Shown here: in pieces, positions 1-54,915 of the stretch
Layout of the letters: each line of letters starts with the position of its first letter
Position numbering within the stretch: position 1 is the stretch's first letter
IMG/VR virus record: IMGVR_UViG_3300025115_000013
Coordinates: 1 to 54,915 of that record
Direction: 5' to 3' (one strand)
Origin: a virus
DNA length: 54,915 nt
The notes under the pieces: generated by a model
The model's input: the letters and a program-made list of their open reading frames with translations, nothing else
The model's database searches: none
Told to the model about the DNA's origin: nothing
Translations under genes and position numbers: made by a program

Positions 1-134
1 CCCGACTTTCAATGATGTGTTCTTTGTCTCTTTGTACAAAAAGATTATCAATTTCGTCGAGTATGCTCTTAGTTTTTTTTTGCAAGATGCTTTACCTTTA
101 AGGTTAAATATATTTATTAAAATTATAAACTTCA
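1..134. other. Leader region; possible start of an off-window minus-strand gene
   Basis: No complete gene is visible. On the minus strand a frame is open from about 100 down to position 1 and could be the N-terminus of a protein that continues outside the window, but it has no ATG start, so this is weak. The AT-rich stretch at about 104-131 precedes the plus-strand gene at 135 and probably holds its promoter; it has no clear Shine-Dalgarno site. Confidence 0.3.
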
Positions 135-1025
135 ATGACAACTATTACAATCACTCTTACAAACACCCATGAAACCTCGTATTACGATCTTCAATTCTCA
201 CTTTTAGATAGTTCGGTTGCCATTAAATGGGCAGCTGATCTACAAAAAGTTTTGTCTAGTAATAATCAAATTGACGACAATGAAAGATTCTATAACTTCC
301 CTAACTCGAAATATTCTAAGGAATTTGTGGTTACCCGGCTAAACGAGCTCGCAGAAATTGTTAATAATTATAAACCCGGATCAGTAACAAGAGTTGCAAC
401 AATGGATATAACCCAAGAAGATCTAAACTACTTCCATCATGTATTTGAGCGATTACACGGATTATACAGCACACAAGATGCTAACCACTTTTGCAAAGAT
501 GCGCCATACGAAGTAAGAGATGCCCTGAATCAGATTAACATCACCGTACACCGCTGCGAATCACTTAACTCTTTTCCGCGGTTTGTGTGTACCTGGTATC
601 ATAAACCTGCAAGAAAATTATTAAAAGACCACGAATTCGATTTGTTTACTTTCGAAGAACATTTTGGTGATTTAAGATTAAACTACTGCGAGGTCGGAAA
701 AACTCTTTACGACCACTGGCATGATAAAGACCAATATGCAACACTTGATAACATGCTTATACCTCAAAAATACTACAGTGCTGATTTTACTGTACGGTTT
801 AGAGAAAGATCAGCAGACACAGCTACCAATATCTGTAATACACTCTGGCAGTATGTAAAAGAACATGAAGAAAAATTTAAAGAACTAGGGTACAGCATGT
901 ATGATAAGAAACTCAGTCTCGGGAGCATTCCGTTAGCAAAATTAGTATATTCTGCTGGATCCGAAGAAGATATCATCAATCAAATTGGCTTACACCAAAA
1001 AGTTCACTCTATAAAAATTATTTAA
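135..1025 (+). CDS. Hypothetical protein, 296 aa
   Basis: I do not recognise this protein. It is soluble, with no signal peptide or membrane segment, and is rich in aromatic and acidic residues. It is one of the few plus-strand genes in this part and converges on the helicase gene, overlapping its stop by 4 nt. The ATG at 135 follows an AT-rich leader without a clear Shine-Dalgarno site. Confidence 0.65.
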   Translation: MTTITITLTNTHETSYYDLQFSLLDSSVAIKWAADLQKVLSSNNQIDDNERFYNFPNSKYSKEFVVTRLNELAEIVNNYKPGSVTRVATMDITQEDLNYFHHVFERLHGLYSTQDANHFCKDAPYEVRDALNQINITVHRCESLNSFPRFVCTWYHKPARKLLKDHEFDLFTFEEHFGDLRLNYCEVGKTLYDHWHDKDQYATLDNMLIPQKYYSADFTVRFRERSADTATNICNTLWQYVKEHEEKFKELGYSMYDKKLSLGSIPLAKLVYSAGSEEDIINQIGLHQKVHSIKII

Positions 1026-2464
1026 CTAATTGTAGACTTAGCTTTAATACCTGCTAACATCGATTTTAACTTAGTTGACTGCACATCGCCGGATACCTTG
1101 GGTGCAATAGTCGACACTTTCTTAATTTCTCCTGTGTCAGGGTCAACAGTTTCTACTACCTTGGTGTCTGTTACAGTTGACTTGGCTTTAATCTGATCAA
1201 TTAACGCATTTGGTGATTTCCCTCCAACCGGAGCATCTTCACCTAAGTCTAAGATACGGAGGCTGTTAATGTCAAACTCTAGTTCAACTTTTTGTCCGAC
1301 GCCGCTAGACGAACGTGTCTTCATAAGTTGAATCTGATAACGACCACGCTCACGCATAGCGCGGCTTGTAAAAATACCAAACACATTGTCTGCAGTGTTG
1401 ATCTTCGAAATACCTCCAGAGATATGCGAGTGGTCAAACTCAACTTCTTCGACTGCACTACGGTTCAACTGTGATGCAGTGATCATTAAGATATGGAATT
1501 CTCTTGCAAGGTTACGCAATTCCTCAGACACATACTTGTCCTTAACGAACAAATCGTTTGGACTAACCTTAGCAGACACTGGCATTAACAAGTCTAAGTA
1601 GTCAACCATAATAAAGTCGGCTTTAAGACCTGTTTGAATGTGCAACTCTTTAAGATATGCACGAATGTCGTTAACCGTACTTTGCGCTGGCATATACTTG
1701 ATCTGCAATCTGCCACACTTTTTACCTGCCATCTTAACTTTAAGTTCTACGTTGTCTAAGTCCTTAAACAGTTCTTTAGTACTCACGTTAGCAACCATGC
1801 TATCAATACGCATCGAACACAATTCTTCAGACAACTCTAACGAAAGGTAAACTCCATTGAGTCCTGCTTGGATCCAGTTTACTGCGATGTTTTGCATAAA
1901 CAGTGATTTGCCCGAACCAGAGCCGCCTGCAAAGATGTTTAATTCGCCTCTCGACATCCCGCCGAACAACTTATTATCAAGCGTAGGCCAACCTGTGCTT
2001 GCTTGACCTTTATTGCTCTTAATTTTCATTAGCCGTTCTTTAGGGTCAGCAAAGTAATCTGTGCCCATATCCTTTGTTAGTGATATTTGCACTGCGTCTT
2101 TAATTAATTTCTCAACTGGCTCATACTCGCCTTTATCCAGTAAATCGGCCGATTTTAAAATTGCACGTTCAAGTTCTTTACGTTTTGTAAAGCCTTCGAA
2201 TTCTTCTAAGAACCACTCACTATGCTGGTCAGAAAATTCCGGAATTGGTTTTAATGTAACTCCAGTCGTTGCTTCTACTTGTTCATAAGTAGGGAGAGAT
2301 GCGTACTTATTGCTGTATTCTCTAATAAACTCAGCAGTGTCTTTAAGACTACGATCAAAATTATTTGCATTAAAGATGTTTTGCACACGCACATAGTTTT
2401 GTGCATCTTGCATCATTACTTCAAGAAACAACTCTTGTAATTTAGTACTATATTCTTTAGGCAT
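1022..2464 (-). CDS. 41: Replicative DNA helicase, T4 gp41 / DnaB family
   Basis: This is the 5'-to-3' helicase that unwinds the replication fork and works with the primase. The 480-aa length fits T4 gp41 (475 aa). Walker A (GGSGSGKS) lies at about residues 180-187 and Walker B (IMVDYLDLL) near 285. A RecA-like core follows an N-terminal helical domain, and the C-terminal tail after about residue 400 is Lys/Thr/Val-rich. Its start shares one base with the stop of the radical SAM gene upstream, and the primase gene lies just beyond, so helicase and primase are probably co-transcribed. Confidence 0.93.
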   Translation of the reverse strand: MPKEYSTKLQELFLEVMMQDAQNYVRVQNIFNANNFDRSLKDTAEFIREYSNKYASLPTYEQVEATTGVTLKPIPEFSDQHSEWFLEEFEGFTKRKELERAILKSADLLDKGEYEPVEKLIKDAVQISLTKDMGTDYFADPKERLMKIKSNKGQASTGWPTLDNKLFGGMSRGELNIFAGGSGSGKSLFMQNIAVNWIQAGLNGVYLSLELSEELCSMRIDSMVANVSTKELFKDLDNVELKVKMAGKKCGRLQIKYMPAQSTVNDIRAYLKELHIQTGLKADFIMVDYLDLLMPVSAKVSPNDLFVKDKYVSEELRNLAREFHILMITASQLNRSAVEEVEFDHSHISGGISKINTADNVFGIFTSRAMRERGRYQIQLMKTRSSSGVGQKVELEFDINSLRILDLGEDAPVGGKSPNALIDQIKAKSTVTDTKVVETVDPDTGEIKKVSTIAPKVSGDVQSTKLKSMLAGIKAKSTIS

Positions 2465-3351
2465 TATTTCTCACACACTAGTTGACATGTTCTGTCATTC
2501 TCGACTTCACTATAAAATTGTTGAATTTCGGTATTAGTTAAAATGCTCGAAATCGTAGTATTCTTAATATTAACTAATTCACTGAATTTTCTAAATTTAG
2601 TCTTAAACCTACTTCTGAATTCTTCTAGGTAGCAGCACGGAAAATACATTCCGCCTGACGAAATGTAATGTTGTTTATGAGTTAGAACACACAATGGCTT
2701 AAATGGTACACTATTATTGTATCTAGCTTCCCTAAATAAAGTTACTGCCGATGGCTTTAATGCAGATGATGTTTTTTCATTCCATCGATCCGACGGAACC
2801 ACATGGAATTTATAAAACCCAAGCTCTTCACTTAGCTGTTCACACACTTTTAGATCACCTTCATTGAATTTAAATGGGATAAGTCGCCAAACTGCCTTAG
2901 CAGCAGATTTAACTACAACATTTATTCCTTCCAGGACTGAGGGCCAGTCGTTATTAATTCTATACACCGGTTTAGACCCAGGTACTTCATCCATTGAAAA
3001 TTGTATTATATCAGAAGTGTCTAAGTAACCGCATAGTTCTTCCCACCACGATTTATCGCAGTAACTACCATTGGTTATAAGATTAATATTCCCGCCGCGT
3101 TCTTTAATCCATTGTACCAGTGGTATGAGATCAGGGTAGTAAATCGGATCTCCTGTGTTTCCGCACAATAAAAATCTCTTCCCAGTTACATCTATGTCGA
3201 TAAATTGTTTAAAGTCGGTTAAATTTAAGTCTACATTGTTCCACTTATTCGGAAACATCTGCTTAAACTCTGTACGAGAACACAGCGGGCACTTTAAGTA
3301 ACACCTGTTAGTGGGTTCTACATGAAATCCTTGCAAGTCTAATAACATCAC
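2464..3351 (-). CDS. Radical SAM protein with C-terminal Cys cluster
   Basis: The N-terminus has the radical SAM cluster CYLKCPLC (CxxxCxxC), which binds a 4Fe-4S cluster and S-adenosylmethionine. A later CNTGD stretch fits the SAM-binding strand, and C-terminal cysteines (CVLTH, PCCYLEE) suggest a SPASM/twitch auxiliary cluster. The substrate is unknown. It sits between primase and helicase genes with 4-nt and 1-nt overlaps, so it is translated with the replisome. It is one of three radical SAM proteins in the window. Confidence 0.85.
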   Translation of the reverse strand: MMLLDLQGFHVEPTNRCYLKCPLCSRTEFKQMFPNKWNNVDLNLTDFKQFIDIDVTGKRFLLCGNTGDPIYYPDLIPLVQWIKERGGNINLITNGSYCDKSWWEELCGYLDTSDIIQFSMDEVPGSKPVYRINNDWPSVLEGINVVVKSAAKAVWRLIPFKFNEGDLKVCEQLSEELGFYKFHVVPSDRWNEKTSSALKPSAVTLFREARYNNSVPFKPLCVLTHKQHYISSGGMYFPCCYLEEFRSRFKTKFRKFSELVNIKNTTISSILTNTEIQQFYSEVENDRTCQLVCEK

Positions 3352-4340
3352 ATTTTCTTCCTTAGCTCAATTTTTAACTTGCTAGTCTCTACTGAATCAA
3401 GAATAGTTTTCATAACAAACAATTTTCCATATTTAATCACTGCTTCATTTATGTCTTTACACGTTTCTTTCCACACCGGGAAAGATACATCCCAGTTATA
3501 TTTTAACGCCTCGTCTATTAACTTTGTTCCTGCTTCATCCCAGTCTGGTACAACAATAACTTGCTTCCCTAACCCATCAATGATGTCTGCCTGTTGCTCA
3601 CTGACTTCGTTATGCAATACTGCAACCCCGTCGATGCACATAGCATCAAATATACCCTCAGTAACAATAACAAACCTCCATTGAGGTTGCTGTTTATTTA
3701 CATTGAATACATATCCAGTGTCAACAAAGTTTATGTACTTTGGCTTTTGCCCGTCAATGGCGTTAGCTGAATACCCAACAATCTTGTCTTTCCAATAAAA
3801 AGGAATAATCAATCTATGTTTATGCTTATTATCCGACGACCAATAAAACTCGTATTCTTGTAAGTTAACTTTTCTATCATATGCAACTTTTACGCACTCG
3901 TTAAATTCCTCTGGAAACGGTTTGTTTGCAAGAGCGTAAAATTCTGCTAGTGATATAAACGGTTGAGCTTCATCTGGTAACGGTCGCGGGTTAAACGATG
4001 CTTCTTCTTTTTCTTGTACCTCAACTATTGCATCAGGTGCTACTACGCTTTTAACACGAATTGCATCTAGAACCAAACGACGGATCTCGTTATCGGCAAC
4101 ACCTAACGACGATAGAACTTTGCGAAACTTAAAGTTTAATGTGTACCCAGGTTTATAGTATGCTTTATGGTTACAGTTAAAGCAATGGTAACTACACTCA
4201 CCAGATGACCCAAGAAGAAATCCGCCGCGACTTCTTTTGTCGTGACAAATCGGGCAGTTAAAAGTAACCCACCCATTTGGCGCTTTTTTTCGTTTAGCCG
4301 GTAAGACAGAAGATACAAACTCTTGAATCGTATTCTGCAT
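3348..4340 (-). CDS. 61: DNA primase, T4 gp61 type
   Basis: This enzyme makes the RNA primers for lagging-strand synthesis. The N-terminus carries a zinc ribbon (CPIC at about 29-32, then CFNCN at about 53-57). A TOPRIM domain follows, with VTEGIFDAM and the metal-binding VVPDWDEAG. The length of 330 aa matches gp61-type primases (342 aa in T4). It overlaps the radical SAM gene by 4 nt (ATGA) and is in the same operon as the gp41-like helicase, its expected partner. Confidence 0.9.
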   Translation of the reverse strand: MQNTIQEFVSSVLPAKRKKAPNGWVTFNCPICHDKRSRGGFLLGSSGECSYHCFNCNHKAYYKPGYTLNFKFRKVLSSLGVADNEIRRLVLDAIRVKSVVAPDAIVEVQEKEEASFNPRPLPDEAQPFISLAEFYALANKPFPEEFNECVKVAYDRKVNLQEYEFYWSSDNKHKHRLIIPFYWKDKIVGYSANAIDGQKPKYINFVDTGYVFNVNKQQPQWRFVIVTEGIFDAMCIDGVAVLHNEVSEQQADIIDGLGKQVIVVPDWDEAGTKLIDEALKYNWDVSFPVWKETCKDINEAVIKYGKLFVMKTILDSVETSKLKIELRKKM

Positions 4341-4360
4341 CTATATAGTATAGCGTATTA

Positions 4361-5128
4361 TTAGCCGCGATACAATATTTTTGTAACATCTCCAGTTGTC
4401 TTCTCAATCATAAAACGGATTCCGGTATATATTCCTTCGACGTTTGATATGGTAGACGAGGTTTGGGCTTGATATGTAGTAGTTTGGACATTAAACCAAT
4501 TAGCAGTTAAATTGGAAATAGCCGGAACTGGATCAGTTGTTGCTTGTATTGTTACATCTCCAGTGAAAGTATCAAAAAATATCTGAGCCGAATGGGCAAC
4601 AGTCGGACTAATAACCGATGACGTATATATTACTGTATTTCCGGTGTTGTCAAATGTTACCTCTGTACTGTCTTTAAATTCTGGAAAATGCCCAGATAAA
4701 ATCTGTGCCTGGCCGCGAGCAGTAAAATGGTCGTCAATGTATAACGGAACAGTTTTACCATTCCCATCTGTACCAAGCAGGCTATATGTGAAGAATTGAT
4801 TTTCTAAGGACTGCAATTCACCCTCTGTAAATGTTACTGAAATTGCACTTAGGTTAGCATCAAGTAACGAACATGGTTTGCTAAGAATAACCGATTTCTT
4901 CTCATCATCTACTAGACTAACCGTAAACGAATATGTAGAAATATTTGCTGCAAGTTGCTGCTCTTGATTGAGCACTGTAAACTTAACTTCGTTATCAATG
5001 CCTTTATACAACTTCAATGTCTTAGCGTACACTACTCTGTTCCTTTGTTTAGATAGCGGGTCTACCAGAATGTTAACCGGAATAATATTATCATATAAAT
5101 AACTGGTAGTGGTTTGTGGTAACATCAT
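4361..5128 (-). CDS. Hypothetical beta-rich protein, probably structural
   Basis: This 255-aa protein has alternating hydrophobic and polar residues rich in Thr, Ser and Val, as in beta-sandwich virion proteins. The N-terminal half resembles in style the baseplate upper-protein domains that tether tail fibres, but I cannot name a family with confidence. It has a Shine-Dalgarno (AAAGG) before the ATG at 5128. The upstream gap of 27 nt to the divergent gene at 5156 contains a TAAATATA late-promoter-like motif. Confidence 0.6.
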   Translation of the reverse strand: MMLPQTTTSYLYDNIIPVNILVDPLSKQRNRVVYAKTLKLYKGIDNEVKFTVLNQEQQLAANISTYSFTVSLVDDEKKSVILSKPCSLLDANLSAISVTFTEGELQSLENQFFTYSLLGTDGNGKTVPLYIDDHFTARGQAQILSGHFPEFKDSTEVTFDNTGNTVIYTSSVISPTVAHSAQIFFDTFTGDVTIQATTDPVPAISNLTANWFNVQTTTYQAQTSSTISNVEGIYTGIRFMIEKTTGDVTKILYRG

Positions 5129-5155
5129 TGCCTTTCTTTATATTTAGCATATTAC

Positions 5156-5527
5156 ATGGACGACAGTTACAAGAATTTATTAAAAAATCATCCCTTTTTA
5201 AGTTATCTGACCTACGGCGGTAACGACTATGTTGGCATCATACAAAATGTTGACGAATACGTCACTGCAATGTACGATTTTAGTATGCTGAAAACTCAGG
5301 AAGAAAAAATTTCTTTCTTAGAGTTAGGCGATGTGTGGTGGTGGGAAAGTAATAGAATGATCCCAATCAACATTTTTCTACGGGCCGACTGGGTTGCATT
5401 TCGAACTTGCTTAAAAACGTTTAACAGCAAAGATGTTGACATTAAGTATGGCCCACACGTGAGCCTCAAGGAACTTGCTTTTAAAAGGTCTAAAAGAAAA
5501 GCAATTACCTTAGTAAGAAAAACTTAA
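5156..5527 (+). CDS. Hypothetical protein, 123 aa
   Basis: A small soluble protein with an acidic, aromatic N-terminal half and a strongly basic C-terminus (KRSKRKAITLVRK). I do not recognise it. It diverges from the gene at 4361-5128 and its stop overlaps the stop of the DnaE-like gene by 4 nt. Confidence 0.6.
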   Translation: MDDSYKNLLKNHPFLSYLTYGGNDYVGIIQNVDEYVTAMYDFSMLKTQEEKISFLELGDVWWWESNRMIPINIFLRADWVAFRTCLKTFNSKDVDIKYGPHVSLKELAFKRSKRKAITLVRKT

Positions 5528-6099
5528 CCTTGCCCTAAGAGAAGGTTCATATGTACCACACACAGGTGCGAATATGCACAGGCGTGAGACATTTTAAACG
5601 AATACCCGTCGTCTGTTTTGTCCCAGATAGTTGCAGCAACTTCTTTCCACGATTTACCTATTAGGTGTTTTTTGCCAGGGCGGATTAAAGCAATAAACAT
5701 CATCAACCGTTCAATGCTATTAATAGGTTCGGGCATACGCTTCATCTCGTTAAAGTGTCCGTTAATATGAATCACTTTATCAAAAAACTCTTTATCAAGC
5801 AACTTGCTCCAGTCTGGGGTTTTGTGCATTAACTCAAGTAAGTGCTCTTCTGATTTTACTTGCTGATACACCGACACATTAAGGAAGTCTAATTTAATGT
5901 AGCCACGGTCCTCTGCCTTTTTGTAGTCTATTGCAGAAAGGCCAGACATTGGTTCTATTGGCATATCAGTAACATATACTCCGCTGGCGTGCTTATGCAG
6001 TTCGCCATCGCGGAGCATTGATGCAGGGATGTGATTTATTTTAGATAATGCCAATGTTCTATCAGCAAAGTCTATGTCGATGTCAGCATTTAAAGTCAT
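5524..6099 (-). CDS. DnaE-like fragment protein (DNA polymerase III alpha-related)
   Basis: The 191-aa product matches scattered conserved blocks of bacterial DnaE: DIDIDF near residues 6-11 (the second aspartate motif of the polymerase palm), HASGVYVTD (HAGGVVI-like), GYIKLDFLN (the KFDFLGL block) and a terminal FKMSHACAYSHL (the F-KSHA-AY block). The PHP domain, first palm motif, beta-binding and OB domains are absent. It is therefore a miniaturised DnaE-like protein rather than a polymerase. Such mini-DnaE proteins are known in marine T4-like phages; the role is unknown. The start overlaps the SGNH gene by 4 nt. Confidence 0.72.
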   Translation of the reverse strand: MTLNADIDIDFADRTLALSKINHIPASMLRDGELHKHASGVYVTDMPIEPMSGLSAIDYKKAEDRGYIKLDFLNVSVYQQVKSEEHLLELMHKTPDWSKLLDKEFFDKVIHINGHFNEMKRMPEPINSIERLMMFIALIRPGKKHLIGKSWKEVAATIWDKTDDGYSFKMSHACAYSHLCVVHMNLLLGQG

Positions 6100-6827
6100 A
6101 TTAAATTATTCTCAACAAGGAAGTTTGCAAATGCTAAATGCGCCTCAGGGCCATGATGTCCAACTACAAAAGTTTTTCCATTGATTTCTTGAGTAAAATC
6201 GTCAATTGGTAAGAACCCTTTTGACAAACACCACTGAGTAAATGAAAACGTAAACAAATCTAATACACTGTTATCTTTTGCAACTTCGTCAGCAAACGGC
6301 TTAATAAACGGAGCATGAACATCACAAGGTTCAACTACAGGGCCCGAGAATATTACGTATTTAATATTGTTTAATTTGCACCAACTAGTAAACATTATAA
6401 TTTGTTGTAGGAGAACTGTGTTTGCAGATTCAACGTTATGATAGTATAACCATCCATTTTTATATTGATCAACTGGATTTGAGTTTAAGAACGATAAGTT
6501 CTTAAACCAATCTTTCTCAGTTGCAAACTGGACGCTATAAAAATCTCCGTCGTTACAAGATCGAAACCTATTTTCTTTATGTGTAGTATCCCACAGCTCT
6601 GTGCGAATAGTAAACGACAAAGATATAATTACCGAAATGTCTGAAAACTGTGTTTTTTTCTCTATTAAATCTCGTAATGCTACCCTGAAAATTCTACTGT
6701 TACAAGAACCATTAACCGACACATTTAACACTTTATCAAAAATCCCTTTATGTCTGATAGCGTCTGAGTATGCAGACCCGTTTTCAACTGCATAACTATC
6801 TCCAGAAATGTATAGTAAACTACTCAT
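6096..6827 (-). CDS. SGNH/GDSL-family hydrolase-like protein
   Basis: The N-terminal ISGDSYA is the block I nucleophile motif of SGNH hydrolases. A glycine block (SVNGSCNSR) and a C-terminal GHHGPEAH fit blocks II and V with the catalytic His. Such enzymes are esterases or acetyl-sugar hydrolases. Length 243 aa. It is one of three proteins of this fold here (also at 15839 and 18075), so they may act on host surface glycans or modify a phage polymer; this is inference. Confidence 0.75.
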   Translation of the reverse strand: MSSLLYISGDSYAVENGSAYSDAIRHKGIFDKVLNVSVNGSCNSRIFRVALRDLIEKKTQFSDISVIISLSFTIRTELWDTTHKENRFRSCNDGDFYSVQFATEKDWFKNLSFLNSNPVDQYKNGWLYYHNVESANTVLLQQIIMFTSWCKLNNIKYVIFSGPVVEPCDVHAPFIKPFADEVAKDNSVLDLFTFSFTQWCLSKGFLPIDDFTQEINGKTFVVGHHGPEAHLAFANFLVENNLI

Positions 6828-6842
6828 ATTTTTTCCTTTTAA

Positions 6843-7082
6843 TCATAAGAAGTAATACACCAACCCAATAAACCAAGAAACAAACATTATAATAAACACA
6901 CTAGAAGCAGCATATTCTTTCATGCTTAATAGTATACCTGCCCAAAATGCATTACCAAACGAGAGTAGGAAAAAACCCAAATACGGGTGAAGTTTCAGAC
7001 TAGTAGTAAGTGCACCTGCAAACATCATTCCTGTGCAGAACCATTTAATAGATGGCAAGTGTTTTTTAAAAAATAGTATCAT
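6843..7082 (-). CDS. Small integral membrane protein, 79 aa
   Basis: Three hydrophobic segments (about residues 13-28, 32-52 and 59-78) predict a small inner-membrane protein. The function is not recognisable. Its ATG overlaps the stop of the 42-aa membrane ORF upstream (ATGA), so the two are translationally coupled. Confidence 0.6.
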   Translation of the reverse strand: MILFFKKHLPSIKWFCTGMMFAGALTTSLKLHPYLGFFLLSFGNAFWAGILLSMKEYAASSVFIIMFVSWFIGLVYYFL

Positions 7083-7207
7083 CCTGGAAGAAATGTCATA
7101 AATGGTAGTGCGTTTAAATATGCTTCGCCTGGAAAAAATGCTATTAGTATAGCTATCAAAACTACAAGCAACTGTAAAGCTATTATGATAATTATTTCTT
7201 TGTTCAT
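7079..7207 (-). CDS. Very small membrane protein, 42 aa
   Basis: The ORF starts MNKEIIIII and has one strong hydrophobic helix followed by FFPGEAYLNALPF. Its start overlaps the stop of the zinc-finger gene (ATGA) and its stop overlaps the start of the next membrane gene (ATGA). The double coupling is the main evidence that this short ORF is real. Confidence 0.6.
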   Translation of the reverse strand: MNKEIIIIIALQLLVVLIAILIAFFPGEAYLNALPFMTFLPG

Positions 7208-7890
7208 AGTGCTGCCTTATTTAAAATATCTTTAACCCATTCAGTATCAGCCAAATAATCAGAAAACTTCTTCTGCCAATACTCTGGGTCAATGATATGA
7301 TATATTAACGTTAGCTGCTCTTCATTCAACGTTTCTAAGAACGCAACACCAGAGTCACAATTAAAAATTACCCAAGGGCTAATCCTACCATTATTTATAT
7401 GATAACAGACCTTGTTAGTGTTTGCATATTTAAAGTAATGATTAAACTGGCTGTTGTTCTCGTCTGCCCAATCCTGCATTTCTTTTAAAGCACGCTCGAT
7501 AGCGTCTTGAGGATGTTCTCGCCTGAGATAATGATGTAAGTACTCATCGTAAAACGCATCCTTAGTCCATTGGTCTAATTTCTTCCCAGACTTAATAATC
7601 CATTCAATGAATGCTGCTGGATTTACTGCATTGACTTGTACAATGTAATTACCAAACTTAACAAAAGCCGAATAATAAGAACTCTCAACAAAATCAGCAT
7701 ATGATTTTGTTTTAGCACTTCCTTGGGTTAATTCATAAAACTTTAGGTATGCCATTAGTCCAAACTGTGTGCCTTTTTCCTTTTCTTGCATCCAGCGACG
7801 TTTCTTCTCGCAAGTATGTACCGCAAGAGAAGAAAGCTGTCGAAAACTTTTCCCACAATACTTACAAATGTTCTTATTATCGTTCATCAT
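7204..7890 (-). CDS. Zinc-finger protein, conserved T4-like hypothetical
   Basis: The 228-aa protein opens with a C2H2-like finger (CKYCGKSF with a following HTC) and then a helical domain with conserved aromatic residues (DEYLHHYLRREHP). I know similar proteins only as conserved hypotheticals in marine T4-like phages. Lying next to the clamp-loader-like gene suggests a replication role, but nothing in the sequence proves it. Confidence 0.65.
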   Translation of the reverse strand: MMNDNKNICKYCGKSFRQLSSLAVHTCEKKRRWMQEKEKGTQFGLMAYLKFYELTQGSAKTKSYADFVESSYYSAFVKFGNYIVQVNAVNPAAFIEWIIKSGKKLDQWTKDAFYDEYLHHYLRREHPQDAIERALKEMQDWADENNSQFNHYFKYANTNKVCYHINNGRISPWVIFNCDSGVAFLETLNEEQLTLIYHIIDPEYWQKKFSDYLADTEWVKDILNKAAL

Positions 7891-7942
7891 TGCGACATAG
7901 ATAAAATAAAAGGTCCAAACATGTTTCTACCAAACAAATACC

Positions 7943-8413
7943 TTACTTCATTATCTCTTTAATCTCTTTATCGTCTTTACCTAAATCTTTCAAGAAAGCC
8001 TTTATGTCGTCTGGGGTGTTGGTCTGAATCAACAAACGAATCTCATCTAACTTCATAGTAGGATAATGAGAAATAAAGAACGATTCAAGTTTACTTTTAG
8101 CTTGCTTTTTCGGTGCACTCAACCATGGATGGTACTGCTTGCCCATACCTGGGCTAATAGTAGTTGCAGTTAACCAATGCAGCTTAGGGTGAACAGAAGA
8201 ACTAACGTCAAAAAAGTTTTTGTTATAATTCTCGTTCGTTCTTATTAGGTAATATTCTTGTAAGTCACTAATCCCTTGTACAGAACATCCCCAGCGAATC
8301 ATCATATACGGACTAAACGCTTTCTTTTCTTCGTCAGACAACCGATCGTAAAACCCACGATCCTTTTTATCTAGTGCAAGAAGAACGTCTTTAATGTCGA
8401 GTTTGGTTGCCAT
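7943..8413 (-). CDS. 62: Probable clamp-loader small subunit, gp62-like
   Basis: The central segment (residues about 30-110) follows the pattern of T4-like gp62: MMIRWGCSVQG, NEN.N..FFDV, then a basic HPWLSAPKKQAKSKLE. The C-terminus ends in repeated Asp/Lys/Glu as gp62 proteins often do. In T4, gp62 pairs with gp44 to load the sliding clamp. At 156 aa it is shorter than T4 gp62 (187 aa) but similar to cyanophage forms. The ATG lies inside the last codons of the preceding small paralogue, so expression is coupled. gp44 itself is not in the window. Confidence 0.6.
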   Translation of the reverse strand: MATKLDIKDVLLALDKKDRGFYDRLSDEEKKAFSPYMMIRWGCSVQGISDLQEYYLIRTNENYNKNFFDVSSSVHPKLHWLTATTISPGMGKQYHPWLSAPKKQAKSKLESFFISHYPTMKLDEIRLLIQTNTPDDIKAFLKDLGKDDKEIKEIMK

Positions 8414-8561
8414 ATTTTAATAAGTAGTATGCTGCATATTTGTCAAGGATTGTTTTAATGTTACTATCAGTGTCTGCTGCCATAAACAATTGATCAAGAT
8501 AATCAATTATTTCGCTGTCACGAAAATCAACTGCGTCGTCATCTTCTAATAGTGTTGCCAT
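8391..8561 (-). CDS. Small acidic protein, KYG-tail paralogue 3 (56 aa)
   Basis: The product starts MATLLEDDDAVDF and ends with YYLLKYGNQTRH. The C-terminal YYxLKYG motif is shared with the two genes upstream at 8539 and 8723. Its start lies inside the tail of the 8539-8733 gene and its own tail contains the start codon of the gp62-like gene, a 23-nt overlap each time. Confidence 0.65.
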   Translation of the reverse strand: MATLLEDDDAVDFRDSEIIDYLDQLFMAADTDSNIKTILDKYAAYYLLKYGNQTRH

Positions 8562-8733
8562 ACTTTAAATTATAGTACAGTTCAACCTTCTCTAGCAACT
8601 CTTGCAATACCGGATCAGTTTTGCTCTGCTTAATAACTTGACGCCAATACGCAAACCCATTTGCTCGATTAACCCCATCAGCAATTTCTCTATAAATCTC
8701 CATGTTCTGGGGACTTTGCTTTTTATGATCCAT
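8539..8733 (-). CDS. KYG-tail paralogue 2 (64 aa)
   Basis: A small helical protein ending ELYYNLKYGNTIRR. Residues about 28-60 align with the paralogue at 8723-8974 (WRQVIKQSKTDPVLQELLEKVELYY against an equivalent RQMHRAAKTDPIMRDMLEK segment), so both are copies of one ancestral gene. The function is unknown. The start overlaps the upstream copy by 11 nt. Confidence 0.75.
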   Translation of the reverse strand: MDHKKQSPQNMEIYREIADGVNRANGFAYWRQVIKQSKTDPVLQELLEKVELYYNLKYGNTIRR

Positions 8734-8974
8734 ATTTTAACTTATAGTAGACTATACATTTTTCGAGCATGTCACGCATTATAGGATCAGTCTTAGCTGC
8801 TCGATGCATTTGCCCGAAGTGTCTGATAGTCGGCATGTCCCAACTTTGTTCTTCAAAATACTTCGACGCAATGTCTTGGTATGGTGTAGAAACTTTTACC
8901 AAATCACCATCGCAGTTAAAATCATAACCGTCTGGAATAAGATCTCCGTCTGTACTAAATCGTGGCATTACCAA
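8723..8974 (-). CDS. KYG-tail paralogue 1 (83 aa)
   Basis: The first of three tandem related genes. It has a unique N-terminal part (MVMPRFSTDGDLIPDGYDF) and then the shared module with AAKTDPIMRDMLEK and the C-terminal IVYYKLKYGS. The starting methionine may be the second one. It overlaps the gene upstream by 7 nt. The function is unknown; the position next to the gp62-like gene suggests a replication accessory role. Confidence 0.7.
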   Translation of the reverse strand: MVMPRFSTDGDLIPDGYDFNCDGDLVKVSTPYQDIASKYFEEQSWDMPTIRHFGQMHRAAKTDPIMRDMLEKCIVYYKLKYGS

Positions 8975-9474
8975 GCCGCCGAGTAATTAACTACTTCTGA
9001 TTGTCTGCTTACGTCTTTAATAAAGTAAGCACAAATTGGCTTCTCTACATTTTCCTCTAGTGGAACTGCTAAGAATTGTCCCGGTTTAAGTTTAGGGAAA
9101 TACCATTTTACATCTTGATAGATGTCGACTATCTCAACATTAAAGAACTCTGGACGGAAACTTGACAACGAATTAAACGTAAAGACCTTGAACCCTCGGT
9201 CATTGATACTAGTCAGAGGTACTACTTCTAAATCTCCAAGGTCGGGTTCCCCAATTAAAATCTGCCAATCAACCGGCATCTTAATAATGTTATCTCCGAT
9301 CCTTAATACTAGTGCTGGACTGTTAAAACTCTCTAGGAAGATGAGAGGAATAAAAAAGTAATCAGGCTCTTTTGGGTTACTGTTGTCAAATACACAGAAC
9401 CGAAGCTCGTCTACTTCGTCCGGAATCTCGTCCATTTTAAATGGTTTATTATCTAGTGTTAAAATTTGTGACAT
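8968..9474 (-). CDS. Hypothetical protein, 168 aa
   Basis: A mostly beta-type soluble protein with many prolines and acidic residues and no catalytic motif I can name. It ends YSAAW. It overlaps the neighbours on both sides (26 nt upstream, 7 nt downstream), so it belongs to the same translationally coupled run as the small paralogues and the gp62-like gene. Confidence 0.65.
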   Translation of the reverse strand: MSQILTLDNKPFKMDEIPDEVDELRFCVFDNSNPKEPDYFFIPLIFLESFNSPALVLRIGDNIIKMPVDWQILIGEPDLGDLEVVPLTSINDRGFKVFTFNSLSSFRPEFFNVEIVDIYQDVKWYFPKLKPGQFLAVPLEENVEKPICAYFIKDVSRQSEVVNYSAAW

Positions 9475-9592
9475 TTGGTTCCTTTAGTTTTCGTTTTCGT
9501 TTGTAAAAAGTAATGCCTGTAATGTCTTTATTTGTATAGTAAAATATCATTGATATTAGTATAAAAGATGTTAATAAGATAGTCAAGATCAT
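9449..9592 (-). CDS. Small membrane protein, 47 aa
   Basis: The most likely start is the ATG at 9592, giving MILTILLTSFILISMIFYY as a single transmembrane helix followed by a basic tail (FYKRKRKLKEP). The frame stays open further upstream, but that part looks non-coding. No good Shine-Dalgarno is visible. The stop overlaps the 168-aa gene. Confidence 0.45.
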   Translation of the reverse strand: MILTILLTSFILISMIFYYTNKDITGITFYKRKRKLKEPNVTNFNTR

Positions 9593-9600
9593 TTCAAAAA

Positions 9601-9608
9601 GATAAATA
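9601..9608 (+). promoter_or_regulatory. T4-type late promoter for the HNH gene
   Basis: The octamer GATAAATA lies 60 nt before the HNH start and matches the TATAAATA late consensus at seven of eight positions. Late promoters are usual for phage homing endonuclease genes. Confidence 0.45.
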
Positions 9609-9669
9609 TTAATGCGGATCGCGATTCTCCCAAATCCACCCGCCCTATCGCTTGTAAGGAGCAACAGCA

Positions 9670-10335
9670 ATGTTATTTATAGACAACAAATACACTCGAT
9701 GGTATAACAATATCATCTCAGCCGCACAAACCAGATTATTTCCACAATGCAAATACACAGAAAACCACCACATTGTCCCGAAATCGCTTGGCGGAAACAA
9801 TAGCAAAGAAAACTTAATTAGATTAACAGCAAAAGAACATTTTATTTGTCATTTATTACTCACTAAAATGACTACTGGTTCAGACCGAAGTAAAATGGCA
9901 AATGCTGTTTGGTGCTTGACTCGTAAAAACAAAAAGCAAGATCGACTAATTATCACAAATAGCAAAACATATACATATATTAAGGAACTGCTGGCTGAGA
10001 CCAAACGTCAAGAAAGATTAGGTAAAACTCATTCTCCAGAAACAAAAAGTAAAATAGGAACTAAACATAAAAACAAAATAGTTTCTGAACTTACTAAACA
10101 AAAACTTAGAGAAGTAAATCTGGGTAAAACTTTACCACCATTAACCGATAAACAAAAACAAAATTTATCTAAGAAACTCAAAGGACGAAAATTTTCTGAA
10201 GAAACAAAACAAAAAATGTCTAATTCTGCCAAATTAAGAAAACGTGCCCCGATGTCAGAAGAAACTAAAAAGAAGATATCGAAAAGCAATAAAAAATATT
10301 TTCAATCTATTGCCATTCAATCTTCTCTAACGTAA
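9670..10335 (+). CDS. HNH homing endonuclease with NUMOD3 repeats
   Basis: Residues 25-55 hold an HNH-like core (YTENHHIVPKSLGG, then NLIRLTAKEHFICH). From about residue 115 there are four to five NUMOD3 DNA-binding repeats (GKTHSPETKSKI, GRKFSEETKQKM, MSEETKKKISKS). This is a free-standing mobile endonuclease inserted on the opposite strand at the 3' end of uvsW, overlapping it by 29 nt. A good Shine-Dalgarno (AAGGAG) precedes the ATG. It would cut cognate phage DNA to spread itself. Confidence 0.85.
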   Translation: MLFIDNKYTRWYNNIISAAQTRLFPQCKYTENHHIVPKSLGGNNSKENLIRLTAKEHFICHLLLTKMTTGSDRSKMANAVWCLTRKNKKQDRLIITNSKTYTYIKELLAETKRQERLGKTHSPETKSKIGTKHKNKIVSELTKQKLREVNLGKTLPPLTDKQKQNLSKKLKGRKFSEETKQKMSNSAKLRKRAPMSEETKKKISKSNKKYFQSIAIQSSLT

Positions 10336-11146
10336 AATTATAGCGTGCTTCTTTATAATATTCCTTCCTTTTAGTTAAATGCCGTTTTGCAAACTTGCAG
10401 GTGCTTGTGATGTCCCAGACCTCAACATAGTCCTTATCGTGTGCTTTTCTGATTCCTCTACCAATACTTTGTATAACCCGAACAAACGATTTGCCTGGTT
10501 CGATTAGTATTAAGTTAAATATTCTCGGGATGTTTAACCCAACAGCGGCAATACCATAAGTAGCAATAGAAATCTTGTCATCGCGATCTGCGTAGTCGTC
10601 ATAGTGTTCTTTTCTATCATCCGATTTTGTTGCTCCACTTAAAAAGACTGCCCCCGGTATTGCGGCTGCTAATGCTTTACCTGGCGCAACACGATCAACT
10701 AAAACCAAGGTGTTCCCTGTTTTACTTATCTCAACAATCATACTAGCAATATGATGTAGCCGATCGTCGTTTTCTAGTAAGTACCGTAGTTCAGACTGAT
10801 AGTCTTTATATTCAACATGGTCAACTAGTTGTTTTATATTTACGTGCAGATTTGCAAGCACGCCTTTTTCTTGCAAGTCAGATGCTTGTAAAGAATTAAC
10901 TACTTCTCCAAACGACACTTGCAATGCACGGAACTCAAATTCTTCTTTTGGTATTGTTCCTGTTAGTCCCCATCGAATTGGGATATGGGCAAACACATCA
11001 GTTAGCAATGTTTTTAGAACATCTGCCTTTGCTTGGTGGCAATTAGATACCACTGCACCTTCAACAATATAGTTATGATCACTTTGGATGTGTAAGTTAT
11101 ACACTTCGGTCGGTTTTTGTATTTCTGTTTTTTTAATTAATTTCAT
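10307..11146 (-). CDS. uvsW: UvsW helicase C-terminal half with split-intein Int-C
   Basis: The first 35 residues are an intein C-terminal fragment: VYNLHIQSDHNYIVEG (block F) and AVVSN followed by Cys (block G, with Cys as +1 extein residue). Residues 36-279 start CHQAKA and continue through superfamily 2 helicase motifs III (GLTGT), V and VI (QSIGRGIRKA). Protein splicing with the fragment at 12052-13068 would rebuild the DECH box and give about 485 residues, close to T4 UvsW (503). The ATG overlaps the stop of the endonuclease gene (ATGA). Confidence 0.88.
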   Translation of the reverse strand: MKLIKKTEIQKPTEVYNLHIQSDHNYIVEGAVVSNCHQAKADVLKTLLTDVFAHIPIRWGLTGTIPKEEFEFRALQVSFGEVVNSLQASDLQEKGVLANLHVNIKQLVDHVEYKDYQSELRYLLENDDRLHHIASMIVEISKTGNTLVLVDRVAPGKALAAAIPGAVFLSGATKSDDRKEHYDDYADRDDKISIATYGIAAVGLNIPRIFNLILIEPGKSFVRVIQSIGRGIRKAHDKDYVEVWDITSTCKFAKRHLTKRKEYYKEARYNFTLEKIEWQ

Positions 11147-12024
11147 TTAATGCCTGCTATTTTTACCTTGGTTGTGCTATCAAATTGTGTAATATCGATT
11201 ATTTCAACTAATTCCTTTATTTCATTTTGACTAACAATCTTATATTGATATCCGTTTGTTTCAGACCAACTCTTTAATGCTGCTAGTTTAGCAACGGTTT
11301 TTTGATCAGTGAGTAACTCTTTAGGTTTAACCTCGACTGCTATTTTAGCAGTATGATTCACAAAGTCTACAATGTAAATATACTCTTTACCATTAAACAT
11401 ATAAGGTATGCGAAGCGTTTCATATTCAAAATCTAGATTCGCAGCATAAAAAACTGCTTCCCAAGATGACCTAAACTTTTTTCCGGCGAAGGTTACTTCA
11501 TAATGCGTTTGTCTATTGTTCGTGTTCGGAGTAAACTTCCCTTGTAATATTTTATCTTTCATTAATTTAGAAAGATACTCTTTTCCTTCGTTAGACATTT
11601 TTTTACCGAACATACCATTTTTCTCTCCCGAGTTTTGCTCGCTTATTCTTCTTTTGTCTTCATCTGACATTGGCGGTGGTTTATACGGATACACTCCTTT
11701 CATATCTTTATTCCAAGGGGTTCCAGTATTTAAATTTTCTACAATACGAGAGCTATGCTTCTCCCAACACTTCTGTCCACCTTTCCTACAAATATTCGAC
11801 CTTATTTCGTCCTCTGTAATGCGGCCTGCTAATAACGCATCTGTGTTCTTGATCCATATTTTTTCTTTAGATGTTATCCTGTTCAAGAATCTTCGTCGAG
11901 AAGAGCCACCAAGAGTAATCCCGTTATTCAAAGTAATTTCATTCCCCCAAACAATAATCCTTGTTTGCTGATTATATTCTTGTAATAAAGCATTGTATTT
12001 TTCTAAAGTTTGTTGTTTTTTCAT
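11143..12024 (-). CDS. Homing endonuclease in the split-intein gap
   Basis: This free-standing gene sits exactly between the two halves of the fractured uvsW gene. Its middle has a NUMOD3-like segment (MSDEDKRRISEQNSGEKNG). The C-terminal domain has a PD-(D/E)xK or Vsr-like nuclease pattern: SSWEAVFYAANL, YIVDFV and AVEVKPKE. The start is taken as the ATG at 12024, about 5 nt after a GAGG Shine-Dalgarno; GTG at 12030 is also possible. Its own late promoter is at 12049. A similar C-terminal domain occurs in the 38884-39513 protein. Confidence 0.82.
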   Translation of the reverse strand: MKKQQTLEKYNALLQEYNQQTRIIVWGNEITLNNGITLGGSSRRRFLNRITSKEKIWIKNTDALLAGRITEDEIRSNICRKGGQKCWEKHSSRIVENLNTGTPWNKDMKGVYPYKPPPMSDEDKRRISEQNSGEKNGMFGKKMSNEGKEYLSKLMKDKILQGKFTPNTNNRQTHYEVTFAGKKFRSSWEAVFYAANLDFEYETLRIPYMFNGKEYIYIVDFVNHTAKIAVEVKPKELLTDQKTVAKLAALKSWSETNGYQYKIVSQNEIKELVEIIDITQFDSTTKVKIAGIK

Positions 12025-12048
12025 AAACACCTCGGCGTTAGCTATATG

Positions 12049-12056
12049 TATTTATG
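12049..12056 (-). promoter_or_regulatory. T4-type late promoter for the intein-gap endonuclease
   Basis: On the minus strand the octamer CATAAATA overlaps the stop codon of the Int-N fragment and lies about 25 nt before the endonuclease start. It matches the late consensus at seven of eight positions. Confidence 0.5.
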
Positions 12057-13068
12057 TTTTGCTAATAATTTCGTGCTCTTCTGTTAACTCATCTGCTCTA
12101 ACCCACCCGTGAGTGGTTAAAAACTTATGGTTTCCTGTCACTTTAACTGTTGCTCCATTATCAAATACTAACGAATACATTTTTTCAGTAACTGAGGTAG
12201 TTAAGTTTGTGTGTTGTTTAATTACCGTGTCTACCTTAAACTCTTTTGTGTCTTCAGAATAGTTAACAATCTGATCCCCTGCTTTAATTGTTTTAATAGG
12301 GACATATCCAGTAGGTGTTAACACCTTCACATCACCATCGAAACACTCGTCAACCATAATGCATACTACACCGTCAACAAAGTCTTTAATAGTTAATTCT
12401 GCTTCGCCACTCTTACTATTCTTGAGTAAGTTGTTTAGACTTTGCCATGTGCAAATAGTATGAGTTTTGTTCCATTCTTTTCTATCGCCGAAGTAAACTC
12501 CAACATCTAAACCGATGTTAATGTAATCAGCTTCTGTTTGCTTAACTAAATCTTTGTTCGGAACAATAACTATACTTCGGCCGTATTGTTCAACCGACAT
12601 TGATAAAACTGCTGTAATAATTGTTTTACCTGATCCTGTCGGTAACTTGTGTAATGACTGCAAGTTATGTAGACACTCATTTACTGCTGCAACTTGATAA
12701 TCCCGTAGTAAAATCGGAGTGCCTTCTTGCGGATGTCCTTTTGGCCAATTCTTAGCCGAAAGCGAGTCTTCAGTAATTTGTGTAAACTCAAATGTGTTCG
12801 AATAAGTTCGGTTGTCTACTAATTCAATGTCGTACCCATCTTCTTCAATGAGTGGGATTAATTCCGACAGTAAATTAATATATGTGCTGCCACCTAACTG
12901 TGCGAACGACACACACCCATCCCACCGTCCTAGTTTCACTGACGGCAAGTGGCGAGCATACGGCACTTGATACTTAAACTTATTGACTAGCTTTTTTCTA
13001 GTCGATAAATCTAACCCAAGCAACTTACAATTTACTTCGTCGGAAATTACTATCTTACATTCTTTCAT
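12052..13068 (-). CDS. uvsW: UvsW helicase N-terminal half with split-intein Int-N
   Basis: Residues 1-241 are the front half of UvsW: an N-terminal DNA-binding domain, then the helicase core with RDYQVAAV (Q-like motif), PTGSGKT (Walker A) and CIMVDE (start of the DECH box). At Cys242 the frame runs into a 97-residue intein N-fragment: CFDGDVKVLTPTG (block A) and VTGNHKFLTTHGW (block B), and then stops. UvsW remodels recombination and replication intermediates. The start overlaps the upstream gene by 14 nt. Confidence 0.9.
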   Translation of the reverse strand: MKECKIVISDEVNCKLLGLDLSTRKKLVNKFKYQVPYARHLPSVKLGRWDGCVSFAQLGGSTYINLLSELIPLIEEDGYDIELVDNRTYSNTFEFTQITEDSLSAKNWPKGHPQEGTPILLRDYQVAAVNECLHNLQSLHKLPTGSGKTIITAVLSMSVEQYGRSIVIVPNKDLVKQTEADYINIGLDVGVYFGDRKEWNKTHTICTWQSLNNLLKNSKSGEAELTIKDFVDGVVCIMVDECFDGDVKVLTPTGYVPIKTIKAGDQIVNYSEDTKEFKVDTVIKQHTNLTTSVTEKMYSLVFDNGATVKVTGNHKFLTTHGWVRADELTEEHEIISKT

Positions 13069-14134
13069 GCATTAACCTCGGGCAAGCCCATATAATTTTT
13101 TCAGCATCTTGCATTAACTGTCGACCGTATACCCCTACCAACATAGACACAGTTGATATTAGTAATCGCACTGGGGTTGTTTCATCTGGATCTCTTGATA
13201 CTAAAAAGCACTTATCTTTATAAATGCCTTTTCCGTCGGTTGGTGTTAGTTTACTTATTGTAAATTCATTGAACATAGATTTCAAGTAACTCTCAGTAAA
13301 TGTCTCACCTATAACGATTAACGGAAAACGATTTAACCTCTTTGCATACAAGAATGCCGTGTCTAATTGGTCAGGAGAAATCTCAGTCCTGCGGCTCACA
13401 ACACAATTTGTAAATGTGTCTCCGTAATATGAGTAATCCTCGTATAGTTGAGTTTTCACACCTTGACTAATCTCATACCCATACGTTGTAGAAGCGTCGG
13501 CTAACTTTAACACGTCTCCTGAGAACTGCTGTAGTTCGTCTTCTAGTTGCGGCGGAGCATCTTCAACAATATACTTTCCGTTTTTCTTAACTAATGTTAA
13601 AAAATTAGGATGTATATTTCCGAGTTCTACAATATCATTCGTAAGTTTGTTGATCGCTTGGTCAACATCGAAACCGTGTTGTCTAAGTAACGACACCCAC
13701 AAAATATTTATTTCTGTAGGAGCAAGTTCCCATTGTTTATTTTCTTTGCTCCATCGAACGTATCCTTGAGATACTTTAGCGTGTTCCCGGAACATTGATA
13801 TAAGAGTTTCATTGTACGGAAATTTTACTTTAATGCTATCATCTAGCAGCACCGACTTCTCGTAGGTTATATCTCTAACCCCTAGACTCGTTTTCTCTAC
13901 AGAAACAGGATCAACTTTTACCCCTCGTTTCGATAACTGCTTAGAATACTTCATCACAATTAACTTTGCTAAGGTTAATTGTTTTTCTGTCATTTTTTGG
14001 CCAGCATGGATATCAGTGAACACCGATTGCACAAATGGAACATCGTACCGAGCTAACGTCATTGGGCGAACTGCGGTAAGAAAGGCCTCTTTGTATATGA
14101 ACTTCAGATAGTCTTCTATGCAAGAAAATGTCAT
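13055..14134 (-). CDS. Hypothetical protein upstream of uvsW, HARP-like segment
   Basis: The 359-aa protein has no intact ATPase motifs. Residues about 100-145 (VKFPYNETLISMFREH, then YVRWSKENKQWEL) resemble the HARP-like DNA-binding segment that precedes some SNF2 helicases. It overlaps uvsW by 14 nt, so a role together with UvsW is plausible. A terminator just upstream separates it from the SPFH operon. I cannot assign an activity. Confidence 0.6.
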   Translation of the reverse strand: MTFSCIEDYLKFIYKEAFLTAVRPMTLARYDVPFVQSVFTDIHAGQKMTEKQLTLAKLIVMKYSKQLSKRGVKVDPVSVEKTSLGVRDITYEKSVLLDDSIKVKFPYNETLISMFREHAKVSQGYVRWSKENKQWELAPTEINILWVSLLRQHGFDVDQAINKLTNDIVELGNIHPNFLTLVKKNGKYIVEDAPPQLEDELQQFSGDVLKLADASTTYGYEISQGVKTQLYEDYSYYGDTFTNCVVSRRTEISPDQLDTAFLYAKRLNRFPLIVIGETFTESYLKSMFNEFTISKLTPTDGKGIYKDKCFLVSRDPDETTPVRLLISTVSMLVGVYGRQLMQDAEKIIWACPRLMHERM

Positions 14135-14150
14135 AGTATTAGTATAAAAG

Positions 14151-14178
14151 AAAAAGCCCGCTAATGCAACCGCGGGCT
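14151..14178 (-). terminator. Rho-independent terminator
   Basis: On the minus strand a perfect 7-bp GC-rich stem (AGCCCGC / GCGGGCT) with a 10-nt loop is followed by a U run. It ends the operon of the 124-aa and SPFH genes before the next gene at 14134. Confidence 0.85.
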
Positions 14179-14200
14179 AAAACTTTGTAAGTGCACAATA

Positions 14201-14575
14201 TTAGATGCGTTGACCGCGGATCTGTTCTACTTGTTCCTTTAAATCCAAATACGCTTTGTTCTTTTCTGCTTTGTTTAGATACCGTTTTGGTGGCGCCTGA
14301 ATTTGTGTAAGCCCAGTTTTCGGGTCAAACATTACCCAGCGGCCATCAATTTTTTCCGGGTACGGTTTCTTTCCAGAGAAACCAAGAAACTTTCTATATT
14401 CGGCTTCCCTAACTAGCAAGTCCTTTGTTTCCTGTCTATATCGGTCAGGCAAATCATGCACCCAATTAAGAACGTTAACGAGATGGCCGAGCTTCATTTC
14501 TTTTATTTTTATTACCCGGCCATCCGCACTGCCCCATGGATGTTCGCGCCAGCTAAGGTCACCGAACGATTCCAT
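14201..14575 (-). CDS. Hypothetical protein, 124 aa
   Basis: A basic, proline- and tryptophan-containing soluble protein with a charged helical C-terminus. I do not recognise it. It lies one base downstream of the SPFH gene and is closed by a terminator, so the two form an operon unit with higher GC and different codon use than most neighbours. Confidence 0.6.
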   Translation of the reverse strand: MESFGDLSWREHPWGSADGRVIKIKEMKLGHLVNVLNWVHDLPDRYRQETKDLLVREAEYRKFLGFSGKKPYPEKIDGRWVMFDPKTGLTQIQAPPKRYLNKAEKNKAYLDLKEQVEQIRGQRI

Positions 14576-14576
14576 G

Positions 14577-15371
14577 TTACTTATTCAACATCAGTGCATT
14601 GAAGTTAGCAGGTACGACGATTGTTTGCACCTTACCATCGCGGATGCCTTCGGAGATGTTGATCATCGCCATAGCATTCATATATTCGATGGCGCCTTTG
14701 TTAGCGTTAAGAGCTGCAATACGCTCTGCCTCTTTCTTAGCGGTCGCGACTTCAACTTCTTTCTTTTTCAATTCGTTCTGGGCCTTGACCAGTTCATTTG
14801 CAGTTGTGATGATGCCGTCTGCAGGAAGAATCTGACGAACAAGTACCTGTTGAATATTGACAGAGTTATCTAGATTCTCGTCTTTCAATGATTGGATCAT
14901 GAACTCTTTGATCTCTTGTTCAATCTGAGCACGGGCATCATTCATCTTTAGGCTCTCATGCTTACGAGCAGCTTTATATGCAGCATTTCGACCGACTTGG
15001 TAGATGTAGTTGTACATCAACAGGACATCGCCGTCTTTTGTGGTAGCGTGGAAGCTACGGTTCTTTTCAACGTAGATTTCACTGACGGCGGTTGGGTTGA
15101 GACCGTAGATAACCGCCATGTCAAAGTCTTTGATAGTGGAGTTATCACTCGCGAGTGGAGTTAGGTCAGTCACATCGACCTGGACATCTTTGACGGGAAA
15201 CGACAGAACGTCGCCGATAAGCGTTTGGTTGAACGAGCCAGGCATAAGCTCACCGGGCTTAACTTGTTTATCAAAGCCAACACGAACACCGACCTCACCA
15301 GTTTCGATACGAGCACAGCCAACAGCAGACAGAGTAGCAACAACAGCAAGAGCAAGAATAGACTTTTTCAT
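14577..15371 (-). CDS. SPFH (prohibitin/stomatin-like) lipoprotein
   Basis: The N-terminus has a lipoprotein signal: MKKSILALAVVATLSAVGC, with lipobox SAVGC. An SPFH domain (about residues 20-180; VGVRVGFDKQVKPGEL at its start) and a charged coiled-coil (about 195-235, KKKEVEVATAKKEAERIAA) follow. SPFH proteins form ring or cage assemblies at membranes and regulate proteases or membrane domains. In a phage this could control host inner-membrane proteases or lysis; that is inference. The gene is GC-richer than its surroundings, suggesting recent transfer. Shine-Dalgarno AAAGGAA. Confidence 0.85.
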   Translation of the reverse strand: MKKSILALAVVATLSAVGCARIETGEVGVRVGFDKQVKPGELMPGSFNQTLIGDVLSFPVKDVQVDVTDLTPLASDNSTIKDFDMAVIYGLNPTAVSEIYVEKNRSFHATTKDGDVLLMYNYIYQVGRNAAYKAARKHESLKMNDARAQIEQEIKEFMIQSLKDENLDNSVNIQQVLVRQILPADGIITTANELVKAQNELKKKEVEVATAKKEAERIAALNANKGAIEYMNAMAMINISEGIRDGKVQTIVVPANFNALMLNK

Positions 15372-15390
15372 TTACGTTCCTTTTATGAAA

Positions 15391-15561
15391 TCAAACAACA
15401 CCAAAAAACTTTTGAATACGGGCCTTGACCTTTGGTCTAAGTTTACCATCAAAAATCAATTCATCGATGGCAACAAACATTCCGATCACTAATCCAAAGA
15501 ACAAACCAACTAATAGTAGTACCAAAAAAGATCCAAGAAAAAATTGCATTACCTCTCCCAT
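15391..15561 (-). CDS. Small membrane protein, 56 aa
   Basis: A strong Shine-Dalgarno (AAGGAGG) places the start at 15561 (MGEVMQFF). One long hydrophobic segment (FLGSFLVLLLVGLFFGLVIG) is followed by a basic C-terminus. It forms a run of small membrane genes with the next two ORFs, just upstream of the SPFH gene. Confidence 0.65.
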   Translation of the reverse strand: MGEVMQFFLGSFLVLLLVGLFFGLVIGMFVAIDELIFDGKLRPKVKARIQKFFGVV

Positions 15562-15571
15562 TACTACCTCC

Positions 15572-15748
15572 TTAGAACAAAATAACAATACCAGTCAAAA
15601 ACGCAACCGCTAATAGCGAACAAAGCATAGCGTATCCTACTACCTTTGTCAACTTCCATTTTTCCGAACTTTTAAGATTTACAAACAGTTGGATGCCACC
15701 TGCAAATACCACCGTAAACAACAAAAACGCTAAAATACCTTTAACCAT
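15572..15748 (-). CDS. Small membrane protein, 58 aa
   Basis: Starting MVKGILAFLLF, the product has two hydrophobic helices joined by a short basic stretch (SSEKWKLTK). The start is fixed by a strong TAAGGAGG Shine-Dalgarno about 6 nt before the ATG. Confidence 0.65.
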   Translation of the reverse strand: MVKGILAFLLFTVVFAGGIQLFVNLKSSEKWKLTKVVGYAMLCSLLAVAFLTGIVILF

Positions 15749-15759
15749 ACCTTACCTCC

Positions 15760-15834
15760 TTAGAGACCTTGACCAAGAACACCAAACACTAACCCGATAG
15801 CAACAGCCAACACGATCGCTTGTAGTAGATCCAT
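15760..15834 (-). CDS. Tiny hydrophobic peptide, 24 aa
   Basis: MDLLQAIVLAVAIG begins a single transmembrane peptide. The Shine-Dalgarno (AAAAGG) overlaps the end of the SGNH gene, and the ORF sits at the head of the two small membrane genes with the same spacing. It is short, so support is moderate. Confidence 0.45.
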   Translation of the reverse strand: MDLLQAIVLAVAIGLVFGVLGQGL

Positions 15835-15838
15835 AATG

Positions 15839-16552
15839 CTACCTTTTCTGGATAAATTCGTCGACTTCTTTATAAAGTTTTAGGGCCAACCGTTGATGTC
15901 CATCTTTATTTGGATGTGTTGTATCGTGTTCAAGGAAATATTTTTTTAAGTGTATTTTTCCATGGGACGTTTTTTCTAAAAGCCCTATTTTTGAGAAATC
16001 AATATCAGTTAAGTTAAACAATTCGCTGTACATACTCCAGGTCGGTGAAACTAACCAGTTAGACCAATCTATATACTTAGAAAAGTGACTCTTAGTATAA
16101 TCATTATAATTTCCTAATATGTTCACAAACCTAAATGGAATTTTTCGACTTAAACATTCGTGAGTCAACCAACTCATTGCTACACAAGTTTCTTTAAGGA
16201 CATAATGATCTGATAATATATCTTTACCAAAATCAACAAATGCTTCTTTATCGAAATTTCTATGACTAATAGTTTGTACCTTCCCGTCGTAAGTCTCTAT
16301 ACATAGTCTGTAAGGTGACGTTAGCCCAAAGATTGCATATATCTTTTTAGTTGGAAACCATTGGCGGATCCTTTCTATTTTCCTAATAGAATAAAGTAGG
16401 TGCCCAACTGAAGTTCCAGGTTGAGCACAATTGATAGTTGGTAAACCCAACAAATCCTGAATTATTGACGATAATCTATTCTGCACTCTTCCTTGAAGGC
16501 CCGAACCGTATACCCAACTATCACCAAACCAAACCAGTAGTTTATCAGACAT
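15839..16552 (-). CDS. SGNH/GDSL-family hydrolase-like protein
   Basis: Clear family features: WFGDSWVYGSG (block I, Ser nucleophile) at residues 8-18, a PGTS glycine block, FGLTSPYR, and the C-terminal DTTHPNKDGH (block V, Asp and His of the catalytic triad). Length 237 aa. It lies 3 nt after the AAA+ ATPase gene. Likely an esterase or deacetylase acting on carbohydrate; the substrate is unknown. Confidence 0.82.
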   Translation of the reverse strand: MSDKLLVWFGDSWVYGSGLQGRVQNRLSSIIQDLLGLPTINCAQPGTSVGHLLYSIRKIERIRQWFPTKKIYAIFGLTSPYRLCIETYDGKVQTISHRNFDKEAFVDFGKDILSDHYVLKETCVAMSWLTHECLSRKIPFRFVNILGNYNDYTKSHFSKYIDWSNWLVSPTWSMYSELFNLTDIDFSKIGLLEKTSHGKIHLKKYFLEHDTTHPNKDGHQRLALKLYKEVDEFIQKR

Positions 16553-16555
16553 TTA

Positions 16556-17587
16556 TCACTTCATCATCGTAGTGCGAGCAACACTTTCCCAGTTATTCGG
16601 GAAGGTCTTAAACAAGCCAATCAGCTTAATCACTGTACGGATGCTGATCTCACGGAACTTAGCCTGATTCCCAAACAAGAAGCTAACCAAGCTAGTCTGC
16701 TCGTCTCGGCTAATCTTGTAGTCATCTGCGAACTCAGGGTTAGCAATAACCTGCTTGATACGCAGGATCTTTTCACGTGCGGTGTTGATAGTAAGATCAA
16801 CGTAGTGGCAGCGTGATTCCAGTGCGTTCAAGTGATCCTTGATCGACTTGGTCTTGATGTGAGCAAAGTCGAGGTTCGTAATAAAGATGATCGAACCCTT
16901 GAACTCGAAGCTAGACGGCACATCTTCGCGGCGCAGCATTGCACTGTCAGCCAACCAAGAAATCTTACGCTTCTTGCCCGTATCCAGCGCACCCTTTAGG
17001 ATGTTCAAAGCAACCGGATCGTAGAACAGGTTGTCACAGTCGTCAAACACAATAACGTTACCAGGATCGCTATACTTGAACAGAGTGCAGTACAAACCAA
17101 TAGCAGTAGACGCACCCTTAACAACTTCTGAGCGAAGCTTGCGACCTGCAATCTTGTCAAACGTAGAAGCCTTATCAACTTCGTCTTCAACACCGTAGCT
17201 CTTACCAACACCCGGAGGGCCAGTAACAATCATCGCACGAACATCGCCTGCGATAGCAGCCTTGGCCATTTCGTGCAGGATTTCAAAACGCTCGCCAATA
17301 CGAGCCATAATCTGCTCGTCGGTTTCTTCTTCATGCAGGGCTTCGGATTCCGACTCAGCAACCTCGTTGCCAGCAGCAACATAATCTTCCTTGTCTACAA
17401 AGTAGTAGGCAGTCGGCGAAGCAACCTTAACGCGAACCTTGTCTTGCCCTTTCCATGCAGTTCCGTCAACAGTAACGAAGCCGCCCTTGGCACCCATCTG
17501 GAACTGCTTTACCAGCGGAAACATCATATTCTCAACTTTCTCACCACGATACTCGCCGCTTTTAATGCAAATAAAGGACTGGGTCAT
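16556..17587 (-). CDS. AAA+ ATPase
   Basis: The start is the ATG at 17587, which has an AGGAG Shine-Dalgarno; the open frame further upstream lies in the promoter. Motifs: Walker A GPPGVGKS, Walker B VIVFDDCDNLF, sensor 1 IIFITN. The N-terminal ~100 residues form a small unrelated domain, then an acidic linker (ESESEALHEEETDEQ). Similar stand-alone AAA+ proteins are common in large myoviruses, with unknown targets. It is led by its own strong sigma70 promoter, so it is probably an early gene. GC content is higher than average here. Confidence 0.85.
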   Translation of the reverse strand: MTQSFICIKSGEYRGEKVENMMFPLVKQFQMGAKGGFVTVDGTAWKGQDKVRVKVASPTAYYFVDKEDYVAAGNEVAESESEALHEEETDEQIMARIGERFEILHEMAKAAIAGDVRAMIVTGPPGVGKSYGVEDEVDKASTFDKIAGRKLRSEVVKGASTAIGLYCTLFKYSDPGNVIVFDDCDNLFYDPVALNILKGALDTGKKRKISWLADSAMLRREDVPSSFEFKGSIIFITNLDFAHIKTKSIKDHLNALESRCHYVDLTINTAREKILRIKQVIANPEFADDYKISRDEQTSLVSFLFGNQAKFREISIRTVIKLIGLFKTFPNNWESVARTTMMK

Positions 17588-17618
17588 TACTGGCTCCTGT
17601 TGTTTAACTAATGAAGCA

Positions 17619-17647
17619 ATTATACGGGGATTTTGGTTAGTAGTCAA
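17619..17647 (-). promoter_or_regulatory. Sigma70 early promoter of the AAA+ gene
   Basis: On the minus strand TTGACT, a 17-nt spacer, and TATAAT. It is followed after about 32 nt by the start codon with an AGGAG site. Confidence 0.88.
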
Positions 17648-17654
17648 CCTGTTT

Positions 17655-17876
17655 TTACACAAAGTCAAACAGGTATTCTACCTTGTCGAACGTGCGATCA
17701 TGTACGATCTTAGACATCTTAACATCACACGTTACAGCACCCTTCAGGGCGTCAAGCGGGTCGCTTGCTGCAACATTGGTGATGTCATAAACACTCAGCG
17801 TACCGTAGTAAAAGGAAGCTTCGGCACCGGAAACTTCGCGTTCGACAACTGCAAGCATTTTAGTTTCGAAGCCCAT
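17655..17876 (-). CDS. Hypothetical early protein, 73 aa
   Basis: A small acidic protein (MGFETKMLAVVEREVSGAE) with no known motif. It has its own sigma70 promoter and a CAGGAGCAG ribosome-binding site shared in style with other early genes at 24674 and 25382. Confidence 0.65.
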   Translation of the reverse strand: MGFETKMLAVVEREVSGAEASFYYGTLSVYDITNVAASDPLDALKGAVTCDVKMSKIVHDRTFDKVEYLFDFV

Positions 17877-17908
17877 TTGCTGCTCCTGTTTAATTACTGT
17901 ATGAAGCT

Positions 17909-17937
17909 ATTATACCGGAATTTGGACTAAAGGTCAA
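17909..17937 (-). promoter_or_regulatory. Sigma70 early promoter
   Basis: Minus strand TTGACC, 17-nt spacer, TATAAT. The downstream leader with TTCATAC and AAACAGGAGCAG is nearly the same as that at 25415-25443, so the two are copies of one promoter cassette. Confidence 0.9.
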
Positions 17938-17980
17938 CCGAAATTTACACGCCGTTTACAGCAATTCTGCGTGTCAACAT

Positions 17981-18069
17981 GCACGAAAGCGGGCTAAAAT
18001 TGAAGGATTTTTATAAGTCATTGATTCTAAAGGAAATGTATTTTTAGCCCACTTTCGCTAAGTCATTGA
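17981..18069. repeat. 89-bp hairpin repeat, copy A
   Basis: A near-copy of the sequence at 18811-18898. Each copy contains inverted arms (GAAAGYGGGCTAAAA and TTTTAGCCCACTTT) about 45 nt apart, and ends with the motif TAAGTCATTGA. It lies just 3' of the SGNH gene at 18075 and may act as a terminator. Confidence 0.75.
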
Positions 18070-18074
18070 TTCAA

Positions 18075-18752
18075 TTAACTTACGACTAAGTTAGGGTAAC
18101 GTTGAGCTAAGAAATTAAAGAACTCTTTTGACCAATATTCATGTGCAGATGGCCCGGGATGGATTCCATCATTTTCAAAATCGTTAATCTTAGTGGCCAG
18201 GTCTGTAATGTTTGGGCTATTAAATATAAAATTCCAATCAAGTTGGTCAGAATACTTCCCTAAATCATTAATATAATTTTGGTAAAATGAAAAAGCATAC
18301 GGTATATTACGTGATTTCAAGTAACTCTCTAAACTTAACATATTATAAAAGCTTTTCGCAGCATGATCTAATAGATCTTGATATTTAAAATATGCACGAT
18401 AAACATTGCTATTCAATAATGGATCAAGATTTTTATGACCGACACCAAACACCCAGTTTTGCTGTGCATATCGGTGTCCTCTAATATATTGATTACCACT
18501 AATATACCCTGATTGTTCAAATTGATTTATATCACTAACTCGAATATCTACTCGCTCTAAGCCGGACCACATAATCAACACTAAATCATACTGTCGTTCT
18601 TGTAATTCTGACATCGTGGCGTTACTAATGTATGTGTTTCCAGCAGCAGACATTGCTAAATTTATTAATTCAGCGTTAAACTGTTTAGCAATATGATTTG
18701 CCCAACTAAAGTCTGGTTGTGTAAAACTACATCCGTTAATTAAAATCTTCAT
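18075..18752 (-). CDS. SGNH-like protein, 225 aa
   Basis: Block I is degenerate (INGCSFTQPDFSW, with Cys-Ser in place of Asp-Ser), a glycine/asparagine block follows (AAGNTYIS), and the C-terminal DGIHPGPSAH keeps the Asp-His pair. The family therefore fits, but the catalytic context differs from the other two SGNH proteins. The gene is bracketed by the 89-bp repeats, which suggests it moved or was gained as a unit. Confidence 0.72.
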   Translation of the reverse strand: MKILINGCSFTQPDFSWANHIAKQFNAELINLAMSAAGNTYISNATMSELQERQYDLVLIMWSGLERVDIRVSDINQFEQSGYISGNQYIRGHRYAQQNWVFGVGHKNLDPLLNSNVYRAYFKYQDLLDHAAKSFYNMLSLESYLKSRNIPYAFSFYQNYINDLGKYSDQLDWNFIFNSPNITDLATKINDFENDGIHPGPSAHEYWSKEFFNFLAQRYPNLVVS

Positions 18753-18810
18753 TGTAATACCTTTTCAACTTATCTCCAAAACAAACTCTGACTATCGTTT
18801 ATGTCTTTAT

Positions 18811-18898
18811 GCGTGAAAGTGGGCTAAAATTGAAGGATTTTTGTAAGTCTTTGTTTCTAAAGGAGATTGGTTTTAGCCCACTTTTTGTAAGTCATTGA
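18811..18898. repeat. 89-bp hairpin repeat, copy B
   Basis: The direct copy of 17981-18069, with roughly 85% identity by eye. It overlaps the last codons of the methyltransferase gene at 18892, so one arm may serve as that gene's 3' hairpin. Confidence 0.75.
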
Positions 18899-19782
18899 AA
18901 ACTAAAAAGTGTTTGGATTGGCTCAAACTTTTTCAACGTTGGGCTAACTGTTACCTTTACGCCGCGGGTTAACGCTTCTGCAAGCCATAATTCAATTAAC
19001 TCGCTAGGGCTTATAGAAGGATTCCCAGCAGTATTATATTTAACCTCTTCGTAACTTACATTCATGAATATGTCTAAAACCAACGGTGAATGTTGTTTAA
19101 TAAAGTAATGGCTTTCAGAACTGTATGTTGCAAAATCTGAGGTACGAAGTAACCCTGCCCTTCCGCCAACTCGCTGAATTGCAAAATCAGCGTCAACTGG
19201 TTTAACAATTTCAAACCATTCTTTAACTGCATTAAACCCCACTGTTTTCACAGTTTCTCTGAATTCATCTTTCTTGACCCAGATTTGTGCACAACACCAA
19301 ACATTATAAGGTTTATTGTTATGAATAAAACTATTGTCTGGAACGATTTCTTCATACACCAAATGAAAATGCTTTTCTAAACGATTAATAATACTTGCTT
19401 TTTTAAATGTTCTTGGAAGAACAAAAGCAATTGCTTCGCTAAATGTTGCTGCATGATTGAAAAACCTCACTGCAAGATTTGAGTTTTTACCAAACGGTGG
19501 ATTTCCAATAGTAACTACTTTACTGCCTGATTCAGGAACCCACGTAAAAAAATCTTGTTCAATTATCCCTAACGATTTCGGCTCAAGATCAAGACCAACC
19601 CTTTTACTAGTATCTAGCAAATTATAAAAACTACCAGTCCCAGCTGAAGGTTCTAGTAGCACATCGATGTTGTTAAATGAAACATACTGCTGAACTTTTC
19701 TTAGAAAAGAAGCAGCATAATCTGGGTGAGTGTAAAACTGATCTAACTCACGAGAACGTTCGCGGGGGGCTTTTTTGTTCAT
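18892..19782 (-). CDS. DNA adenine-N6 methyltransferase
   Basis: Motif I is EPSAGTGSF and motif IV is IGNPPFGK, the NPPF form of N6-adenine methyltransferases. The start is taken as ATG 19782 (MNKKAPRERSRELDQFYTHP); the motif FYTHP is a typical N-terminal element of phage and type II m6A enzymes. The C-terminal half would carry target recognition. It overlaps by 35 nt the gene upstream, which may be the partner nuclease. It may protect phage DNA or be half of a restriction-modification system. Confidence 0.85.
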   Translation of the reverse strand: MNKKAPRERSRELDQFYTHPDYAASFLRKVQQYVSFNNIDVLLEPSAGTGSFYNLLDTSKRVGLDLEPKSLGIIEQDFFTWVPESGSKVVTIGNPPFGKNSNLAVRFFNHAATFSEAIAFVLPRTFKKASIINRLEKHFHLVYEEIVPDNSFIHNNKPYNVWCCAQIWVKKDEFRETVKTVGFNAVKEWFEIVKPVDADFAIQRVGGRAGLLRTSDFATYSSESHYFIKQHSPLVLDIFMNVSYEEVKYNTAGNPSISPSELIELWLAEALTRGVKVTVSPTLKKFEPIQTLFSFQ

Positions 19783-20392
19783 AAGGCAATAATATATTTC
19801 TGTAGTTAATAGTATATTTAACAAACGGGATACCGGCAGCAATCATATCACTTAGATTCATTGAACACTGAACTCTACGTTGCGTTTTGCTGTCTATTTT
19901 TGCGTTGATGGAAATAAGCCCTTTGCCAAATTGGTTGTATAGTTCTGACCTCATTTGTTTCCACTTCGTTCTGTTAGCTAACTGTGCTGTTTTCCCATTG
20001 GGTATAGATTTTACATACTCAACAAACGGACGTAACGCATCTTCGGTTAATCTTCCCCATAAAATATAATATGATTCTTTAGTAATGTAAAATTCGTAAA
20101 TTTCTGAATAACGTTTAATTGTCTGTGTTACCTGATTCCATGACCCAATAACCATTATAAATTCGTCATCCCGACAATGGCGAAGAAATCGTAAAATGTC
20201 TCCGCACCCGACGATTTTTCCACCTTTCGAAACTTTTATTGACATATTAGCATCACTCAGGCACCCTTTTACGATATCCATCGAACTTGTGTATGAGTTG
20301 CGAAATAAATCTTGATACTCAGACTTTGCTTTACCTGTTAATGCTGTAATAACTGTGTCTTCAAATACTACCCCATGGTTTTGGACTTCCAT
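19748..20392 (-). CDS. Possible restriction endonuclease partner, 214 aa
   Basis: The N-terminus (NHGVVFEDTVITALTG) resembles the opening of several type II restriction enzymes. A possible PD-(D/E)xK-like core is MDIVKG... followed by SIKVSKGG. The evidence is mainly position: it overlaps the methyltransferase by 35 nt and is co-transcribed. No family assignment is secure; it could be an unrelated phage protein. Confidence 0.45.
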   Translation of the reverse strand: MEVQNHGVVFEDTVITALTGKAKSEYQDLFRNSYTSSMDIVKGCLSDANMSIKVSKGGKIVGCGDILRFLRHCRDDEFIMVIGSWNQVTQTIKRYSEIYEFYITKESYYILWGRLTEDALRPFVEYVKSIPNGKTAQLANRTKWKQMRSELYNQFGKGLISINAKIDSKTQRRVQCSMNLSDMIAAGIPFVKYTINYRNILLPYEQKSPPRTFS

Positions 20393-20402
20393 GCACTACT
20401 CC

Positions 20403-20684
20403 TTACACCTCAATTTCTGTAGGGCTGTGCACAATCTCGCCCTCAAGGTCCATTTGCGTCCGTTCGCCCATAGTAGGCGATGCGTCGGAATACAGTTGGT
20501 AGCCTGTTGCTACAAAACGGAACTTACCGCCGTCTTTTTCTAAACGTGCTTTTACGTTAGAGTAAAGTTCGTCTAAGTTTGGACTTTGGTAGTTAGGAAC
20601 ACGCACCATGTACTCGCGTGATTCAGTTGCCTTCCAATCTTGCCCTTGTTTTAGTTGCTGCTCGAGAGTAACTACGAATTTCAT
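20403..20684 (-). CDS. Hypothetical protein, 93 aa
   Basis: A small soluble beta/alpha protein (MKFVVTLEQQLKQGQDW) with no recognised motif. It overlaps the next upstream gene by 4 nt, and belongs to an operon of small accessory genes. Confidence 0.6.
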   Translation of the reverse strand: MKFVVTLEQQLKQGQDWKATESREYMVRVPNYQSPNLDELYSNVKARLEKDGGKFRFVATGYQLYSDASPTMGERTQMDLEGEIVHSPTEIEV

Positions 20685-20863
20685 GATTCCACCTTTTGAT
20701 AAAGTTTAAAAAATTCACATTCGTATTGGCCACGACTGTGTAACGAGTCTACTACTTTTACTTTCTGGAAATGCAATGTTGCTGGATCTACTTCATGATA
20801 ATAACAAAACTTTGCTTTACTACACTTGTTATCAGCGCACAGTGTAATCTCTTTTTTAGTCAT
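20681..20863 (-). CDS. Small Cys-containing protein, 60 aa
   Basis: The N-terminal CADNKCSKAKFCYYH and later CEFF suggest a small metal-binding fold, a pattern seen in uncharacterised phage proteins. It overlaps neighbours by 4 nt on both sides. Confidence 0.6.
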   Translation of the reverse strand: MTKKEITLCADNKCSKAKFCYYHEVDPATLHFQKVKVVDSLHSRGQYECEFFKLYQKVES

Positions 20864-21099
20864 TTTATCACCTTATCTGGATGTTCGAACGGTGGTTCTA
20901 ACATAAACTTTAACAGCATATCAGAACACATCAAATTCGAAATTGCTAAATCATGCTCTGTCGGAAAATGTCGCAAAAGCATTCTTGCATGTTCTCGGAC
21001 ACTTTTAGGTATTTTAGGCGATTTTGTCGGATTTGTCAAGTCTATTAGAAATCGTTTTGTTAGCAAAACCGCTCTGGTTCTCTCGTCTGGCATTGTCAT
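20860..21099 (-). CDS. BPSL0761-family protein
   Basis: The product MTMPDERTRAVLLTKRFL... with RTRA near the start and a LLRHFPT block matches the small BPSL0761 family of proteobacteria. The function of the family is unknown. The start is taken as ATG 21099, six nt after AAGGAG. The homology supports a proteobacterial host and gene flow with it. Confidence 0.75.
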   Translation of the reverse strand: MTMPDERTRAVLLTKRFLIDLTNPTKSPKIPKSVREHARMLLRHFPTEHDLAISNLMCSDMLLKFMLEPPFEHPDKVIK

Positions 21100-21111
21100 G
21101 ATCAACTCCTT

Positions 21112-21402
21112 TTATCGATTGACCAACTCACGAATCTGACGCAGAGTTTCCTCTGCCTTTGATTCAATATAAACCACATCACTTAGATCAGAGTAGTGCA
21201 TTTCAAGACATTCTAGTAACAGTGACTTGATTGCAGACTCGTCTGGCTTCTTACGCAACGAACTTGAATGATAGACCTTTTCCAGTTCCAGTTCCTTTTC
21301 AGATTGCCATTGTGTGATCTTGTCTAATGACCATTCACCATTTCTGATCCCAATGAGGAACTTGCTATTGCGTTCAAGATCAACTCGCCATCTACTTTTT
21401 CT
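21112..21402 (-). pseudogene. C-terminal remnant of a phage nucleotidyltransferase
   Basis: An open frame with no usable start reads FLIGIRNGEWSLDKI, then PDESAIKSLLLECL. This is the usual C-terminus of the large phage nucleotidyltransferases of the DNA polymerase beta / RlaP superfamily. The catalytic N-terminus is missing, and upstream the frame overlaps the unrelated 108-aa gene. A deletion probably fused the two genes. Confidence 0.55.
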
Positions 21403-21650
21403 TTAAAGTCTGGGAACAGAGTAAACAGCAAGAACTCGTCCACAGGCTTATACCCTTTGCCTTCTTTTTGCTGCTCAAGTTTAACTAACGGACTAATATA
21501 ACTCCCGTGTTTCTTAAACTGCAACTTACCTCCACGCCTCCCCCAAGCAGCATACGCAATTGGACCAACTGTAAAGCTGACCCAAACCTTATCGTGGCCA
21601 GTTTCGTGATTCCACAGAATCTTACGATATTTGATTACGCTGTCGCTCAT
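21324..21650 (-). CDS. WGR-like domain protein, 108 aa
   Basis: Residues about 20-50 hold a WGR-like stretch (VWVSFTVGPIAYAAWGRRGGKLQ). WGR domains bind nucleic acid ends in PARPs and some nucleases. The last 25 residues overlap, in another frame, the nucleotidyltransferase remnant, so the C-terminus may be an artefact of a deletion junction. The start overlaps the interrupted gene upstream by 4 nt (ATGA). Confidence 0.6.
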   Translation of the reverse strand: MSDSVIKYRKILWNHETGHDKVWVSFTVGPIAYAAWGRRGGKLQFKKHGSYISPLVKLEQQKEGKGYKPVDEFLLFTLFPDFKEKVDGELILNAIASSSLGSEMVNGH

Positions 21651-22039
21651 GATCCAAACCTCACTGTAATATCAAACAAAACTCGTTCTTTAACGATTAG
21701 TGTAGTACCGACACTTTCGTACCAATCTTCACCGTGTTTAAACTCTGAGAAAATATAAGCACCTACCTCTGGATCCATTACAGCAACAGTATACACTTTT
21801 CCGGACGGGCAGTCAAATTCTTTTGCTACTTTAAATTTTGGTTCTGGCTTTTTAGGGCCAGACGGTTGGGCAGGCGGCCATTTATGGAGTCCTGCTGGTC
21901 CTGTTCCGGAAGTATATGCTTTTCTGGATGCTTCGGCGAAGGCTTTTGCATACTTGTCGAACTGTTTTGAATCGCCTCCCTACAGGAGATCGTCGCGTAC
22001 TTGTGTTTTCATAATATCTAGCCAGTCGATGTCGTTCAT
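21647..22039 (-). pseudogene. Gene interrupted by an in-frame amber codon (131 codons)
   Basis: The frame starts MNDIDWLDIMKTQVRDDLL, meets TAG at 21980-21982, and continues as GGDSKQFDKYAKAF... to a TGA at 21647. Both ends are coupled to neighbours by ATGA overlaps, so this is a single gene. One C-to-T change (CAG to TAG) would explain the stop. It is either a nonsense mutant or is read by suppression. The protein itself is not recognised. Confidence 0.65.
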
Positions 22040-22404
22040 TCTGCACCTATTTTGCTTTCTTTAAATGCACCCGGATCTTTAGCGTCTTTTAAAATAGCTA
22101 TAGTACGATTTTTATCGTGTTTCCGCTTTTGCTTTTCGGTGTCGATTCGATATTTAGACTCGGCTTTCTCTCGGTTCCAACCAAGATATTGAGCGTACTG
22201 CAACCCTTTTTCAAGCCCGAACATAAATGTACTCAACGTTTCCACTGACCCACCTGCCATTTCAAAGTCCGGTGCATAGCACGGCCAATGTTCGGGTGTT
22301 GGATACAACCCAATTTCTCCATTGTGGTATTTAGAATGCTTGATTTTTAAACCAAGGCGTTCTGCTTGGTCCTCGAATTGTTTGAGTTGAAAATAAGATG
22401 TCAT
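22036..22404 (-). CDS. Hypothetical protein, 122 aa
   Basis: A soluble protein with a central GLYPTPEHWPCYAPDFEMAGGS segment and a highly charged C-terminal helix. I do not recognise it. It abuts the next upstream gene with no gap. Confidence 0.6.
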   Translation of the reverse strand: MTSYFQLKQFEDQAERLGLKIKHSKYHNGEIGLYPTPEHWPCYAPDFEMAGGSVETLSTFMFGLEKGLQYAQYLGWNREKAESKYRIDTEKQKRKHDKNRTIAILKDAKDPGAFKESKIGAE

Positions 22405-22614
22405 TTACTTATATCCAAATTTAAATGCGATTTCATCAACAAGCATATCTGCTTTTTTATCTTTAATGTAGTCTGCGCCGTATATAGTGCTTATTACTTC
22501 TTTAAGCACCTCTTCTGTGTACTTTTCTAAATCGAGTAGATCCTCGATGTCAGTTTGCGCTTGTTCGTCGTGGAAACACCGGTTAGCGATTTTTTGAAGT
22601 TTTTGATTGTTCAT
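22405..22614 (-). CDS. Hypothetical acidic helical protein, 69 aa
   Basis: The sequence (MNNQKLQKIANRCFHDEQAQTD...) predicts an all-helical small protein. It overlaps the tail of the upstream 59-aa gene by 32 nt. Confidence 0.55.
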   Translation of the reverse strand: MNNQKLQKIANRCFHDEQAQTDIEDLLDLEKYTEEVLKEVISTIYGADYIKDKKADMLVDEIAFKFGYK

Positions 22615-22762
22615 CTTTTACCTCTTGAATGATTCTGTTAAGGTCGTATTGTAGTCGGTCTGAAAGAAACCCCACTGGAAGATACGGTCCTTTCTTTTCT
22701 GACCCATAAGGGTTAACAAACAACAAACCATCTTTATCAACTGTATACAGGATTTTGCTCAT
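22583..22762 (-). CDS. Hypothetical protein, 59 aa
   Basis: MSKILYTVDKDGLLFVNPYGSE begins a small soluble protein; the VNPYG segment looks like a beta turn in a compact fold. Its ATG overlaps the stop of the 29-aa ORF upstream (ATGA). Confidence 0.6.
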   Translation of the reverse strand: MSKILYTVDKDGLLFVNPYGSEKKGPYLPVGFLSDRLQYDLNRIIQEVKDEQSKTSKNR

Positions 22763-22848
22763 TTGTAATCCTCTGCTGGGAACATCTCGTTCATAGTAGC
22801 AACAATGACTTCGTTTGCTACCTTACCGTGTTTAAGCATAAGAACCAT
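22759..22848 (-). CDS. Possible tiny protein, 29 aa
   Basis: MVLMLKHGKVANEVIV opens a 29-codon frame that ends in an ATGA overlap with the next gene. Only the coupling supports it. Confidence 0.4.
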   Translation of the reverse strand: MVLMLKHGKVANEVIVATMNEMFPAEDYK

Positions 22849-22946
22849 TTTGGCCTTTTCGAATCCATTATGTATGCAATCACAAGAATAACTAGTATAA
22901 ACACTACCGCAAATAGCATTCCTGCTAAGTATGTTTCACTAAACAT
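22818..22946 (-). CDS. Small membrane protein, 42 aa
   Basis: The product MFSETYLAGMLFAVVF... has one hydrophobic helix, then a basic end (SKRPKWFLCLNTVR). Its ATG overlaps the stop of the gene upstream (TAATG). Confidence 0.5.
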   Translation of the reverse strand: MFSETYLAGMLFAVVFILVILVIAYIMDSKRPKWFLCLNTVR

Positions 22947-23068
22947 TATGTATTCATCTTCATCAGTGCATAAAGACTACCGAACAAGGCAACGTTAGCA
23001 GCAAGTGTAACCACAATTGCTTTAACCAGCGGACTCATGTTTTCGTATTTTTCTATTATCTTACTCAT
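22946..23068 (-). CDS. Small membrane protein, 40 aa
   Basis: MSKIIEKYENMSPLVKAIVV begins a short protein with a single transmembrane helix. It overlaps both neighbours by a few bases, as is typical in this operon. Confidence 0.55.
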   Translation of the reverse strand: MSKIIEKYENMSPLVKAIVVTLAANVALFGSLYALMKMNT

Positions 23069-23250
23069 TTGTAATCCTTTATTAGAACATAACCTTTCTT
23101 GTCACACACTTGAATAATTTCAGCTGCTGACTTACCTGCTTTTGCTAATTCTACCTTGCATTCAGTAGTCTTGTGGTTTTCATATGCTAAGCCGGCAAAC
23201 ATTGCTCCAAACACAATCGAACAGAATATCATTAGCCATTTAACTTCCAT
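23065..23250 (-). CDS. Small membrane or secreted protein, 61 aa
   Basis: An N-terminal hydrophobic segment (WLMIFCSIVFGAMFAGLAY) is followed by a soluble part with two cysteines (TTECKVEL, IQVCDKKG). A similar layout is common in phage small proteins of unknown role. The cysteines would fit a periplasmic disulfide. Confidence 0.6.
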   Translation of the reverse strand: MEVKWLMIFCSIVFGAMFAGLAYENHKTTECKVELAKAGKSAAEIIQVCDKKGYVLIKDYK

Positions 23251-23441
23251 TATTCTACCCCAATCATCCTGCCGTACCTTAGTTTCTCTGACCTTACCTG
23301 AGCAAGGCGCTCTTTAACTCGATTTAGTTCTCTCAATACACGCTGTTCTTCTAAGCAGGTTTGGTCGTAGATATGAGCAGCAACAGATATCGCAAATGCC
23401 TTCTGGCTTAATTCAACTATGGTTGATCTACTAGGCTGCAT
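23250..23441 (-). CDS. Hypothetical coiled-coil protein, 63 aa
   Basis: A helical protein with a coiled-coil-like C-terminus (EEQRVLRELNRVKERLAQVRSE). It is the first gene after a sigma70 promoter and shares the CAGGAG-type ribosome-binding site of other early genes. Confidence 0.6.
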   Translation of the reverse strand: MQPSRSTIVELSQKAFAISVAAHIYDQTCLEEQRVLRELNRVKERLAQVRSEKLRYGRMIGVE

Positions 23442-23471
23442 CTCCTACTCCTGCTTGTTTAATATTTGCGT

Positions 23472-23501
23472 ATTATACTGCGGCTAATTCTTTTTCGTCA
23501 A
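23472..23501 (-). promoter_or_regulatory. Sigma70 early promoter
   Basis: Minus strand TTGACG, 18-nt spacer, TATAAT. It overlaps the last codons of the membrane gene at 23473 and drives the run of small genes from 23441 leftwards. Confidence 0.82.
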
Positions 23502-23853
23502 CCAATTTATTTCTGAGCTCGGCCATTTTACCTCGGGCCGCAGTATAAAAGAAGATGTGCAAGCAATACAACGTACCAAGGAACCATGCGCCGTGCCACA
23601 CCATAAATCCCGTAACCGCAACATCAAGCACAATGTCTGCCTCGGGCGGAACACTCCATTTATGCTCTTTTTTTACTAGTTCAGCAACTACAATGTCGGT
23701 TGGCAAAATCAGGGATAACAAAAACATTGCCCAGGTAATAAACACTGCTAAATTATATGCACCAGCACTCTGTTCAACGAGTGCAAAATACAGCAGTACC
23801 GCAAAAAGAGAATTAAGAACTGCTCAACGAACTGCACGAATAATAGCTTTCAT
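23473..23853 (-). pseudogene. Membrane protein gene interrupted by an in-frame opal codon
   Basis: The ATG at 23853 overlaps the previous stop (ATGA) and reads MKAIIRAVR, then TGA at 23824-23826, then AVLNSLFAVLLYFALVEQSAGAY in the same frame to a stop at 23473. The protein would have four hydrophobic segments. One C-to-T change (CGA to TGA) explains the stop. If the stop is real, a shorter product from GTG 23745 (90 aa) could still be made. Confidence 0.65.
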
Positions 23854-24077
23854 TTTCCAAGTGTCTCCCACATTAATTCAGTGTCTTTAACATACGCAAT
23901 AGGTTTAATCCATTTATGCTCTATTGCTTGCATTAAGATTTGCTTATACTGCAACGGGCAACGTTCTGATATTTCAAACCCAGCGCGAGGTGCAACCACG
24001 TAACCATCAACAATGTTGAAGCGAGGATCGTCATTTTTAATTGTCCTTATGCAAGTTTGGCGAACTTTTACCTTCAT
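23850..24077 (-). CDS. Hypothetical protein, 75 aa
   Basis: The likely start is ATG 24077 (MKVKVRQTCIRTIKNDDPRF), one base after the stop of the receiver-domain gene; the longer open frame upstream only shadows that gene. The protein has a GYVVAPRAGFEI segment and no known family. Confidence 0.6.
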   Translation of the reverse strand: MKVKVRQTCIRTIKNDDPRFNIVDGYVVAPRAGFEISERCPLQYKQILMQAIEHKWIKPIAYVKDTELMWETLGK

Positions 24078-24078
24078 G

Positions 24079-24384
24079 CTACGAAAACTCTCGAACCAGA
24101 TTTTCCATAGTACCTTGGATCCAGGCGGCACCGATAGGGTTTTGGCTATGCACCTTGAACTCGAAGTTCTCCGGAAAGGAAATCCTGCTGTCGGCCAGCT
24201 CGTCAAGGAGCCACAGTATAAACACACGACTAGTATCGTTTCCTCCCAGGTCGTGATCAAAGCTAATAACAGACGGCATACCAAGTTGCTTTACTGTGTC
24301 AATAGCAAAAGAACTCGACCGCACGATAACCCATCCTTCAGTAGCAGGAAACCGTTCGTCGTCGATAAACATCTTGTAAGTCAC
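24079..24384 (-). CDS. Cyclic-phosphate processing receiver-like domain protein
   Basis: The 101-aa protein matches the cREC/Cpp family: MFIDDERFP at the N-terminus (receiver-like acidic pair), SFDHDLGGND in the middle and VHSQNPIGAAWI near the C-terminus. The family is a receiver-like fold proposed to act on cyclic-phosphate RNA ends or nucleotides and is found in phages with RNA-repair genes. Its activity here is inference. It overlaps the next gene upstream by 4 nt. Confidence 0.8.
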   Translation of the reverse strand: MTYKMFIDDERFPATEGWVIVRSSSFAIDTVKQLGMPSVISFDHDLGGNDTSRVFILWLLDELADSRISFPENFEFKVHSQNPIGAAWIQGTMENLVREFS

Positions 24385-24674
24385 GCAAACCCCTTAATAA
24401 ACTCAAGTGCGGAATCCTTGCTGTTAAATGTAGCCTTACCGGTGTGAGGAAGACTGCGATTAGCAGTCTGCCACTCAACAACAATCTTAGTCGGGCTGTA
24501 CACCGCAAACTTGCCGTCGGTGATGCGAGCTTTGCAGAACAGAGCGGCATACGCCATTACGGCTCGCGGATTGCTCTTCGGCGTAATCTCAAATTCGGAA
24601 ACACCGTACGAGTCGTTGAGCTGTTCCTTGCAAAACTCAACCAACTCGTTAAACACATCTTTGCGGGCGGACAT
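24381..24674 (-). CDS. Hypothetical early protein, 97 aa
   Basis: A soluble protein (MSARKDVFNELVEFCKEQL...) ending KDSALEFIKGFA. The start is fixed by AGGAGCAG and a sigma70 promoter. GC content is clearly above the window average, so it may be a recent acquisition. Confidence 0.65.
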   Translation of the reverse strand: MSARKDVFNELVEFCKEQLNDSYGVSEFEITPKSNPRAVMAYAALFCKARITDGKFAVYSPTKIVVEWQTANRSLPHTGKATFNSKDSALEFIKGFA

Positions 24675-24704
24675 TTTCTGCTCCTGCTTGTTTATGATGT
24701 AAAG

Positions 24705-24733
24705 ATTATACTACTCTTTTTCCAAAGTGTCAA
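24705..24733 (-). promoter_or_regulatory. Sigma70 early promoter
   Basis: Minus strand TTGACA, 17-nt spacer, TATAAT, lying over the end of the upstream gene at 24711. It drives the genes from 24674 leftwards. Confidence 0.88.
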
Positions 24734-24923
24734 CCATTTTAATAAAGCTACGGAACATATCTTGAGCCCTTGCTGCGGCTTGCTCTTGGCTCAGTTGTTG
24801 GACGCAGCCTGCAGTTACTCCTTTGCCCATCCATTGTGCGGCATCGGCTTCACAGGCTGCTTTAGTGTCGTATGAACCTACTGTATTTACTGCGCCAGCA
24901 AGAATAAGAATTAGCTGCCACAT
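24711..24923 (-). CDS. Small secreted protein, 70 aa
   Basis: The first ~15 residues (MWQLILILAGAVNTV) form a weak signal peptide or anchor. The rest is helical with two cysteines (CEADAAQW, AGCVQQL) and fits a periplasmic protein. Its start is one base after the stop of the upstream gene. Confidence 0.55.
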   Translation of the reverse strand: MWQLILILAGAVNTVGSYDTKAACEADAAQWMGKGVTAGCVQQLSQEQAAARAQDMFRSFIKMVDTLEKE

Positions 24924-24924
24924 T

Positions 24925-25098
24925 TTACTTTACTCCATAGTAGACGAAATGGGTTGCATCAGCAATGCGGCAGTCGGCAGCATTCCAAAAACGTTGATAT
25001 GCTGTTCGCGGGTAGCGAGGACCACGGAAGAAAACCTTAACCCCTTTGTTAGTCTTGCGCCATTCGGCGTATTCAGACATCGGACGCTTGATTCGCAT
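24925..25098 (-). CDS. Hypothetical basic protein, 57 aa
   Basis: The start is taken as ATG 25098 (MRIKRPMSEYAEWRKTNKG), two bases after the stop of the gene upstream. It is basic and aromatic-rich (FFRGPRYPRTAYQRFW), compatible with nucleic acid binding. No family is recognised. Confidence 0.6.
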   Translation of the reverse strand: MRIKRPMSEYAEWRKTNKGVKVFFRGPRYPRTAYQRFWNAADCRIADATHFVYYGVK

Positions 25099-25100
25099 TT

Positions 25101-25382
25101 TCACATGCTCCAGTAAGTTTCGCTTGCCGGGTTGCAACACCAAGGTGTATTGCTGTCAATCTCAACTTCAACGTTCGACATCAGCGTCCGAACCTTAACC
25201 TTGTGAACTACGTTCTTAGTGTAGTTCTCGTAGGTAGCGTAAGCATACGGAGCAACCTTAACGTTCTTGTCACGCAGGGCATTGCGGTTAGCACAAGTAG
25301 TAGACCGCTTGGCGCTGGACTCGTCGTTGAATTCCTTGATGCGCTGGGTGCTTGCAATGTGGTAAACGACGTAGGTTGTCAT
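25101..25382 (-). CDS. Hypothetical early protein, 93 aa
   Basis: MTTYVVYHIASTQRIKEF begins a small protein with a central basic helix (SSAKRSTTCANRNALRDK). Similar early phage proteins have no known role. It has a sigma70 promoter and the CAGGAGCAG ribosome-binding site. Confidence 0.65.
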   Translation of the reverse strand: MTTYVVYHIASTQRIKEFNDESSAKRSTTCANRNALRDKNVKVAPYAYATYENYTKNVVHKVKVRTLMSNVEVEIDSNTPWCCNPASETYWSM

Positions 25383-25414
25383 TTTCTGCTCCTGTTTTGT
25401 TAGCGTATGATGCT

Positions 25415-25443
25415 ATTATACCAGAATTTGGACTAATTGTCAA
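25415..25443 (-). promoter_or_regulatory. Sigma70 early promoter
   Basis: Minus strand TTGACA, 17-nt spacer, TATAAT. Its spacer and leader are nearly identical to the promoter at 17909-17937. Confidence 0.9.
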
Positions 25444-25473
25444 CCAAAATCTTTTAGTATAAAATTCAATGAC

Positions 25474-25659
25474 TTAGCGACTGTTCTTAACTACGCAAAG
25501 AACCGGGGAAAGCATCTCATATTCCTCATAAGGTGCAACAGCAGCAACCTTAAGGAACACGTCGCGAAGCTTATTGATCGCAGAGATCGCATCAAACGCT
25601 TCTACTGAACGAAGCTCCTTGCGGGAATTGTGCAACACAGGGATAATGAACGTTGACAT
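25474..25659 (-). CDS. Hypothetical early protein, 61 aa
   Basis: MSTFIIPVLHNSRKELRSVEAF begins a small alpha/beta protein. It has its own sigma70 promoter and an AAGGAGC site. Its stop codon is part of a TAAGTCATTGA motif that also occurs at the end of the 89-bp repeats. Confidence 0.65.
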   Translation of the reverse strand: MSTFIIPVLHNSRKELRSVEAFDAISAINKLRDVFLKVAAVAPYEEYEMLSPVLCVVKNSR

Positions 25660-25691
25660 TTTCGGCTCCTTGTGCGTTATTTGATGTTGTT

Positions 25692-25719
25692 ATTATACGC
25701 TTTTGGATAGAAAAGTCAA
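25692..25719 (-). promoter_or_regulatory. Sigma70 early promoter
   Basis: Minus strand TTGACT, 16-nt spacer, TATAAT, overlapping the last codons of the hemerythrin gene. Confidence 0.85.
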
Positions 25720-26153
25720 CCGAAACTTTCTTCCTTTGTAACTTGCTGATTTAGGTACTTCTTATATTCCATGTCTTCTACCAGAATGTGATGCTTTAAC
25801 CAGTTTACTAAAAATTTATGCAGCTGGTCTCTATCTGCGTACCCGCTAGACGCATCTATACACTTTTCAGCAAGAGTCTCAACGAAGGAGAAGTGGTAAT
25901 CTCTATGTTCGTCTTTTTTATTATACGAAGTTTGGGAAAATACTTCTTCTTCATACGCAAAATGCGTCCGGACATACTTCATTAACTCGTCTAACAAAAT
26001 ATGGAATGTTTCGTCAGGGACTGTGCTGCTTGATTCTTCAGCCACTTTCCCTAACGAATTTATGATAGTCACTAACTTTTTATGGTGACCATCTATGGTT
26101 GGTTCACCAACCGTATATACGCTATCCCATATAATGTTATACATTGTTGTCAC
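25716..26153 (-). CDS. Hemerythrin-like oxygen/iron-binding protein
   Basis: All expected di-iron ligands are visible: GHHKKL (first His), HFAYEE (His and Glu), HRDYH (HxxxH) and HHILVEDMEY (His and Asp). The MYNIIWDSVYTVG start is typical of bacteriohemerythrins, which bind O2 or iron or sense them. The start is GTG 26153 (overlapping the previous stop as GTGA) or ATG 26144. Hemerythrins are unusual in phages; a role in oxygen, NO or iron handling during infection is inference. Confidence 0.9.
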   Translation of the reverse strand: MTTMYNIIWDSVYTVGEPTIDGHHKKLVTIINSLGKVAEESSSTVPDETFHILLDELMKYVRTHFAYEEEVFSQTSYNKKDEHRDYHFSFVETLAEKCIDASSGYADRDQLHKFLVNWLKHHILVEDMEYKKYLNQQVTKEESFG

Positions 26154-26299
26154 TGTGATGCTTTTCCTTCTAATTGTTCTTTGATAAACTTTAATACCTT
26201 TCGCTGAGTATCGAATACGTATTCAACTGTTCCGTCTTCGTCAACAACAGTAACAATAAAACCATTTTCTACTTTTCGAAATTCCATAGATTCAAACAT
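26150..26299 (-). CDS. Small hypothetical protein, 49 aa
   Basis: MFESMEFRKVENGFIVTVVD... is a compact beta-strand protein with a helical end. A good AAGGAG site and a sigma70-like promoter lie upstream, and its stop overlaps the hemerythrin start. Confidence 0.65.
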   Translation of the reverse strand: MFESMEFRKVENGFIVTVVDEDGTVEYVFDTQRKVLKFIKEQLEGKASQ

Positions 26300-26330
26300 T
26301 GTAATCTCCTTAGATTAAACTGCAACATTA

Positions 26331-26359
26331 AGTATAGCGTAATGCTTTAGAAATTACAA
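26331..26359 (-). promoter_or_regulatory. Sigma70-like promoter of the hemerythrin operon
   Basis: Minus strand TTGTAA, 17-nt spacer, TATACT, 32 nt before the 49-aa gene. It is weaker than the other early promoters. Confidence 0.65.
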
Positions 26360-26364
26360 GCCTA

Positions 26365-27672
26365 TCAGTAACCATATTTATGCAAAAATTCCGCAAACTC
26401 CGGAGCATACTCTAAAATTGAATTATTCCTAACCTGCTCGTAAGTATTTAAAAATTTAACTAGCCCAAAACGTTCTTCTTCTGCATTTAAAGGTATATGC
26501 ATATTCTCTAGTAACCGTTTATACTCATATACTCGATTTGCAATAACAGAATCTACTTTAGAAAACTCTCGAATATTCACAACTGTTTTCGTATCCGGTA
26601 AATTGTTTTTCTTAATAAGAGTGTCTAATTTCTGTATAGCAATTTCTTTAAGGTTATTCGGAAGAAGTTCAATTCTTAGCACCGAAGGCTTTTGTAATAT
26701 GTTACACGACTCAACCGGTATCTTGTTGTCAATGGAAAACTGTAACAGCTCATCTAAATAAAAAATTGTAAATACGTTCGGTGTAATTCTTAAGGTTAAA
26801 ATAAGGGATGGGTGCTTATCTCGTAATTCTACAAACTTCTGGATGTTAGTTTTAATTTGTTCAACGTCTGATGGGTAACGAATGTAGTTGTTTAATGGGT
26901 TAGTCGATTCGATGCTAATACCCAAATGGAACTCTTTAAACCGAGGAATAATTCTTTCTATCTCAGGATTATAAATGGTTGCATTAGTAGTAGTTCCGAC
27001 AATAACGTCAGTTACATTAGCATCAATTAATGCATCGCATATTTCGTATGTTTCTTTAATAAAAAGAGTTTCGCCGCCGAGCAAATGTAAATAACGCAGC
27101 CCCGATAACTGTTTTAACTCATTAAGGAAACGATTAAAAGTTTCTGTATTTTTAACCCACGGAGTTAACGAAACAGTGTTGAAAAATTTATCATCGCTCT
27201 TTATTTGCTTAAAGGTAGAGTTTAAAAACGAACTATATGTTGGACTGCACATTACACAGCCAAGGTTGCAAGTATTACCTAAGTCAATTTGTAAATTGGT
27301 TAACTCCGAATCGGCAGCACCATTATTCTGCTCGCTGTATGTAAAGTGTTTGCTATATGGTGCTAAGTAGAACGACTTAGGATACGAGTGCAAAATTTTT
27401 ACAAAATGCAACGATTTTGCACGGCCGCTTAGTTTATTGTTATTGTCCTCGTAATAACAATCTTGGCACCACACATTACCAAACTTTAACATAGAATTAC
27501 GAACTTGCCTCATTTCGTCGCTATGGAAATACTCGTTCATAGTCATCGATCTGATGTTATGGGTCGGCACAAACCCATGCTTAAACCACCGACAAGGAAT
27601 AAAATCACCCGCCGGGTTAATACGGATGTGATTCCACGGAGCACTGCAAAAATGAGCAAGATTCAGGGGCAT
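26365..27672 (-). CDS. Twitch-domain radical SAM protein, 435 aa
   Basis: The radical SAM cluster is CNLGCVMC near residue 137, after an N-terminal SPASM-like part (FCSAPWNHI, then C in IPCRW and WCQDCYYED). HLLGGETLF is the GGE motif that contacts SAM. Proteins of this layout occur in several T4-like phages and bacteria with unknown substrate. It overlaps the Nudix gene upstream by one base. Confidence 0.85.
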   Translation of the reverse strand: MPLNLAHFCSAPWNHIRINPAGDFIPCRWFKHGFVPTHNIRSMTMNEYFHSDEMRQVRNSMLKFGNVWCQDCYYEDNNNKLSGRAKSLHFVKILHSYPKSFYLAPYSKHFTYSEQNNGAADSELTNLQIDLGNTCNLGCVMCSPTYSSFLNSTFKQIKSDDKFFNTVSLTPWVKNTETFNRFLNELKQLSGLRYLHLLGGETLFIKETYEICDALIDANVTDVIVGTTTNATIYNPEIERIIPRFKEFHLGISIESTNPLNNYIRYPSDVEQIKTNIQKFVELRDKHPSLILTLRITPNVFTIFYLDELLQFSIDNKIPVESCNILQKPSVLRIELLPNNLKEIAIQKLDTLIKKNNLPDTKTVVNIREFSKVDSVIANRVYEYKRLLENMHIPLNAEEERFGLVKFLNTYEQVRNNSILEYAPEFAEFLHKYGY

Positions 27673-28106
27673 TAGATAATACTCGCGGCCTGTTTTACAA
27701 GAGCTTGTTGATTATTTCTTCCGACTGTCGCAAATTCTGCGGCTGTCATCCACATTACTTCTGCGGTTTCGTAGTCGTGTTGTCCAAAGTGGGTTGGGTC
27801 TTCTATCTCTACTGCAAACATATGAAGCTTGTAGGTTTCGTCTGTACCTTTAATTTTTTGGACAGGAATTGGAAAAGTAGATACAATATTATCCAGAAGG
27901 AGCCCGAGTTCCTCTGCACCTTCCCTAACTGCGGCCTGGTATACTGTTTCGCCTTTGTCTATCCCGCCTTTTGCAACTTGTGGTTTTGTTCCGCCAAAGT
28001 TTAGGTCCGACGGTGTTCGAAACATCATCAGTATCTCGCCGTCGTCTCGTCTGTAAAACGGTATCACTCCTGCTTTGTCTTTAGCCATAATCTCTCTAAT
28101 TTGCAT
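27672..28106 (-). CDS. Nudix hydrolase
   Basis: The Nudix box is complete: GIDKGETVYQAAVREGAEELGL (GX5EX7REUXEEXGU), residues about 47-68. Nudix enzymes cleave nucleoside diphosphate-linked compounds. The length of 144 aa is typical. The second Met (MAKDKAGVIPF) may be the true start. It shares a divergent late promoter region with the gene at 28146. Confidence 0.9.
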   Translation of the reverse strand: MQIREIMAKDKAGVIPFYRRDDGEILMMFRTPSDLNFGGTKPQVAKGGIDKGETVYQAAVREGAEELGLLLDNIVSTFPIPVQKIKGTDETYKLHMFAVEIEDPTHFGQHDYETAEVMWMTAAEFATVGRNNQQALVKQAASII

Positions 28107-28111
28107 CTAAA

Positions 28112-28123
28112 TATTTATAAATA
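28112..28123. promoter_or_regulatory. Divergent overlapping late promoters
   Basis: The palindrome TATTTATAAATA contains a perfect TATAAATA late octamer on each strand. One faces the Nudix gene (minus), the other the 702-aa gene (plus), each at a suitable distance from the start codon. Confidence 0.7.
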
Positions 28124-28145
28124 TAGTTAAATTGGATTATAACAT

Positions 28146-30254
28146 ATGCCAACACAAAAACCAACCTTAAAGTTAGCAACTCAATATATTCAACAAGTTG
28201 TAGGTAAAACCCCTACACAACAAGAGACCCTTATGCTACTAGACAAGTGGACGACAAATTCGGCATCTTTTAAGAAAGCATTGCAGTGGATTAAAGATAC
28301 CACCCCTCCAACAGCGCAACAGGAAGAAGCACAAGAAAAAAAGCCTTCAATACCTTTAGTTAAAAAATATATGTCTACCGTTATGGGGGAAGCTAACCCA
28401 TCTTCTGCTGAAGTCGCAGCAATATTGCAACAGTGGCAGAATACCCCTGTTGCATTTAACAAAGCAATGCAATCTATGCTGCAATCTATACAAAGTATGC
28501 AGAATACAAAAGCATTAGGACCAAAAGAAATACCTGCTGAACAAGGTGTTGTACCGAGTGTTGATTTCGTAAAAGAATATCTTAAAGTAGTCTCTGGCGA
28601 CGCAAAACCGACTGCTGCCAGAATTAAGACTCTTGTTGACATGTGGGCTAATAATCAGGCAGGTTACCAAGAAGCGCAGGTTCATTTAGCTAAAGTAAAG
28701 GCTGGCCTAACTAAAAAACCGGCACCTGTTGACAAAGGACCAACATTACCAAACCAACTCAACGCAATTGCAAAGCAAACAGAACCAGGAGCAACTGAGA
28801 ACGAATCGTTTAACGATATCGAAGTCGCAGGGTTACTTGCAACCGTTAAACAGGAACTAAAGAAAAAGTTTAATCCTAAAGACCAACCGTGGGGTAGCAA
28901 CCACTCTAAATACAAGAAAGCATATTCACAAGTAGTAAGCAAAACGCGGTCTGTTCAAAACAAAACTGGGTTCTTAACTGCTGTAATCAAAACTCTTAAC
29001 CCAACGTTCAAACCGGGCGCAGGCAAGGTAAGTGCTAAACCGGGAGAGTTCCATTCAATGACTATGCCATCTGACCCGCTAAGTCCGTTTGCCCAAACTA
29101 TGGCTATGTCTCCTGAGAAAAAAGAAAAAGCAACAGCGTTAAAAGCAAAGATCGCAGAGTACGAGGCGTTACTTAAAAAATTAAAAGACGAACAAAAGAA
29201 AGCATCAACTGCACTATCAAAAACGCAGTCCGAAAAAGAAAAATTAGGCGGTATTAACGAAAAATTACTGAAGTACTTTTCGTTCATTGAGAAGAACTGT
29301 AGCCAATACTTAGCCGCAGTTAAAGAAGCTAACGGAAGGTTATTATTTCGTGGACAAGACGACGCCGCGCAGCCGATCTTCGTTGCGTACCCAAGGCTAG
29401 ATCGTGAACCAAAAGATAGCGATCCAGAAGCACAAAAACTCATAGACAAATACTTGTCTGCCTTAGGTTTTAAAGCACTGCGGAGTAACAGTTTATTCAC
29501 TACGTCAAGTGAAAATAACGCAAGTAATTACGGTACTGTATATGCTATCTTCCCTAAAAATGGTTTTGAATATACCTGGTCAACCAAACACGACGATTTA
29601 GTTATTCATAGCGTTCACGACATCGGTGGCGACGAAGAAGACACCGATGATGTGTATTACAATTACGAAGATTGGCAACGGCAGTTCTCTGATTATGCCG
29701 AGGAATTAGACAGAGCAATAGAAGACGACCCGTCTATGTTTAACATAGCAGACGAAGACATTGAAGACGAAGATGTGTTCTATAAAAATCTAAAAAAGTA
29801 TATAACTGCTATAACTAAAATGCCCGAATACAAGGTATTCAAAGCAGCATATAACAAGTACTACGACCTCGATACGTACAACAATAGTGCTGCAGAATTT
29901 CACCAGAAATTTGCTATTATGGCAGAAGCATTCATTAAATTTATGAATGTTAGCAAATTTAAACTCTTATCAGCTGCCGAACTTAAACAGCTTAATAAGA
30001 AGATCGAACATGCTAAAAAGTCATCAGCCGAACCTAAAGGTAATGAGATCAAGGCTAAAGCACAGTCTGCAATTAAGTCTTTTGGTTTTGTAAAAGAAAA
30101 TTTACCGGCAGCACTAAAGGCAAGGCACGAAGTTATGGTAGTCGGAGAATATATTGCAGTTAACTATGAGCAATTTAGTAACGAGATAGAACAGTACTTT
30201 ATTAAACCAAGTAAGACAACTAAAGTTTCTAAGCCAACCGCTAAGAAAAAGTAA
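28146..30254 (+). CDS. Large protein with N-terminal repeats and a likely ADP-ribosyltransferase-like domain
   Basis: Residues about 5-185 hold three copies of a ~50-residue helical repeat (VKKYMSTVMGEANPSSAEVAAILQQW and relatives). A coiled coil follows (about 325-370). Then LLFRGQDD, LFTTSSENNASNYGTVYAIFP and FEYTWS resemble the R-S-T-S core of ADP-ribosyltransferases. The acidic C-terminal part is Asp/Glu-rich. At 702 aa it is close in size to the T4 virion protein Alt (682 aa), which modifies host RNA polymerase, and a late promoter precedes it; so an injected Alt-like protein is my best guess. Confidence 0.55.
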   Translation: MPTQKPTLKLATQYIQQVVGKTPTQQETLMLLDKWTTNSASFKKALQWIKDTTPPTAQQEEAQEKKPSIPLVKKYMSTVMGEANPSSAEVAAILQQWQNTPVAFNKAMQSMLQSIQSMQNTKALGPKEIPAEQGVVPSVDFVKEYLKVVSGDAKPTAARIKTLVDMWANNQAGYQEAQVHLAKVKAGLTKKPAPVDKGPTLPNQLNAIAKQTEPGATENESFNDIEVAGLLATVKQELKKKFNPKDQPWGSNHSKYKKAYSQVVSKTRSVQNKTGFLTAVIKTLNPTFKPGAGKVSAKPGEFHSMTMPSDPLSPFAQTMAMSPEKKEKATALKAKIAEYEALLKKLKDEQKKASTALSKTQSEKEKLGGINEKLLKYFSFIEKNCSQYLAAVKEANGRLLFRGQDDAAQPIFVAYPRLDREPKDSDPEAQKLIDKYLSALGFKALRSNSLFTTSSENNASNYGTVYAIFPKNGFEYTWSTKHDDLVIHSVHDIGGDEEDTDDVYYNYEDWQRQFSDYAEELDRAIEDDPSMFNIADEDIEDEDVFYKNLKKYITAITKMPEYKVFKAAYNKYYDLDTYNNSAAEFHQKFAIMAEAFIKFMNVSKFKLLSAAELKQLNKKIEHAKKSSAEPKGNEIKAKAQSAIKSFGFVKENLPAALKARHEVMVVGEYIAVNYEQFSNEIEQYFIKPSKTTKVSKPTAKKK

Positions 30255-30992
30255 CTACTCTAATCCACGCTTTTGTTTAGCTAATTGAACCGCAGCTTGT
30301 GCGGCTGGCGTTAACGGAGATGCCAAAAATCTTTTAAGTTTCCTTGCGGCTTCACGCATAAGAACCGTAACTTCCTCTTCAGACTTTCGATCTGTCATTC
30401 GAGATACCATCTGCCGTTGAGTTTGTTTAAGGTTATTGTCTACTAATGCAAATTGATCATCAAACATCATTGCATAAAAACTTTCGTGCTTTTTAGTTGC
30501 TTGATATGCTCTTGCAAAATATTTAGGGTCAACTGGGCGATCGCGATCTTTTGGATCTGTCGCATTAGCAAACCTGTCTTTTGCTCGTTCCCACGCTAAC
30601 TTCATTTCAACATCGACAAATATCATAAATGTTTGATATCCAACTGACTCTAATTCTCGTTTCAAATTCATTAAACTTTCATAATCGCGGCCAGTTGTAT
30701 TGATAATTAAACCCAACATTTCTTGCTGTAAAATTGTTTGTTTGCGACGAGTAGCTTGTAAACTTTGCTTATACCCTTGGTTGTCGTGAGAAATATTTGC
30801 TTTTGCTCGTTGCAAATATGCAAGGGTGTGGTCTATGTCCTGTAATTTAAGACCAGCAGCTTTTAATCCAAGAGCTTTTAATACTGCATTTTTACCAGCG
30901 CCTGGCGGGCCAGCTAAAAATACAGCCTTAAATATCCCCGGATCTCTAAAGCCTTCGTCTAAATCTGCCGTATAAAATTCGTTTAATTGCAT
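30255..30992 (-). CDS. P-loop kinase-like protein, 245 aa
   Basis: Walker A is FLAGPPGAGKNAV, with Asn in place of Ser/Thr after Lys. The layout resembles zeta-toxin-like or polynucleotide kinase-like phage proteins (a DIDHTL near residue 53, an RAKDRF arginine-rich lid). The target is unknown. It converges on the 702-aa gene with no gap; similar kinase genes neighbour such virion-protein genes in other T4-like phages. Confidence 0.72.
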   Translation of the reverse strand: MQLNEFYTADLDEGFRDPGIFKAVFLAGPPGAGKNAVLKALGLKAAGLKLQDIDHTLAYLQRAKANISHDNQGYKQSLQATRRKQTILQQEMLGLIINTTGRDYESLMNLKRELESVGYQTFMIFVDVEMKLAWERAKDRFANATDPKDRDRPVDPKYFARAYQATKKHESFYAMMFDDQFALVDNNLKQTQRQMVSRMTDRKSEEEVTVLMREAARKLKRFLASPLTPAAQAAVQLAKQKRGLE

Positions 30993-31010
30993 AAGAATAT
31001 TTAGTCAAAA

Positions 31011-31034
31011 TAATAGGGACCGAAGTCCCTATTA
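31011..31034 (-). terminator. UUCG-tetraloop terminator after the tmRNA
   Basis: On the minus strand the 10-bp stem TAATAGGGAC / GTCCCTATTA closes a TTCG tetraloop and is followed by a T-rich stretch. It would end transcription of the tmRNA and the RNA array before the kinase gene. Confidence 0.88.
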
Positions 31035-31037
31035 TTA

Positions 31038-31330
31038 CTATTTTGGGTTATAAGGGATAGTTCCCCCAGAGTTATCATGCTGCTAGAGCATATACCTCAT
31101 TGTTAGCTGCGTTTGCAGTTATAGTTTTGTTTTCTTCGACCGGGTCTGCCGACCTTCATGGCTATGAGCCATGCGTCAACACAGAATACCCCAATCCTAC
31201 GGCTTCAAACTCTTGCCGAGCGCCATTCGTTCTATTTAACCCTTTGTCGATTCCTTTCACCCCCTCAGTGGTGGAGGTGGCGGCATCCGAGAGCCGCGTC
31301 CAAAAAGCTCTTAATAACTAAGGTTTACGC
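31038..31330 (-). ncRNA. ssrA: Circularly permuted tmRNA (ssrA)
   Basis: Read on the minus strand, the gene starts with the T-arm and 3' acceptor strand (CACCTCC, discriminator A, CCA at 31269-31271), then only four bases, then the 5' acceptor strand GGGGGTG (31258-31264) and the tmRNA-like GAAAGGAATCGACA. The acceptor has a G3-U70 pair, the alanine identity element. The tag frame at 31075-31116 encodes ANAANNEVYALAA and TGA. This order is that of permuted, two-piece tmRNAs, which rescue stalled ribosomes and tag proteins for proteolysis. The T-loop is atypical (8 nt). Ends are approximate. Confidence 0.88.
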
Positions 31331-31414
31331 TGTTTTTAATCTCCCTCTTTTAAGTCCTAGTATGTCAAATTTATTGTCATTTGGCAATAAAATAAAAATT
31401 TTGTTTTCCGTCAT
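31325..31414 (-). CDS. Possible tiny protein, 29 aa
   Basis: An ATG-started frame (MTENKIFILLPNDNKFDIL) without a clear Shine-Dalgarno site, just upstream of the tmRNA. Weak support. Confidence 0.25.
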   Translation of the reverse strand: MTENKIFILLPNDNKFDILGLKRGRLKTA

Positions 31415-31462
31415 ACAACAATTCTTACTACACTACTATTTAAGTAGAGTGCTCGATATTTG

Positions 31463-31540
31463 TCAATCAAATTGGCTATTAAATTTCGAAACTACTGCTA
31501 GTACACAGTAGCATCCTATAAGAAGTAAAAATTCAGCCAT
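31463..31540 (-). CDS. Possible tiny hydrophobic protein, 25 aa
   Basis: MAEFLLLIGCYCVLAVV predicts one transmembrane helix. It overlaps the end of the 36-aa frame upstream by 8 nt, as in other coupled small genes. Confidence 0.4.
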   Translation of the reverse strand: MAEFLLLIGCYCVLAVVSKFNSQFD

Positions 31541-31643
31541 TGCATTCGCTTTCAGAGCAATATTCACTCACTATGTCGTAAAGACGCAAAGAACGAGGTG
31601 TTCTAATTTCCAATAAGTGTTCAATCAGTTGTAGTAGCGACAT
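31533..31643 (-). CDS. Possible small protein, 36 aa
   Basis: MSLLQLIEHLLEIRTPRSLR begins a short helical protein with a GGAG site before the ATG. It overlaps both neighbours. Confidence 0.4.
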   Translation of the reverse strand: MSLLQLIEHLLEIRTPRSLRLYDIVSEYCSESECNG

Positions 31644-31743
31644 TGGTTTTCTCCATTAGTCTAAAGCTTGTGGCAAAGGATCGACGAGACGGACTATCGA
31701 ATGTTGATAGCCATATTATTACCTGTTTGATAATGTTAGTCAT
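31621..31743 (-). CDS. Possible small protein, 40 aa
   Basis: The ATG at 31743 follows a strong TTAGGAG site, and a late-promoter-like AATAAATA lies about 15 nt further upstream. The product (MTNIIKQVIIWLSTFDSP) is not recognised. Confidence 0.45.
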   Translation of the reverse strand: MTNIIKQVIIWLSTFDSPSRRSFATSFRLMEKTNVATTTD

Positions 31744-31805
31744 ATAAATCTCCTAATAGTATTTATTGCAGTGCAACAATTATACAATTTTAGGGATCAT
31801 TAATT

Positions 31806-31927
31806 TATAACGGACGGTTAGCATGAAGCGTGTCGAGACTATTACCGCCAATCTACTATGGCCTTTCACCATACCAAACAGCATTAGACCTTACTATGCT
31901 GTTTTACCTTCACTACTCTGCGTTATA
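31806..31927 (-). ncRNA. Structured element E-1 beside tRNA-Ser
   Basis: Inverted ends TATAACG / CGTTATA enclose two hairpins: TATGG/CCATA with a 7-nt loop (31857-31873) and a 9-bp stem AAACAGCAT/ATGCTGTTT (31876-31904). No coding frame fits. It resembles the other long-stem elements in the array. Confidence 0.5.
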
Positions 31928-31932
31928 TTTCT

Positions 31933-32019
31933 TGGCGGAAGGACGGGGACTCGAACCCCGACAACCATTTCTGGTCGGCAGATTAGCAATCTGCTGGAAT
32001 ACCATTATCCGACCCTTCC
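31933..32019 (-). tRNA. tRNA-Ser(GCT)
   Basis: Anticodon arm GCAGA-TTGCTAA-TCTGC, long variable arm, acceptor GGAAGGG pairing TCCTTCC, CCA encoded. Reads AGC/AGU. Confidence 0.93.
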
Positions 32020-32027
32020 TTAATCTT

Positions 32028-32102
32028 TGGCTCCGAAGGGTGGGATCGAACCACCGACACACGGATTAACAGTCCGTCGTTCTGCCGCTGAACTACTTCG
32101 GA
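32028..32102 (-). tRNA. tRNA-Asn(GTT)
   Basis: Anticodon loop CTGTTAA, acceptor TCCGAAG/CTTCGGA, canonical T-loop TTCGATC, CCA encoded. Confidence 0.93.
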
Positions 32103-32122
32103 ATTGCATCACTATTTATCGA

Positions 32123-32199
32123 TGGTGCTGGGTGAAGGACTCGAACCTTCATCATTCTCCTTGTAAGGGAGATGTCTAACCTCTCAAACCAACCCAGCA
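32123..32199 (-). tRNA. tRNA-Val(TAC)
   Basis: Anticodon arm TCTCC-CTTACAA-GGAGA, acceptor TGCTGGG/CCCAGCA, T-loop TTCGAGT, CCA encoded. Confidence 0.92.
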
Positions 32200-32362
32200 T
32201 TGTTCTGTTTTTCTTGCAGCTTGTCTTTATCGGTCACAGGTTCTTCTTTAGCAGGCTTTTTAAAGATTGCATCCCATCGTTCCTCAAACTCTTTTTGCGG
32301 AATACTAACTGGTCTGGGAGTGCTACCTTTGCCTGCTTCATGTGCCATACTGTGTCCTATCT
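32200..32362. other. Spacer without a recognised gene
   Basis: About 160 bp between tRNA-Val and tRNA-Gly. On the minus strand there is no convincing start or ribosome site, and plus-strand frames across here are tRNA antisense shadows. Confidence 0.4.
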
Positions 32363-32436
32363 TGGAGCGGATAGCCAGAATCGAACTGGCGTCTTATGCT
32401 TGGCAAGCATAGGTAATACCATTATACGATATCCGC
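32363..32436 (-). tRNA. tRNA-Gly(GCC)
   Basis: Anticodon arm TATGC-TTGCCAA-GCATA, acceptor GCGGATA/TATCCGC, T-loop TTCGATT, CCA encoded. Confidence 0.94.
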
Positions 32437-32444
32437 ATACTTCT

Positions 32445-32518
32445 TGGTGGAGGTGGAGAGAATCGAACTCTCACGAAAAGCTTGCAAAGCTTCCAGGCTC
32501 CCATTACATCACACCCCC
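32445..32518 (-). tRNA. tRNA-Ala(TGC)
   Basis: Anticodon loop TTTGCAA. The acceptor GGGGGTG/CACCTCC, with its G3-U70 pair, is the same as that of the phage tmRNA. CCA encoded. Confidence 0.93.
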
Positions 32519-32525
32519 AATGTTC

Positions 32526-32601
32526 TGGTGCCCCCGGACGGATTCGAACCGCCGACATCCAGTTTACAAAACTGGCGCTCTACCAACTGAGCTACAAGGG
32601 C
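32526..32601 (-). tRNA. tRNA-Thr(TGT)
   Basis: Anticodon arm CCAGT-TTTGTAA-ACTGG, acceptor GCCCTTG/CGGGGGC with two G-U pairs, CCA encoded. Confidence 0.93.
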
Positions 32602-32653
32602 AAATCTTTTACTACAGAGGTATTTATCCCAATAAACAACTCTGTTAAAATCT

Positions 32654-32731
32654 TGGTCGGACATGTAGGATTCGAACCTACGTTATGCTGCATCCCAAAT
32701 GCAGTGCCATACCAGGCTAGGCGAATGTCCG
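32654..32731 (-). tRNA. tRNA-Pro(TGG)
   Basis: Anticodon arm CTGCA-TTTGGGA-TGCAG, acceptor CGGACAT/ATGTCCG, CCA encoded. Confidence 0.93.
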
Positions 32732-32747
32732 TAATTCTTTACTAAAC

Positions 32748-32858
32748 CATATAGAAGTAGATTGAACGGCGTAGGTTATAGTGCCGCTCATCTGGCAGGA
32801 CGACTTGAGAACGCTTCGGCTGCCACCGTATGGCCTCTCGTCAATCTGCTTTTATATG
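32748..32858 (-). ncRNA. Structured element E0 before tRNA-Leu
   Basis: An 18-nt terminal stem (CATATAAAAGCAGATTGA against TCAATCTACTTCTATATG, 16 of 18 pairs) closes a region with inner helices: GACGA/TCGTC, GCCA/TGGC, and CGGC/GCCG. No coding frame. The right arm runs into the CCA end of tRNA-Leu. Confidence 0.6.
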
Positions 32859-32940
32859 GTGCCCGGGGCCGGACTCGAACCGGCACGCCATAAGCGAGGG
32901 ATTTTAAGTCCCTTGCGTCTACCTATTTCGCCACCCGGGC
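32857..32940 (-). tRNA. tRNA-Leu(TAA)
   Basis: Anticodon arm AGGGA-CTTAAAA-TCCCT with a long variable arm (class II), acceptor GCCCGGG/CCCGGGC, CCA encoded. Confidence 0.94.
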
Positions 32941-33121
32941 ATAAATTCTTAAAGATCAATTACTACCTTACTGCACTACTTATGCTTTATATTATACAGG
33001 AATTTTATTTATTGTCAACCTATTTTCAAACTGTTTTACTACGTTATCAAATTCTTCATTAGTGATACTCTTTGCTTTTGCTTTGCAATATATCTAAGTA
33101 TATACCTTTATAAAATTTTGT

Positions 33122-33742
33122 CTATTGTTTTGGACAAGATTCTAATTTTTCAATTTCATCTAACAATTGTAAAATTCTCCCAACAATTCCTTCGCTGTAC
33201 GTTCTGTTAAACACCGATTCATCACTGCCCGGAGACGAAACAAGTTGACATATACTTGATAGTATCGGGTACTGTATTCGAACCTCCCATTCACCATTTT
33301 CTGTCATTGATAATGAATGGGAGTTGCGTGTTGGGATGTTCAATGAATGAAATAATTTTTCTTTTTCATGATCGATATCCATATTATACGAACCGAAGTT
33401 AAAAAGTACCCCGTTTTTTAACATCTCAACCCCGTTTATAATCATTGACGAGATAGTCAATGACATATTTTCTACTATTTTATTATCAACACATACTACA
33501 TCGTTATCTGTTTTGTTACAGAATTTAATAGATAGAAAAAACTCAGACTGAATCGGGTCAACGGTAGTGCTAGTAATCTCTGCTTCGTTAATAACCAGGT
33601 CATTAAAAATTACGTTATTGTTAATACTAACGCAAACCAAAGGCCAGTTAGTTTTAGCCGAAACCGAAGCTAATTTTAAAATAACGTCGGCTTTTTTATG
33701 ATTGTATAATTCTTTTATCTCAGGCGGAATTAGTGTTTTCAT
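33122..33742 (-). CDS. Hypothetical protein, 206 aa
   Basis: A soluble protein with beta-rich N-terminal two-thirds and a helical C-terminus (VGRILQLLDEIEKLE). It is not recognised. It overlaps the radical SAM gene upstream by 23 nt, so the two are coupled and may act together. The 180 bp downstream to tRNA-Leu hold no gene I can see. Confidence 0.6.
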   Translation of the reverse strand: MKTLIPPEIKELYNHKKADVILKLASVSAKTNWPLVCVSINNNVIFNDLVINEAEITSTTVDPIQSEFFLSIKFCNKTDNDVVCVDNKIVENMSLTISSMIINGVEMLKNGVLFNFGSYNMDIDHEKEKLFHSLNIPTRNSHSLSMTENGEWEVRIQYPILSSICQLVSSPGSDESVFNRTYSEGIVGRILQLLDEIEKLESCPKQ

Positions 33743-35216
33743 AATAATTGTCTAAATACTTTTGTAAATTGACCTCAATTTGTGTTAAATTTAAAAGTTG
33801 TTGATTACCAACAAAATATCCTAATTCAACCGTTACAAAGTGCTGTATAAGTCGTCTCCTAACTCGCTCGGGATACGTATACAACGGATCCGACTTAACA
33901 GTCCAGAATACTTTAGAATCTGCATTTTCAATTTGATACTTGTCTTTATTTTTTACTAAAGGCATAAATTCATTCAAAAACAAAGGGGGGCCCATATCTA
34001 TCCGTACTGTCCCATTTGCTACGTATTTTTGACAAGCTATGATAAACCGAAGAGTATTTAGAAACCTCTCTTCCGTTTCATTATAAAACCCCGAAAACAT
34101 CAACAATGTTGATTTAAGATTGTGTTGAGATAGTTGCTCTAGTTCATCTAATGTATCTTCTACCGTAACTTGCTTTCTCATTGCAGCCAGAACGTCGTTA
34201 TCTCCACTTTCTGTGCCTATAGTTAGATTATGTGCACCCGATGATACCAGTAAACTATAATGATCTGCTCGCAGTTTGCTCTGCGGCCTTGTTATGTATT
34301 GACCGATCCACGTAATTTTTTTATCGTTTGATGAATTATAATCTGATATTTTTTCTAATAATTCATAAAAAGTTTTTGTAGACCCATTTACTAAACTATC
34401 AGTAAAATCAAAATTGTATATCTGATACCGGTTAATTTGTAGTACCATTTCAGAAAATACATCGGTTGCTGTTCTATACTTGTATTTTCCAAAAAATCCT
34501 GCAACATCACAGAACGTGCAGTCCCTAACACACCCTGTACTACCTGTAATAAGCAGAGCTTTATTTCCGTGCCATAGATATAGATCTAGATCATAATCAT
34601 CATAATTAGGCACCGGGGATGTGTAGTTACTGTTAACAATGTTAAATTTATCAAAGGTACAATCTGCCGTGTTGCTTCTGACTTTGGTCGACAAAATTTT
34701 CGGTAACTCGGTAAACTCATTACTAAGAATTGCATAATCCGCGAACTTTTTATTCGAAAGCAAGGCATGGAACTGCGTTGATTCCTCAAGTCTTGATATT
34801 AGCCCAGTTAACGAAGTGCTATTAATTATAGCTCCTTTTCCTCCAATTATAACTGTAACTTCCGAAATAGTTTTAATGTATTTAGATAGTACAAAAGCTG
34901 CTCGCTGCTGTAAATTAGAGAACACACTAAGACCCACAATTGTGGTCTTATTGTTAATATAAGTGTCATACACATACTTTGCCCACACAGTTAACGATTC
35001 TATGTCTTCAATGGTTACCTCGTAAGGTTCAAAGATTTTTACCTCATTGATATATCTATCTAAACGTCTGTTACATTTGTTAAATAGATCTATCCCTAAG
35101 TCAATGGTTTTGCAAGAAAAACCATAGCTTTCTACTGCGCCTTTTAGTATTGCAGGAGCAGCAGGTGGCTTTTCATTAAATGCTGAAGGCAACGAAAAAA
35201 TTATAATATCAACCAT
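33720..35216 (-). CDS. B12-binding-type radical SAM protein
   Basis: The radical SAM cluster is CVRDCTFC near residue 230. The N-terminal ~180 residues have the layout of a cobalamin-binding domain (DIIIFSLPSAFNEKPP start, GLSVFSNLQ, VIIGGKGA), as in B12-dependent radical SAM enzymes. IGTESGDN matches the SAM-contact region. The start is taken as ATG 35216; a GTG at 35243 is also open. Such enzymes often methylate or build side chains; the substrate is unknown. Confidence 0.85.
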   Translation of the reverse strand: MVDIIIFSLPSAFNEKPPAAPAILKGAVESYGFSCKTIDLGIDLFNKCNRRLDRYINEVKIFEPYEVTIEDIESLTVWAKYVYDTYINNKTTIVGLSVFSNLQQRAAFVLSKYIKTISEVTVIIGGKGAIINSTSLTGLISRLEESTQFHALLSNKKFADYAILSNEFTELPKILSTKVRSNTADCTFDKFNIVNSNYTSPVPNYDDYDLDLYLWHGNKALLITGSTGCVRDCTFCDVAGFFGKYKYRTATDVFSEMVLQINRYQIYNFDFTDSLVNGSTKTFYELLEKISDYNSSNDKKITWIGQYITRPQSKLRADHYSLLVSSGAHNLTIGTESGDNDVLAAMRKQVTVEDTLDELEQLSQHNLKSTLLMFSGFYNETEERFLNTLRFIIACQKYVANGTVRIDMGPPLFLNEFMPLVKNKDKYQIENADSKVFWTVKSDPLYTYPERVRRRLIQHFVTVELGYFVGNQQLLNLTQIEVNLQKYLDNYYENTNSA

Positions 35217-35315
35217 ATCTAGTATATATCCCTTAACTAACACATCACAAGATCTTATTTTCTTTAAACAATTTTACTAAATAAATAATATACATACTTC
35301 ATATGGAGAAATAAT

Positions 35316-35663
35316 ATGAGACTTTCTTGTTACAAACATTCGACCTTGGTTTTTTCGTCCACCAACGAAGCCCTCGATAGTATCTTCCTTTCTGTCAGAG
35401 AATCATTCCCTGCCAACATCAGTGAAATTCTTATTAATACAACTAACCGAAATTTATCTTTTTACTTACCAAAATCAAAGATTTTAGTTGTTTGCAGCGA
35501 AAATAACGCATATCCGCCCGAGATGGTCAACGCTCACAAATGGCCAGCAGATTCCAAATGGATACAAGTAAATGTACACGAGTTATCATTTGATGAGATA
35601 ACTGAACTTAAAAATGCACCCGAGTCTGATGCAGCTTTTAATGCATGTGGATACACAAAGTAA
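35316..35663 (+). CDS. Hypothetical protein, 115 aa
   Basis: A plus-strand gene with a GGAGAAATA site and a late-promoter-like CTAAATAAATA about 40 nt upstream. The protein is compact and mixed alpha/beta; it is not recognised. It starts a two-gene plus-strand unit with the gene at 35668. Confidence 0.62.
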   Translation: MRLSCYKHSTLVFSSTNEALDSIFLSVRESFPANISEILINTTNRNLSFYLPKSKILVVCSENNAYPPEMVNAHKWPADSKWIQVNVHELSFDEITELKNAPESDAAFNACGYTK

Positions 35664-35667
35664 ATAA

Positions 35668-36381
35668 TTGTTTAGGTTAGGTTTCCTTATTGCATCAGCT
35701 ATCAATACACGCTTCGGCGTGTATGATACTGCTTCTCGTTTGCAGCAAACATTAGACACTATAGCAAGCATCAAAGCTCGCTGTAAAGATCCACACATTA
35801 CGTTAATCGAGATGGCTGCAATCCCGTTAACAGATGAACAACGAGCTACGTTAAAAGCCAGTGTTCATGTGTTGATAGAATTTTCTAACGATGAAGTTGT
35901 AAAACAAATATCTAAGAGCAACAACTGGAATATTATTAAGAACATGACCGAAATGCTTTGTTTCCGCCACGCCTTAAAACTTATGCAAGGCACAGAGTTT
36001 TACAAAGAAGTTACTCGTTTTGTAAAAGTGTCTGGGCGGTATAAACTAAACACCGACTTTAAAGAAAGTGTTATGAAGAAAGCCGGCGATCGTGTAGTCT
36101 TTGCCTCACGCCGTAAAAGTCAATTCCCATCTAACATTACCAAAGGTGTAACTGAACAATTCATGAGTCGCTGCTGGAGTTTTCCTGCTAAAGATATTGC
36201 TGCGGTAGAAAAAATGTACGAAGCGATGCTCAACCATATGCAGCAAGTACTAGGGCAAGGTGGTTACATAGATATCGAACATTTGTTGTTTACTTACAGC
36301 AAAATGTTCGACATATACGAAGTTAAAAAAGTTGGTGTTGAAGGTAATATTGGTCCGAACGGTGCTTTAGTTAGAGACTAG
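35668..36381 (+). CDS. Conserved hypothetical, possible glycosyltransferase-like, 237 aa
   Basis: The N-terminus FRLGFLIASAINTRFGVYD resembles small phage proteins of the nucleotide-sugar transferase type, and RYKLNTDF and SRCWSFPA look like conserved loops. No catalytic DxD is clear. There is no nearby ATG, so TTG 35668 is the best start. The 3' end overlaps the convergent GT-like gene by 4 nt, which supports a surface-glycan context. Confidence 0.5.
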   Translation: MFRLGFLIASAINTRFGVYDTASRLQQTLDTIASIKARCKDPHITLIEMAAIPLTDEQRATLKASVHVLIEFSNDEVVKQISKSNNWNIIKNMTEMLCFRHALKLMQGTEFYKEVTRFVKVSGRYKLNTDFKESVMKKAGDRVVFASRRKSQFPSNITKGVTEQFMSRCWSFPAKDIAAVEKMYEAMLNHMQQVLGQGGYIDIEHLLFTYSKMFDIYEVKKVGVEGNIGPNGALVRD

Positions 36382-37145
36382 AAGTAAAAGCACCCGGGAC
36401 GATTAAAAAAGCACTCATTTTCTTGTAACGTTCTACGAGCACTAAAAGTTTCTAACACTGTCTCTTTACCTAGACCTTGTGCAATGCTGTAAGTAAAAGT
36501 TTGGTTACTTAAGAAGCCGTCGGCTCCCGCAATAACTTGCGCTAACTCTAAGAAATCTTTAACTGGGTAATACGGAATATCTACACCAAACGTATTCTTA
36601 AAATCTTCGTGTTCTTGCGGTAGCCCAACAAATACCCCGTCTGTAGTTAACCGATTGGTCATGATTAAATTCATCCAGATGTTGTTAGTATTTGGTGCTG
36701 CACTTCTCCATCGTGGACTTCGAGCAACAACAAACTTCGCAACACGTTTGGGATTAGGCACTGTTAACCAAGGTTTAATAAGATCAGCATCTGTAAACGG
36801 AATGTTGAACGTTGTATAGAATGCACCTAAGAAATTACCTTTGTACTTGCTATGAATAACGCCGCGAAACTCGTCTAAATCTACGTCAATCTTATGTGTC
36901 TGTTCGTCGTAAACTGCTACTGAATTAATATACTCCTGGGCTTCTAATAGAGGCTTTAGTAAGCCAAAGTCTTTCTGTGATAACTTACCTACGTACTCAG
37001 GTGGAACTCCGCCATTTCCATATTTTTGTATCACGTTAGGTATATTGTTTAACTTAACGAAATAACCCCCTCGACCGTAGTGTTTAACTACTGCAAGTGA
37101 ATAAATTAGATCGCCTAAGTTTCCGGAATTAGAGAATGTTTTCAT
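36378..37145 (-). CDS. Glycosyltransferase-like protein (GT9/GT-B style)
   Basis: The 255-aa protein starts SNSGNLGDLIYSLAVVKHYG, the loop typical of heptosyltransferase-like GT-B folds. The C-terminal part has FVGLPQEHEDF and GFLSNQTFTYSIAQGLGK, as in the donor-binding half of that family. It probably transfers a sugar; donor and acceptor are unknown. Confidence 0.68.
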   Translation of the reverse strand: MKTFSNSGNLGDLIYSLAVVKHYGRGGYFVKLNNIPNVIQKYGNGGVPPEYVGKLSQKDFGLLKPLLEAQEYINSVAVYDEQTHKIDVDLDEFRGVIHSKYKGNFLGAFYTTFNIPFTDADLIKPWLTVPNPKRVAKFVVARSPRWRSAAPNTNNIWMNLIMTNRLTTDGVFVGLPQEHEDFKNTFGVDIPYYPVKDFLELAQVIAGADGFLSNQTFTYSIAQGLGKETVLETFSARRTLQENECFFNRPGCFYF

Positions 37146-37173
37146 TTAATTATTTGATTTCTTTAGCCAGAAA

Positions 37174-37748
37174 TTACTTTCGTTTTAATACAACTTCAAT
37201 CGAGCACTCTGTATTTGGTAACAATGTTTGGTCGCCGGCTTGGTCTAAGTCAAAAACTCATTGATTAGTTGTATTTTTCTATCGTAACAGTTGTGGAGAA
37301 TTGCTTTAGCAAATCAATCAAGTTAATAGATACTGGCGACCAACTTCTATCTTTACAGATTGTAAATGTGTGCTTATGATCAGCATTACCTTTACTCGGC
37401 CAAATTCCACGTTCATACATATCTTCATCGGGCAGTTACTATTAAGTACCCCTCTGGTTTTAATACACGCAGCCAGTTAGATAATGCAACCGGTACATCT
37501 ATCATATGCTCTAAGCAATGGCTTGAATGAACAAAATCAAAAGAATTATCCGGAATAGTCTGTAGATACTGAGCATCACCATTCTCTATATCCCAGGAAG
37601 TAATACTGTCTATCCCAATAAACGAGCTCATAACTTTCTCTAGAGAATCGGATCCAGCTCCAACATCTAATCCGTCGCCCACAAAGTAAGCCGAGTGGAA
37701 ATTTCCATCATTGAACCTACGTTTTGCTGCTTTGCTTTGCTCAAACAT
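37174..37748 (-). pseudogene. Frameshifted SAM-dependent methyltransferase
   Basis: Frame 1 (37748-37425) reads a class I methyltransferase: GLDVGAGSDSL (SAM loop), SSHCLEHM and LKPEGYLIVT. It then stops, but another frame continues the family sequence as PDEDMYERGIWPSKGNADHKH to about 37260. A third frame ends DQTLLPNTECSIEVVLKRK at 37174. Two frameshifts have broken the gene. Confidence 0.7.
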
Positions 37749-37754
37749 TAGGAA

Positions 37755-37946
37755 TCATTCTGTGTCTTTAGGAACGCGAACTGCTTTAGAACGGGTTGCT
37801 GCTTCGTGCATTGCAATACCCATCGATCGCATAAAGAAATTATTCTCAGCTTTGGTTTTTCCATGCATTAATGCTGCTTGCCCTTTAATTGACTTATGCA
37901 ACGTCATACCCTTAGGGCACTTTAACGCTTTTTGATTGTCAAACAT
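37755..37946 (-). CDS. Hypothetical basic protein, 63 aa
   Basis: MFDNQKALKCPKGMTLHKSIKG starts a small basic protein; similar short proteins are found in T4-like phages without known role. AAGGA precedes the ATG and CATAAATA late-promoter-like sequence lies about 30 nt upstream. Confidence 0.65.
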   Translation of the reverse strand: MFDNQKALKCPKGMTLHKSIKGQAALMHGKTKAENNFFMRSMGIAMHEAATRSKAVRVPKDTE

Positions 37947-37997
37947 GATATTCCTTTTTAAAAGTAAAAATATTTATGGACTGCACAGGCTACAAAA

Positions 37998-38024
37998 AAT
38001 AAAGGACCCAAAGGGCCTTTATTT
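37998..38024. terminator. Bidirectional terminator
   Basis: The stem AAATAAAGG/CCTTTATTT extends into CCC/GGG around an AAA loop, with A and T runs on both sides, between the HNH gene and the 63-aa gene. Confidence 0.8.
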
Positions 38025-38038
38025 GATTACTCACAAAC

Positions 38039-38599
38039 CTATGTTTCGCGTGCTCTACTATTTTCTGGAACGAACTGTAACAAGAACTCCATTTGATCAG
38101 CAAGAATGTTTCTGTTCTTTAAGATCAATGCTTCTTCTGGAGTTGGTGTGTACGGAACATACAACAACTCAAGTTGGGTGTCCTTTAACAACTTGTCACC
38201 TTTATGGCTGTTGCACTTACGGCATGCACACACTATGTTCATCCACGAATGTTGACCACCCTTTGACGACGGAACAATGTGATCCATAGTTGCTAAGTCG
38301 CCTTTACAGTGGCGGCCGCAGTATGCACACAAGTATCGGTCACGTCGAAATAAGTTTTCAGCAGTTAAAGCCGGAGTCTTATGTCTACGGGAGAACTTAC
38401 TCTTTACCCCAATGATGCTAGGAATAGTAATATTAGATTGTTCTCCAGTCATACGGCTGGTTCCGCCATGGAATGTAAAAGAATGTGATCCGTATTCCCA
38501 AGCTATAAGGTTCTTGTACTTTAAGACTACAGAATCTTGCCAGTGGCTCCACCGTTGTGGGTGGCCGTCAGCAGAACAAATTAATATGTTTGGTACCAC
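38039..38599 (-). CDS. HNH endonuclease, 186 aa
   Basis: Residues about 85-135 hold the HNH core with zinc ribbon: CAYCG, MDHIVPSSKGG, NIVCACRKCNSHKG. The N-terminal part (LAWEYGS...SIIGVKSKF) matches the conserved form of this endonuclease in T4-like phages. It may be a homing enzyme or have a role in DNA processing. Confidence 0.88.
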   Translation of the reverse strand: MVPNILICSADGHPQRWSHWQDSVVLKYKNLIAWEYGSHSFTFHGGTSRMTGEQSNITIPSIIGVKSKFSRRHKTPALTAENLFRRDRYLCAYCGRHCKGDLATMDHIVPSSKGGQHSWMNIVCACRKCNSHKGDKLLKDTQLELLYVPYTPTPEEALILKNRNILADQMEFLLQFVPENSRARET

Positions 38600-38652
38600 A
38601 ATACTACCCCTTTGCTAAAATGGGGTACTCCTATACCCCGGTTAAAAATCTT

Positions 38653-38743
38653 TGGCGGAGACCCAGGGAGTTGAACCCTGTGAGGATATTACTACCCTCT
38701 ACGGATTAGCAATCCGCTGCATTACCGTCCTGCCCGATCTCCG
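38653..38743 (-). tRNA. tRNA-Ser(GCT), second copy
   Basis: Anticodon arm GCGGA-TTGCTAA-TCCGT, class II variable arm, acceptor CGGAGAT/GTCTCCG, T-loop TTCAACT, CCA encoded. It differs in sequence from the copy at 31933. Confidence 0.9.
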
Positions 38744-38798
38744 TTTTCCTACGAACCTTTTCTGGATGATGCTCTGGAAGGGTATCATACTTAAAACT

Positions 38799-38882
38799 TG
38801 GCGGAGGATAATAGACTCGAACTATCAACCTTTCGGTGGGACGGTTTTCAAGACCGTGTGTTGCCCCGCAACCCTATCCTCC
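38799..38882 (-). tRNA. tRNA-Ser(TGA)
   Basis: Anticodon arm ACGGT-CTTGAAA-ACCGT, class II variable arm, acceptor GGAGGAT/ATCCTCC, CCA encoded. Confidence 0.93.
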
Positions 38883-38883
38883 G

Positions 38884-39513
38884 CTATTTTTCGTATAAAC
38901 TCGTAAACCCTTTTCCGTATCTATTTATAGCATACTCTAAGTACTTCTTAATATCTTTCTCAAACAAACAAACTATGTCAGGGTTAGACTGTTGTTTAAT
39001 ATTCCACTGAGGCGTTTTATAGCCTTTGATCTCGTATATTACTCCATTGATCACAAAGTCGGGATAATATTTTCTTTCTTTGCTCTCCCAGATATATGTC
39101 CGAACTTCTTTACACCGTTCAATTAATATATTATGATCTAAATGATAAAGCACAAACGCTAACTCCCAACTAGAATCACAAAAAATATTTTTATACCAAC
39201 CTTTTTTACCTCTGCCAGATCCTTGGCGCAGCCCACCGTTACTTATCTTTGCTTTCTCAGAAATTTTTCGTTTCCTGTCAACTTCCTTTTCGGGCGTTAG
39301 TCCTTTCCCTAAAGTTGATCCCTTAACCCCTTTGTTCCACGCAGTGTGTAACCCAGTTACACCTTTATTCCATGCAGGTAACCCTTTAGGTCTGTGAGCA
39401 TTTGGCGATTTATGTCTCTGTACACGATTCGGATTCTCTTTACAGAAAGGAGAGTGCGCTCCTAACCCACCTGGGTTACTGAATAATCGATTACAATATT
39501 CACAAGTAAGCAT
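38884..39513 (-). CDS. Homing endonuclease, zinc finger plus PD-(D/E)xK-like domain
   Basis: The 209-aa protein begins with a zinc finger (CEYCNRLF, then HSPFC), continues with Trp-Asn-Lys-Gly repeats of NUMOD type (PAWNKGVTG, AWNKGVKG), and ends in a nuclease domain: SSWELAFVLYHL, YYPDFVINGVIYEIKGY. That domain resembles the one in the uvsW intein-gap enzyme. It lies between tRNA-Ser and tRNA-Lys, with CATAAATA late-promoter-like sequence before its start. Confidence 0.82.
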   Translation of the reverse strand: MLTCEYCNRLFSNPGGLGAHSPFCKENPNRVQRHKSPNAHRPKGLPAWNKGVTGLHTAWNKGVKGSTLGKGLTPEKEVDRKRKISEKAKISNGGLRQGSGRGKKGWYKNIFCDSSWELAFVLYHLDHNILIERCKEVRTYIWESKERKYYPDFVINGVIYEIKGYKTPQWNIKQQSNPDIVCLFEKDIKKYLEYAINRYGKGFTSLYEK

Positions 39514-39558
39514 AATATTATTTATGCCTCACAATCAAATCTGCTGCATTAAACCATG

Positions 39559-39774
39559 CTAAAACACTCTGCTTGCAAAATGCTTTAGGCTGGTAGGAGC
39601 ACAGGGATTCGAACCCTGACCTGGCAGATTAAAAGTCTGCTGTGCTTGACCGTTGACACCATACTCCCGTTGTGTTTCCATCTTTTCTTTACGGCGAGTT
39701 GCTTTGGTTGTTTTACCATGAGCACCCGCCTTTCGTTTATGGACATGTATGCCCATTGGGTTTCTTAGTTTCAT
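39559..39774 (-). CDS. Small basic protein overlapping tRNA-Lys
   Basis: MKLRNPMGIHVHKRKAGAHG starts a very basic protein with an AAGGAG site before the ATG, coupled to the 37-aa gene. The first ~35 codons look coding; the rest of the 71-codon frame runs through the whole tRNA-Lys gene (39591-39668). Either the true stop was lost or the frame overlaps the tRNA. Confidence 0.5.
   Translation of the reverse strand: MKLRNPMGIHVHKRKAGAHGKTTKATRRKEKMETQREYGVNGQAQQTFNLPGQGSNPCAPTSLKHFASRVF
39591..39668 (-). tRNA. tRNA-Lys(TTT)
   Basis: Anticodon arm GCAGA-CTTTTAA-TCTGC, acceptor GGGAGTA/TGCTCCT, T-loop TTCGAAT, CCA encoded. Confidence 0.92.
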
Positions 39775-39784
39775 TTGCTTCTCC

Positions 39785-39898
39785 TTAGATAAATTTGTTA
39801 ATGCTATTACGATGCTTACAGCTCATTTTCTTGTAATACTTTCCTTTACACCCTGGGTTACGCTTGTCAGTAAAAACCTTACGATAAAGTGCTTTCAT
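39785..39898 (-). CDS. Small basic protein, 37 aa
   Basis: MKALYRKVFTDKRNPGCKGK is followed by more Lys, Tyr and two more Cys. A good GGGAG site and a sigma70 promoter lie upstream, so it is probably a real early gene. Its basic Cys-containing makeup suggests nucleic acid or metal binding. Confidence 0.65.
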   Translation of the reverse strand: MKALYRKVFTDKRNPGCKGKYYKKMSCKHRNSINKFI

Positions 39899-39919
39899 GT
39901 TGCTCTCCCATAAAATAAT

Positions 39920-39948
39920 AGTTTACTACATTTTGGTTTATTTGTCAA
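39920..39948 (-). promoter_or_regulatory. Sigma70 promoter inside the RNA array
   Basis: Minus strand TTGACA, 17-nt spacer, TAAACT. It would drive the 37-aa and 71-aa genes and tRNA-Lys. Confidence 0.78.
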
Positions 39949-39958
39949 CCGAAAAATT

Positions 39959-40036
39959 TGGCCTCAGAGACAGGACTCGAACCTGCATAATCCTGTTTAG
40001 AAGACAGGTGCCTCATTCCAATTAGACTACTCTGAG
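39959..40036 (-). tRNA. tRNA-Arg(TCT)
   Basis: Anticodon arm CCTGT-CTTCTAA-ACAGG, acceptor CTCAGAG/CTCTGAG, T-loop TTCGAGT, CCA encoded. Confidence 0.93.
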
Positions 40037-40042
40037 ATTGTT

Positions 40043-40120
40043 TGGCAGGGGTAGTTGGATTCGAACCAACGATACTGATTTCAAAGACCAGTGCCTTAGG
40101 CCGGACTAGGCGATACCCCA
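40043..40120 (-). tRNA. tRNA-Gln(TTG)
   Basis: Anticodon loop CTTTGAA, acceptor TGGGGTA/TACCCCT with the first pair open as in tRNA-Gln, T-loop TTCGAAT, CCA encoded. Confidence 0.9.
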
Positions 40121-40126
40121 ACTGTT

Positions 40127-40202
40127 TGGTCGCTAGAGTGACACTCGAAATCACACAGACATCGTTATGAGCGATGCGCTCTCCCTCTTAAGCTATCTAG
40201 CG
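40127..40202 (-). tRNA. tRNA with CAT anticodon (elongator Met or Ile2)
   Basis: Anticodon arm CATCG-CTCATAA-CGATG, acceptor CGCTAGA/TCTAGCG, CCA encoded. The T-arm is irregular. Methionine and lysidine-modified isoleucine cannot be told apart by eye. Confidence 0.82.
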
Positions 40203-40204
40203 TA

Positions 40205-40279
40205 TGGAGTGAGCGACAGGATTTGCACCTGCATAAGACTGGTTTGCAATCAGCCGCCTAGCTATTCAGCCACGCTCAC
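40205..40279 (-). tRNA. tRNA-Cys(GCA)
   Basis: Anticodon loop TTGCAAA with a weak stem, acceptor GTGAGCG/CGCTCAC, T-loop TGCAAAT (G at position 55), CCA encoded, 2 nt from the next tRNA. Confidence 0.82.
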
Positions 40280-40421
40280 ATTGTATTTGTATGCTCTGCT
40301 GTCTCTACTCAGCTCTAGTGCGTAGCTGCACACCCTTGACAGTCCCTAACTTGTTGCTTACGGGATTTCTCTGTTGTCAGTCCTAGTTTATCGCTAGTCC
40401 GGTTCCTAGGTAGGAACATTC
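40280..40421. other. Hairpin-rich spacer
   Basis: No gene. Inverted pairs such as TGACA...TGTCA and CCTAG...CTAGG suggest folded RNA of the same kind as the larger elements near 46 kb. Confidence 0.35.
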
Positions 40422-40498
40422 TGGTGCCCTGCTTCAGAGTCGAACTGAAACACACTCACTTTTGAAGAGAGCCGCTTTACCAAATTGCGTAGCAGGGC
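40422..40498 (-). tRNA. tRNA with CAA anticodon in a class I body (or TCA)
   Basis: Acceptor GCCCTGC/GCAGGGC, D-arm CGC/GCG, T-arm TTCAG/CTGAA and CCA are good. The best anticodon register is CTCTC-TTCAAAA-GTGAG, giving CAA (leucine), but the variable loop has only 5 nt, unlike normal tRNA-Leu. Shifting by one gives TCA, an opal-reading Trp-like tRNA, with a poorer stem. Confidence 0.75.
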
Positions 40499-40505
40499 AG
40501 TATTA

Positions 40506-40580
40506 TGGTGCTCAAGTAAGGAATCAAACCTTAGACTCTGTCGTACCAAGACAGCGGTATACCATTTACCTACAAGAGCA
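40506..40580 (-). tRNA. tRNA-Thr(GGT)
   Basis: Anticodon arm CTGTC-TTGGTAC-GACAG, acceptor TGCTCTT pairing TTGAGCA, T-loop TTTGATT, CCA encoded; it abuts the next gene. Confidence 0.85.
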
Positions 40581-40677
40581 TGGTGGACTATGAAGGAATC
40601 GAACCTTCGAGCTGCCGTCGCATATTCAGTACCATACTTAAAGGGAATCGAACCCCAATACTCGCCATTTATAGCCC
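40581..40677 (-). tRNA. Composite tRNA-like gene with two T-arms
   Basis: The ends are good: acceptor GGGCTAT/ATAGTCC (7 of 7), discriminator A and CCA, T-arm GAAGG-TTCGATT-CCTTC. Inside is a second T-arm-like hairpin (GGGG-TTCGATT-CCC) and no normal anticodon arm, so the length is 97 nt. If that inner loop is the anticodon loop it would read CGA. It is a fusion, an interrupted tRNA or a decayed one. Confidence 0.6.
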
Positions 40678-40683
40678 AGTTAC

Positions 40684-40755
40684 TGGTCCCCGCAGTAGGA
40701 TTCGAACCTACACAAGCTGGTTTAGGAAACCTGCTGCTGCTCCATCAGTGCGGAG
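40684..40755 (-). tRNA. tRNA-Arg(CCT)
   Basis: Anticodon loop TTCCTAA with stem CAGGT/ACCAG (one mismatch), acceptor CTCCGCA/TGCGGGG, T-loop TTCGAAT, CCA encoded. Confidence 0.85.
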
Positions 40756-40761
40756 ATTAAT

Positions 40762-40885
40762 TGGTGCCGAGAGTAGGATTCGAACCTACAGTGATTGCCA
40801 AATCTAGCATTCTCTTGCGGAGAATACAACGGAATCGAACCGTATAACGCCTGCCGGCGTGTGTCTACCGTTTCACCATCCCAGC
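40762..40885 (-). tRNA. Interrupted leucine-type tRNA, 124 nt
   Basis: Ends GCTGGGA/TCTCGGC, CCA, and T-arm GTAGG-TTCGAAT-CCTAC are canonical, and the D-arm (GGTGAAACGGTAGACAC) is of tRNA-Leu type. Between D-arm and the presumed anticodon region lie about 50 extra nt forming three hairpins: ACGCC-GGCA-GGCGT, ACGG-TTCGATT-CCGT and ATTCTC/GAGAAT. The anticodon cannot be read with confidence. Confidence 0.62.
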
Positions 40886-40891
40886 AATTTT

Positions 40892-40969
40892 TGGTGCCCG
40901 AGGTGAGATTCGAACTCACAAAACTCTTGTCCCTCAAACAAGCGACTTTGCCAATTTGTCCACAAGGGC
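40892..40969 (-). tRNA. tRNA with GAG anticodon in a class I body
   Basis: Anticodon arm CTTGT-TTGAGGG-ACAAG gives GAG (leucine CUC/CUU), but the variable loop is only 6 nt. D-arm GAC/GTC, T-arm GTGAG-TTCGAAT-CTCAC and CCA are normal; the acceptor has two mismatches. Confidence 0.8.
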
Positions 40970-40977
40970 ATGTTACT

Positions 40978-41053
40978 TGGTCCCACCACTCCGTAACGAT
41001 CGGAGATCCTCGGATTTTCAGTCCGCTGCATAGACCATCTTTGCTATAGTGGG
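40978..41053 (-). tRNA. tRNA-Phe(GAA) with altered T-loop
   Basis: Anticodon arm GCGGA-CTGAAAA-TCCGA, acceptor CCCACTA/TGGTGGG, CCA encoded. The T-loop is ATCGTTA instead of TTCRANY. Confidence 0.88.
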
Positions 41054-41061
41054 ATTGTCTT

Positions 41062-41136
41062 TGGTGCCTAGCGACAGACTTGCACTGTCCTCTGATGCTT
41101 ACAAGACATCTATGACGCTATCTACACTTGCTAGGC
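41062..41136 (-). tRNA. tRNA-Thr(TGT), second copy
   Basis: Anticodon arm GATGT-CTTGTAA-GCATC, acceptor GCCTAGC/GCTAGGC, T-loop TGCAAGT (G at 55), CCA encoded. Confidence 0.85.
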
Positions 41137-41143
41137 AAAATTT

Positions 41144-41228
41144 TGGAGGAGGATAATGAAATCGAATCATCGCCCTTTCGGACGGGCCTGCTTTCGAAAC
41201 AGGTTTTAGCCCAGCTAACCTATCCTCC
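41144..41228 (-). tRNA. tRNA-Ser(CGA)
   Basis: Anticodon arm CCTGT-TTCGAAA-GCAGG, class II variable arm with CCC/GGG stem, acceptor GGAGGAT/ATCCTCC, T-loop TTCGATT, CCA encoded. Confidence 0.92.
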
Positions 41229-41233
41229 ATGTT

Positions 41234-41317
41234 TGGAAGCCGTGGTAGGGCTTGAACCTACATGCCCGAAGGCCCCACTTTCAAAGAGTGGTGTGTCTAC
41301 CATTCCACCACACGGCT
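41234..41317 (-). tRNA. Class II tRNA with TTG anticodon
   Basis: The body is leucine-like (D-arm GTGGAATGGTAGACAC, long variable arm GGCCTTCGGGC), but the perfect anticodon arm CCACT-CTTTGAA-AGTGG gives TTG, which reads the glutamine codon CAA. Acceptor AGCCGTG/CACGGCT, CCA encoded. Confidence 0.82.
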
Positions 41318-41323
41318 ATTGTT

Positions 41324-41399
41324 TGGTAGTCCAGGCTGGACTCGAACCAGCATAATCTTCGATGTCAACGAAGGTACTCACCTCTCATACCACTGGACT
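41324..41399 (-). tRNA. tRNA-Val(GAC)
   Basis: Anticodon arm CTTCG-TTGACAT-CGAAG, acceptor AGTCCAG/CTGGACT, T-loop TTCGAGT, CCA encoded. Confidence 0.92.
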
Positions 41400-41403
41400 A
41401 TAT

Positions 41404-41480
41404 TGGTGCGCCGTATAGGAGTCGAACCTATATCATCCTGATTAAGAGTCAGGTATAATCAGCCATTATACGAACGACGC
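41404..41480 (-). tRNA. tRNA-Lys(CTT)
   Basis: Anticodon arm CCTGA-CTCTTAA-TCAGG, acceptor GCGTCGT/ACGGCGC, T-loop TTCGACT, CCA encoded. Confidence 0.92.
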
Positions 41481-41693
41481 GATGTTAGTAAATTACTACT
41501 AGTCTACGGTGTTTTATAGTTGCTGTTGCAGCAACCCACGGGTAGAAAAAGAAATCTAAGTAAAACTGTAATAGCAATATCGGCACTACATTACAAACAT
41601 TGTAGTATGATTCATATTGTTTCTGCATCTTATACCGATGCAAGCTTGTTACATTTGCGGTCATAATATGTATTTACCGCAACAGTAAGTATT
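41481..41693. other. Non-coding spacer with hairpins
   Basis: No gene. Contains TTGCTG-TTG-CAGCAA and TTGCGGT...ACCGCAA inverted repeats, again suggesting structured RNA between tRNAs. Confidence 0.4.
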
Positions 41694-41766
41694 TGGCACC
41701 CCATGAGCGAATCGAACGCCCGCCAGTGAGTTTCGAAGACTCTCCGCCGACTCCATCGGATGAGGC
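41694..41766 (-). tRNA. tRNA-Arg(TCG)
   Basis: Anticodon arm AGAGT-CTTCGAA-ACTCA, acceptor GCCTCAT/ATGGGGT, T-loop TTCGATT, CCA encoded. Confidence 0.9.
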
Positions 41767-41772
41767 AATGTT

Positions 41773-41875
41773 TGGTGGCCACAGAACAGGAGTTTAACCT
41801 GCTTAGTCAGAGACATAAGGGTTACACCTCGAGGATTCCCTTATCGTGCTGTCACGGCTGCTACGCATCTGCGCC
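41773..41875 (-). tRNA. Interrupted tRNA, probably Tyr-type, 103 nt
   Basis: CCA, a T-arm with loop TTAAACT, an acceptor (GGC..GCAG against CTGT..GCC with a bulge) and a short Tyr-type variable arm (GTC/GAC) are visible. The anticodon stem ATAAGGG/CCCTTAT is 7 bp and the loop has 16 nt holding a CCTCGAGG palindrome, followed by TGTAA. If the palindrome is an insert, the anticodon would be GTA. Confidence 0.55.
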
Positions 41876-41881
41876 ATTGTT

Positions 41882-41953
41882 TGGCCTCCCGTACACGAGT
41901 TGAACGTGTCATAGATGATTCGTAGTCATCAAGCCGGTTCCCCCGGACAGGAG
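41882..41953 (-). tRNA. tRNA-Arg(ACG)
   Basis: Anticodon arm GATGA-CTACGAA-TCATC; A34 would need deamination to inosine by host TadA. Acceptor CTCCTGT/ACGGGAG, T-loop TTCAACT, CCA encoded. Confidence 0.88.
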
Positions 41954-41961
41954 TTTATGTT

Positions 41962-42035
41962 TGGCAGGTCTAGAAGGAATCGAACCTCCGCCCGGTGTTT
42001 TGGAGACACTTACGCTACCATTACGCCATAGACCT
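41962..42035 (-). tRNA. tRNA-Trp(CCA)
   Basis: Anticodon loop CTCCAAA, acceptor AGGTCTA/TAGACCT, T-loop TTCGATT, CCA encoded. Its 5' end overlaps the stop of the 92-aa gene. Confidence 0.93.
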
Positions 42036-42299
42036 ATTTTGTTCTATTAAGAATACACCACGACAGTTATTGGCTGATAACTTGGAAATCTCATTGTTAT
42101 GGTCTTCTGCTATGTCAATAATTCGTTTTCTGTACTTCGCAACTGCATGAGGATCCATTGCAATAGCATATGCGATTTGTTGGCACTCATATGAGTATTC
42201 TTTAAACTTGCACATTGCAGGAGTCTTGCAAGTTTTAGTTATGTCACACTCCCAACACGGGGAGGCAAGAAGTGTATTAATCAGCTTATCTAGTATCAT
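42021..42299 (-). CDS. Hypothetical Cys-rich protein, 92 aa
   Basis: The N-terminal half has six cysteines (CWECDITKTCKTPAMCKF, YECQQ), suggesting a metal site; the rest is helical. A perfect late promoter (42319) and a GGAC site precede it. The last codons overlap tRNA-Trp by 15 nt. Confidence 0.65.
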   Translation of the reverse strand: MILDKLINTLLASPCWECDITKTCKTPAMCKFKEYSYECQQIAYAIAMDPHAVAKYRKRIIDIAEDHNNEISKLSANNCRGVFLIEQNRSMA

Positions 42300-42318
42300 T
42301 ATTTTTGTCCGTGTATTT

Positions 42319-42326
42319 TATTTATA
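42319..42326 (-). promoter_or_regulatory. T4-type late promoter
   Basis: Perfect TATAAATA on the minus strand, 20 nt before the start codon of the 92-aa gene. Confidence 0.72.
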
Positions 42327-42350
42327 ACTGAATCGGGACTTGTTAAAACT

Positions 42351-42427
42351 TGGTGCGAGCGGTCAGATTCGAACTGACAAACACCAACTTCTAAGGATGG
42401 CGGCTATACCGATTCGCCTACGCTCGC
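42351..42427 (-). tRNA. tRNA with TAG anticodon in a class I body
   Basis: Anticodon loop CTTAGAA gives TAG (leucine CUA family). The variable loop has only 5 nt and the anticodon stem has one T-T mismatch. Acceptor GCGAGCG/CGCTCGC, T-loop TTCGAAT, CCA encoded. Confidence 0.82.
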
Positions 42428-42443
42428 AAAATTACTTTAATCA

Positions 42444-42537
42444 TGGCTCCCCAGGACGGACTCGAACCGCCATATTACGCCTTTCGGCCTTTACGTCTGA
42501 TTAACAGTCAGGTCTCTTACCATTAGAGTACCGGGGA
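42444..42537 (-). tRNA. tRNA-Asn(GTT) with enlarged variable region
   Basis: Anticodon loop CTGTTAA, acceptor TCCCCGG/CTGGGGA, T-arm GGCGG-TTCGAGT-CCGTC, CCA encoded. Variable region is about 24 nt and contains GCC-GAAA-GGC, which no normal tRNA-Asn has. It looks like a hairpin insertion. Confidence 0.78.
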
Positions 42538-42621
42538 ATTAATATAACAGGATGCTTATTTTTCAATTAAAAGTTGAATTATGAGTTTGCTGGACGCATC
42601 CTTCTTATTCTTAAAAATTTA

Positions 42622-42629
42622 TATAAATA
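42622..42629 (+). promoter_or_regulatory. T4-type late promoter for the GIY-YIG gene
   Basis: Perfect TATAAATA on the plus strand, 67 nt before the ATG at 42696. A hairpin-forming leader follows it. Confidence 0.72.
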
Positions 42630-42695
42630 CATTGTGAGTCGCGATGCGCTAACATCCACTCACCCTAGACTAACACACTAAACTCGGAGTCCAGC

Positions 42696-43289
42696 ATGTC
42701 TATTTATAAACCTACATTTCTTTACATAAAACAACATACCGTTACAGGTAAATTGTATTTTGGTAAAACTACTAAAAACCCCGAATCATACGCAGGATCA
42801 GGGAAATATTGGTTAGCCCACATTAACAAACATGGTAAAAATCATGTCGAAACATTGTGGTATTGTTTATTCTACGATAAAGACGACTGTGTTTCTTTTG
42901 CCCAACATTTTTCTAAACAACACGATATAGTTAACTCTGATGACTGGGCTAACTTAATGGTAGAAAATGGTTTAAATGGCGGGTTAGTTAAAAACAATTA
43001 CTTTAAAATATACAATACGATACCAAGAACAGAGGCCCAAAAGTACAACAGATCAGTTCAACAACAAGGGAAAGCCTCAAAAACGTACCCTGTTATAATC
43101 AATAATATCGAATATCCGTCTATTACTGCTGCTGGAAGAGCATTTAACTTAACCGATGCAGCAATTCACCATTGGATTAAACTCGGGAAAGCCACTAGAA
43201 AAGAAAGAGAATTTAGAAGTCCTCGATATAGCTGCATTTCTTGTCGCAAAGAGCTTTCTACAAAAACGTCCCATAGTTGTGTACTATAG
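42696..43289 (+). CDS. GIY-YIG homing endonuclease
   Basis: The N-terminal YIKQHTVTGKLYFGKTT is the GIY-YIG core, followed by YAGSGKYWLAHINKHG. A helix-turn-helix-like SITAAGRAFNLTDAAIHHW (NUMOD1 type) and a terminal zinc finger (CISCRK, HSC) would bind DNA. It has a CGGAG site and its own late promoter, and is inserted against the direction of the tRNA array. Confidence 0.88.
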   Translation: MSIYKPTFLYIKQHTVTGKLYFGKTTKNPESYAGSGKYWLAHINKHGKNHVETLWYCLFYDKDDCVSFAQHFSKQHDIVNSDDWANLMVENGLNGGLVKNNYFKIYNTIPRTEAQKYNRSVQQQGKASKTYPVIINNIEYPSITAAGRAFNLTDAAIHHWIKLGKATRKEREFRSPRYSCISCRKELSTKTSHSCVL

Positions 43290-43300
43290 CATCCTAAACT

Positions 43301-43379
43301 TGGAGCGGGTATGGAGAGTCGAACTCCGCATTATCGGTTTGGAAGACCGCTGGACGCCCCTTGTCCTAATATACCCGCA
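43301..43379 (-). tRNA. tRNA-Gly(TCC)
   Basis: Anticodon arm GCGGT-CTTCCAA-ACCGA, acceptor GCGGGTA/TACCCGC, T-loop TTCGACT, CCA encoded. Confidence 0.92.
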
Positions 43380-43544
43380 TGAATTCTGACCTGCCCTTTT
43401 TAGTCCAGGAGTACTCTCCTATCATCCAGGGTGTTGCAGCAGGCATACCCATTTAACTGTTGCAAATAGATCCCTCCCCGCGTTTGCAGCCCGGGTTACA
43501 AGAGGTTACAGTAGGATCGTCTACTAATCTAACCAGTTAAAATT
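43380..43544. other. Non-coding spacer, possible decayed tRNA
   Basis: No gene. On the minus strand a CCGGG-CTGCAAA-CGCGG stem-loop looks like a Cys anticodon arm, but acceptor and T-arm are not found. Confidence 0.3.
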
Positions 43545-43620
43545 TGGTGGACCAGTGGGGTAACGATCCCCAATCTCCGCATTGCAAGTGCGGCGTGTAG
43601 CCCTCTATCACTACCAGCCC
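43545..43620 (-). tRNA. tRNA-Ala(TGC), second copy, altered T-loop
   Basis: Anticodon arm CCGCA-CTTGCAA-TGCGG, acceptor GGGCTGG/CTGGTCC with G3-U70, CCA encoded. T-arm TGGGG-ATCGTTA-CCCCA has the altered loop. Confidence 0.87.
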
Positions 43621-43627
43621 AAATGTA

Positions 43628-43702
43628 TGGCGACCTAGGAGGGAATCAAACCCTCGTCCCCTGATAGACAGTCAAGGATAATAATCACTATAAGACTAGG
43701 CC
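43628..43702 (-). tRNA. tRNA-Asp(GTC)
   Basis: Anticodon arm CTTGA-CTGTCTA-TCAGG, acceptor GGCCTAG/CTAGGTC, T-loop TTTGATT, CCA encoded. Confidence 0.9.
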
Positions 43703-43708
43703 AAATTT

Positions 43709-43783
43709 TGGTCTCAGTGGTGTGACTCGAACACACATCGTCTCCGCCCCAAACGGAGTGACCCACCTTTAGCCCACACTGAG
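43709..43783 (-). tRNA. tRNA-Pro(TGG), second copy
   Basis: Anticodon arm CTCCG-TTTGGGG-CGGAG, acceptor CTCAGTG/CACTGAG, T-loop TTCGAGT, CCA encoded. Confidence 0.92.
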
Positions 43784-43790
43784 AATATTT

Positions 43791-43865
43791 TGGTATACCG
43801 TAGGGGTTACGATCCCCTCTAGGTAGCTTGAAAGGCTACTGACCTCACCAGATGTCTAACGGTAT
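43791..43865 (-). tRNA. tRNA-Glu(TTC) with altered T-loop
   Basis: Anticodon arm GTAGC-CTTTCAA-GCTAC, acceptor ATACCGT/ACGGTAT, CCA encoded. T-arm AGGGG-ATCGTAA-CCCCT. Confidence 0.88.
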
Positions 43866-43871
43866 ATTGTT

Positions 43872-43947
43872 TGGTAGTCCCACCAGGTAACGCTCCTGGA
43901 CCTGTCGCTTATCAGGCGACTGTACAGAACTTCTATACTATAGGACT
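43872..43947 (-). tRNA. tRNA-Ile(GAT) with altered T-loop
   Basis: Anticodon arm GTCGC-CTGATAA-GCGAC, acceptor AGTCCTA/TGGGACT, CCA encoded. T-arm CCAGG-AGCGTTA-CCTGG. Confidence 0.88.
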
Positions 43948-43949
43948 AA

Positions 43950-44060
43950 ATCCTTTCTCAGCTCGAGGTTATGTCGTCTGAGACTGTGCAAATTAAACCA
44001 CCGCAGCGGGTATTGCACTTTAGCAGTATCAGTGACTGCTCGGCACTTGCATAAGTAAAC
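43950..44060 (-). ncRNA. Three-hairpin structured element
   Basis: Three consecutive hairpins: TCTCAG/CTGAGA (about 43954-43982), GTGCAA/TTGCAC with an inner ACCGC/GCGGGT (about 43985-44022), and AGCAGT/ACTGCT (about 44024-44041). No coding frame. Confidence 0.5.
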
Positions 44061-44066
44061 AACTTA

Positions 44067-44141
44067 GGGGTGACCGGTGGGTAACGCTCCCACTCTACCT
44101 CTTTCACAGAGAGGGTTGCTAAACTTTTACAATACGGTCAC
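44067..44141 (-). tRNA. tRNA-His(GTG) with altered T-loop
   Basis: Anticodon arm CCTCT-CTGTGAA-AGAGG, acceptor GTGACCG/CGGTCAC, T-arm GTGGG-AGCGTTA-CCCAC. The 3' end reads CCC rather than CCA. Confidence 0.82.
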
Positions 44142-44162
44142 ACTTAAATTGTCTACTGCATT

Positions 44163-44245
44163 TGGTGGGTGCCTGTGGTTTCGATCCACTCCCCGAAGGA
44201 CCAGTTTTACAGACTAGTTGCTGAAGCCATCAGCTTTCGACACCC
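44163..44245 (-). tRNA. tRNA-Tyr(GTA)
   Basis: Anticodon arm CTAGT-CTGTAAA-ACTGG, class II variable arm TCCTTCGGGGA, acceptor GGGTGTC/GGCACCC, T-loop ATCGAAA, CCA encoded. Confidence 0.88.
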
Positions 44246-44254
44246 GCTATTATA

Positions 44255-44340
44255 TGGTGGGTTAGGTTGGATTCGAACCAACTAAGCCTGAGGCAAGAGA
44301 TTTACAGTCTCCCGAGGATCGCCGTCTCCCCTGCTAACCC
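44255..44340 (-). tRNA. tRNA-Tyr(GTA), second copy
   Basis: Anticodon arm GGAGA-CTGTAAA-TCTCT, class II variable arm, acceptor GGGTTAG/CTAACCC, canonical T-loop TTCGAAT, CCA encoded. Confidence 0.9.
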
Positions 44341-44346
44341 GTTGTT

Positions 44347-44441
44347 TGGTAGTCCCCCACGGTTACGATCCGTGCCGTTGCAGCCCATCTGACCGCTCTC
44401 CAGAGGATATAAATCTCCGCCGCTCACCAAAGCTGAGGACC
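44347..44441 (-). tRNA. tRNA with probable TAT anticodon, extended body
   Basis: Acceptor GGTCCTC/GGGGACT, T-arm CACGG-ATCGTAA-CCGTG (altered loop), CCA encoded. The best anticodon arm GGAGA-TTTATAT-CCTCT has one mismatch and gives TAT (isoleucine AUA). About 27 nt with a GCGG/CTGC hairpin replace the short variable loop. Confidence 0.65.
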
Positions 44442-44872
44442 ATCTGTGTTATTTAAATATCCTTTGCAAGACATTTAAGTAACACAGCAGTGATCTAATA
44501 GATTATTATAATTACTGTAATCTATGGATTCAGTTGCTGTCGTTACACTTGTTATCAGCCTGAGACTAGAGCTAATACGTTAGACCTTGCGCCGACGATT
44601 ATCACAGCCTTGCGAGCTGCTTTCCGCCCTCTTCCACCATAATCATATAGTAGTCCAACATCGCTGCCTTTTTATACTAGTGGCGTTTCTAGTGTAATGT
44701 ATGACTACTCGGTCTTCTGTCTACCGCCAACCTTGCGGGCTGTGCAGGGCATGACCCCTTACGTGCAACTTCTTACCAACATCCTCTACCTTGCGAGCTT
44801 TGGATGACTCCGTTACCTTGCGGCCGGAGCATTAAGCGATTTTCACCATACATCAGGAACGACTTTGCGTTT
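44442..44872 (-). ncRNA. Hairpin-rich non-coding region
   Basis: No gene. Hairpins by eye: TGTGTTA/TAACACA (44445-44486), ATAGATTA/TAATCTAT (44498-44525), an AGTAGTC/GACTACT element with an inner ACTAG/CTAGT (about 44654-44718), CATCC/GGATG and CTCCG/CGGAG. Several loops contain the motif CGCAAGG on the minus strand. Confidence 0.5.
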
Positions 44873-44947
44873 GTGTATAAATGGTTGGAATTGAACCAAC
44901 TGCATTCTTCTTAAAAGGAAGACGCTCTACCATAGAGCAACATTTGC
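44873..44947 (-). tRNA. tRNA-Lys(TTT), second copy, weak acceptor
   Basis: Anticodon arm TCTTC-CTTTTAA-GAAGA, D-arm GCTC/GAGC and T-arm GTTGG-TTCAATT-CCAAC are good. The acceptor has mismatches near its end and CCA is not encoded (CAC). Confidence 0.75.
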
Positions 44948-45552
44948 AACCTACCTCGAAGAGCGTTCCTTGTTGCTTCATATCCTTTTAGGATACAAAA
45001 TACAACTCTCCGAATACCTTTTGCCTGCCGGCTACTCAGTCGTCTTTCTGGATTAGTGTCCTGTACGCTTGCGCGAGGCCATAAACCCATAAAACTGCAC
45101 AACAGCCTTTCCTTGCGGGGTTGGACCGTTGCACTACCCTTTCTCATACCTGCTAATTAGTTGGTTTGCTAGTGAAGTCAGCACCACCTGTTACTTTCCA
45201 TCTGCTCAAGTTCCCATTGATGCAATCTCAGGCTTGTAAGCAAACGTTCTTTCCACTAACTCTAACTTTACAGTTAGCCCCACCCGTCTTTTAAGTGAGG
45301 CCTGCGTCGCCGCAGTGAGCTGGCTTGCTTAAATGGACCATTACTGGCGCAAGTGCGTAGGCTTCCTTGCTTTGGGCACCTCACGGTGCTTACCCTAATG
45401 ACGTTAAGCCGCCAAAACTCTACAACTTAAAACTTGTTTGCTGAGCTGCATTGCCCAAACCGGGAATCACACTCTTATCCGCTTGACTCAGTTGCTGTAT
45501 ATCTCTATACATGCTCACTATCGTGATACCGAATCAAGTTTCAGCAAATTCT
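44948..45552 (-). ncRNA. Hairpin-rich non-coding region
   Basis: No protein gene and no full tRNA found. Short perfect hairpins include CTAACT/AGTTAG, CTGCG-TCGC-CGCAG and GCACC-TCAC-GGTGC. CGCAAGG occurs again near 45110. It is probably part of the long array transcript. Confidence 0.4.
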
Positions 45553-45629
45553 TGGTTGCGGAGGCAGGATTCGCACCTGCGATCTCCGGGTTATGAGCCC
45601 AGCGGGGACGGCTTCTCCCCTACTCCGCG
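45553..45629 (-). tRNA. Initiator tRNA-fMet(CAT)
   Basis: Initiator hallmarks: C1-A72 mismatch in CGCGGAG/CTCCGCA and consecutive G-C pairs in the anticodon stem CTGGG-CTCATAA-CCCGG. T-loop TGCGAAT, CCA encoded. The D-arm (GGGG...CCCC) is unusually GC-rich. Confidence 0.9.
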
Positions 45630-45724
45630 TCAAATTCTTCTCTACGCTCCCCGCCGATATTCTCACCGGGCTTACTTGGTGTATCCTGTGCTCTGTCACA
45701 GTTACATAGAGTCAAGTCAACTTC

Positions 45725-45853
45725 TTTGATATGCTGTCTCTTCCCTTTTCCTTGTCTTACGGTCCAAGAGTTAGACCATCGCAGTGTCAATTCCGGTACA
45801 ATGAATGATCAATTTGACCAAGCAATGAATTGCCAATCAGGCAGCATATCAAA
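45725..45853 (-). ncRNA. Long-stem structured element E1
   Basis: A perfect 12-bp terminal stem (TTTGATATGCTG / CAGCATATCAAA) encloses about 105 nt with inner repeats (CAATGAAT twice, ATTCATTG) and a GGTC/GACC hairpin. No ORF. Confidence 0.6.
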
Positions 45854-45986
45854 AACTTTGAGTGGTAACAATAGCGCAGTACAGACTACGATCTCTTACT
45901 GACCCTTTTAAAGAGGCAGTCGTCTGATTTATTCATAGCATGTATTATTCTGACCTGAACCTATTACCAGTTCAACTCTACTATAA

Positions 45987-46091
45987 CCACATTTATTCAC
46001 ACTCAAGGAGGAGTCGAACCTCTTTATAGTCTACGGCTTTTATTTTCCAGGCCCTGCTAGCTAGACAGGCACTGAATGTGAATAAATGTGG
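45987..46091 (-). ncRNA. Long-stem tRNA-like element E2
   Basis: Perfect 15-bp terminal stem, CCACATTTATTCACA / TGTGAATAAATGTGG. Inside, on the minus strand, are a D-arm-like GCCTG/CAGGGC hairpin and a T-arm GAGG-TTCGACT-CCTC next to the stem, in tRNA order. There is no CCA and no normal anticodon arm. Confidence 0.7.
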
Positions 46092-46190
46092 TGTCGGTCT
46101 AAGGGATCTATCTCCGACAGTACAGAATTGATTTCAACCACCCTGCGCAGGTTGTCCACTCATTTGTGTCCCTGGCGCATCTGCATCTAA

Positions 46191-46322
46191 CCACATTTAT
46201 TCACACTCCCAGAGAGTTATCAAATTTCTCTGTAACATTTGGATGCATCGAGGGTAATTACTCCTCTCAACCGTCTCCACCGAATGCTGGCGGTTATTAG
46301 ACAGAAATGTGAATAAATGTGG
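46191..46322 (-). ncRNA. Long-stem cloverleaf element E3
   Basis: It has the same 15-bp terminal arms as E2. The interior folds into three arms: AACCG/CGGTT, GAGG/CCTC and CAGAGA/TCTCTG, giving a four-way junction of cloverleaf type. No T-loop sequence, CCA or ORF. Confidence 0.68.
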
Positions 46323-46529
46323 CGTCATATCGTTACCGGTCAGGGCTATTGTCTGACTTCGCATTCTACTAAACATCGATGACCACTTGTGACTAGCAAG
46401 CGTCTAACGATGGAGTTCAAATGCTACTTACCACAAATATAATGGCTTAGCAAGTCTCCTGGACTTTGTATAATGACGCACCATTAACCATATACAATTG
46501 GTGTGCCGTCTCCCGACGGGGTAATAATG
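46323..46529. other. Non-coding spacer with hairpins
   Basis: No gene. GCACCA...TGGTGTGC (about 46479-46507) is a clear inverted repeat. Confidence 0.4.
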
Positions 46530-46629
46530 TTTGTCAGAATGTTCTCCATAGTCCCGAATCGAACGGGATTATCTGCAAGACAATAGGGTATCCGTACCCT
46601 GGAACATTACGTTGTCGCCTACTGACAAA
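46530..46629 (-). ncRNA. Long-stem tRNA-like element E4 with TGC anticodon arm
   Basis: Outer stem TTTGTCAG/CTGACAAA, then inner stem AATGTTC/GAACATT. Within it, in tRNA order: D-arm GGGT-ACGGAT-ACCC, anticodon-like arm ATTGT-CTTGCAG-ATAAT (TGC) and T-arm CCCG-TTCGATT-CGGG. CCA is absent because the acceptor continues as a stem. Confidence 0.68.
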
Positions 46630-46706
46630 TTCTTGATGATTCTTCTTACCTACCATCACCACCGAGTGGCTAGGCTTCTTAGGGCCAGGAATCTATCATC
46701 AACCTA

Positions 46707-46779
46707 CATCCTAAAGTGATTTCGTCAGTTCTAATCGTTTTGCGAACCAGGCATGGACTCGTAAAATCACTTTAGGATG
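46707..46779 (-). ncRNA. Long-stem element E5
   Basis: Perfect 16-bp terminal stem CATCCTAAAGTGATTT / AAATCACTTTAGGATG around 41 nt with a GTTC/GAAC hairpin. Just beyond it lies a second hairpin, CCCTTGG/CCAAGGG (46782-46802). Confidence 0.65.
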
Positions 46780-46994
46780 TCCCCTTGGCATTGCACCAAG
46801 GGATCCTTTGTTTATCGCTACCATCTTTCACTCCACATAAGGAGATCCATACTCCGGTAGGCCGCCCTTTTGCAGGATGTTTTTTTTGGTGCCCTGCGGG
46901 ACTGCGTTCCCCATTAACACCGACCTACTCTACTACAAATCTCGTCGCTGTTTTTAACTACTCCTTATAACTTGTTGCGTTAATCAGTTTTCGT

Positions 46995-47022
46995 ATTATA
47001 CAGCTTTAAATTTCCTTGTCAA
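46995..47022 (-). promoter_or_regulatory. Sigma70 promoter of the RNA array
   Basis: Minus strand TTGACA, 16-nt spacer, TATAAT. It lies in the last codons of the 55-aa gene and points into the structured RNA and tRNA array, for which it is the obvious start. Confidence 0.85.
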
Positions 47023-47173
47023 CCACTTTCTGAACTTCTTTGCGTGCTTCTTGTAACTGTTTGATTCTACTAACTTTACTTGCTATATACTGTTCAAGCA
47101 TTGCGTCGTTGAGTTCAAACTCACCGCGAGCTGCCCGATCGTTTACTTCTTTGCATATACATTTACTGTGCAT
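47006..47173 (-). CDS. Small helical protein, 55 aa
   Basis: MHSKCICKEVNDRAARGEFEL opens a highly charged helical protein. Its C-terminal codons contain the -35 and spacer of the array promoter. Its start abuts the endonuclease VII-like gene. Confidence 0.6.
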   Translation of the reverse strand: MHSKCICKEVNDRAARGEFELNDAMLEQYIASKVSRIKQLQEARKEVQKVVDKEI

Positions 47174-47586
47174 TATTTCTTATCCATTCCCAATATTCTG
47201 TTACACTCATCATTCTCTCCCTTATACTTGTCTAAATTCCGAATCGAACTAGTTAGGATTTCTACATTATCTTCACCATATCCAATTAAAGAATTACATT
47301 TTTGGCACAACAACCCACGAACTTTTCCAGTAGCGTGGCAATGATCAACTGCTAATGACCTTTTTAGAGTAGTCTGATGCTTACTGCATATTGCACAGCA
47401 TCCTTTTTGCTCGTTAAACATCGCATTGTACTGGTCTGGAGATAAACCGTAATATTTTTTAAATTGCTATTCCTTGAATAAACACTGGCCTTTCTTTTTT
47501 TCTTCTACTGTCCTGCAAGGGTTACATCGAAATTGATTTGTCCCTGTTTTCTTAAACTCATTACCACAATCTCTACAAATGTTCAT
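47173..47586 (-). pseudogene. Endonuclease VII-like HNH gene with an in-frame amber codon
   Basis: From ATG 47586 the frame reads a zinc ribbon (MNICRDCGNEF... NPCRT), meets TAG at 47467-47469, then continues KKYYGLSPDQYNAMF, CCAICSKH, VDHCHATGKVRGLLCQKCN. The last part is the endonuclease VII HNH core, which resolves DNA junctions or acts as a homing enzyme. The stop at codon 40 breaks the gene unless it is suppressed; the 82-codon frame from ATG 47418 still holds the core. Confidence 0.7.
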
Positions 47587-47603
47587 AATTTATATCTCTA
47601 AAT

Positions 47604-47632
47604 AAAAAACCCGGAGTGTTTAGTTCCGGGTT
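47604..47632 (-). terminator. Rho-independent terminator
   Basis: On the minus strand an 8-bp stem AACCCGGA/TCCGGGTT with a 9-nt loop is followed by TTTTTTATTT. It ends upstream transcription before the endonuclease VII-like gene. Confidence 0.85.
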
Positions 47633-47661
47633 CCGTTTGCTTATTTGCTGTGGGTTAGCGT

Positions 47662-47820
47662 TTAACTAGTGCTACCCTCCCGGAACCCCAATGTTTTAAT
47701 CTCATATCCACGATCACTATTGCGACTTACATTAGACCATAAACCGAGATCACATAACGGCATAAAGCCTGGCTGTGTGGCAGGTGATGTTCTAAACGAA
47801 TGTAGTGCTATATGTGTCAT
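47662..47820 (-). CDS. Possible small protein, 52 aa
   Basis: MTHIALHSFRTSPATQPGFM begins a frame directly after a sigma70 promoter, with almost no leader and no Shine-Dalgarno. It could be a leaderless gene or the transcript could be non-coding. Confidence 0.4.
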   Translation of the reverse strand: MTHIALHSFRTSPATQPGFMPLCDLGLWSNVSRNSDRGYEIKTLGFREGSTS

Positions 47821-47827
47821 GTTTGAA

Positions 47828-47856
47828 AGTATATTACCTTAATTGTTTTACGTCAA
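47828..47856 (-). promoter_or_regulatory. Sigma70 promoter
   Basis: Minus strand TTGACG, 17-nt spacer, TATACT. The -10 box ends only 8 nt before the ATG of the 52-aa frame. Confidence 0.78.
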
Positions 47857-47922
47857 CCACTTTTGGTTAACTATATTTTTACTTATACAGCTATTAAAAA
47901 ACCTGGCTAAAATGTGGTATTT

Positions 47923-49494
47923 TTAACGCTTTTCTCTTGTGTGACCTTTTACTGTATCAACTTTAGTAGTTTGTGCTCTTTTAGGACGGATGTCAACTGA
48001 TGCCCCGGAAGCAATTTGTTCAATCTTATCGTTGATTGCTGCTACCCTCTTGTTACTTGCTACTTCTTTTTCTGCGGTCTTGCTTGCATTTTTGGTTGGG
48101 CTGTACCCAAACGCCATCTTTCCATTAGTGCCAGTAGCAAAATATACTTTGCCTGGATCAAGGACAATTGCTCCTTCAAAATTTGGTGGATACAACGATG
48201 TTAGTTTAGTTGCCACCGCGTTATTGCCTTTTTTACCAACAGTTAGGTAAACCTGGATAACTGGACTAGCATTCACAAACTTAATACACATTTCTCCGAA
48301 CTTTGGATCAGAGTTAATGTCGGCAGCAACAATCTTTGCTAATCCTGCCAGTGCATGATAACCGACACTATAACCCGGCTTCGCTTCCGGATTAAGTAAG
48401 CCCATTAAATGGTCAAGCTCTTTCTTGTCTGCTGCTGTGAGCGAGGTTGCTTGATTTAAAGTTTTTACCCCTGATTTAATCAATTCAAGTATTTTGGTGC
48501 CAACACGCTGCGAGATCATACCTCGCTTTGTGGCATACTTTACAGGAAACTCTACTGATGATGCTGCGCTAATCTCGTCAAGGATCGCTATTTGGTCAGC
48601 ATACTTTGTGATCATCTTCTTTTGTGTCGATGTACCTTTTTCTTTAACATAGTCGATACCATCATACACGTTCTTAATACTTGCTTTAGCACCCTTCTTA
48701 CCCTTACTGCTAATGCCTACTTCAATACCATCCTTAATTACAAAGCTATCTACTAACCCGTTAGTCTTAGAATCTGGGAAAATAATCTGTGAGCCTTTCC
48801 AGTCATCGCCACCTAACACATCTTTGCGGGCTGCTTCTGCCCCCTGGTCTGTAATCATTCCTAACACAAGGGCAATAGGAGCAATAATTTCACCTAGGTC
48901 ATCCTGAATAGCAGGGATCATATCTGCTTTACCTTCAAACACTGGCATCTGTCCGCCTAACAGCATTTGTAAACCAGGTAATAAATCTTTTACCTTGTCT
49001 TTACCTTGTAACGCACTAACAATCTCAAGCGGGCTGTTAAATATTGAGTTAGGAGCAAATAAGTCAGTAGGTTTTAACCCGTGACTTGACTTAATGCTCG
49101 ATCCTTTAGTTAATTGCCAATCTCCTGGTAAGTCGTTGTTCTTCCATTGGCCAGCCATGTCTGTGCTAATTTTCTTAAAGAATCGACAAACGTAAACCCC
49201 ATTGCCGTCATTGTCAGTTAGCGTTAAGATCGCAAACGCTTTTGTACCTGCATTTGGGGTATTTACATATTGGATACCCGGGTAATTAATAACAATCTTC
49301 TGCGCTTCTGTTGCTAATTCGTTGTAATCTTCATACTCACCCGGCATACCCGGAAAATATTCAACCTTCTGGAAGGTTAATACATCGTCTGGATTACTCT
49401 TACTAAAGAATGTGTCTCCTTGATCTCTGTAAAGAAGACCACGGGATGCTTCGGTTAACGTTATTTTTTCAAGTTTGTTCAGGATATCACGCAT
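47923..49494 (-). CDS. 523-aa protein with a nuclease-like motif
   Basis: The N-terminal MRDILNKLEKITLTEASRGLLYRDQGD resembles internal virion proteins of marine T4-like phages. Around residues 245-270 VDSFVIKDG and IEVGISSKGKKGAKAS fit a PD-(D/E)xK nuclease pattern (D, then ExxxSSK). The C-terminus is basic (RPKRAQTTKVDTVKGHTREKR). A late promoter-like AATAAATA precedes it. A virion-delivered nuclease is possible but unproven. Confidence 0.5.
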   Translation of the reverse strand: MRDILNKLEKITLTEASRGLLYRDQGDTFFSKSNPDDVLTFQKVEYFPGMPGEYEDYNELATEAQKIVINYPGIQYVNTPNAGTKAFAILTLTDNDGNGVYVCRFFKKISTDMAGQWKNNDLPGDWQLTKGSSIKSSHGLKPTDLFAPNSIFNSPLEIVSALQGKDKVKDLLPGLQMLLGGQMPVFEGKADMIPAIQDDLGEIIAPIALVLGMITDQGAEAARKDVLGGDDWKGSQIIFPDSKTNGLVDSFVIKDGIEVGISSKGKKGAKASIKNVYDGIDYVKEKGTSTQKKMITKYADQIAILDEISAASSVEFPVKYATKRGMISQRVGTKILELIKSGVKTLNQATSLTAADKKELDHLMGLLNPEAKPGYSVGYHALAGLAKIVAADINSDPKFGEMCIKFVNASPVIQVYLTVGKKGNNAVATKLTSLYPPNFEGAIVLDPGKVYFATGTNGKMAFGYSPTKNASKTAEKEVASNKRVAAINDKIEQIASGASVDIRPKRAQTTKVDTVKGHTREKR

Positions 49495-49503
49495 AATATG
49501 TAT

Positions 49504-50241
49504 TTATTGCCGTTCTATATCTTCTTCTACGCACAGCTCTCCAAGTTGTATTTCAATAATATGCAAGCAACTATCTCCTGCATTAGTAAGTTTATGCCAT
49601 TGATTTTTCTCTATATGCAAACTTTGCCCAACAGTTATAGAGACCGTTTGTTTATTGTTTAATAGAACGTGTGCAGTACCATGTACTACAAACCATATTT
49701 CACTGCGATGTTTATGCCGCTGGTTACTTAACGACTGGTTATGCTCAACTTTTAACTCTTTAACTTTTGCTTCCGGAAACTCACGAAGCACTTCCCACGA
49801 ACCCCACGGCCTCATTGTGTGCTGCTCTTTCCAGCTGCGGAGAATCCAACTGCTAGAGTTTTGTTTAATGTTTCCTCCTATACCAAAAACAAACTCTACA
49901 CCCTCAATATCCATTTCTGGTACATTTGCTACGTTCCGGTCGCCGCCGTTAGCAAAAATAATAGTGTCGTTTGGGTATTGTGCTTTTAGCTTCGTTAGTG
50001 CATCTCTAGCAGTATTATCGTCATCGTCAAACTCAATAACATCGTTAACACACTTAAACTCTCGCAGCACTGCTTCTCGTTCTGCATAAGGCATAAAAGG
50101 CTTACCTTTTTTACGGGTAAGCCATTTGTCGCTGTTTAGGGCAACTATTAAATAATCCCCTAACTTACTTGCGGCTTGCAAAAAAGATATATGGCCACTG
50201 TGAACTGGGTCCATGCCCCCTGAGCAAACTACAATACGCAT
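49504..50241 (-). CDS. Bifunctional nucleotidyltransferase-cupin protein
   Basis: The N-terminal half (1-135) is a cytidylyltransferase-type domain: SGGMDPVHSGHISFL with the HxGH motif, as in HldE C-terminal-like enzymes. The C-terminal half (about 140-245) is a cupin of the mannose-6-phosphate isomerase type: RPWGSWEVL, HRHKHRSEIWFVVHGTA, IEKNQWHKL. It probably makes or handles an activated sugar for glycosylation. It overlaps the methyltransferase gene by one base. Confidence 0.85.
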   Translation of the reverse strand: MRIVVCSGGMDPVHSGHISFLQAASKLGDYLIVALNSDKWLTRKKGKPFMPYAEREAVLREFKCVNDVIEFDDDDNTARDALTKLKAQYPNDTIIFANGGDRNVANVPEMDIEGVEFVFGIGGNIKQNSSSWILRSWKEQHTMRPWGSWEVLREFPEAKVKELKVEHNQSLSNQRHKHRSEIWFVVHGTAHVLLNNKQTVSITVGQSLHIEKNQWHKLTNAGDSCLHIIEIQLGELCVEEDIERQ

Positions 50242-50993
50242 TAATCCTCTACCATGTAAAAATTCTGATCAACCCACGGAAAAATTAAATCCTCTTGTCG
50301 AACATAATTAAACTTTGTAATAGACTTAACAATCGAGTCATGAACCATATCTTTTTCAATTAGATCAAACCAAGTAACTTTCTCTGGAGAGACCATTACT
50401 TCACCGGTCTTGTAAGTTACGATGTTAATCCACGGGTCACCTTTTACTTTGTACACGTACAAATCTTTAGCATCGAACCCAGTAACACCTAACATATATA
50501 ACATCGTTAACACATTATGATTGTAAAATACATGGTTATAGCTTCTTGTAACCAACCTGTTATTCAGATAGCTGGTTAATTGAGGGAACGACAACACTAA
50601 CATTGCGTTAGTGTTCATATTTTTGTTCCAATTTTGCAATGTTAAGATAGGATTTAACGCATATTGGAAACTATCATGAGACCACATAATGTCAATCTTA
50701 CGAGGAGTAATCATAGTCTCAAAGTTATCTTCGAGTACTGTTACATTAGGCGGCAATATTGCGCGATCAATCTTAGATCCGTCCTTATCTACTGCAAACA
50801 CCGAGTAGTTTCTCTTAATAGGAGGATCATCTCGTGATTCACACTCTGCCCACCATTTGCTATCTACCCCTGCACCACAACCCATATCGCAGACAGTAGT
50901 AACACTATCCATAAACGAATCATAGCAATAAATTAAGTCAAGGATCCGTAAACTGTGATCATGACTAGCATATCGATCTTTAAATAAGTCCAT
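50241..50993 (-). CDS. SAM-dependent methyltransferase
   Basis: Motif I is VCDMGCGAGVDSKWW and a later acidic motif VFAVDKDGS fits the ribose-binding strand; IMWSHDSFQY is the motif IV region. The 250-aa enzyme is class I. Its substrate is unknown; it sits in a one-base-overlap chain with the sugar nucleotidyltransferase and uvsY. Confidence 0.82.
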   Translation of the reverse strand: MDLFKDRYASHDHSLRILDLIYCYDSFMDSVTTVCDMGCGAGVDSKWWAECESRDDPPIKRNYSVFAVDKDGSKIDRAILPPNVTVLEDNFETMITPRKIDIMWSHDSFQYALNPILTLQNWNKNMNTNAMLVLSFPQLTSYLNNRLVTRSYNHVFYNHNVLTMLYMLGVTGFDAKDLYVYKVKGDPWINIVTYKTGEVMVSPEKVTWFDLIEKDMVHDSIVKSITKFNYVRQEDLIFPWVDQNFYMVED

Positions 50994-51445
50994 TATACTG
51001 TAATATCTTCCATTCCGGCTGTTCTAAGCTTCACAATGTGACCAAGCATCCACTGCTTGTTCTCAAGCCCTTTTAATACTCCTAAATACTTATTCCGTAG
51101 CAAAGCTACTTCATTAATCAGGGTTTCGTAGTCGATTACTTCTTGTTCGCCCTCGGCATACTTTTCGGCATCACGCGAAGTGAGTGCTCTTGGGTAGTTT
51201 TCAAGAAACTTTTGGAAATGTTTCTTCTTAATTGCCCGCAACTGTATGTTAAGGTGATTTAGTACCGCCTCAATTTCTTGTAGTTGGTTAAATCGATGCT
51301 CGGTTATTCCGGGCATTGCAGTGATGTTTTTCTCTACATTGCCAAACACTTTAACATCTTTTTTAGCAACTTCCAGTTCTTGGTCATAATAAGACACAAA
51401 CGCTGGAAGATTGCTTAAATCACTAACAACTTTATTATACCACAT
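50993..51445 (-). CDS. uvsY: UvsY recombination mediator
   Basis: The 150-aa helical protein has the UvsY C-terminal signature of marine T4-like phages: RDAEKYAEGEQEVIDYETLI and RNKYLGVLKGLENKQW, then HIVKLRTAGMED. UvsY loads UvsX on gp32-coated ssDNA. Its neighbours uvsX and gp32 support the call. Confidence 0.85.
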   Translation of the reverse strand: MWYNKVVSDLSNLPAFVSYYDQELEVAKKDVKVFGNVEKNITAMPGITEHRFNQLQEIEAVLNHLNIQLRAIKKKHFQKFLENYPRALTSRDAEKYAEGEQEVIDYETLINEVALLRNKYLGVLKGLENKQWMLGHIVKLRTAGMEDITV

Positions 51446-51669
51446 TAGTCATCAAATTCGATATCGTCATCTGAGTCATCACTGATATACTCTTCAGCAG
51501 CCTTAGTTAAAAACTTGTCAGTTGACGCAAACTCTTTTAAGTCTGCATCGCTTAACATGTCAACCGCAGTCGACATTACATTGTCGGCAGCGGCTTGGCG
51601 ATCCTTAGAAGGAATATACTCTTTAAGACTCAAATACATTTCAGACAAAACTTCAACATCGATTGACAT
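51445..51669 (-). CDS. Small acidic protein between uvsY and uvsX
   Basis: The 74-aa protein is helical with a very acidic C-terminus (DDSDDDIEFDD). It overlaps uvsY by one base and lies 2 nt after uvsX, so it is co-expressed with the recombination genes. The acidic tail could mimic that of gp32. Confidence 0.7.
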   Translation of the reverse strand: MSIDVEVLSEMYLSLKEYIPSKDRQAAADNVMSTAVDMLSDADLKEFASTDKFLTKAAEEYISDDSDDDIEFDD

Positions 51670-51671
51670 AG

Positions 51672-52760
51672 TTACTCTCCTTTGTGCTCAATTGCACTCT
51701 CCGTACTTATATCTTCCGGAGTAGGTTCGTATTTTTCGCCATGGTCAGATATGTCTTTCATTGCGATAGTTAGGCCGTCTTTCTCGTTTTTCTCCCAAGC
51801 CTTACGGAACTGCTTAATCACTTCGCCGTCGTGGGTTGTATAAACAAGGCTATTGCCTTCCTTCTTTAGCATACCTTTTGCTTCAAACAAGTCAACCAGT
51901 CCACTGTATGGACTCATACCAGTTTCGTACGGGATTTCAACTTGAACAGACTCAAATGGTTTTGCATAACGTGTTTTCATGATCTTACAGGCTGCACGAA
52001 TGCCGTTCACTGTAGTAGTCTTATTGCCATCTGCGTCAGTCTTTAGCTTCAACTTACGCATTGCTACGACGATAGATGATGCGTAGATAAACCCTTGACC
52101 ACCGCTAATCTTATCGTCTGGGTCGAACATATCTTGCGATGCGTATGTGTGGTTAGTTGCTACTAGGCCAACGTTGTGGCTACCAAACATATTAACGCAG
52201 TTACGAACTAGTGCTGTTAGTGCTTTAGGCTTACGGCCCATATCACCCTTCATCTCACCTGCTTCAAATTGATTTACGTCAGTTGGGGTAAGCAACATAC
52301 CTAGTGAGTCAATAACAAACAGCACCTTTGGACGAACTGCGTCATCCATTGCTTTGTACTCTTTCATGAACTCACTAATAGTTTTAGCTACGTCGTCGAT
52401 CATAGCCATGTTCATCTTCATTAGCTTTTCTTCGCTAGTGTCAACTCCTAACGCATGTAGCCAGGATTCATCTAGTGCGTTTTCGCTGTCGATCAACACC
52501 GGTAAAATACCTTGCTCTTGTGCGTGACGAATTAGGTTACCTGAACAAATATACGATTTTCCTGCGCCAGATTCACCTGCAAACACCGTAACTTTACCTA
52601 GCGGTACACCTTTGTCGAAAGACCCCGATATCAAATAATTTAACGCAAAGTTCCCAGTTGATATCCAATCAGTTGGGTCTGAGAATCCAAACGAGATGCC
52701 GTCAATACTCTTAGTTAAAGCTTTTCTAAATTTACTCACATCAAATGGTCGATTAGCCAT
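51672..52760 (-). CDS. uvsX: UvsX recombinase (RecA family)
   Basis: Walker A GESGAGKS lies near residue 62, Walker B VLFVIDSLG near 147, and loop residues follow (NHTYASQDMF, SGGQGF). It forms filaments on ssDNA for strand exchange and recombination-driven replication. Length 362 aa against 391 in T4. A GIY-YIG gene abuts its start. Confidence 0.95.
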   Translation of the reverse strand: MANRPFDVSKFRKALTKSIDGISFGFSDPTDWISTGNFALNYLISGSFDKGVPLGKVTVFAGESGAGKSYICSGNLIRHAQEQGILPVLIDSENALDESWLHALGVDTSEEKLMKMNMAMIDDVAKTISEFMKEYKAMDDAVRPKVLFVIDSLGMLLTPTDVNQFEAGEMKGDMGRKPKALTALVRNCVNMFGSHNVGLVATNHTYASQDMFDPDDKISGGQGFIYASSIVVAMRKLKLKTDADGNKTTTVNGIRAACKIMKTRYAKPFESVQVEIPYETGMSPYSGLVDLFEAKGMLKKEGNSLVYTTHDGEVIKQFRKAWEKNEKDGLTIAMKDISDHGEKYEPTPEDISTESAIEHKGE

Positions 52761-53446
52761 TATTTTTTTCCTTTATGTTTACAATTACTACCATGCCAAC
52801 GAGTGTAATTTGATTTAGATATATTTAACAAACCACAATGTTCACATGTTCTTCTATTTTCAAGTTTAGCACTCCAATGATTGTCACCTTTAAATTTTTG
52901 TTTGACTTCTAGACGATGCATAACATTTTTCTCGCCAATTTGATACACATGGGCTTTTCCTTTATGAGAAGCACTTATTTTAGCTGCATTCTCTGGACGT
53001 TTATTAGGGTGGTTGTTACCTTGTATAGTAGGACGTTTTTGTCCTTTTTGAGGGTGAGTTTTTCCATTTAAATTAGCAGTCCAGTGCTTATCTCCTGTTG
53101 TTAATTCATGATTCTTCTTAGCAATTACTGGATCCTTCATTGGATTCTCAGCATCTCTCTTAAATTTTGCTTTTCCTGTACCATTATTGCGGTTAAAACT
53201 TTCAGGGTCAGTTGCAGCATTTAACAGAGTAAGATACAATTCCTCAAGATTTCGTATATACTCAGAAGGGCCAATCACTAATATGTCTCTAACCCATTCG
53301 ATTCGATTTTCGAATATCATTGGCTTTACAATTTTGTTGGAACAGATATATCCGTCGTCTGGATGACAACCAATGGCTGTACGAGAACCCACATACCATT
53401 TTTTAGTCGGTATGTGAGTCCATCTATACAAATATGCCTGTTGCAT
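52760..53446 (-). CDS. GIY-YIG-type homing endonuclease between uvsX and gp32
   Basis: The N-terminus AYLYRWTHIPTKKWYVGSRT is a GIY-YIG variant, followed by GCHPDDGYICSNK. The middle carries Asn/Gly/Lys repeats of NUMOD type (GDKHWTANLNGKTHP, GNNHPNKRPENAAKI) and the C-terminus a zinc finger (CEHCG, C). It overlaps both neighbours by one base, so it splits what is normally a uvsX-gp32 cluster without disrupting genes. Confidence 0.85.
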   Translation of the reverse strand: MQQAYLYRWTHIPTKKWYVGSRTAIGCHPDDGYICSNKIVKPMIFENRIEWVRDILVIGPSEYIRNLEELYLTLLNAATDPESFNRNNGTGKAKFKRDAENPMKDPVIAKKNHELTTGDKHWTANLNGKTHPQKGQKRPTIQGNNHPNKRPENAAKISASHKGKAHVYQIGEKNVMHRLEVKQKFKGDNHWSAKLENRRTCEHCGLLNISKSNYTRWHGSNCKHKGKK

Positions 53447-54453
53447 TACCCTTGCTTCTGTCTACTCCTGATCATCTGGAGTATATCCTCGGCCCTGTTT
53501 CCGGTTTTTGCCGCCGGTGCAACTTCTGCTTTTGGAGGATCAGTATCGAACGGAGGATCTTGCTCTACGCTTTCTGCCTTAGGTGCTGCGGGTGCAGCTT
53601 TTGGGGCAGGTGCTGCTGGGGGTGTATCTATAGCGTCTGCTGCTTCGCTGTTTGCTTCCTTAAGACCAAATGGCTTAAAGTATTGGCTCCACTTGTCTGG
53701 GTCGTATGCTTGACCATCAACTGATGCTTCAAACATTTCCTTCATAACCTTTAACTCAACGTCAGTTGGCTTCTTTGGAAGGAACTCGGCAAGATTAAAC
53801 AGACCGTACTTCTCAATTGCTTCTGCTTCTTCTGCTGTAAGTGCAGATTCTTTACGAGCCCACTTAGAAGTACCGTAGTCAGCAAAGCCGCCCTTAGATG
53901 TCTTAGTAATACGGAAATCAAGGCCTGCTGCGTAGTCAGTCGGGAGGTTTTCAAGTTCTGGATCCATTAGTGCAGCCTTAACAAGGTTAAACACAGATGG
54001 GCTAAGAACTAAACGACGGATTGGATTTTCTGGAACTTTTTCTTCATTCAATGGGTTCTCACGAACAAAACCTTGCATTAAGTACGAACGCTTCTTCCAA
54101 TACTTACGGCCCATTTCTTCAAGACTCTTATCTTTGAACCACGGACGAACTTCTGCTAGGATCGGGCAGCTCTCGCCCCACATTTCCATACACGGAACTT
54201 GTACAATAACTGGCTTGCTGTCTGCTTGACCCTTGATGCCAGCAAATGGCAGACGAATCATAGCTTTTTCTACCCAGAAGAACGAATTCTTTGGGTCAGC
54301 ATCTGGGAGGAATCTAATTGATGTTGTTTGGCCTTCTTCGATCGACCAATGTGGGAAAATTTCGCCGTTTCCGAATGATCCCGAATTTGTGTTGTTTTTC
54401 TTATCTTCTTGCTGCTGGAGCTTTGCACGAATTTCTGCTAATGTGAGTGCCAT
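53446..54453 (-). CDS. 32: Single-stranded DNA-binding protein gp32
   Basis: The 335-aa protein has a T4 gp32 layout: basic N-terminal LAST-like segment (ALTLAEIRAKLQQQEDKK), core OB fold with Cys/His region (IVQVPCMEMWGESCPI), and a Pro/Ala/Asp-rich acidic C-terminus (about 270-320) for partner binding. The final 15 residues are basic, which is unusual for gp32. A typical AT-rich leader precedes it. Confidence 0.93.
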   Translation of the reverse strand: MALTLAEIRAKLQQQEDKKNNTNSGSFGNGEIFPHWSIEEGQTTSIRFLPDADPKNSFFWVEKAMIRLPFAGIKGQADSKPVIVQVPCMEMWGESCPILAEVRPWFKDKSLEEMGRKYWKKRSYLMQGFVRENPLNEEKVPENPIRRLVLSPSVFNLVKAALMDPELENLPTDYAAGLDFRITKTSKGGFADYGTSKWARKESALTAEEAEAIEKYGLFNLAEFLPKKPTDVELKVMKEMFEASVDGQAYDPDKWSQYFKPFGLKEANSEAADAIDTPPAAPAPKAAPAAPKAESVEQDPPFDTDPPKAEVAPAAKTGNRAEDILQMIRSRQKQG

Positions 54454-54508
54454 AATAAAATTTTCCTTTCATGTTATCTTGAGATGGTCTCTGTTGTTTA
54501 TTCACTGA

Positions 54509-54537
54509 TATAGTAACTGCACTATGTAATTACTATA
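54509..54537 (-). promoter_or_regulatory. Hairpin in the gp32 leader
   Basis: Inverted repeat TATAGTAA/TTACTATA with a 13-nt loop, about 55 nt upstream of the gp32 start, followed by an A/T-rich unstructured ribosome-binding region. T4 gp32 represses its own mRNA through such a leader; here this is inference. Confidence 0.5.
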
Positions 54538-54569
54538 CATGTTTATTTATGCTGGCACAAGAGATACTG

Positions 54570-54915
54570 CTAATTTCTTTTTGCCAATTTTGTAGAAGAT
54601 ATCTTAGCTTTGGTTTCGGCACTTAGAGTTTTTCCCCTGTTACCAGATCCTAATTTTTCTCGTAGCTCTGGAGTATATTCAACTTTTCTATTTTTGGCAG
54701 ATTCCCTCATCTTTGCTTTGGTTTCTTCTGAGAATTTGTATCTGCCAGTCTTTTTTGGCGGCACATAGCTTGGGTCAGCTTTCTCTTTTGCCCTACGGCG
54801 GTGTTGGGCTTGCTTCATCAGCTCTTTGGTTTTCGCTGAGCGAGTGCCAACAAACGAATGGCCGTCGCCGCCATCCGTTCTATTCAAAAGTATTCCTGTA
54901 CCTAAATCTTTGCGG
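54570..54915 (-). CDS. Homing endonuclease, C-terminal part (truncated by window edge)
   Basis: The frame is open to the window end (KDLGTGILLNRTDGGDGHSF). It then has NUMOD3 repeats (YKFSEETKAKMRESAKNR, GKTLSAETKAKISSTKL). The pattern GTGILLNRTDGGDG is typical of the end of a GIY-YIG domain, so the catalytic part lies outside the window. It is another mobile endonuclease next to gp32. Confidence 0.8.
   Translation of the reverse strand, partial: RKDLGTGILLNRTDGGDGHSFVGTRSAKTKELMKQAQHRRRAKEKADPSYVPPKKTGRYKFSEETKAKMRESAKNRKVEYTPELREKLGSGNRGKTLSAETKAKISSTKLAKRN

Follow-up and report, generated by a model that had tools for sequence, protein, structure and literature searches.

A probably functional, circularly permuted tmRNA gene of betaproteobacterial type in a fragment of a T4-like jumbo phage

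In trans-translation by two-piece tmRNA, as set out in PMC11915505 and as generally understood, tRNA-processing enzymes cut the transcript into two base-paired RNAs, the molecule is charged with alanine, and SmpB delivers it to stalled ribosomes, where a tag is added. Phage tmRNAs, permuted ones included, are already in print, and the gene described here adds one more. Earlier examples were tabulated in PMC4131195; PMC11915505, which describes the Rfam model RF04321, tabulates 79 bacteriophage tmRNAs; and PMC9004378 reports tmRNA in 402 of 18,146 phage genomes, with 53 two-piece forms among 133 unique structures. In IMG/VR, 113 stretches fit one strict junction pattern; almost all of them contain a permuted-tmRNA junction and in many the tag can be read, and at least two (L019, L021) look like false matches. 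On these reported and observed counts the rarity that the initial annotation ascribed to permuted phage tmRNAs does not hold, least of all for aquatic phages. PMC9004378 gives a parallel case, in the Methylophilales phage Melnitz and other aquatic phages, of a lytic myophage that carries a permuted tmRNA in complete form; the Melnitz tmRNA is of alphaproteobacterial type and linked to a glutamine riboswitch, neither of which is seen here. These particular genes were unreported in the literature searched, a scope without the PMC9004378 supplement in which the 53 are listed.

The window, that is, the whole stretch of 54,915 nucleotides analyzed here (IMG/VR record IMGVR_UViG_3300025115_000013), represents part of the genome of a T4-like jumbo phage. 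Its proteins match a DnaB-like helicase, a primase, a UvsX-like recombinase, a T4-type single-strand binding protein and homing endonucleases, and the nearest named relatives of these proteins belong to jumbo phages, among them PA5oct, Atu_ph07, Phosso and Vibrio phage 2.275. All 37 tRNA genes reported by ARAGORN are on the minus strand, and the locus under study sits at the low-coordinate end of this tRNA array (31933-45629). It is close to certain that the locus, on the minus strand from about 31382 to 31009, is a phage-encoded circularly permuted (two-piece) tmRNA gene, as had been claimed for positions 31038-31330. RF04321 matches 31075-31332 on the minus strand over its complete model (1-213) with 90.4 bits against a cut-off of 47, and the E value of 3.7e-16, computed over the whole 54,915-nt contig and all 4227 Rfam families, excludes a chance match. 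The betaproteobacterial model RF01850 spans 31010-31382 at full length with an E value of 9.5e-21 and, despite that full-length alignment, scores 69 bits, under its curated cut-off of 84. The search with permuted Rfam models that the initial annotation had suggested thus gave a match above cut-off with RF04321 and a score below it with the betaproteobacterial model. RF01850 is nonetheless the best-fitting group-specific model, ahead of the cyanobacterial (33.4 bits) and alphaproteobacterial (32.5 bits) ones; the standard one-piece model RF00023 gives 11.1 bits here, short of its cut-off, and its top score anywhere in the contig (36.4 bits) falls on a tRNA-Ala. ARAGORN misses the gene both by default and with relaxed thresholds, which returned other tags only, and the locus is therefore an example of a gene that escapes this program and is caught by the merged model RF04321. 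Comparison of the tmRNA DNA with phage and plasmid records gave zero matches, and the closest local match among the loci compared was a cellular one (L213), 48 nt at 90%. The positions first given for the gene agree with these alignments within the vagueness of the RNA ends, except that the boundary at 31038 omits a terminal hairpin at 31009-31036.

The acceptor (3') piece, placed on the minus strand at 31269-31345 by the RF04321 and RF01850 alignments with an approximate 5' boundary, comprises the 3' strand of helix 2, the T arm, the 3' acceptor strand CACCUCC, A73 and a CCA ending at 31269. In the sequence a 4-nt intervening segment, CUGA (31265-31268, minus strand), leads from the CCA end to G1 at 31264, where the coding piece begins (31009-31264, minus strand, from the same two alignments); this piece holds the 5' acceptor strand GGGGGUG, the D-loop, a helix 2 strand, the PK1 region, the tag frame and the 3' hairpins. 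The CCA end is thus encoded upstream of G1 on the minus strand, and the arrangement that had first drawn attention to the locus, a CCA preceding the 5' acceptor strand by four bases (CTGA), stands. All seven acceptor pairs are standard, G3-U70 is present and A73 precedes the CCA. In both of its strands the acceptor stem is identical to that of the phage tRNA-Ala(TGC) that ARAGORN places in the same-strand array at 32445-32518 (minus strand), G3-U70 included, in agreement with the initial annotation; the acceptor stem of a second phage tRNA-Ala(TGC), at 43545-43620, differs from that of the tmRNA. Such a shared stem is what a tRNA-Ala look-alike would display, but an E value of 3.7e-16 over the full model, together with a tag frame and a terminal hairpin where they are expected, refutes a look-alike or chance match in practice and leaves it a negligible probability.

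The CTGA spacer is identical in five cellular loci (L208, L213, L229, L242 and L259). Spacer length was considered as a special feature and dropped, because 4 nt is also found in 48 of 60 cellular loci and is ordinary in Rhodocyclales. The cellular junction search behind that count permitted spacers of 2-9 nt only, and at least two of the 60 loci (L223, L240) resemble chance matches, lacking GGAC ahead of the T arm. The same length occurs in 10 of 128 viral rows, which count this contig twice (as itself and as L001).

The T arm, GCGGC-UCUCGGAU-GCCGC (31280-31297, minus strand), has five standard pairs and an 8-nt loop without the UUCRA motif, and this loop, UCUCGGAU, is absent from every other locus tabulated for T-loops. 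UUCRA is also missing in alpha-type members (T-loop GGCAGUA), and T-loops without it are frequent among the permuted tmRNAs from Pelagibacter and from viral contigs, which weakens the reading of the loop as a mark of decay.

The tag reading frame, assigned by translation and by the RF04321 consensus, occupies 31075-31116 on the minus strand and reads ANAANNEVYALAA-stop, with UAACU just before it, the resume codon GCA at the resume position of the model and a terminal ALAA-stop; its location downstream of the 5' acceptor strand (31116-31075) confirms what had been proposed. The tag differs from the ANDERFALAA of most Rhodocyclales tags that were read. Fifty nucleotides past the tag stop, a hairpin of 12 pairs with a UUCG loop (31009-31036, minus strand; z -4.84 for folding of 31005-31045) is likely to be the 3' end of the RNA or a terminator; the terminator scan reports it on the plus strand only. 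Terminal hairpins of the Rhodocyclales loci found by the junction pattern usually have 10 pairs, a UUCG loop and a position about 52 nt past the stop, and a UUCG loop caps the best stem in 36 of the 55 cellular loci examined. The five comparable outer (lower) pairs of the stem are AT in the phage and GC in L208, all changed on both sides, and we read these paired differences as probable compensatory change, seen in one phage sequence. A betaproteobacterial source or host is likely, given the resemblance of the UUCG hairpin, the shared CTGA and the best local match to L213. On the upstream side lies a weak sigma-70-like promoter candidate, TTGCCA-17-CATACT with TG before the second hexamer (31359-31387, minus strand); the region contains two such sites against a shuffle mean of 2.8, so there is no excess.

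Relative to the betaproteobacterial two-piece tmRNA (RF01850; Rhodocyclales and the loci L208, L213, L242 and L259), the phage gene thus has the same permuted order and CTGA spacer and is alike in acceptor and T stems, tag position and a UUCG hairpin about 50 nt past the stop, and departs from it in its RF01850 score (69 bits, below 84), its 8-nt T-loop and an additional hairpin of about 60 nt before the tag. Proximal helix 2 pairs GCUUUUU/AAAGGGU were read by eye, and the first two groups of helix 2 pairs in the RF04321 model each contain a single non-standard pair. In the RF01850 alignment and in the folding, PK1 appears displaced or split by the extra hairpin arm, which extends from the PK1 region to the tag (31138-31196, minus strand). 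Positions 31134-31199 fold into one long hairpin at -27.0 kcal/mol (z -3.56), with none of 200 shuffles as good, and no second copy was found in the contig or in the loci compared. G1 and the tag lie 148 nt apart, the longest such distance of 75 measured, the other 74 distinct junctions with a recognized tag ranging from 58 to 113 nt; these distances rest on the tag pattern, by which 124 distinct junctions divide into 75 with a tag (this contig included) and 49 without. The 8-nt T-loop and the extra hairpin could qualify the gene as a variant.

These same two oddities would be expected if the RNA were processed but defective in tagging, or titrated SmpB, the altered T-loop and the hairpin spoiling tagging so that the molecule blocks the host system or acts as a decoy for it. 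The tRNA-like-domain-only molecule of mycobacteriophage DS6A, for which a similar role was proposed in PMC4131195, offers a precedent, and both the lack of UUCRA in the 8-nt T-loop and a G1-to-tag distance outside the range of the 74 other tagged loci are in keeping with it. We nevertheless consider a defective or decoy RNA unlikely, as the RNA retains its full tag frame ending in ALAA, its resume context and its 3' hairpins, and T-loops of the non-UUCRA kind are common in the permuted tmRNAs of Pelagibacter and viral contigs. A bolder proposal, which we regard as a long shot, is that the extra hairpin is a phage-made control domain that tunes trans-translation to infection and does not merely supply it; such a domain would act on the timing of tag reading or the choice of ribosome, as nuclease bait, or through a contact independent of SmpB. 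If a working molecule does tolerate the extra hairpin and the T-loop, the gene shows the limits of variability of the tRNA-like and PK1 regions.

Permuted tmRNAs were sought in 16 named jumbo phages, 15 of them picked by replication-protein similarity and XacN1 through a GOLLD match, and were found in two, Phosso and XacN1. In the Phosso record (PV764938.1) an unannotated alpha-type gene lies at 349596-350198, with 108 bits and the tag ANDNVSTKVALAA; XacN1 (AP018399.1) has a beta-type gene at 37231-37530, with 107.8 bits and the tag ANANTFDYALAA. Both frames are intact, so that the loss of the tag in relatives, named at the outset as evidence against the claim, did not occur. The present gene adds a beta-type permuted tmRNA to those of jumbo phages, and the two deposited records contain unannotated ones that are open to testing. 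Phosso shares related replication proteins and an intact tag with this phage and differs in its alpha-type tmRNA and in a spacer of 410 nt from CCA to G1 (L199, 1480-2140). That spacer holds complements of both acceptor strands and their flanks (24 nt at 92% and 20 nt at 100%); judging by the sequence, the Phosso precursor could mask both acceptor strands by folding, or the spacer could have arisen through an inverted duplication of the junction. XacN1 resembles this phage in being a jumbo phage with a large tRNA array, a GOLLD RNA and a beta-type permuted tmRNA, and differs in its 114-nt spacer, canonical T-loop and lack of the extra hairpin.

This patchy distribution (2 of 16 named jumbo phages, and none of the 73 IMG/VR records searched among 80 with a related UvsX, most of which are short fragments) is what one would expect of a recently captured host gene or a decaying passenger without a role in infection. 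We judge such an origin quite improbable: the gene stands at the end of the same-strand tRNA array, and it is far from cellular tmRNAs (48 nt at 90% at best) and has kept its stems and tag nonetheless. An IMG/VR search for relatives of the two genes next to the tmRNA (30255-30992 and 28146-30254) found no stretch encoding one.

Our preferred reading, to which we assign a probability of roughly 0.8 on the strength of sequence comparisons, is that a T4-like jumbo phage carries here a working two-piece tmRNA gene of the betaproteobacterial type. The sequence itself shows the gene order, the acceptor and T stems, the tag frame and the terminal hairpin. The RF04321 and RF01850 scores, G3-U70, the ALAA-stop, UAACU, the terminal hairpin, the shared CTGA and the tags of Phosso and XacN1 speak for probable function, and the RF01850 score under cut-off, the T-loop, the insert of about 60 nt, the weak promoter, the lack of a detected SmpB and the lack of a close relative via the two neighboring genes count against it. 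If the gene is functional, a single precursor would be transcribed, host RNase P would cleave at G1, and 3' maturation would strip CUGA, leaving acceptor and coding RNAs joined through the acceptor stem and helix 2. Host AlaRS would charge the acceptor via G3-U70, host SmpB would deliver the charged tmRNA to stalled ribosomes, and the ANAANNEVYALAA tag would be appended, with release of the ribosome and passage of the tagged protein to ClpXP. SmpB was found neither in the 55-kb fragment nor in four named jumbo phages, in a search whose control was detected in 10 of 14 genomes, and host SmpB would therefore have to serve. The phage would gain steady recycling of ribosomes while mRNAs are cut and its own array shifts the tRNA supply; alternatively, a phage copy may be of use where the host tmRNA is diluted or cut. 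The role that PMC9004378 puts forward for its own phage is to keep the hijacked bacterial machinery running or to tag host proteins.

The contig also encodes a GOLLD RNA (44557-45013, minus strand; 186 bits, above the cut-off of 150), whose variable region contains a nested tRNA-Lys(ttt) at 44875-44947; tRNAs within GOLLD have been published (PMC12286853). A tRNA at 43631-43702 (minus strand) was found by Rfam (40.5 bits) and not by ARAGORN. In XacN1 the tmRNA lies about 1 kb from GOLLD and each is found twice, as terminal repeats predict: a second tmRNA copy is at 356026-356325, and GOLLD is at 38570-38983 and 357365-357778. The copies of both RNAs at 37-39 kb are unannotated in the record, and a term search of the main text of the XacN1 paper (PMC5852040) did not return the word tmRNA. 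Of the 16 named jumbo phages, three have GOLLD and two have a permuted tmRNA; we make no claim of a link, since XacN1 was chosen via GOLLD and GOLLD is found in none of the 34 IMG/VR records fetched by tmRNA patterns, two of which (L201, L202) have standard tmRNAs.

Lastly, two further viral loci deserve mention. L203 (1-272, minus strand) is a permuted tmRNA whose 84-nt spacer has a T-arm-like stretch, GGTTCGAATCC, where ARAGORN reports no tRNA. The viral contig L201 (9671-10141, minus strand) carries a one-piece tmRNA with a frame of about 45 residues from the likely resume codon, ending EYALAA-stop, which, as read by eye, is much longer than usual tags.

Follow-up and report, generated by a model that had tools for sequence, protein, structure and literature searches.

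Bacterial leucine tRNAs are class II molecules, and both textbooks and tRNA classifiers treat their long variable arm as a fixed mark. The arm seems to matter less to the synthetase, since E. coli LeuRS requires A73, the A15-U48 pair, G18G19 and A20a, while the anticodon and the long arm are dispensable and arm-less variants remain active (review PMC9976931). A natural tRNA-Leu(TAG) with a short variable loop was reported in a mobile-type tRNA cluster of Mycobacterium mucogenicum/phocaicum (Behra et al. 2019, PMC6582537), where it stands as a single structural oddity with no tie to phages, a family, identity elements or chromosomal use. Animal mitochondrial tRNA-Leu(UUR) also has a short variable arm, and its LeuRS uses A73 and A14 (PMC9976931), but this tRNA is organellar, belongs to an unrelated lineage and is charged by its own LeuRS. 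Nematode nev-tRNAs combine a long-arm body with the anticodon of another amino acid and, according to PMC4300185, accept leucine in vitro. Finally, phage T5 encodes a retron-Eco7-resistant tRNA-Tyr whose variable loop is distinctive (PMC11555353, PMC13096335), an example of a variable region remodelled in a phage tRNA.

The stretch analysed here (a virus record of 54.9 kb, or 54,915 nt, called the window below) carries three tRNAs with the leucine anticodons CAA, GAG and UAG, and a leucine-like class II tRNA at 41234 with the anticodon UUG. The former share with class II tRNA-Leu of the E. coli type their leucine anticodons, A73, A14, A15-U48 (in two of the three), G18G19, A20a and a 3-bp D stem, but differ from it in the arm, which counts at least 10 nt there and 5-6 nt here. 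We regard it as very probable that these are genuine leucine tRNAs which have lost the arm and that the standard code applies, and as rather more likely than not that the tRNA at 41234 is a leucine body remoulded to glutamine. Our literature search found one short-loop tRNA-Leu(TAG), the mycobacterial one, and no account of a family, of its abundance in phages, of its identity core or of its role as the sole UAA tRNA of a bacterium.

Four unusual tRNAs in a jumbo-phage array

The window represents part of a jumbo-phage genome whose relatives include Pseudomonas phage PA5oct and Sinorhizobium phage Phosso. It encodes a T4-like replication set (helicase, primase and a gp32-like single-strand binding protein), the helicase being 56% identical to that of PA5oct, 53% to that of Agrobacterium phage Atu_ph07 and 51% to that of Phosso. 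The 37 tRNA calls made by ARAGORN fall into two clusters on the minus strand, at 31933-32940 and 38653-45629. The second is the main array, with 29 ARAGORN tRNAs, several more that the program missed and a GOLLD RNA inside; a permuted tmRNA is also present on the window, and composite elements with two T arms occur in the array. Searches for relatives with the 523-aa protein encoded at 47923 and with the exact pattern of the window's own CAA tRNA each returned zero matches. Among IMG/VR relatives, no tRNAs lie near the helicase at the loci concerned, and a tRNA-model search of 22 whole contigs found a tRNA in one and an array in none.

All four tRNAs, CAA (40422-40498), GAG (40892-40969), UAG (42351-42427) and UUG (41234-41317), lie on the minus strand of the main array, and all are matched by the Rfam tRNA model (47.5, 47.5, 60.9 and 55.2 bits). 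That leucine anticodons sit in class I bodies, as the original prediction had it, is confirmed, the variable regions of the CAA, GAG and UAG tRNAs being 5, 6 and 5 nt long. Since they lack the long arm of bacterial tRNA-Leu, the three are variants rather than standard class II members. ARAGORN structures give each of them a 3-bp D stem, A73 and an encoded CCA end. The GAG and UAG tRNAs have A14 and the complete set of A73, A15-U48, G18G19 and A20a, and the CAA tRNA keeps A73, A14, G18G19, A20a and U48 but has U15 and thus no A15-U48 pair. The acceptor stem of the GAG tRNA contains two mismatches, and this molecule may therefore be weak as a tRNA. An identity as allo-tRNA or selC-like tRNA (an 8/4 or 9/3 acceptor branch with a long arm) was ruled out by the 7-bp acceptor stem, the 5-bp T stem and the short loop. 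Minimum free energy folds of single tRNAs gave no clean cloverleaves and were discarded in favour of family comparison.

Bodies were compared using profile HMMs trained on tRNAs with the anticodon masked. The short-arm leucine model was the best for the GAG tRNA (29.7 bits, the next model scoring 17.9) and for the UAG tRNA (30.6 versus 22.8 bits). The CAA tRNA scored weakly under every model, with Phe at the top (13.7 bits), and leucine was not picked. In pairwise comparisons with the anticodon masked, short-arm leucine tRNAs make up most of the nearest neighbours of each of the three, including 11 of the 12 nearest to the CAA tRNA, whose top match is the window's own UAG tRNA. With the short-arm family defined by a leucine anticodon, a variable loop of less than 9 nt and a masked body closest to other short-arm leucine tRNAs, all three are members, the CAA tRNA by its neighbours and not by HMM rank. 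A tree built without the anticodon loop and variable region also separates short-arm leucine, long-arm leucine and other tRNAs (20 label changes against 77 expected), albeit with weak support. The phage employs both arm forms, since an ordinary long-arm tRNA-Leu(UAA), scoring 53.6 under the masked long-arm leucine model, lies at 32857-32940 on the minus strand.

It had also been suggested that the tRNA at 40422 could be read as an opal-reading, Trp-like tRNA; a shift of its anticodon loop by one base would show UCA. This alternative can be given almost no credence. An opal suppressor has UCA in a well-paired anticodon arm, but the UCA register pairs only three of the five stem positions here, compared with four of five in the CAA register, whose single mismatch (U30-U40) is common to the sister tRNA at 42351. 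UGA, moreover, is the stop codon of 5 of the 18 genes, and the nearest neighbours of this tRNA include CAA short-arm leucine tRNAs besides the sister UAG tRNA.

The short-arm family in phages and bacteria

The complete, isolated phage Phosso encodes short-arm leucine tRNAs with the anticodons CAG, GAG (twice), CAA and UAA. From these five a search pattern was derived with the anticodon left out. In IMG/VR it matched 113 stretches, some of them redundant. At the 80 loci retrieved, every one of the 81 matching tRNAs has a leucine anticodon (37 UAG, 36 CAA and 8 UAA), and nearly all have A73. Chance or mis-calling by ARAGORN was rejected as the source of the short-arm forms, since a pattern blind to the anticodon yields leucine anticodons only; a few ARAGORN calls are plainly wrong, such as the 'CAA' call L409 in the tRNA-Tyr-selected sample described below. 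Of the leucine tRNAs at the same 80 loci, 138 have a short arm and 26 a long one. Among the 138, 125 carry A15-U48; for the other class I tRNAs the figure is 185 of 684 (Fisher p ~5e-46), a contrast to be read with the pattern in mind, which partly fixes U48 and selects the short form.

A second sample was for this reason collected with a tRNA-Tyr pattern. In it, 24 of 80 leucine tRNAs are short-armed and 56 long-armed, whereas all 71 serine tRNAs have the long arm (p ~4e-8), as expected if LeuRS alone tolerates loss of the arm. At least one short-arm leucine tRNA is present in 18 of the 43 leucine-bearing loci, and 22 of the 24 combine A15, U48 and A73. About 30% of phage tRNA-Leu thus lack the long arm in a sample that was not chosen on leucine tRNAs. 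The suggestion of a new type of leucine tRNA with a short arm is supported: the tRNAs belong to a large phage family, found also on some bacterial chromosomes, that has the identity elements and anticodons of leucine. This amounts to a natural arm-deletion experiment on LeuRS, repeated many times, and gives annotators a reason not to label such genes as mis-predicted or recoded. The compact natural leucine tRNAs could also be used in tRNA engineering.

The bacterial members came from GTDB genomes, where the Phosso-derived pattern matched 49 stretches and leucine accounted for 48 of 49 ARAGORN-called matches. Most are the UAA tRNA of Curtobacterium, a gene present in the records of many species of this genus, and further matches were found in Actinomyces, Arthrobacter rhombi, Nocardioides zeae, Actinomadura macra and several MAGs. 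In a family search centred on C. pusillum, 5 of 299 genomes were matched. In the complete genome of Curtobacterium pusillum AA3, according to all Rfam tRNA matches, the sole UAA tRNA among its 47 chromosomal tRNAs is short-armed and its plasmid tRNA array contains no UAA tRNA; the remaining four leucine isoacceptors are long-armed. Because there is hardly any other reader of UUA in this strain, the short-arm form must, judging from the genome, function as a leucine tRNA, which would be functional evidence by necessity.

Charging and decoding

The original prediction started from the premise that bacterial tRNA-Leu needs a long arm, which is wrong as far as the synthetase is concerned, E. coli LeuRS working without it (PMC9976931). 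The bacterial LeuRS of the host would thus most likely charge the CAA, GAG and UAG tRNAs with leucine, because LeuRS reads A73 and the core formed by the D loop and hinge (A14, A15-U48, G18G19 and A20a), neither arm nor anticodon being recognised, although these identity elements are those of E. coli and may not be those of the host. In the standard code, UUG would be read by the CAA tRNA, CUC/CUU by the GAG tRNA and CUA/CUG by the UAG tRNA, as a supplement to the ordinary long-arm tRNA-Leu(UAA) of the phage. Since the short form is common in phages and is the sole UUA-reading tRNA-Leu in at least one bacterium, leucine is most likely still carried and the code normal. For all four tRNAs of the window, we infer actual charging and use from the sequences and their comparison.

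The class II, leucine-like tRNA with the anticodon UUG at 41234-41317, likewise predicted originally, is real. ARAGORN gives it a variable region of 13 nt that includes a stem of 3 bp, and its D arm and variable arm are of leucine type. The D arm has A14 and A15 as in leucine, U48 is present, and with the anticodon masked the long-arm leucine model scores 41.6 bits versus 19.8 for the glutamine model. Its ends and its anticodon loop tell another story. This tRNA has U73 and UUG where a class II tRNA-Leu has A73 and a leucine anticodon, and the loop CUUUGAA is of glutamine type, being the commonest one in phage tRNA-Gln (15 of 40). U73 occurs in none of 23 long-arm leucine tRNAs and in 6 of 40 phage glutamine tRNAs, and A1-U72 in none of the 23 and in 2 of the 40; phage tRNA-Gln mostly has U1-A72 and A/G73.

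Taken together, these features suggest that a leucine tRNA was probably remoulded to glutamine, through a change of the loop to CUUUGAA, of A73 to U73 and of G1-C72 to A1-U72. U73 and A1-U72 should block LeuRS. Given U73 and the glutamine-type loop, leucine charging would be unexpected here, in which respect this tRNA departs from the nev-tRNAs. We are more confident that leucine identity was lost than that glutamine is charged, and an alternative is that no synthetase charges this tRNA well. The same array contains a class I tRNA-Gln(UUG) with G73 (40043-40120, minus strand), which is related to tRNA-Gln of T5-like and of Erwinia and Vibrio phages.

The original prediction also raised the possibility that another amino acid is inserted at some codons. 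As a rival explanation, the class I tRNAs would carry something other than leucine at CUN and UUG while the tRNA at 41234 would insert leucine (or serine) at CAA, making the code altered or ambiguous. The leucine-type body at 41234 and the in vitro behaviour described for nev-tRNAs (PMC4300185) speak in its favour. However, when the proteins of the window were aligned to homologues from PA5oct and from Phosso, the codons CUN and UUG were found mainly opposite leucine (with PA5oct, CUA in 22 of 31 cases, UUG in 17 of 28 and CUC in 7 of 10) and CAA opposite glutamine (18 of 35, lysine coming next with 4), and UGA retains its meaning of stop. U73 and the glutamine anticodon loop at 41234, and the recurrence of leucine anticodons on short-arm bodies over many phages and bacteria, are also difficult to reconcile with reassignment, which we consider very improbable, although a low level of codon ambiguity might occur.

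Possible causes of arm loss

Why the arm was lost is a matter for hypothesis, the likeliest and a plausible cause being evasion of defence nucleases that cleave tRNAs in long variable loops. Only a tRNA whose synthetase disregards the arm would tolerate such a loss, and the fact that it occurs in leucine but not in serine tRNAs fits the rule that only an arm-indifferent synthetase permits it. More broadly, and quite tentatively, phages may remodel variable regions for immune evasion, the arm being deleted in tRNA-Leu, kept in tRNA-Ser and added to tRNA-Asn, tRNA-Ile(UAU), tRNA-Thr and tRNA-Cys, so that retron-Eco7, Septu or unknown relatives could then not cut them. The parallel with T5 has its limits, since that tRNA carries tyrosine, its arm is altered and not lost, and the resistance shown for it is hypothetical for the short-arm leucine tRNAs. 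The analysis turned up no nuclease that cleaves tRNA-Leu in its arm. The family nevertheless enables a direct test of whether phages alter variable loops to evade tRNA-cutting defences, for which Phosso and Sinorhizobium meliloti offer a cultured system.

The odd tRNAs could instead be decoys that absorb host anticodon nucleases, or decaying genes, and in either case be unused in decoding. The acceptor mismatches of the GAG tRNA and the two-T-arm composite elements of the array could be seen in this light, and mobile tRNA arrays are viewed as putative anti-defence systems (PMC12803027). Retention of CCA ends and identity elements in the odd tRNAs argues against it, however, as do the wide conservation of the short-arm form and its position as the only UAA tRNA of C. 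pusillum, so that this explanation appears unlikely.

The body of the GAG tRNA is one of a group with GUGGACAAAUUGG.AAAGUC in common. The variable region of its members is 10 nt long in L445, 7 nt in L372, 6 nt in L373 and 6 nt in the GAG tRNA at 40892 of the window, a series suggestive of an arm lost step by step.

Variable arms and D loops of asparagine, isoleucine and serine tRNAs

The tRNA-Asn(GUU) of the window (42444-42537, minus strand) has a variable region of 24 nt, and a long variable region is also seen in a tRNA-Asn(GUU) of the isolated jumbo phage Phosso (locus L113:4817-4902). This feature is recurrent, being found at several loci and in 8/52 phage Asn tRNAs of a sample selected on tRNA-Tyr. 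Phage arrays also repeatedly hold a tRNA-Ile(UAU) with a variable arm of 21-24 nt, in which an AGAU motif is frequent; outside the window, such genes occur at loci L164, L166, L191, L202, L204, L210, L404, L419 and L445. The D loop is 5 nt long (CGGGG, CUGGG) in serine tRNAs of the window (38799-38882 and 41144-41228, minus strand) and of Phosso (L113-L115). The discriminator base of E. coli tRNA-Ser is G73; eight of 57 phage serine tRNAs compared have U73.

Departures in the T loop and T arm

Seven tRNAs or tRNA-like genes of the window, all on the minus strand, have A54-type T loops (AUCGUUA, AUCGUAA, AGCGUUA, AUCGAAA) instead of the UUCGANU loop, a type found in 54/1931 phage tRNAs. They lie at 40978-41053, 43545-43620, 43791-43865, 43872-43947, 44067-44141, about 44163-44250 and about 44347-44435, the last being a long-arm tRNA-Ile(UAU) missed by ARAGORN. 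Two composite elements (40762-40885 and 40581-40682, minus strand) each have two T arms enclosed by a single acceptor stem, and may represent a tRNA within a tRNA or recombination products; for one of them, ARAGORN's call is a tRNA-Leu(UAG) carrying an intron of 45 nt.

Amber readers, a plasmid array and other structured RNAs

Phosso encodes two tRNAs with a CUA (amber-reading) anticodon (L119:484-559 and L114:6732-6807). In Curtobacterium pusillum AA3, the second replicon (L332) carries a plasmid array at 252-266 kb, with no UAA-reading tRNA among its >30 tRNAs. Two further phage-encoded RNAs are found on the minus strand of the window: a permuted (two-piece) tmRNA (31075-31332) and a GOLLD RNA enclosing a tRNA-Lys(UUU) (44557-45013).

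Follow-up and report, generated by a model that had tools for sequence, protein, structure and literature searches.

In bacterial pre-rRNA, RNase III cuts the helices formed between leader and trailer, for which more than 17 bp are needed in E. coli (PMC10250234). A comparable arrangement occurs in a tRNA island of the window (the whole 54,915-base viral record analysed here), where two small elements, units 1 and 2, are each enclosed by such a helix. As in the pre-rRNA case, a long (>17 bp) flank helix closes a structured RNA in a longer, tRNA-carrying transcript, here a predicted one; against the ~17 bp or more that define a leader-trailer stem made from the flanks of a structured RNA, the two stems have 22 and 21 pairs. 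Unlike the pre-rRNA helices, which surround 1.5-3 kb, those of the window enclose cargo of ~65-90 nt, one helix sequence serves two unrelated cargoes, and cleavage is presumed by analogy.

The species 1 and 2 RNAs of T4 (rnaC and rnaD; 139 and 119 nt, NC_000866 70908-71171) are likewise two small RNAs in a phage tRNA cluster, with a T-arm in rnaC as in unit 2. The features that mark such RNAs (small size, a phage tRNA cluster, tRNA-like features) are present here through position and the T-arm of unit 2; when compared by fold, however, rnaC and rnaD have neither a long closing stem nor shared arms. Long stems in the same kind of locus also close several pre-tRNAs (tRNA-His of the window, tRNA-Pro of RAS14 and G007, tRNA-Asn of G007 and Phosso), in which the stem is coaxial with the acceptor stem and the cargo, unlike that of units 1 and 2, is an ordinary tRNA. 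The GOLLD RNA (RF02032) of the window shares the transcript strand and island of the 15-mer block described below, 540 bp away and behind tRNA-Met, but is a separate element, the block having no match to its model. Rfam covariance models run on 45640-46990 gave no more than four matches at E<=10, all of them at chance level, and GOLLD, ROOL or another Rfam RNA was thus rejected as the identity of the block. In the literature searched (extended acceptor stems, RNase III on phage tRNAs, permuted tRNAs) we found no description of the stem-closed architecture; subscription journals were thinly covered, and the absence of a description therefore says little about novelty.

Two consecutive hairpins in a non-coding block

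The window carries 37 tRNAs called by ARAGORN, all on the minus strand, and a permuted tmRNA on the same strand (31075-31332; Rfam). Its GOLLD RNA holds a tRNA-Lys in the linker (44875-44947; ARAGORN), a position already known for GOLLD (PMC12286853), and has 68% identity over 621 nt to the GOLLD of IMG/VR contig 3300035181_001013. Between tRNA-Met (45629-45553) and 46995, ~1.36 kb hold no convincing gene on either strand. Units 1 and 2 sit in this non-coding block, between tRNA-Met and a perfect sigma70 consensus (Table 1), and 1.05 kb of the block folds densely. Elsewhere in the window, a 20-position stem with a 75-nt loop between tRNA-Leu and tRNA-Pro (32860-32746, minus) is a candidate stem-closed element, and T-arms outside called tRNAs mark tRNA-like genes with a second, nested T-arm hairpin (40886-40765 and 40678-40584, minus) and a short tRNA-like gene (41953-41886).

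Among loci related through UvsX (77-81% identity), two (L077 and L095) have a TTGACA-TATAAT promoter after the upstream gene, followed by tRNA-Met without the block, and in a third (L048) a short reading frame separates the promoter from tRNA-Met. Because the relatives' promoter runs to tRNA-Met without it, the block is a lineage-specific addition at this place. Behind its tRNA-Met, L095 also has the start of a tRNA-Leu-like gene (14300-14422) that may be intron-interrupted; the contig ends within it.

Table 1. Features of the non-coding block and its surroundings (window coordinates)
Feature	Position	Strand	Basis
15-mer copy, 3' arm of unit 2	45987-46001	+ (reverse complement on RNA strand)	exact match
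15-mer copy, 5' arm of unit 2	46077-46091	-	exact match
15-mer copy, 3' arm of unit 1	46191-46205	+ (reverse complement on RNA strand)	exact match
15-mer copy, 5' arm of unit 1	46308-46322	-	exact match
Unit 1, 139-nt RNA element, 22-pair closing stem from the 15-mer, multi-branched interior	46188-46326	-	fold z -6.6
Unit 2, 112-nt RNA element, 21-pair closing stem from the same 15-mer	45984-46095	-	fold z -4.3
T-arm (AGAGG-TTCGACT-CCTCC) adjoining the closing stem of unit 2	46007-46023	-	T-arm scan
Stem-closed element, 23-nt arms, 83% complementary	45717-45861	-	z -3.6
Folded element with canonical T-arm TCCCG-TTCGATT-CGGGA (46568-46552)	46520-46630	-	z -1.8
Long-stem hairpin, 18 pairs, 39-nt loop, predicted on the same transcript	46706-46780	-	fold z -5.7
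Promoter consensus TTGACA-16-TATAAT, 12/12, reading into the block	46995-47022	-	consensus scan; predicted only
tRNA-Met(cat), directly downstream of the block	45553-45629	-	ARAGORN, Rfam
GOLLD RNA, 3' domain	44557-45013	-	Rfam, 186 bits
tRNA-His inside a 23-position stem of acceptor, leader and trailer; no encoded CCA	44054-44157	-	stem search

Four exact copies of CCACATTTATTCACA are present in the record, against 0.0002 expected from base composition, in the order +,-,+,-; all four sites at which the initial annotation had placed a 15-mer alternating with its reverse complement are thereby recovered. There is no fifth copy in the record at <=1 mismatch, and the next-best matches in the window have 3 mismatches. 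The repeat extends beyond the 15 nt first noted: direct repeats around the copies reach 21 nt and lie at both ends of the two units (TAACCACATTTATTCACACTC twice, 100%; AATGTGAATAAATGTGGYGTC twice, 95%), and per side 18 nt of stem are nearly identical between unit 1 and unit 2. The forward-reverse-forward-reverse order is that of two consecutive hairpins. In unit 1, 46323-46302 pairs with 46211-46190, and in unit 2, 46092-46072 pairs with 46006-45986, both without interruption. The bracketed elements are indeed structured, folding on the minus strand at -52.6 kcal/mol (unit 1) and -38.5 kcal/mol (unit 2), with none of 200 shuffles as good in either case, while the 92-nt spacer between them has no structure beyond shuffles (z 0.1).

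The outer 17 stem pairs have the same sequence in both units. Just past the 15-mer, each stem has a pair that reads U.G in minus-strand RNA but would read A.C in RNA from the opposite strand; further in, the arms differ between the two units with pairing kept (TTTCTG/TGGGAG vs TTCAG/TTGAG). The arms make sense as RNA because they share the strand of the tRNAs, follow a perfect promoter consensus and lie in a tRNA island, and because ordinary tRNAs are among the cargoes of like stems in other phages (see below).

A cluster of DnaA boxes or a replication origin would read the same repeat as DNA, since TTATTCACA inside the 15-mer fits TTWTNCACA and is thus found in all four copies; yet the window has 8 such boxes against 8.6 expected, the GC skew keeps its sign here, and the conserved stretch exceeds the length of a box, which makes an origin very improbable. 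Retron-type non-coding RNAs share with units 1 and 2 complementary arms (a1/a2) and a folded RNA of similar size, but the 54.9 kb record, a fragment, encodes no reverse transcriptase (PF00078), and we regard this identity as the most improbable of those weighed.

The interiors are as wholly different as first described, their best local alignment scoring 14 where shuffled sequence averages 13 (p ~0.35), so that any relatedness is undetectable. Since interiors derived from one another would be expected of a simple tandem duplication, and alignment is at shuffle level, such a duplication is rejected. Canonical T-arms number two in 45641-46990 against 0.03 expected (0/2000 shuffles with two); unit 1 has none. 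Despite its T-arm, unit 2 is rejected as a tRNA: ARAGORN calls none in the block, Rfam gives no tRNA match at E<=10 in 45640-46990, and at the place of the anticodon arm, which should have 5 pairs and a 7-nt loop, unit 2 folds into 3 pairs with a loop of 10 nt.

Instead of being processing sites, the stems could belong permanently to a single large structured RNA, or serve intermolecular pairing between units or molecules, as in GOLLD and ROOL assemblies. Arms 2 and 3 can also pair with each other (46208-46190 with 46092-46074, score 18.5), the block is densely folded, and the neighbouring GOLLD is of a kind that forms a 14-mer cage (PMC12286853). Against this, units 1 and 2 each fold well alone, no Rfam family matches the block, and the same stems enclose plain, singly acting tRNAs in other phages; we therefore consider a large assembly unlikely.

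Searches for relatives of the block returned little. With blastn against 50,697 phage records (E<=10), only chance-level pieces were obtained; no contig of IMG/VR carries both arms as a pair at a spacing of 60-90 nt, and the 17-mer CCACATTTATTCACAYT is present there in one contig, as a single copy with no partner at <=1 mismatch. Twenty other viral records at <=2 mismatches yielded four single hits of the arm and zero pairs. Through neighbouring genes, the 523-aa product led to no relatives in IMG/VR or among phages, the 245-aa product to relatives at ~50% identity without tRNAs, and UvsX to 80 loci, none with the block. XacN1 and L013 (G007) were compared first on account of their similar GOLLD RNAs, the flanks of which hold analogous, not homologous, elements. 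Homologues of units 1 and 2 were not found in these searches, and the covariation described below is that of similar stems in the phiCbK group.

The same searches bear on the suggestion that a mobile inverted-repeat unit, similar to a MITE, had inserted twice. In favour of such a unit, the two differing interiors are each bounded by perfect terminal inverted repeats of 15 bp. However, no target-site duplication is visible (the left flanks end in CTAA and TATAA, and the right flanks begin with CGTC and TGTC), the 15-mer is unique to its four sites in the record, neither IMG/VR nor the 20 viral records hold a pair, both copies have the same orientation on the RNA strand, and parallel cases include tRNA cargo. 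Mobility, one of three origins offered in the initial annotation beside recent duplication and gene conversion, is thus not borne out and is highly improbable; what stands of that proposal is one arm sequence around two unrelated cargoes.

Long-stemmed RNAs in other phage tRNA islands

Across ~193 kb of tRNA islands, the window's included, 39 long stems (score >=15) enclose 35-180 nt, against 2.3 expected from dinucleotide shuffles. Counted among them are the alternative arm 2-arm 3 pairing, one stem within the tmRNA match of RcXuper and at least two in annotated genes of RAS14, and the islands (window, G007 from IMG/VR, RAS14, Phosso, phiCbK, XacN1, Atu_ph07, RcXuper, T4 and locus L069) were selected by GOLLD or tRNA matches, not randomly. 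The rest of the window outside the island has 1 long stem vs 0.35 expected, and the T4 island has zero. Many of the long stems (L107, L109, L110, L112 and L012) contain a single 1x1 mismatch ~8-13 pairs from the inner end; units 1 and 2 of the window are without it.

In several islands the cargo is an ordinary tRNA whose acceptor stem runs into the long stem. This is so for tRNA-His of the window, tRNA-Pro of RAS14, tRNA-Pro and tRNA-Asn of G007, and, in Phosso, tRNA-Asn twice and a tRNA-Pro(TGG) that ARAGORN missed. Leader and trailer are paired in 7 of 217 tRNAs, against 0.18 expected when trailers are permuted, and an encoded CCA is lacking in 5/7 of these compared with 16/210 of the others (Fisher p 1e-4).

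For three stems of the phiCbK group, aligned over ten phages, 6, 4 and 5 pairs are changed on both sides with pairing kept; because the sequences are related, there were fewer events than cells, and pairing is poor towards the outside of the second stem. Outside the window, such stems are thus under selection as RNA structures.

Some enclosed RNAs are unusual in themselves. In RcXuper (L110, OP186293.1, 7748-7571 minus) and RpAliso (L124, 1661-1824), the stem-closed cargo reads as a circularly permuted tRNA, in the order T-arm half plus 3' acceptor strand, short loop, 5' acceptor strand, D-arm and 5' half of the anticodon arm, with hand-read anticodons CAC (RcXuper) and CTA (RpAliso). This cargo has no Rfam tRNA match and no annotation, and we came across no mention of permuted phage tRNA genes in the literature searched. 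A further cargo motif, CGYATGnnnRGGRCATnCTTCTA, recurs in four RcXuper elements (L110, minus strand) and in RpAliso (L124, 2133-2349).

One stem sequence around different cargo

Sharing of the outer arms between neighbouring elements is not peculiar to the window. The three stem-closed tRNAs of Phosso have common outer arms, GATGTGYTTWG / CYAARCACATC, that are present nowhere else in its 469 kb. RcXuper has two adjacent elements with outer arms alike at 26/28 positions around unrelated cargo, and RpAliso, a related phage, has the same arms (28/28 outer positions) around a third unrelated cargo. Outer-arm sharing in the window, in Phosso and in RcXuper/RpAliso thus points to a lineage-particular stem sequence reused around different RNAs. 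For the window, the sequences support either a single origin of the arms of units 1 and 2, which would have been by duplication, conversion or cargo exchange, or an identity held by selection.

Such sharing could also mean that the element is an exchangeable cassette, in which new cargo is swapped between constant arms that either attract a sequence-specific factor or take part in recombination. Identical arms around unrelated cargo in three phage lineages accord with this, as does the distribution of element pairs that agree at 20/28 or more outer positions: 5 of 92 where both elements lie in one island (one in the window, one in RcXuper and three in Phosso) vs 4 of 769 across islands, all four between RcXuper and RpAliso. 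Cargo similarity in the arm-sharing pairs is likewise at shuffle level, except for the two tRNA-Asn of Phosso. Duplication followed by fast divergence of the cargo would, however, leave the same picture, and no factor or recombinase was identified; we hold the cassette explanation of the window's repeat to be quite unlikely.

Possible processing of the stem-closed RNAs

We favour a reading in which the four 15-mers supply both strands of two processing stems of the leader-trailer type, or handles, on small phage RNAs, and assign it a probability of roughly 0.6. On this reading, a non-coding transcript would start near 46988 on the minus strand and run through several folded RNA elements, then tRNA-Met, GOLLD and the tRNA array. 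The handles would hold both ends of each element (139 and 112 nt) together and would offer a double-stranded site for excision by an RNase III-type nuclease, as at pre-rRNA leader-trailer helices. The cargo would thus be freed as small, stable RNAs resembling species 1 and 2 of T4, that of unit 2 being tRNA-like in its T-arm only. The handle common to both units would have arisen via duplication, conversion or cargo exchange. RNase III does not call for the same sequence in both handles. Their identity could stem from duplication, from conversion, from cargo exchange or from a factor that reads the sequence, and the data are compatible with any of the four.

More tentatively, and at odds we would call rather long, phage tRNA islands may carry a modular RNA cassette system, with a constant, lineage-specific handle, exchangeable small RNAs and a dedicated factor that recognises the handle for processing or ligation. 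The RNAs exchanged into the handle in such a system might be tRNAs, tRNA-like RNAs and other folded RNAs.

Ultimately, if the processing-handle reading is true, the non-coding, unannotated stretches of large-phage tRNA islands would hold a recurrent class of small RNAs, closed by stems and overlooked in tRNA and Rfam searches, and tRNAs without an encoded CCA would have an alternative maturation route. One stem around unrelated RNAs would then provide a simple computational and experimental handle for finding such RNAs and testing them during infection.
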